DNA of 15,575 nt from contig JAFQPB010000021.1 of NCBI GenBank assembly GCA_017411905.1, positions 1 through 15,575 on the forward strand, in the 5' to 3' direction. The DNA comes from Oscillospiraceae bacterium (GTDB lineage Bacteria; Bacillota_A; Clostridia; Oscillospirales; Oscillospiraceae). Below the pieces are notes generated by a model, which saw only the letters and a list, made by a program, of their open reading frames with translations, was not told the DNA's origin and did not search any database. Below are positions 1 through 15,575 of the stretch, in pieces (the stretch's first letter is position 1; every line of letters begins with the position of its first letter). The translations under genes were made by a program, and so were the position numbers.

Positions 1-283
1 ACTTCGGGGCAGTAGGCGGCGTTTCTCTTTTTTTGCGTGTCAAATATGCTTCAACATCGTGATTGGAAAGAAATTCATCACGCATATTGTATACCGCTTG
101 AACGGATATTTGCGCATATTCCGCTGTTCGCTTATATCGCATATGATCTGTTTTGCCGGTTCGATCCAGCATTAAGAGAACCCTCGCTCGGGTAATAACA
201 TGGGCATTATGAACACCCTTACGAACGATTTCTTTCAGCTGGATTTGTTCTTCCTCGGTTAAATAAATCTCTTTGTTTAACAT
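1..283 (-). CDS. IS630-family transposase, N-terminal part (cut by window edge)
   Basis: The minus-strand frame opens with ATG at 283 and stays open for 94 codons to the left edge, so only the N-terminal part is visible. It begins MLNKEIYLTEEEQIQLKEIV and continues with ARVLLMLDRTG and a helix-turn-helix-like stretch around YAQISVQAVYNMRDEF. This layout is typical of the DNA-binding N-terminus of IS630/Tc1-type transposases. The catalytic DDE domain would lie outside the window. The start is supported by an AAGGGG ribosome binding site about nine bases upstream and by a promoter further upstream. Family membership is recognised from the pattern of the protein and was not searched. The element sits directly behind an unrelated T-box leader, which suggests that it inserted there. 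Confidence 0.72.
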   Translation of the reverse strand, partial: MLNKEIYLTEEEQIQLKEIVRKGVHNAHVITRARVLLMLDRTGKTDHMRYKRTAEYAQISVQAVYNMRDEFLSNHDVEAYLTRKKRETPPTAPK

Positions 284-313
284 TGTGGCATACCCCTTTG
301 CGGTTTTTATTTT

Positions 314-342
314 AGTATACCACATGTTGCTACATAAGTAAA
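314..342 (-). promoter_or_regulatory. Putative promoter of the IS630 transposase
   Basis: On the minus strand a TTTACT box (337-342) is followed after exactly 17 bases by TATACT (314-319). This is a plausible sigma-A promoter ending about 30 bases before the transposase start. It would let the transposase be expressed independently of the T-box leader upstream. The insertion-sequence end probably lies between about 345 and 385, but the inverted repeat cannot be defined because the other end is not visible. Confidence 0.5.
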
Positions 343-387
343 GTTTAAGTTGTTACAAGATACTACGAGAAATATGACAGTTGCCGC

Positions 388-422
388 AAATAAAAAGCCC
401 CTGAAGCCATACGGCTTCAGGG
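388..422 (-). terminator. Rho-independent terminator of the minus-strand T-box leader
   Basis: The minus strand carries a 10-bp perfect stem (CCCTGAAGCC / GGCTTCAGGG) with a four-base loop, followed by GCTTTTTATTT. It lies immediately after the T-box consensus, where a T-box leader places its regulated terminator. When uncharged tRNA binds, the competing antiterminator would form with the T-box sequence and allow read-through. What lies beyond the terminator is the IS630 element. Confidence 0.88.
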
Positions 423-651
423 ACGAAAAAATCGCGGTACCACCCTGCTTGCTTTGCGTACAAAGCCACTCTCGGACTCTATTAAGTCCATAGCCGATAA
501 CGGGGCGACCGTGCTTCATTACTGCCAAAAGGGTTCACAAAGCCGACTCGGGAAGCAGTCCGCCTTAGTTTTCCGCATCGGCTCGCACCAAACGCCGACT
601 CTCTGCAGCTTCTAAATAAGGCATTATTTCCGTCTATGTCTTTCCTATATG
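391..651 (-). promoter_or_regulatory. T-box riboswitch leader, minus strand, probably orphaned (Leu candidate)
   Basis: The conserved T-box sequence AGGGTGGTACCGCG lies at 433-446 on the minus strand, followed by the terminator. Upstream, Stem I features are visible: an AGAGAGTCGG / GGTGCGAGCCGA distal stem and a GCCTTA/TAAGGC helix above the specifier loop. The 3' side of that loop reads GGACTGCTTCCCGAG. By spacing to the conserved GAG, the specifier is most likely CTG (556-558), a Leu codon. The UGGU bulge pairs with an ACCA tRNA end, so discriminator A, which fits Leu and excludes overlapping readings such as TGC (Cys). The class is certain from sequence; the specifier is inference. No amino-acid gene follows: downstream is an IS630 transposase. 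Confidence 0.88.
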
Positions 652-657
652 GGACAC

Positions 658-686
658 ATTAAAGCACATCGAAAGCCCTTTGTCAA
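658..686 (-). promoter_or_regulatory. Promoter of the minus-strand T-box leader
   Basis: Minus-strand TTGACA (681-686, a perfect -35 box) is followed after 17 bases by TTTAAT (658-663, five of six matches to the -10 consensus). Transcription would start near 650, just before Stem I of the T-box. The block from about 700 to 735, between this promoter and the plus-strand one, is very A/T-rich and could act as a shared upstream element. Confidence 0.75.
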
Positions 687-735
687 TGGGGAAAAGCGAT
701 TTTATAAAAATTTTTTGTTTTTACTATAAAAACAT

Positions 736-764
736 TTGACTTTTCCTCGCGGTCGTGGTATTCT
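736..764 (+). promoter_or_regulatory. Promoter of the plus-strand T-box leader and synthetase-VOR operon
   Basis: TTGACT (736-741) is followed after 17 bases by TATTCT (759-764), predicting a start near 771, just before Stem I of the plus-strand T-box. The -35 box is strong and the -10 box moderate. It is divergent from the minus-strand T-box promoter, with about 50 bases between the two -35 boxes. Confidence 0.7.
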
Positions 765-770
765 CTATGC

Positions 771-1038
771 ATATATTAAAAAGGCATTGATGAAGACGGC
801 CGGAGCAAGGTCTTTTCAGAGAGCCGACGGCAGGTGCGAGTCGGTAAGTTTTTGTTCCAAGTGCCCATCCCTTCTGAGCCGGAGCCCGAAAAATCACAAT
901 CAGTAGGCGTCTCCCGTTTGCCCGCGTTAAGGGATAGGACTTGCTGGAGTCTGAAGGTGGCGGCTATGGCCGCAATTTGAGTGGTACCGCGGATATGTTT
1001 TTATTCGTCTCAAGATGTTCTTGAGGCGTTTTTATTTT
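771..1038 (+). promoter_or_regulatory. T-box riboswitch leader controlling the acyl-CoA synthetase/VOR/ilvE operon (Ile candidate)
   Basis: The conserved T-box motif GAGTGGTACCGCGG lies at 979-992 and the terminator follows at 1006-1038. Stem I is recognisable from GATGAAGACGG near 789, AGAGAG at 818-823 and GGTGCGAG at 833-840, with a CCGAC/GTCGG distal stem. Stem III is GCGGC-tatg-GCCGC at 960-973. The 3' side of the specifier loop reads GTGCCCATCCCTTCTGAG. Using the same spacing to GAG as in the neighbouring T-box gives ATC at 867-869, an Ile codon. UGGU in the bulge predicts discriminator A, which fits Ile and argues against CAT (His). GCC (Ala) and CCC (Pro) are not excluded. The class is secure; the specifier is inference, supported by the branched-chain genes downstream. 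Confidence 0.9.
1006..1038 (+). terminator. Regulated terminator of the plus-strand T-box
   Basis: A 9-bp stem, CGTCTCAAG / CTTGAGGCG with one G-T pair and a five-base loop, is followed by TTTTTATTTT. It lies 14 bases after the T-box consensus and 21 bases before the first start codon. It should end transcription unless uncharged tRNA stabilises the antiterminator. Confidence 0.88.
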
Positions 1039-1058
1039 GTGAAAGGATGGTAAAGATT

Positions 1059-3338
1059 ATGAGCGACCAGAAAAATGTAACAACCCCCCTGATGGACGTG
1101 GCCCTGCGAATTCGCGAAATGCGGCAGATCGTGGGCTATACCGTAAAAGAAATGGCAGAGAAGACCGAGATTATCCCGTCGCTCTATGAACGCTATGAGT
1201 CCGGCGCAGTGGATCTGCCCTTCTCCTTTATGCACAAATGCGCCAAGGTCTTTGGCCTTGAGCTGACAGAGCTTTTGGAAGGCCGCAGCGCAAAGCTGAG
1301 CGCCTATACCGTTACCCGCCGGGGCAAGGGTATGGTCACTGCCAGCGAGGACGGCATTACCATCGCCGATATGGCGCCGATGTTCCGCAGCAAGCTGGCA
1401 ACACCCTACTGGGTTACATATGAATACTCCGAGGAGCTGCAGGATGCGCCCATCCACACCACTACCCACGACGGTCAAGAGTTTGATTTGGTGCTGCAGG
1501 GTGCAATGCGCATCAGGGTGGGTGACCATGAGGAAGTACTCCGGGAGGGCGACTCTATCTTCTACAATTCTTCCACACCCCATGGTATGATCGCAGTGGA
1601 GGGGAAGGACTGTGTATTTCTCTCTATGATTATGGCCAGCGACAAGCGGGATACCGCCCTAAAGCTGGAGCCAAGATCTGCTGTTAAGGAGCTGACGGCA
1701 GAGCAGCGGCTGCTGTGCAACGAGTTTGTATGGGGTGCGGAGGATGACAGCGGTGCAATGACCGGCATCAACTATGCAAACACCGACCGCTACAATTTTG
1801 CATTTGACACCGTGGATGCTTTGGCACGAAAGAATCCTGACAAGCTGGCAATGGTGCATATTGGGGATGATATGACAGAGCACCGCTTTACTTTCAAAGA
1901 CTTTAAGGATGCCTCCTCTCAGTGCGCCAACTATTTCAAGTCTTTGGGAATTCGCCGGGGTGACCGTGTTATGCTGGTGCTGAAAAGACACTACCAGTTC
2001 TGGTATGCTATTTTGGGTTTGCACAAGCTGGGCGCGATTGCAATTCCGGCAACCAACCAGCTTATGGAACACGATTTTACCTACCGCTTCCAGGCCGGCG
2101 GTGTATCTGCTATTTTGTGTACTGCGGACGGAGATACTGCCCATCAGGTCGAATTGGCAGAAAAGGTCTGTAATATCAATCTTACGAAGGTTTTGGTTGG
2201 CGGAAGCCGAGAAGGCTGGCACGATTTTAATGAGGAATACGGCTTATTTAGCCGTCGGTATGTCCGCACCGAGGACGCGCCCTGCGGTGATGATCCGATG
2301 CTGATGCTCTTTACCTCCGGCACCACCGGTTATCCCAAAATGGCTATGCACTCTTATAAGTATGCCTTGGGTCACTATGTCACGGCCCGTTATTGGCACT
2401 TATGCGAGCGGGAAGGTCTCCACTTTACTATTTCTGAGACGGGCTGGGGCAAGGCACTTTGGGGCAAGCTCTACGGCCAGTGGCTTTGTGAGGGTGCAGT
2501 CTTTGTCTATGACTTTGACAGATTTGATGCAGAGAAGATCCTGCCAATGTTTGCAAAGTACAATATTACCACCTTCTGCGCACCGCCAACGATGTATCGG
2601 ATGCTTATCAAGCAGGATTTGAGCAAATACGATCTTTCCTCCATTCACCACGCCACCACCGCCGGTGAAGCACTAAATCCGGAGGTTTTCTATCAGTTCG
2701 AAAAATCCACGGGACTGCGGATCCACGAAGGCTTCGGTCAGACGGAAATGACCCTTGGCATTGCAAACCTCTACGGCACCGACATTAAGCCCGGTGCGAT
2801 GGGCAAGCCTATCCCCGGCTACGGTATTGATATCGTGGATGCTGACGGAAAGCCTGTAGAAGACGGTATCAACGGTGAGATCGTCATCCGTACTGATCCC
2901 AAGCCCACCTGTGGTGTGTTCCTCGGTTATTACTTAAATAAGGAGGCCACGGATGCCGTATGGCACGACGGCTTCTACCACACCGGTGATGTGGCTTGGC
3001 GTGACGAGGACGGCTATTACTGGTATGTGGGTCGGGCGGACGATGTGATCAAGTCCTCTGGCTACCGTATCGGACCGTTCGAGATCGAGTCCACCATTAT
3101 GGAACTGCCCTATGTTTTGGAGTGTGGTGTCTGTGCTGCTCCTGACGAGGTGCGCGGGCAGGTAGTCAAGGCCTGCATCGTGCTGGTTCCCGGCACAGAG
3201 GGTACAGAGGAACTGAAAAAAGAAATTCAGTCCTACGTTAAGACCCATACGGCACCTTATAAGTACCCCCGTATTGTAGAGTTCCGGGAGGAGCTGCCTA
3301 AGACCATCAGCGGAAAAATTATGCGAAATAAGCTGTAA
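1059..3338 (+). CDS. XRE-cupin-acyl-CoA synthetase fusion, paralog 1
   Basis: The start is the ATG at 1059, eight bases after GAAAGGATGG. A longer frame from 981 would translate the T-box terminator and is rejected. The protein is 759 residues. Residues 14-74 form an XRE-type helix-turn-helix. Residues 115-195 form a cupin, with likely metal ligands H137, E141 and H175. The rest is an ANL-superfamily adenylate-forming enzyme resembling medium-chain (ACSM) acyl-CoA synthetases: TSGTTGYPK at 419-427, ETGWGKALWG near 460, GFGQTE at 558-563, HTGD at 641-644 and a catalytic lysine in TISGK (K753). It should activate a carboxylic acid to acyl-AMP and then acyl-CoA. The VOR and aminotransferase genes downstream suggest branched-chain or aryl short-chain acids as substrates, which is inference. 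The fused regulator could sense the substrate or bind DNA. It is the first gene under the T-box. Confidence 0.88.
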   Translation: MSDQKNVTTPLMDVALRIREMRQIVGYTVKEMAEKTEIIPSLYERYESGAVDLPFSFMHKCAKVFGLELTELLEGRSAKLSAYTVTRRGKGMVTASEDGITIADMAPMFRSKLATPYWVTYEYSEELQDAPIHTTTHDGQEFDLVLQGAMRIRVGDHEEVLREGDSIFYNSSTPHGMIAVEGKDCVFLSMIMASDKRDTALKLEPRSAVKELTAEQRLLCNEFVWGAEDDSGAMTGINYANTDRYNFAFDTVDALARKNPDKLAMVHIGDDMTEHRFTFKDFKDASSQCANYFKSLGIRRGDRVMLVLKRHYQFWYAILGLHKLGAIAIPATNQLMEHDFTYRFQAGGVSAILCTADGDTAHQVELAEKVCNINLTKVLVGGSREGWHDFNEEYGLFSRRYVRTEDAPCGDDPMLMLFTSGTTGYPKMAMHSYKYALGHYVTARYWHLCEREGLHFTISETGWGKALWGKLYGQWLCEGAVFVYDFDRFDAEKILPMFAKYNITTFCAPPTMYRMLIKQDLSKYDLSSIHHATTAGEALNPEVFYQFEKSTGLRIHEGFGQTEMTLGIANLYGTDIKPGAMGKPIPGYGIDIVDADGKPVEDGINGEIVIRTDPKPTCGVFLGYYLNKEATDAVWHDGFYHTGDVAWRDEDGYYWYVGRADDVIKSSGYRIGPFEIESTIMELPYVLECGVCAAPDEVRGQVVKACIVLVPGTEGTEELKKEIQSYVKTHTAPYKYPRIVEFREELPKTISGKIMRNKL

Positions 3339-3343
3339 AAAGG

Positions 3344-3372
3344 TTGACAGGGAAGAAGAAAAGAAGGATAAT
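3344..3372 (+). promoter_or_regulatory. Putative internal promoter before the second synthetase
   Basis: A perfect TTGACA (3344-3349) is followed after 17 bases by GATAAT (3367-3372, five of six). It starts five bases after the stop codon of paralog 1. Transcription would begin near 3379, cross a palindromic repeat and enter paralog 2. No T-box motif is present between here and 3563, so this promoter could express the downstream genes without tRNA control. Confidence 0.5.
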
Positions 3373-3382
3373 ATAACGATAA

Positions 3383-3535
3383 AGCCTCCCTTTTATAAAG
3401 GGAGCCTTGGCCCCCTCGCTGAGGGGGCTGGCAGAAATCTTTGATTTCTGACTGGGGGAGTGTACTTGGTGAGATAGGACACTTCCTCCGACGCGGCATA
3501 TGCCGCGCCACCTCCATCAAAGAGGGAGGCAAGGC
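3383..3535 (+). repeat. Mosaic palindromic intergenic repeat, copy 1
   Basis: This stretch is almost entirely built from hairpins: CTCCCTTTTATAAAGGGAG (3386-3404), CCCCCTC/GAGGGGG (3411-3427), CAGAAATCTTTGATTTCTG (3432-3450), and a 16-base palindrome centred on GGCATATGCC (3492-3507). It closes with AGAGGGAGGC. The central arm, a short AAATC/GATTT hairpin, and the C-rich/G-rich outer arms recur in the copies near 12498 and 13411. It has no coding potential. Such elements are common between genes in Oscillospiraceae-like genomes; that statement is from general knowledge, not a search. Confidence 0.72.
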
Positions 3536-3562
3536 CGTGGGCAGAGAATTTGAGGTTGGTTT

Positions 3563-5848
3563 ATGGATAATAATATCACCGGGATGGATTTTAAGACGCG
3601 GCAGGTTGCAGCGCGTATCCGGGAGCTTCGGGAAGCCAATGGACTTACTCCGGAGGAGATGGCACAGCGCACCGACATGAGTGTGGAGGAATATCTCCAG
3701 CATGAGCAGGGCAACCGGAATTTGAATATCGCCTTTTTGTACCGTTGTACGCTTATCTTGGGTGTCGATTTTGGCGACCTTTTGGAGGGTCACAGCCCTA
3801 AGCTGCGCGCTTATGCCTTGACGAGAAAGGGTGACGGTCAGCGCATTGAAGAAGCTCACGGGATGGTTGGCTACAACTTGGCGGCGGGCTTTAGAAACCG
3901 TATTGCACTGCCCCTTTATATGGAGCTGGCTTACCGCCCCGATGAAGAGCGGGAAATTGAGGTCACTACCCATACGGGGCAGGAGTGCGACATTGTGATC
4001 CGCGGGCATATGAAAATTCAGATCGGCGGGCATACGGAAATTCTCCACCCCGGCGACTGTATTTATTACGATTCCTCCGTGCCCCACGGTATGATCGCGG
4101 TGGAGGGCGAGGATTGCGCGTTTTATGCTATTGTGCTGTCTAATTCCGCCGCCCGTGAAAACGAGGAGGCAACAGCCGTTGCCACCGTGGAAGCGGCACC
4201 TGTACAGACCGATGACGAAAAGCGTATTTATCATAAGTTTATCATTCCTACTGAGGAAAAGGGTAAGCTTACCGCCATCGCGTTCCGCAATGAGGAGAAA
4301 TTCAATTTTGCCTTTGATGTTGTGGATGCACTGGGTCGCAGTAAGCCGGAAAAGCTGGCAATGCTTCACATTGCGAAGGACGGCACCGAGCACCGGTTTA
4401 CCTTTAAGGATATGAAAAAGGAATCCGCCCGGGCTGCCAATTATTTTAAGGCGTTGGGTATCCGTCGGGGCGACCGGGTGATGCTGGTGCTAAAGCGTCA
4501 CTACCAGTTCTGGTTTGCAATGTTAGGACTTCATAAGTTGGGCGCGATCGCCATTCCGGCCACCAACCAGCTTCTTGAAAAGGACTTTACATACCGCTTT
4601 GCGGCAGGCAATGTAAAAGCTATCCTCTGTACTGCTGACGGGGATACGGCCGATGCGGTGGATGCGGCGGCCGCAAAGACACCCACCCTTGCCTGCAAGA
4701 TTATGGTCGGCGGCAAAAAAGAGGGCTGGCACGACTTTGATGAGGAATACACAATGTATTCTTCCCACTTTGCAAGAGCCGAGGATGCGCCTTGCGGAAG
4801 TGACCCGATGCTAATGTTCTTTACATCCGGCACTTCCGGTTATCCCAAGATCGCTGCCCATAACTATAAGTATCCCTTGGGTCACTTTATTACCGCAAAA
4901 TACTGGCATCGCGTGGATCCCGATGGCCTGCACCTGACCATTTCCGATACTGGCTGGGCAAAGGCACTTTGGGGCAAGCTCTACGGCCAGTGGCTTTGCG
5001 AGGCGGCAAACTTCGTATACGACTTTGACCGTTTTGATGCAGAGAAGATTCTGCCGATGTTTGCAAAGCATAAGATCACCACCTTCTGCGCTCCGCCCAC
5101 GATGTACCGGATGCTCATTAAGCAGGATCTGAGCCGGTTTGACCTTTCCTCTATCCGTCACGCCTCTACCGCAGGTGAAGCCCTGAACCCGGAGGTCTAC
5201 CGCCAGTTTAAGAAGCACACCGGCCTTGCGGTCAAGGAAGGCTTTGGCCAGTCGGAAAGCACGATTATCATTGGCAACCTGACCGGCGACAGCCATAAGG
5301 TTGGCTCTATGGGCAAGCCTGTACCGCTGTATAACGTTCAGCTTTTGGATATTGAAGGAAAGCCGGTTGCTCCCGGTGATACCGGTGAAATTTGCATTGA
5401 TATTTCCAAGGGACTGCCCTGCGGTCTTGCCTATGCTTATGAGGGAAGCCCGGAGATCACAGCGGAAACTTGGCGGGATGGCTATTATCACACCGGAGAC
5501 CTTGCTTGGAAGGACGAGGACGGCTTCTACTGGTACGTGGGCCGTGCCGATGATGTGATTAAATCTTCCGGCTACCGGATTGGACCTTTTGAGATTGAAA
5601 ATGTAATTATGGAGTTGCCCTATGTCTTGGAGTGCGGTGTATCTGCCGCGCCTGACGAGATTCGCGGTCAGGTTGTCAAGGCAAGCATTGTACTTGTGGG
5701 CGATATGAAGGGTACGGACGGGCTGAAAAGAGAAATTCAGGACTATGTAAAATCCCGCACAGCCCCCTATAAATATCCACGCATCGTGGAATTTAGGGAG
5801 AGTCTCCCTAAGACCACCAGCGGTAAAATTATTCGCAAACAATTGTAA
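3563..5848 (+). CDS. XRE-cupin-acyl-CoA synthetase fusion, paralog 2
   Basis: The protein is 761 residues with the same architecture as paralog 1: an XRE-type helix-turn-helix at about 15-75, a cupin at about 115-195 with H137, E141 and H175 at identical positions, and an ACSM-like synthetase. Motifs are TSGTSGYPK (421-429), SDTGWAKALWGK near 461, GFGQSE and a C-terminal TTSGK lysine (K755). The C-terminal halves of the two paralogs are close to each other, while the regulatory N-termini differ more. Residues after GFGQ (SESTIIIG here, TEMTLGIA in paralog 1) also differ, which may reflect a different acyl substrate. The ATG at 3563 has GAGG seven bases upstream. It probably activates another branched or aryl acid for the downstream oxidoreductase; substrate identity is not visible from sequence. 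Confidence 0.88.
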   Translation: MDNNITGMDFKTRQVAARIRELREANGLTPEEMAQRTDMSVEEYLQHEQGNRNLNIAFLYRCTLILGVDFGDLLEGHSPKLRAYALTRKGDGQRIEEAHGMVGYNLAAGFRNRIALPLYMELAYRPDEEREIEVTTHTGQECDIVIRGHMKIQIGGHTEILHPGDCIYYDSSVPHGMIAVEGEDCAFYAIVLSNSAARENEEATAVATVEAAPVQTDDEKRIYHKFIIPTEEKGKLTAIAFRNEEKFNFAFDVVDALGRSKPEKLAMLHIAKDGTEHRFTFKDMKKESARAANYFKALGIRRGDRVMLVLKRHYQFWFAMLGLHKLGAIAIPATNQLLEKDFTYRFAAGNVKAILCTADGDTADAVDAAAAKTPTLACKIMVGGKKEGWHDFDEEYTMYSSHFARAEDAPCGSDPMLMFFTSGTSGYPKIAAHNYKYPLGHFITAKYWHRVDPDGLHLTISDTGWAKALWGKLYGQWLCEAANFVYDFDRFDAEKILPMFAKHKITTFCAPPTMYRMLIKQDLSRFDLSSIRHASTAGEALNPEVYRQFKKHTGLAVKEGFGQSESTIIIGNLTGDSHKVGSMGKPVPLYNVQLLDIEGKPVAPGDTGEICIDISKGLPCGLAYAYEGSPEITAETWRDGYYHTGDLAWKDEDGFYWYVGRADDVIKSSGYRIGPFEIENVIMELPYVLECGVSAAPDEIRGQVVKASIVLVGDMKGTDGLKREIQDYVKSRTAPYKYPRIVEFRESLPKTTSGKIIRKQL

Positions 5849-5854
5849 TGATGG

Positions 5855-5904
5855 CGTAGGGGCGACTATCAGTCGCCCGCGGGCGGATAGTATCCGCCCC
5901 TACG
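5855..5904 (+). repeat. Short palindromic repeat with 10-bp terminal inverted repeats
   Basis: The outer arms CGTAGGGGCG (5855-5864) and CGCCCCTACG (5895-5904) are perfect inverted repeats. Inside are two further hairpins, GGGCGAC/GTCGCCC and GGGCGGATA/TATCCGCCC. The element fills most of the gap between paralog 2 and the P-loop gene. It resembles the small non-coding palindromic units found in many copies in clostridial genomes. It has no T-run and is not an obvious terminator. Confidence 0.7.
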
Positions 5905-5930
5905 ATTCTACACGATAGTAGGAGTTTAAT

Positions 5931-6620
5931 TTGGAACAAAAACGATTAACCCTCTTTGCCGGACATTACGGCAGTGGAAAAACCAATATTGCCGTCAACT
6001 ATAGCTTATATCTCAGGAAGCTTGGCTACCCGGTGACGGTGGCGGATTTGGACATCGTCAATCCCTATTTCCGTACCAAGGACAGCGCGGCAGTACTGGA
6101 AAGTGCGGGAATAGAGCTGATATCTTCCCCCTTTGCCAACAGCAACCTGGATGTGCCGGCTATGCCGCCGGAGGTCTACCGCTTGGTAGCGGATAGAACC
6201 CGCTACGGTGTGCTGGACATCGGCGGTGACGACCGGGGCGCGCTGGCGTTGGGACGGTATGTGCCGATGATATTGGAGGAGAATGACTACGAAATGCTTT
6301 TCGTGATCAACAAGTCCCGTCCCCTTACCCGGGATGTGGCAGGCACACTGGAAGTGATGGAGGAAATTGAAACCGCCTGCGGTCTTAAGTTCACTGCCAT
6401 CGTTAACAATACCAATTTGGGAAAAGTCACCACTGTAGAGGATATTTTGGCAAGCGAAAGCTATGCGAAAGCAGTATCGGAAAAAACAGGCCTGCCTATC
6501 AAAATGACAACGGTAAATCATACACTTTTGCAACATCTACCGGAGGGAAATTTCTTCCCCCTCTATTTGCAAGAGCTATATTACGAAATAAAAACGGAGG
6601 ACACATTATGGCGAAACTGA
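5931..6620 (+). CDS. Small P-loop NTPase (SIMIBI/MinD-CobQ-like) of the VOR operon
   Basis: The gene starts with TTG at 5931; an AGTAGGAG ribosome binding site six bases upstream decides this. The 229-residue product has a Walker A loop GHYGSGKTN (11-19), a DLDIVNPYF segment (39-47, the likely switch I/Walker A' region) and LDIGGDD (95-101, the likely switch II/Walker B region). NNTNLG near residue 160 resembles a nucleotide-base recognition motif. This places it with MinD/ParA/CobQ-type ATPases, although the extra lysine of the deviant Walker A motif is absent. It has no signal peptide or membrane segment, so it is probably cytosolic. Its last 13 bases overlap the ferredoxin gene, implying tight co-expression. 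It might assist Fe-S assembly or maturation of the oxidoreductase, but its function is unknown. Confidence 0.8.
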   Translation: MEQKRLTLFAGHYGSGKTNIAVNYSLYLRKLGYPVTVADLDIVNPYFRTKDSAAVLESAGIELISSPFANSNLDVPAMPPEVYRLVADRTRYGVLDIGGDDRGALALGRYVPMILEENDYEMLFVINKSRPLTRDVAGTLEVMEEIETACGLKFTAIVNNTNLGKVTTVEDILASESYAKAVSEKTGLPIKMTTVNHTLLQHLPEGNFFPLYLQELYYEIKTEDTLWRN

Positions 6621-6814
6621 CATTTAAGGAAGAGCTGTGCAAGGGCTGCGGCCTTTGCGTAAACGCCTGTCCCAAGGGAATCTTGACTCTCTCCCGGACA
6701 AGGCTTAATCAAAAGGGACACGCACCGGTAGAGCTGACAAAGCCTGAGGACTGCGTAGGCTGCGCGTTTTGCGCTACGATGTGTCCTGACTGTGTAATTA
6801 AAGTAGAAAAGTGA
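6608..6814 (+). CDS. 2x[4Fe-4S] ferredoxin-like delta subunit of 2-oxoacid:ferredoxin oxidoreductase
   Basis: This 68-residue protein has two classic cluster-binding motifs, CKGCGLCVNACP (residues 11-22) and CVGCAFCATMCP in the C-terminal half. That spacing ligates two [4Fe-4S] clusters and matches the delta/ferredoxin subunit of four-subunit oxidoreductases such as VOR and KOR. It would pass electrons between the TPP centre and free ferredoxin. The start ATG lies inside the end of the P-loop gene, with GGAGG seven bases upstream. The alpha-subunit gene begins nine bases after its stop codon. The assignment to this complex rests on gene order. Confidence 0.9.
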   Translation: MAKLTFKEELCKGCGLCVNACPKGILTLSRTRLNQKGHAPVELTKPEDCVGCAFCATMCPDCVIKVEK

Positions 6815-6823
6815 GGAGAAGCT

Positions 6824-7873
6824 ATGGAAAAGGTACTGATGAAAGGCAATGAAGCCATTGCCGAAGCCGCCATTTTGGCTGGCTGCCGCCATTACTTTGG
6901 CTATCCCATTACTCCCCAAACGGAGGTTGCCGCCTATATGGCAAAGCGGATGCCCAAAATTGACGGCGTATTTTTGCAGGCAGAGAGTGAAATCGCTGCG
7001 ATCAATATGGTCTACGGTGTTGCCGCTACCGGTAAGCGGGTTATGACCTCCTCCTCCAGTCCCGGAATTGCGCTGAAGTGCGAGGGCATTTCCTATCTTG
7101 CGGGTGCTGACCTGCCGGCCCTCATTGTTAACGTCCAGCGTGGCGGCCCCGGCCTTGGCGGTATCCAGCCGTCCCAGTCTGACTATTTCCTTGCCACCCG
7201 GGGACCCGGACACGGTGACTTCCACGTGCTGGTGCTGGCACCGGCTTCTGTACAGGAAATGGCAGATCTTACATACAAGGGCTTTGATTTAGCGGAAAAA
7301 TACCGTATGCCCGTAATGTTATTGGCGGACGGTACAATGGGTCAGATGATGGAGCCGGTTGCGCTTCCTGAACCGCAGGAAATCAAGCCTGCTCCCGATT
7401 GGGCGACTGTCGGCACAAAATGCCAGAGAAAACACAATATTGCAAACTCCCTTTACCTTTCTCCTGCCGAGCTGGAGCAGCTCAATTTCCAGCGCTTTGA
7501 GCGGTATGCAGAAATTGAGAAGAATGAGTGCCTGTGGGAAGAATATATGATGGAAGATGCGGAGTACTGTGTGGTTTCCTGCGGCATCACCGCCCGCGTG
7601 GCGAAAAATGCCATCATTGAAGCCCGGGTAAAGGGCATTCGGGTGGGTCTCATTCGGCCCATCACCCTGTGGCCTTTCCCCAATGCGCCCCTTGCTGCTG
7701 CGGCAGATAAGGTCAAGTCCTTCCTGACTGTGGAGCTGAGTATGGGTCAGATGCGGGAGGATGTGCTCCTCGCAACGGAATGTAAGAAGCCGGTCTTTGC
7801 CTGCAACCGGGTTGGCGGTATGATCCCCGCTCCCGAGGAAGTGCTGGCAAAAATCGAGGAAATGACAAAGTAA
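6824..7873 (+). CDS. vorB: 2-oxoacid:ferredoxin oxidoreductase alpha subunit, VorB-like
   Basis: This 349-residue protein matches the alpha subunit of the pyruvate/2-oxoacid:ferredoxin oxidoreductase superfamily. It opens with [16 protein letters not shown] and has [10 protein letters not shown] (25-34), the family's signature, then [14 protein letters not shown] and [10 protein letters not shown]. The conserved QRGGPGLGG segment follows. The family catalyses reversible oxidative decarboxylation of 2-oxo acids to acyl-CoA with ferredoxin as acceptor. The VorB type is named for 3-methyl-2-oxobutanoate, but 2-oxoglutarate enzymes (KorA) are closely related and cannot be excluded by eye. The neighbouring branched-chain aminotransferase and acyl-CoA synthetases favour branched-chain substrates. 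A GTGAGGAG ribosome binding site precedes the ATG. Confidence 0.87.
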
Positions 7874-7886
7874 GGAGGCACGAAAG

Positions 7887-8624
7887 ATGGTTGTATTTGA
7901 TAAACCCAAAGCACTGACCGATACAGTGCTTCACTACTGCCCCGGATGTACCCACGGCATTGTACACCGCTTGGTTGCCGAGGTTATGGACGAACTGGGC
8001 ATCGAGGGTAAGACGGTTGGTGTTGCACCCGTTGGCTGCAGTGTTCTTGCTTATAATTATTTTGCCTGCGATATGGTAGAAGCCGCCCACGGCCGCGCCC
8101 CTGCAGTCGCTACCGGCATTAAGCGGGCACTTCCCGATAATGTAGTCTTTACTTATCAGGGTGACGGCGACCTTGCCTCTATTGGTATGTGTGAGACTGT
8201 TCACGCCGCCGCAAGAGGAGAGAACATCACCGTTATCTTTATTAACAATGCTATTTACGGTATGACCGGCGGTCAGATGGCACCTACCTCTCTGATCGGA
8301 CAGGTGACCCAGACATCTCCCTACGGAAGGTCTGCGGAGACCCAAGGTTATCCCATCCGGGTATGCGAAATGCTCTCTACCTTGGATGGCCCTGCTTACT
8401 TGGAGCGTGTAACTGTCAATAATGTCAAGAATGTCAATAAGGCGAAAAAGGCCATCAAAAAGGCTTTCCAAAATCAGTTAGACGGCAAGGGCTTCTCTTT
8501 GGTAGAGGTGCTTTCCTCCTGCCCCACCAACTGGGGTATGACACCCCAAAAGGCACTGGAGTGGATCGATGAGAAGATGATTCCTCAGTACCCCTTGGGT
8601 GTTTACAAGGATAAGGAGGCGTAA
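7887..8624 (+). CDS. vorA: 2-oxoacid:ferredoxin oxidoreductase beta subunit, TPP-binding (VorA-like)
   Basis: The 245-residue product is the thiamine-diphosphate-binding beta subunit. HYCPGCTHG (16-24) is the conserved N-terminal motif. GDGDLASIG (92-100) together with [11 protein letters not shown] (120-130) forms the TPP/Mg-binding GDG-NN motif. The protein also has a PVGCS segment near 48-52. It carries the reaction centre for decarboxylation, or in reverse for reductive carboxylation of acyl-CoA. GGAGG lies ten bases upstream of the ATG. It is 13 bases from the alpha gene and 2 bases from the gamma gene, a typical operon arrangement. Substrate choice between branched-chain 2-oxo acids and 2-oxoglutarate cannot be fixed from motifs alone. 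Confidence 0.88.
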
Positions 8625-8626
8625 TT

Positions 8627-9169
8627 ATGCGGGAAAATCAAATTGTGATCGCCGGTTTTGGCGGTCAGGGCTTGCTGTTTTCCGGTAAGGTGCTTGCCTA
8701 TGCCGGTATGATGGAAGGACGTTATTTAAGCTGGCTGCCTTCCTACGGTCCGGAAATGCGGGGCGGTACGGCCAACTGTAATGTTATCCTCAGCGACAGG
8801 GAGATCGGTTCTCCCATCGTAAACCATCCCGACATTTTGATGGTTATGAACGGCCCATCTCTTGACAAATTCGAAAAGGACGTTGTACCCGGCGGTAAGA
8901 TATTTATCGACAGCTCTTTGATTACACGCAAAGTAGAGCGTACCGATGTGGAGGCCTATTATATCCCCGCATCTGCAATGGCGCGGGAGATGGGTGTACC
9001 GAATCTTGCCAATATGGTGCTTTTGGGTGCGCTGGTAAAGAAAACCGGCTGTGTCACCGAGGATGGCTTGGACGCAGGTCTGCAAAAGGTCATTCCTGCC
9101 CGCAAGGCAGATATGCTGGATGTAAACCGCAAGATGCTCCGCGCCGGTATGGATTTTAAGGGGGAATAA
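8627..9169 (+). CDS. 2-oxoacid:ferredoxin oxidoreductase gamma subunit
   Basis: This 180-residue protein begins with the family hallmark IVIAGFGGQGLLFSGK (about 7-22). SYGPEMRGGTANC follows near residue 40 and NMVLLGALVKKTG in the C-terminal half. These are characteristic of the gamma subunit or domain that contacts CoA and completes the catalytic dimer. With the ferredoxin, alpha and beta subunits it makes a full four-subunit enzyme. The ribosome binding site AAGGAGG lies within the last codons of the beta gene, suggesting translational coupling, and only two bases separate the stop codon from ilvE. Confidence 0.87.
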   Translation: MRENQIVIAGFGGQGLLFSGKVLAYAGMMEGRYLSWLPSYGPEMRGGTANCNVILSDREIGSPIVNHPDILMVMNGPSLDKFEKDVVPGGKIFIDSSLITRKVERTDVEAYYIPASAMAREMGVPNLANMVLLGALVKKTGCVTEDGLDAGLQKVIPARKADMLDVNRKMLRAGMDFKGE

Positions 9170-9171
9170 AA

Positions 9172-10248
9172 ATGATTTACGATATTCAAATTGAAAAGAC
9201 TGCCACCCCTAAGGTAAAACCGGTAGACGAAAGCAAGCTGGGCTTCGGCAAGATCTTTACAGACCATATGTTTATAATGGACTATGCCCAAGGTAAGGGC
9301 TGGTACAATGGCCGCATCGTACCCTTTGGCCCGATACCTCTGCATCCCGCATCTACCGTGCTGCACTACGGCGCGGAGATATTCGAGGGTATGAAGGCTT
9401 ATCGGGCAGCCGACGGAAGCATCCGTATGTTCCGCCCTATGGAGAATATTAAGCGGCTCAACACCAGTGCTGAGCGGCTGTGCCTGCCCCAGCTTGACGA
9501 GGAGGGCGCACTGCATATTCTGAATACCCTCGTAGAGTTGGAAAAGGACTGGGTGCCCCACAATGATGGTACTTCTCTCTATATCCGTCCTTTCCTTTTC
9601 GGCAACGATCCCCATTTGGGTGTCCACGCTGTGAAGGAGGCCACCTTTGTAATTATCTGCTCTCCTGTAGGTGCTTACTATGCCGAGGGCATTAACCCAG
9701 TTAAGATCGCCATTGAGGCTCAGGATGTTCGCGCTGTTCGCGGTGGCACAGGCTATGCAAAGTGCGGTGGCAACTATGCGGCATCTCTGCGGGCAGGTCA
9801 GCGTGCGGAAGAAAACGGTTATACCCAAGTTTTGTGGCTGGACGGCGTGGAGCGTAAGTATATCGAAGAGGTTGGCGCGATGAACGTTATGTTCAAGATC
9901 AGCGGCAAGATCGTCACACCTGCCCTCTCCGGCTCTATCCTCCCCGGCATTACCCGCAAGTCCTGCATCGAGCTGCTCCGTGACTGGGGCTATACGGTAG
10001 AGGAGCGTCCTATCTCTGTGGATGAGCTGTTTGCCGCTGCAGCAGACGGCACACTGGAGGAAGCTTGGGGCACCGGCACCGCTGCCGTCGTTTCTCCCAT
10101 CGGTCAGCTATTCTATAATGGCACCGCCTACACCCTCTGCGACGGCAAGATCGGCGAGGTCGCCCAAAAGCTGTACGACAACCTTACCGGCATCCAGTGG
10201 GGCAAGCTCCCCGATAGCCACGGCTGGAGCTATAAAGTATGTGAATAA
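9172..10248 (+). CDS. ilvE: Branched-chain amino acid aminotransferase
   Basis: This 358-residue protein is a fold-type IV PLP aminotransferase of the BCAT family. It has FGPIPLHPAS, LHYGAEIFEGMKAY (64-77), YIRPFLFG (137-144), and the PLP-lysine motif GGTGYAKCGGNYA with K197. EEVGAMN (232-238) carries the conserved glutamate, and GTGTAAVVSPIG lies in the C-terminal part. It exchanges the amino group between glutamate and 2-oxo acids of Leu, Ile and Val. As the last gene of the T-box operon, two bases behind the VOR gamma gene, it is placed to convert the 2-oxo acids made or used by VOR. A strong terminator follows its stop codon at once. The length is normal for the eukaryote-like BCAT subgroup. 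Confidence 0.95.
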   Translation: MIYDIQIEKTATPKVKPVDESKLGFGKIFTDHMFIMDYAQGKGWYNGRIVPFGPIPLHPASTVLHYGAEIFEGMKAYRAADGSIRMFRPMENIKRLNTSAERLCLPQLDEEGALHILNTLVELEKDWVPHNDGTSLYIRPFLFGNDPHLGVHAVKEATFVIICSPVGAYYAEGINPVKIAIEAQDVRAVRGGTGYAKCGGNYAASLRAGQRAEENGYTQVLWLDGVERKYIEEVGAMNVMFKISGKIVTPALSGSILPGITRKSCIELLRDWGYTVEERPISVDELFAAAADGTLEEAWGTGTAAVVSPIGQLFYNGTAYTLCDGKIGEVAQKLYDNLTGIQWGKLPDSHGWSYKVCE

Positions 10249-10278
10249 GAAAAAGCCACCCAGTCGGGTGGCTTTTTC
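10249..10278. terminator. Strong bidirectional terminator between ilvE and the deo operon
   Basis: A perfect 13-bp stem, GAAAAAGCCACCC / GGGTGGCTTTTTC with loop AGTC, begins right after the ilvE stop codon. The arms end in A5 and T5, so it can stop transcription from both sides: the plus-strand synthetase-VOR-ilvE operon and the minus-strand deo operon. Confidence 0.92.
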
Positions 10279-10362
10279 AATGCAGAATGCAAAATGCGCA
10301 ATGCAGAATTACGATGTCATTCTGAGCGGAGGGCGATAGCCCGCAGTCGAAGAATCTTCGCA
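10279..10362. repeat. Interspersed intergenic repeat (AATGCAGAATG tandem plus TCATTCTGAGCGG unit)
   Basis: The segment starts with short near-repeats of AATGCAGAAT / AATGCAAAATGCGC / AATGCAGAATTA. It continues with GTCATTCTGAGCGGAGGGCG and CGAAGAATCTTCG, in which AGGGCGATAGCCC forms a hairpin. Units with TCATTCTGAGCG and GAAGAATCT are, from general knowledge, dispersed in many copies in clostridial and other genomes. No promoter or gene is visible. It separates the terminator from the end of the small minus-strand gene. Confidence 0.6.
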
Positions 10363-10371
10363 GTTTTGTTT

Positions 10372-10824
10372 TTATGGTTCATCTTGAATGGAATTAGAGT
10401 AGATTACGGTGTGGGGAAAGTCTTCGCTGTCATTTTGGAAAATTCTCCATTGTTCAGAATCTTCTACGTAATGAGGAGAACTATTGGAAATTAACATTTG
10501 TATCTGTATGTTGTTTTCCAGCCAAATAAACAGATCATTCGTATCCATAAGCTGTGCTTTGCTAACCCTATTGTTAATGATTAAATTCTTGTGTAGAGAC
10601 AGATTGTACCATTCATCATTGTTTTTGTCATCTGTCTCATCCCAATTTTGATAATCCAAAGTTGTGAGCAAAATCTGATCCTTATACAGAATTCTCGTAA
10701 AACATTGTGAATGAATAGCGATATTATCAAATGTAAACATCATCATTTCACAAGCCAAGCTCAAATTGCTAAGCGTCTTTCCGTCCAGCAATTCCAAATA
10801 GTCTTTGATTTTTTGCCTACTCAT
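10372..10824 (-). CDS. Small AT-rich protein of unknown function
   Basis: The 150-residue frame has a good start: GTAGGAGA lies about seven bases before the ATG at 10824. Its codons are clearly more A/T-rich than those of its neighbours, which hints at acquisition by transfer. The protein is soluble and has no signal peptide or membrane helix. Visible segments are FTFDNIAIHSQCFTRIL near 30-46, then LFIWLENNIQIQMLISNSSP and SEQWRIF in the C-terminal half. The pattern loosely recalls a group of small hypothetical proteins with an 'LHIQCPWRI ... EYWRFF' layout, often found near toxin or immunity genes; this is recollection and low in confidence. It lies 60 bases after cdd on the same strand and may be the last cistron of the deo transcript. 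Confidence 0.62.
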   Translation of the reverse strand: MSRQKIKDYLELLDGKTLSNLSLACEMMMFTFDNIAIHSQCFTRILYKDQILLTTLDYQNWDETDDKNNDEWYNLSLHKNLIINNRVSKAQLMDTNDLFIWLENNIQIQMLISNSSPHYVEDSEQWRIFQNDSEDFPHTVIYSNSIQDEP

Positions 10825-10850
10825 TACTTTTCTCCTACTCTTTTATAAAA

Positions 10851-10883
10851 GGGCGGTCAAGGACGGGGAACCCGTCCCCTACG
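10851..10883. repeat. Short hairpin repeat (GGACGGGGAACCCGTCC)
   Basis: A 7-bp stem, GGACGGG (10861-10867) / CCCGTCC (10871-10877), is flanked by GGGCGGTCAA and CCTACG. Its minus-strand form CGTAGGGGACGGG resembles the ends of the repeat at 5855, suggesting a related dispersed family. It lies between cdd and the AT-rich gene. There is no run of Ts directly after the stem on the minus strand, so it is a weak terminator at best. Confidence 0.5.
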
Positions 10884-11276
10884 TTATAATTTAAAACTGT
10901 GGGGGAGAATGGCAGACAAGGGTTCTGCGATGATGCCGCCCTTTCCGTCGGGGAAATAGACCATAAAGTCTGCTTTGCAGAACTCGCCCATCACCTGTCG
11001 ACAGACACCGCAGGGGGCGCAGGCGGCATCGGGACTGTCTTTTCCGCCTACAATGGCGATGGCCACAAAATCCCGCCGACCGTCGTAGACTGCCTTAAAG
11101 ATGGCAGTACGTTCGGCGCAGATGGTAGGTGTAAAGGAGGAATTTTCGATATTACAGCCCGTGTACACCGTGCCGTCGCTGCACAGCAGCGCCGCGCCTA
11201 CCTTGAAGCCGGAATAGGGGGAGTAAGAGTGCAGCCGCGCTTCCTGGGCTTTTTCGATTAGCTTTTCAGGTGTCAT
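10884..11276 (-). CDS. cdd: Cytidine deaminase
   Basis: The 130-residue length matches the homotetrameric bacterial cytidine deaminases. YSPYSGFKVGAAL (18-30) is the conserved N-terminal motif. CAERTAIF (53-60) supplies one zinc cysteine and the catalytic glutamate E55. PCGVCRQ (88-94) supplies the other two zinc cysteines, C89 and C92. The enzyme deaminates cytidine and deoxycytidine to uridine and deoxyuridine in the cytosol. Its ATG overlaps the deoB stop codon as ATGA, indicating translational coupling within the nucleoside-salvage operon. The zinc site is intact. Confidence 0.95.
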   Translation of the reverse strand: MTPEKLIEKAQEARLHSYSPYSGFKVGAALLCSDGTVYTGCNIENSSFTPTICAERTAIFKAVYDGRRDFVAIAIVGGKDSPDAACAPCGVCRQVMGEFCKADFMVYFPDGKGGIIAEPLSAILPHSFKL

Positions 11277-12442
11277 TTTAAGATCTCCTTTGCAAAGCTC
11301 TCACCGGGGGTGTCCAGCTTTACGTTCAGGACTTCCGCAACGGTGGCGGCAATGTCTGCAAAGCTAAGGCGGGTGCCCAAGTTTACATTTTTCACGTTCT
11401 TACCCAGCACCAGCAGAGGAACATACTCCCGGGTGTGGTCGGTGGTGGCAGTATAGCCGGGGTCACAGCCATGGTCGGCGGTGATCATCACAAGGTCATC
11501 TTCGCCCATTTTCTCTAAAAGCTTAGGCAGCCAAGTGTCAAATTCGTTTAGTGCCAGCGCGTAGCCGTCGATATCCCGACGGTGGCCGTAGACCATATCA
11601 AAGTCTACGAGGTTCACAAAGCATAAGCCCGTAAAGTCCGTATCTGCATAGTGCAGCGCGTGCGCCATACCATTGGTGTTCGACTGATTATAGACGTGCT
11701 CCGTGGTGCCGATGCCGGCGAAAATATCGAAGATTTTGCCAACGGCAATGCTGTCAAGACCTGCGGCCTTTACAGCATCCAAAAGGGTCGCCTTCGGCGG
11801 CTCTAAGGAAAAATCGTGACGGTTGGCAGTGCGCTTGAACGCGCCTGCTTTGTCACCTACGAAGGGGCGGGCAATGACACGGCCAACACCGTGCTTGCCG
11901 GTGAGTAATTTGCGGGCAATGCGGCAGTATTCGTAAAGCTGCTCGGGAGAAACAACGTCCTCGTGGGCGGCAATTTGGAATACGGAGTCCGCAGAGGTGT
12001 AGACGATCAAATCGCCGGTTTTCATATGCTCCTCACCGTAGGCATCCAGCACAGCCGTACCGCTCCAAGGGGCATTTGCCAGCACACCCCGGCCTATGGC
12101 CGCCCGGAAAGGTGCTAAGATTTCCTCGGGGAAGCCGTCGGGGTAGGTGGGCAGGGGATCAGGAGAGACGAGCCCTGCGATCTCCCAGTGACCGATAGTG
12201 GTGTCTTTACCCATAGACTTTTCCGCCAGTCGGGCGTATGCGCCGGTGGGAACGTCTGCTTTCGGCAGGCAGGAAACACCGTCGATGTTACTAAGGCCTG
12301 CGGCAATCATATTGGGGATGGATAGCTTTTTGGAGGTGGCGCAGGCGGCAAGGGTATTGACGCCTATATCACCGAAAGCGGGGGAATCGGGCATTGCACC
12401 GATTCCGAAAGAATCCAGAACAATTAAAAATACGCGTTTCAT
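11273..12442 (-). CDS. deoB: Phosphopentomutase
   Basis: The start chosen is the ATG at 12442, preceded by AGAGGTG. The frame continues 18 codons upstream, but the protein from MKRVFLIVLDSFGIGAMPD matches the family's N-terminus. The product is 389 residues, normal for DeoB. D10 in the first motif and TADHGCDP in the C-terminal part are alkaline-phosphatase-superfamily metal ligands. GKDTTIGHWEIAG (78-90) carries the phosphorylated threonine, here T81. VNLVDFDMVYGHRRD and DHTREYVPLLV are also typical. The enzyme interconverts (deoxy)ribose 1- and 5-phosphates, linking DeoD and cytidine salvage to DeoC. It overlaps cdd by four bases, and a palindromic repeat separates it from deoD. Confidence 0.95.
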   Translation of the reverse strand: MKRVFLIVLDSFGIGAMPDSPAFGDIGVNTLAACATSKKLSIPNMIAAGLSNIDGVSCLPKADVPTGAYARLAEKSMGKDTTIGHWEIAGLVSPDPLPTYPDGFPEEILAPFRAAIGRGVLANAPWSGTAVLDAYGEEHMKTGDLIVYTSADSVFQIAAHEDVVSPEQLYEYCRIARKLLTGKHGVGRVIARPFVGDKAGAFKRTANRHDFSLEPPKATLLDAVKAAGLDSIAVGKIFDIFAGIGTTEHVYNQSNTNGMAHALHYADTDFTGLCFVNLVDFDMVYGHRRDIDGYALALNEFDTWLPKLLEKMGEDDLVMITADHGCDPGYTATTDHTREYVPLLVLGKNVKNVNLGTRLSFADIAATVAEVLNVKLDTPGESFAKEILK

Positions 12443-12497
12443 AGAGTGCACCTCTGTGGGGATAAATATGAATTTGGATTTGTATAGGGTGCGCAAC

Positions 12498-12627
12498 GAA
12501 GGCTTCTCCTTGAGGAGAAGCTGTCAAAAAATTCTTGATTTTTTGACTGATGAGGTGAAATTATCCTTTATTAACACCGCATCCGACCTCGCTTTGCTCG
12601 GTCACCTTCCCCTCAAGGGGAAGGCTT
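12498..12627. repeat. Mosaic palindromic intergenic repeat, copy 2 (between deoD and deoB)
   Basis: The outer arms are hairpins: GGCTTCTCCTTGAGGAGAAGC on the left and CTTCCCCTCAAGGGGAAG on the right. The core is TCAAAAAAT/ATTTTTTGA, followed by a smaller CCGACCTCG/CTCGG hairpin near 12582-12601. It shares the A/T-rich central arm and C-/G-rich ends with copies at 3383 and 13411. It fills most of the 183-base gap between deoD and deoB. It is non-coding, and long runs of Ts after the stems are lacking, so transcription is expected to continue into deoB. Confidence 0.72.
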
Positions 12628-13378
12628 ATTTGTTTTCCATTGCTACAGCGGTATCCAGCGCGATCTTCATCATTTGGGTAAACGCGGTCTGGCGTTCCTC
12701 AGCGGTGGTCTCCACGCCCTTTAAGATGTGGTCACTGATGGTGCAGATGCAAAGACCCCGCTTGCCGTAACGGGCGGCATTCATATACAGGGCGGCAGCT
12801 TCCATTTCCAGTGCCATAACGCCCATCTTCTTTTGATTATAAAGGGTGTCGAGACCTGCGGGTACTTCGGCATGGTCACCGTAGAACACATCGGAGGAAT
12901 TAACGTTACCGACGTGATAGGTGGCACCGTTGGCTTCAGCGGCCTTGACGGCCTCACTCAGGAGCGTAAAGTCTGCAATGGGGGCGAAGGTGCCGGGGAA
13001 GTGGAACTGGTTGGCAAAGTTGGAGTCGGTACAAGCACCTTGGGCGATGACAATGTCGTAGAGGTTGATGTGCTCCTGAATAGAGCCGGCAGAGCCAACG
13101 CGAATAATGTTCTCTACGCCAAAGAAGTTAAACAGCTCATGGGAGTAGATGCCGATGGCGGGCATACCCATACCGGACGCCATCACAGATACCTTGACGC
13201 CCTTATAGTAGCCGGTGTAGCCGTGGACACCGCGGACGTTGTTTACAAGCACGGGGTTTTCTAAGAAATTTTCTGCAATAAACTTACTGCGGAGCGGATC
13301 ACCGGGCATCAGCACAGTCTTGCCGAAGCCAATCTCATTTTGTACATTAATATGGGGAGTAGCGGGGAAATTACTCAT
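12626..13378 (-). CDS. deoD: Purine-nucleoside phosphorylase, DeoD type
   Basis: The 250-residue protein matches hexameric DeoD-type phosphorylases, with a C-terminus slightly longer than in E. coli. Visible motifs are ATPHI near the N-terminus, LMPGDPLRSKFIAENFL (23-39, phosphate site), RVGSAGSI, ALEMEAAALY (ribose site) and TISDHI with the catalytic aspartate. It splits purine (deoxy)nucleosides with phosphate into base and (deoxy)ribose 1-phosphate, which DeoB then isomerises. An AAGGAG ribosome binding site lies about eleven bases before the ATG. It sits between deoC and deoB, with a palindromic repeat in each flanking gap. Confidence 0.95.
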   Translation of the reverse strand: MSNFPATPHINVQNEIGFGKTVLMPGDPLRSKFIAENFLENPVLVNNVRGVHGYTGYYKGVKVSVMASGMGMPAIGIYSHELFNFFGVENIIRVGSAGSIQEHINLYDIVIAQGACTDSNFANQFHFPGTFAPIADFTLLSEAVKAAEANGATYHVGNVNSSDVFYGDHAEVPAGLDTLYNQKKMGVMALEMEAAALYMNAARYGKRGLCICTISDHILKGVETTAEERQTAFTQMMKIALDTAVAMENK

Positions 13379-13410
13379 AATATATTCTCCTTAGTTATTA
13401 AGTTTAGGGT

Positions 13411-13515
13411 CAAAACCTTCCCCTCAGGGGAAGGGGGACCGCTTGCGGTGGATGAGGGTAAAACCTCACCCGTCAAAAATCAAAGATTTTTGCCACCCTC
13501 CCCAAAGGGGAGGGC
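13411..13515. repeat. Mosaic palindromic intergenic repeat, copy 3 (between deoC and deoD)
   Basis: It contains CCTTCCCCTCAGGGGAAGG on the left, a central TCAAAAATCAAAGATTTTTG hairpin (13473-13491) and CCCTCCCCAAAGGGGAGGG on the right. The layout and core agree with the copies at 3383 and 12498, while the spacer sequence differs. It occupies most of the 153-base gap between deoC and deoD. It has no coding content. Confidence 0.72.
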
Positions 13516-13531
13516 TATTTGTGGCATCAAT

Positions 13532-14200
13532 TTAATATGTGCCGTCGTTTTCGAGGCCCTTTGCGATCTTGACAATACGGCTGGTGCCAAGGCGGTCTGC
13601 GCCTAAGCGGATAAATTCCTCAGCATCTTCAATAGAGGAAATACCGCCGGCGGCCTTGATCTTCACACCGGGGGCCACGTGCTTTGCAAACAGCTCTACG
13701 TCGTGGAAGGTTGCGCCGGCCTTGGAAAAACCGGTGGAGGTCTTAATATAGTCTGCACCGGAATCGGATACGCATTTGCACAGTGCGATTTTTTCTTCAT
13801 CAGTCAGCAGGCAGGTTTCAATGATGACCTTCAGGAGCTTGCCGTCGCAGGCTTCCTTAATGGCAGCGATTTCTTCGGTGATCTCTGCCCATTTACCGTC
13901 CTTTGCCCAGCCAATGTTGATAACCATATCCACTTCGTCTGCGCCGTTGGCGACAGCATCAGATGCCATAAAGCATTTTGCGGCGGTGGTGGCGTAGCCG
14001 TTGGGGAAGCCAATAACGGTGCAAATCGCCAATTTATCGCCTACATATTCCTTTGCCTGATTTACGTAAGCAGCGGGAATGCAGACGGAAGCGGTGCAAT
14101 ATTTGATGCCATCGTCGCAAATGGCCTGGATTTCTGCCCAAGTGGCGGTCTGTCCTAGCAGGGTATGGTCGCATTTTTTGAGAATATCGGAAAGTTCCAT
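13532..14200 (-). CDS. deoC: Deoxyribose-phosphate aldolase
   Basis: This 222-residue protein is a TIM-barrel class I aldolase. DHTLL (11-15) is the N-terminal motif, EVDMVINIG holds the catalytic aspartate D91, YIKTSTGFS carries the Schiff-base lysine K153, and IKAAGGI carries K182. It cleaves deoxyribose 5-phosphate to glyceraldehyde 3-phosphate and acetaldehyde, the final step of deoxynucleoside breakdown. It is the first gene of the minus-strand operon, with GAAAGGAG about nine bases before the ATG and a good promoter upstream. The length and all key residues are normal. Confidence 0.96.
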
Positions 14201-14226
14201 AATAAAAACTCCTTTCAGTTTTCTTT

Positions 14227-14255
14227 ATTATAACAGAAACACGAAAAATATGCAA
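14227..14255 (-). promoter_or_regulatory. Promoter of the deoC-deoD-deoB-cdd operon
   Basis: Minus-strand TTGCAT (14250-14255) is followed after 17 bases by a perfect TATAAT (14227-14232), with the transcription start expected near 14219. An inverted repeat ACTGT-gtgg-ACAGT (14255-14268) abuts the -35 box and could be an operator for a deoxynucleoside regulator. That reading is speculative because the arms are only five bases. Confidence 0.7.
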
Positions 14256-14287
14256 CTGTGTGGACAGTAGGAGCACGTAGATTTTGC

Positions 14288-14315
14288 TTGCATTTTCTGG
14301 GGAATTTACTATAAT
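14288..14315 (+). promoter_or_regulatory. Promoter of the ADP-ribosylglycohydrolase-like gene
   Basis: TTGCAT (14288-14293) is followed after 16 bases by a perfect TATAAT (14310-14315). It is divergent from the deo promoter, and the two share the same -35 hexamer. An AGAGGTG ribosome binding site lies five bases before the start codon at 14349. Confidence 0.65.
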
Positions 14316-14348
14316 AAAAGCATAAAGTGTAGAAAAAGAGGTGAAACT

Positions 14349-15428
14349 ATGGGCGGAAATCCGTCTTCCTATAGAGGGTGTCTTCTTGGTCTTGCGGTAG
14401 GTGATGCTATGGGCTATACCATTAACGACCGGACTTGGCGGCAGATCTGCGAGGATTATGGCCCCAATGGCCTGCTTGGCTATGACCTTGTCAACGGTTT
14501 TGCGGAAATTACTTCCTATACCCATATGGCGGCCTATGTATGCAACGGCCTGCTGGTTGGCGTTACCAAGGGCAGAACCGACTTTGCGCTGGAATTTATC
14601 CGCCTGGGGCTGCGGGAATGGACACGAAGCCAGTTGTTTCACCGGGACCCGGAACCGTCTCAATGCTGGATATCCCGGGTGGGCAATATGCGCCGGGGGA
14701 ACTGTCAGGACATCCGTATGCTGGATAATCTGCGGCAGGATATTTTCGGCACGATGGCCGAGCGGACAAAGTACTCCCTTGTGCCAAGTGCCCTAACGGT
14801 GCCGGTGGCGGTGGGTATGTTCTTTGACGAGCGGTGGCTCACGCCCCGTGGCGTGGGCGCGCTGGGTGCGGCATCTGTAGCCCTCACCCACGGTGCGGCA
14901 GAGACATTCCTTTGCGGTGCGTTGGTGGCCTATATGACGGCGGGTATTCTGCAGGATGGGGAAACGTCTCTCCTTGACCAGTTTTCATTTGCGACTACTG
15001 CTGTTTTGGAGCAGTTTAGCGGCATCTATCCTGTGACGGAAACCGTAGTGGATGGTGTGCGCCGCGCTATCTCTATGGCCAAAGAGGGTATCGATCCCCG
15101 GGAGGGAATGGAGGTGCTTCGCTGCCATACCGCACCGGAATGTGTGGCAGGCGCGGTTTTTGCCTGCCTTTCTAACCCTGAGGATTTTGACAGCGCGATC
15201 ATTACGGCAGTCAACCATTCCGGACAGAGCGCGGCAGTAGGCGCACTTACCGGTGCGCTGATGGGCGCAAAATTGGGCGAGGAGGCTTTGCCGGAGTTTT
15301 ATTTGGAGTGTCTTTCCCAGCGGGAAACATTATCGGCACTGGCAGAGGATATGGCAAAGGGCAGTGTGATCCGGGGCCTTTTTGATGACGATTGGGATCA
15401 AAAGTATACACACGGTATGCCAATTTGA
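14349..15428 (+). CDS. ADP-ribosylglycohydrolase-fold protein, probably catalytically inactive
   Basis: The 359-residue protein has the family's N-terminal signature, YRGCLLGLAVGDAMGY (8-23), an ALTHGAAETF segment (178-187) and the C-terminal helix motif GALTGALMGAKLGEEALPE. The family removes ADP-ribose from proteins or small molecules using two Mg ions. The first metal motif, usually SDDTQM, reads TSYTHM here (55-60). The second, usually a GGDSDT or HDGDSD type, reads NHSGQSAAV (289-297). The coordinating aspartates are therefore replaced in both motifs, while the fold signatures are kept. It may bind ADP-ribose or a related nucleotide without hydrolysing it. It is transcribed alone, divergently from the deo operon. 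Fold assignment is strong; inactivity is inference. Confidence 0.82.
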   Translation: MGGNPSSYRGCLLGLAVGDAMGYTINDRTWRQICEDYGPNGLLGYDLVNGFAEITSYTHMAAYVCNGLLVGVTKGRTDFALEFIRLGLREWTRSQLFHRDPEPSQCWISRVGNMRRGNCQDIRMLDNLRQDIFGTMAERTKYSLVPSALTVPVAVGMFFDERWLTPRGVGALGAASVALTHGAAETFLCGALVAYMTAGILQDGETSLLDQFSFATTAVLEQFSGIYPVTETVVDGVRRAISMAKEGIDPREGMEVLRCHTAPECVAGAVFACLSNPEDFDSAIITAVNHSGQSAAVGALTGALMGAKLGEEALPEFYLECLSQRETLSALAEDMAKGSVIRGLFDDDWDQKYTHGMPI

Positions 15429-15448
15429 CGAAAATTAGGGGATTTCGG

Positions 15449-15476
15449 GGAGAAAAACGAAAAATTTTCTCCTTTT
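15449..15476 (+). terminator. Weak terminator-like hairpin after the ADP-ribosylglycohydrolase-like gene
   Basis: GGAGAAAA (15449-15456) and TTTTCTCC (15465-15472) form an 8-bp stem with an eight-base loop, followed by TTTTCTCC. The stem is A/T-rich and the T-run short, so termination strength is uncertain. Confidence 0.4.
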
Positions 15477-15491
15477 CTCCTAAAATAATCC

Positions 15492-15520
15492 TTGCAATAT
15501 AGAAAATAAGGTGCTATAAT
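15492..15520 (+). promoter_or_regulatory. Near-consensus promoter at the right edge
   Basis: TTGCAA (15492-15497) is followed after exactly 17 bases by TATAAT (15515-15520), placing a start near 15527. A hairpin terminator follows about 20 bases later, and no gene start is visible before the window ends. Confidence 0.68.
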
Positions 15521-15545
15521 GCCCTTGTAAGATTTGACATTTGGG

Positions 15546-15573
15546 GAGAGAGGGGCGCGCCCCTCTCTCTTTT
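15546..15573 (+). terminator. Perfect GC-rich palindrome with T-run: attenuator or short-RNA terminator
   Basis: Bases 15546-15569 form a perfect 24-base palindrome centred on GGGGCGCGCCCC, followed by TTTT. It is only about 20 bases from the predicted transcription start of the promoter at 15492-15520. It could attenuate an operon that begins outside the window or end a very short RNA. Confidence 0.6.
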
Positions 15574-15575
15574 AG

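Follow-up and report, generated by a model that had tools for sequence, protein, structure and literature searches.

What does a gene cluster do in which acyl-CoA ligases, a ferredoxin-dependent oxidoreductase and an aminotransferase stand behind a T-box, a switch that responds to amino acid starvation? The stretch of DNA analysed here, called the window in the following, comprises 15,575 nucleotides of an Oscillospiraceae bacterium (GCA_017411905.1, contig JAFQPB010000021.1, positions 1 to 15,575, forward strand) and was compared with 80 related loci, giving 81 in all. The carriers are mostly gut bacteria of grazing animals, largely Clostridia known from metagenome-derived genomes. Beyond what was observed, namely the genes, the T-boxes with their specifiers, a clade-specific residue and the scarcity of ilv genes among related hosts, a function can be proposed: the locus very probably encodes an anabolic pathway that forms branched-chain amino acids from external branched short-chain fatty acids, with ligases switched by T-boxes.

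According to this proposal, branched short-chain acids would presumably be taken up from the surroundings and converted into CoA esters by an AMP-forming ligase, the ferredoxin-dependent oxidoreductase would carboxylate these esters in the reductive direction to 2-oxo acids, and IlvE would aminate the latter to the amino acids. Ligase 1 would lead from 2-methylbutyrate to isoleucine, ligase 2 from isobutyrate to valine, and a third ligase, situated in a neighbouring Leu-T-box operon of relatives, probably from isovalerate to leucine, each of them being switched on by its T-box as soon as its cognate tRNA lacks an amino acid. In the window, ligase 1 stands behind the Ile switch, a Val switch is missing, ligase 2 and the shared enzymes could start from their own promoter-like site, and the Leu switch has lost its gene.

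Genes and gene products of the cluster

The initial annotation had placed a T-box, two acyl-CoA synthetases, a four-subunit 2-oxoacid:ferredoxin oxidoreductase and a branched-chain aminotransferase in the span 771..10278. All members of this set were found again, while the end of the span has to be corrected, because the last gene stops at 10248. Both synthetases are AMP-forming acyl-CoA ligases, LIG1 (about 1059..3338, + strand; the start at 1059 was chosen by reading the sequence) and LIG2 (3563..5848, +), which share 60% identity in the window. Pfam assigned an N-terminal helix-turn-helix (HTH) and cupin domain to both of them alike, a feature which, like the NTPase gene and the divergent minus-strand T-box described below, the initial annotation did not mention. 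The top NCBIfam match of both proteins was MbcS (NF047394); they were not filed under this name, because LIG1 (435.5 bits) and LIG2 (423 bits) missed the cut-off of 850.

A quick tree set the 81 LIG1 sequences apart from 56 LIG2 sequences (SH-aLRT 100), with Ile T-boxes (73) confined to the LIG1 clade and Val T-boxes (33) to the LIG2 clade. The only residue that differs fixedly in every row is position 467, occupied by Gly in 81/81 LIG1 and by Ala in 56/56 LIG2 proteins. It aligns with Val310 of E. coli Acs, adjoining Trp309, and Val310 presumably lines the acetate pocket. The top-scoring relative of LIG1 (615 bits) and LIG2 (616.7 bits) with a solved structure is MacsMa (3ETC), the acyl-CoA synthetase of Methanosarcina acetivorans, which prefers 2-methylbutyrate (PMC10455477). 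Its 580-residue chain aligns to the catalytic part only and not to the HTH-cupin part. The Gly that replaces Trp414 of Acs in MacsMa is kept in both ligases (Gly563 in LIG1), and the Gly aligned with position 467 is common to MacsMa and LIG1, whereas LIG2 differs by its Ala. A MacsMa-like preference for branched short-chain acids is predicted for both ligases, LIG1 being the proposed 2-methylbutyryl-CoA synthetase of the Ile arm and LIG2 the proposed isobutyryl-CoA synthetase of the Val arm.

The gene that follows ligase 2 and precedes the delta gene (5931..6620, +) codes for a SIMIBI-class (ParA/MinD/SRP-fold) NTPase and occurs in 64/80 loci. A weak Pfam match to CbiA stayed below the cut-off, the class assignment also rests on an alignment, and the AlphaFold model (pLDDT 85.5) retrieved SRP GTPases as best Foldseek matches and HypB too. 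The oxidoreductase genes follow with all four subunits (6608-9169): the two-cluster ferredoxin-like delta (6608..6814, +; NCBIfam and Pfam, no cut-off reached), the VorB-family alpha (6824..7873, +; NF005507, 528.3 bits, cut-off 399), the thiamine diphosphate-containing beta (7887..8624, +; PF02775) and gamma (8627..9169, +; PF01558). With beta, gamma and delta short of the cut-off of every listed family, and alpha passing that of the VorB subfamily only, the assignment as 2-ketoisovalerate:ferredoxin oxidoreductase (VOR) is made at subfamily level for alpha only, with a predicted substrate and a presumably reductive direction. The last gene encodes the class II branched-chain aminotransferase IlvE (9172..10248, +; NF009897, 481.5 bits, cut-off 307), which is also over the cut-off of TIGR01123 (399.9 versus 250.05 bits). 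Among the relatives, alpha accompanies the ligases in 60/80 and all four subunits in 53/80 loci. In L048, L052 and L063, where LIG1 has its Ile T-box, the oxidoreductase is absent from about 10 kb downstream, and in L053 it is located on the opposite strand from LIG1 with its Ile T-box.

T-box leaders and their specifiers

Upstream of ligase 1, a promoter-like site (TTGACT-17-TATTCT, 736..764, +; a consensus match only) is followed by a T-box leader (778..1015, +; RF00230, 94.9 bits, gathering score 93). Its specifier AUC (867-869, +) reads isoleucine; the initial annotation had named a specifier for an amino acid unrelated to the acids in question as speaking against its view, and this is not the case. 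The leader has an antiterminator T-box motif (980-991, +) and a terminator-like site (1006..1028, +) and would act by tRNA-dependent antitermination. In 75/81 loci, counting the window, a T-box motif precedes the ligase-1 gene at a distance of no more than 1 kb, which is above chance, and anchored pattern reading gave the specifier ATC in 74/74 readable leaders, again including the window, with varying flanks. At the gathering score, Rfam detected the Ile T-box in 5 of the 9 loci scanned and did not detect it in L023, L042, L044 and L055. In the leaders for Ile, Val and Leu alike, the Rfam alignment places the specifier triplet in the loop of stem I.

A further promoter-like site (TTGACA-17-GATAAT, 3344..3372, +; 11/12 consensus) lies between the ligase genes ahead of ligase 2, and therefore the earlier statement that the cluster forms one transcription unit is not established. 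Such a site occurs in the ligase gap of 34/37 relatives with a gap T-box and of 12/23 loci without one, the window included. This second T-box before ligase 2 is present in 38 related loci and absent from the window, where the Val switch was probably lost as opposed to never having been present. The pattern gave a Val specifier before LIG2 in 36/38 cases (32 GTA, 4 GTC), with a second anchor also matched in the Val leaders of L023, L027 and L072; the remaining two are L050, for which inspection by eye gave GTA, and L058, which has no reading. All three kinds of T-box, for Ile, Val and Leu, occur together in 13 loci. The starvation-responsive switch postulated initially was thus retained, and the regulation turned out to be richer than supposed.

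The specifiers relied on here come from anchored pattern reading plus reading by eye, and a strict stem-pairing script was run as well. This script gave unique reads of 42 ATC and 1 GGA for the 75 LIG1 leaders, 26 Val and 3 others (GAG, AGA, ATC) for the 38 LIG2 leaders, and 6 CTG and 2 others for the 30 LEUA leaders, with the remainder of each group either ambiguous or left unread. When the six off-type triplets were examined, their pairing proved to be displaced by four bases from the usual place. An earlier, narrower reading of 24 ligase-gap T-boxes had given 22 GTA, 1 GTC and 1 AAC, the latter in L023, where GTA also occurs. The ileS leaders of the same genomes were unusable as specifier control, because Rfam detected no T-box in the 12 loci L081-L092; a pattern search upstream of ileS in these loci gave a single odd match, in L088.

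The leucine switch and the ilv genes of the hosts

On the minus strand, the window contains a divergent Leu T-box (416..645; RF00230, 114.1 bits, cut-off 93) with the specifier CUG (558-556) reading Leu, here without its usual gene. In relatives, the same T-box is located upstream of a LeuA-like gene and the third ligase. Leu specifiers were read by pattern before the LeuA-like gene in 19/31 cases (13 CTG, 5 CTC, 1 CTT), and 10 of the remaining 12 leaders read Leu by eye. A leuA gene with an upstream T-box has been described in two species (PMC2494555). The LeuA-like protein of L001 keeps the HMGL-like and LeuA allosteric domains of 2-isopropylmalate synthase and reached 295.7 bits against the cut-off of 532 for this enzyme; in contrast to LeuA, HxH is missing from 38/38 aligned rows that span this metal motif, and RDG from 37/37 rows that span its site. 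The gene was therefore not filed as leuA, because the metal motif is missing, and the protein is, judged by these motifs, a predicted pseudoenzyme.

The ilv and leuB genes were counted in the 80 related host genomes carrying the ligase, and the rarity of ilv genes refers to these relatives. Matches over cut-off were obtained for ilvC in 11, ilvB in 11, ilvD in 13 and leuB in 5 of them, while the control ileS was over cut-off in 72/80. The co-occurrence with ilv loss, for which the initial annotation had advised to search, is thus in favour of its proposal, and the anabolic view, from acid via acyl-CoA and 2-oxo acid to amino acid, is well supported by the specifiers and the scarce ilv genes. 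Matches at E 0.001 or better were commoner (ilvC 27, ilvD 21, ilvB 34, leuB 69), seven of the 21 ilvD matches scoring 495-535 bits at a cut-off of 618, and such below-cut-off relatives could serve branched-chain synthesis in some hosts. As 11/80 carriers keep ilvC, the cluster is able to coexist with the ordinary pathway. In the order around G076, ilvC was over cut-off in 84/294 genomes; this background was too poor in ilvC to be informative, and the order around G001 took its place. There, with at most four candidates scored per genome, ilvC was found in 9/58 genomes with a full-length ligase versus 93/158 without it, a comparison uncorrected for shared ancestry.

Alternative functions and known systems

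The oxidoreductase might merely adjoin the ligases and act as 2-oxoglutarate or generic 2-oxoacid ferredoxin oxidoreductase for glutamate synthesis or central metabolism. Sequence alone leaves its substrate unfixed, and 2-oxoglutarate models also reach 250 bits for alpha, at a cut-off of 579, and 124 bits for beta, at a cut-off of 364, which is insufficient in either case. We nevertheless regard this as quite unlikely, because alpha is over cut-off for the VorB subfamily only, follows the branched-chain ligases in the majority of loci, mostly together with its three partners, and has upstream of it a ligase 2 with a T-box leader in 38 loci, of which all 36 read by pattern carry a Val specifier. 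The ligases could also supply branched acyl-CoA for the fatty acids of membrane lipids, with amino acids as a side issue. MbcS of Gram-positive bacteria has this function and is their best NCBIfam match; nevertheless, the cluster contains T-boxes that respond to branched-chain amino acids together with the oxidoreductase and IlvE, and ilv genes are rare in its hosts, which renders a lipid role slightly less probable still.

The least probable of the alternatives, in our estimate hardly to be expected, is the classical VOR role in a catabolic cluster, in which energy would be gained by deamination of amino acids and their oxidative decarboxylation to the acids. VOR and aminotransferase reactions are reversible and would permit it, but AMP-forming ligation consumes ATP instead of yielding it, T-boxes switch genes on upon starvation for the cognate amino acid, and few of the hosts have ilv genes over cut-off. 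The anabolic pathway remains the preferred function. A wider interpretation is tentative, with somewhat less than even chances: it assumes a modular system of three ligases, each for one branched acid and under the T-box for its own product, and one shared oxidoreductase plus aminotransferase, in which a catalytically dead LeuA paralogue with its leucine-binding domain and the HTH-cupin domains of two of the ligases would add product and substrate sensing at the protein level, the Gly/Ala pocket change would go in step with the specifier codon, and the hosts would be mostly ilv-less gut Clostridia.

The formation of Ile from 2-methylbutyrate, Val from isobutyrate and Leu from isovalerate by rumen bacteria has been known for about 60 years (PMC7356843), and the reductive carboxylation route goes back to Allison, Robinson and Peel, 1966-1971 (cited in PMC7356843). 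Acids, products and type of habitat are common to that route and the cluster; their work concerned physiology, to which the cluster adds a set of candidate genes and, for each product, a switch that senses tRNA. For the archaeon Methanobrevibacter ruminantium M1, the same reaction from 2-methylbutyrate to Ile has been proposed to account for its growth requirement, and the relevant passage of PMC2812497 names neither a T-box nor such a cluster. With the T-box regulons of Firmicutes (PMC2494555, PMC3766115), the cluster has the RNA family, its logic and the prediction of the amino acid from the specifier in common; neither main text contains the words ferredoxin, ketoisovalerate or acyl-CoA. 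The part of PMC11304471 considered deals with 2-oxoglutarate oxidoreductases of Bacteroides and has no bearing on T-boxes. In the open PMC literature, searched by title and abstract start, no paper joining T-boxes with this route was found. Hence, the physiology is old, while the cluster and its T-box switching were not found in the literature searched.

For all steps of the Ile arm and the Val arm, the cluster offers candidate genes, together with a readable regulatory code assigning each ligase to an amino acid, in gut Clostridia of which the majority lack ilvC over cut-off. If the proposal is true, the branched-acid habit would become predictable from genomes and the ligase specificity testable via one residue, which would bear on the branched-acid feeding of livestock and on cross-feeding in the gut. 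A near-identity search gave no match in the plasmid collection. The ORF at positions 325-2 on the minus strand, for which neither Pfam nor NCBIfam gave any match, may resemble an IS630-type transposase.

Gene order and transcription of the cluster

The plus strand of the window carries, in this order, a T-box leader (778-1015; 94.9 bits in Rfam, gathering score 93), the two AMP-forming acyl-CoA ligases, a small NTPase, a four-subunit 2-oxoacid:ferredoxin oxidoreductase and the aminotransferase IlvE. Site patterns place a promoter-like site before the leader (736-764, plus strand) and a terminator-like site inside it (1006-1028, plus strand). Ligase 1 (1059-3338) and ligase 2 (3563-5848) both have N-terminal helix-turn-helix and cupin domains, and their top NCBIfam match is MbcS with 435 and 423 bits, below the cut-off of 850. 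The alpha subunit of the oxidoreductase passes the NCBIfam cut-off of the VorB subfamily, and IlvE scores above its own.

The initial annotation had regarded these genes as a single transcription unit, which has to be corrected. A promoter-like site (3344-3372; TTGACA-17-GATAAT, 11/12 consensus matches) precedes ligase 2, and similar sites recur in the corresponding gaps of related loci. Among loci in which both ligases could be placed, such a site was found in 34 of 37 gaps with a T-box, against 5.7 when the bases of these gaps were shuffled singly, and in 12 of 23 gaps without one, the window counted, against 0.93 after shuffling. Hence ligase 1 is the only one of the two ligases that the Ile T-box leads with certainty, and ligase 2 may be transcribed separately together with the shared enzymes. 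The same gap, which in relatives is the place of a Val T-box, holds one copy (3411-3455) of a 45-base inverted repeat pair (78%); the other copy lies at 13469-13513. A separate palindrome follows ligase 2 (5855-5904), and all these elements are perhaps interspersed repeats.

The relatives were obtained by a ligase-alignment scan of genome contigs, and the best 80 loci of at least 582 confirmed places were analyzed. According to record titles they belong to Oscillospiraceae and other Clostridia, and ruminant guts are the source of many. With fixed identity limits, same-strand co-occurrence was found for the alpha subunit in 60 of the 80 loci, for all four subunits in 53, for the NTPase in 64 and for IlvE in 45. 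Most of the 20 loci without alpha are cut by a contig end or lie close to one; this does not apply to L048, L052 and L063, which lack alpha as well, and in L053 the oxidoreductase is encoded on the opposite strand. At a match coverage of at least 80%, the nearest relatives of the window ligases are found in L001-L017 (90% and 83%), those of delta, alpha, beta, gamma and the NTPase in L018-L024 (85, 82, 91, 75 and 68%) and that of IlvE in L050 (80%). The cluster (1059-10248) may represent a mosaic assembled via recombination.

The NTPase (5931-6620, plus strand; 229 residues), encoded between ligase 2 and the oxidoreductase, contains a P-loop-like GSGKT stretch that is unchanged across 30 aligned rows. 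Its AlphaFold model (pLDDT 85.5) resembles SIMIBI-class proteins in Foldseek, with SRP GTPases on top and ATPase-type HypB also matched, at TM scores of about 0.5-0.6. Our guess is that it helps to mature the oxidoreductase.

T-box specifiers and ligase clades

Counting the window, 75 of 81 loci have a T-box motif in the 1 kb that precedes ligase 1. Two of the six remaining loci have fewer than 250 bases upstream; in L026, L069, L075 and L077 ligase 1 lies, without a T-box motif, immediately after the gene of a third ligase that belongs to the relatives' Leu T-box operon. The specifier was ATC (Ile) in all 74 readable leaders, the leader of L056 being interrupted by the contig end, and the neighboring bases vary on the 5' (C 53, T 21) and the 3' side (A 44, C 28, G 2). 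In the window this triplet occupies 867-869. In 38 loci ligase 2 has a T-box of its own, which the pattern read as Val in 36 of them (32 GTA, 4 GTC); in L023, L027 and L072 it was also matched by a second anchor, in L050 GTA was read by eye, and in L058 neither approach gave a specifier. Upstream of a LeuA-like gene, 31 loci have a T-box, 19 of which were read by pattern as Leu (13 CTG, 5 CTC, 1 CTT); of the remaining 12, three matched elsewhere and nine had no match, and by eye 10 of these 12 show CTG or CTC. Ile, Val and Leu T-boxes occur together in 13 loci.

Among nine loci scanned over their whole length with Rfam, Ile T-boxes exceeded the gathering score in five (L001, L009, L018, L025, L034) and none did so in L023, L042, L044 and L055; Leu T-boxes were found in L001, L009 and L042 and Val T-boxes in L034 and L042, with amino acids assigned from the pattern and by-eye specifier readings. 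A stricter pairing script gave unique reads of 42 ATC and one GGA among 75 ligase 1 leaders, 26 Val and three others (GAG, AGA, ATC) among 38 ligase 2 leaders, and six CTG and two others among 30 leaders of LeuA-like genes, the remainder being ambiguous or unread. On inspection, its six off-pattern reads proved to be four-base pairings outside the usual place.

A quick ligase tree (137 sequences) places 81 ligase 1 and 56 ligase 2 sequences on opposite sides (SH-aLRT 100, no bootstrap). The ligase 1 rows comprise 73 with an Ile T-box, six with none and two unread, never Val; the ligase 2 rows comprise 33 with a Val T-box, 20 with none and three unread, never Ile. Between the T-box-labelled sets, 11 positions are more than 90% fixed for different residues. 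Ten of them lie at 14-120, in the helix-turn-helix and the residues between it and the cupin match, hinting that the fused region might also be specific, in substrate or product sensing. The sole such position in the catalytic domain is 467, with Gly in 81/81 ligase 1 and Ala in 56/56 ligase 2 rows; no other position separates all rows so cleanly. In the alignment its counterpart in E. coli Acs is Val310, which adjoins Trp309; we take Val310 to line the acetate pocket. The archaeal 3ETC enzyme, for which 2-methylbutyrate has been described as the preferred acid (PMC10455477), has Gly there as in ligase 1. From the residue pattern, a smaller pocket in ligase 2 would suit isobutyrate. Genes, T-boxes, specifiers and residue 467 are direct observations, as is the gene rarity in the host genomes.

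Proposed route and the ordinary pathway in host genomes

In the proposed route, an acid would be converted with ATP and CoA to acyl-CoA, which would be carboxylated with CO2 and reduced ferredoxin to the 2-oxo acid, and IlvE would form the amino acid; ligase 1 would be turned on by uncharged tRNA-Ile. Substrates, reaction direction and acid uptake are what we infer here. The fatty-acid-to-amino-acid route itself is long known: the acid-amino acid pairs match those described in rumen work (PMC7356843), and for Ile the same precursor-product pair has been proposed in a rumen methanogen (PMC2812497). A ligase-oxidoreductase cluster with switching per amino acid was not found in searches of the open PMC literature, and the words ferredoxin, ketoisovalerate and acyl-CoA are all absent from the main texts of two large T-box surveys (PMC2494555, PMC3766115).

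The 80 host genomes mostly lack the ordinary pathway. Matches over cut-off were obtained for ilvC in 11, ilvD in 13 and ilvB in 11 of the 80, while the ileS control passed in 72 and gave matches of some level, which include other synthetases, in all 80; in 14/14 control genomes ilvB, ilvC and ilvD were over cut-off. At E <= 0.001, ilvC matches rise to 27/80, those beyond the cut-off set being short and below 31 bits, and ilvD matches to 21/80, seven of the extras reaching 495-535 bits against 618 and one being in pieces; ilvB and leuB give 34/80 and 69/80. One carrier with no ilvC match is Erysipelotrichaceae NK3D112 (L076), probably an isolate, since its record bears no MAG label. For leuB, 5/80 genomes over cut-off is a low estimate, because just 9/14 controls pass, and seven of the 80 have matches of 250-273 bits. 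In a sample of 216 genomes from the order to which G001, one of the 80 hosts, belongs, ilvC occurs in 9/58 genomes whose ligase match is full-length (E = 0) versus 93/158 others, kinship being ignored; this sample contains three of the 80 genomes (G001, G043, G057).

Proposed leucine arm and neighboring genes

The LeuA-like protein (L001:7838-9259, minus strand) has orthologues in 38 other loci, many under Leu T-boxes. The L001 protein shows HMGL-like and LeuA allosteric domains. Of the two motifs with which isopropylmalate synthase carries out catalysis, HxH occurs in 0/38 and RDG in 0/37 of the aligned rows covering the respective motif. The next gene encodes the third ligase, which has a xylose-isomerase-like TIM barrel as its fusion partner. 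Since leuB over cut-off is rare, we propose that this ligase would activate isovalerate and that the LeuA-like protein might be a conserved pseudoenzyme, perhaps serving as leucine sensor; this is the least certain arm. The LeuA-like operon is absent from the window, where a divergent Leu T-box (645-416, minus strand; 114.1 bits, specifier CTG) is its sole trace. Located 3' of this T-box, ORF 325-2 (minus strand) runs off the end of the window and has no match in Pfam or NCBIfam; it looks similar to the opening helix-turn-helix region of an IS630-type transposase.

Nucleoside salvage genes occupy 10884-14200 (minus strand) and encode a cytidine deaminase, a metalloenzyme-superfamily protein, which judged by position we take to be deoB-like, a nucleoside phosphorylase and a DeoC-family aldolase. 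A 150-residue ORF without Pfam match (10372-10824, minus strand) and a gene for an ADP-ribosylglycohydrolase family protein (14349-15428, plus strand) lie on either side.
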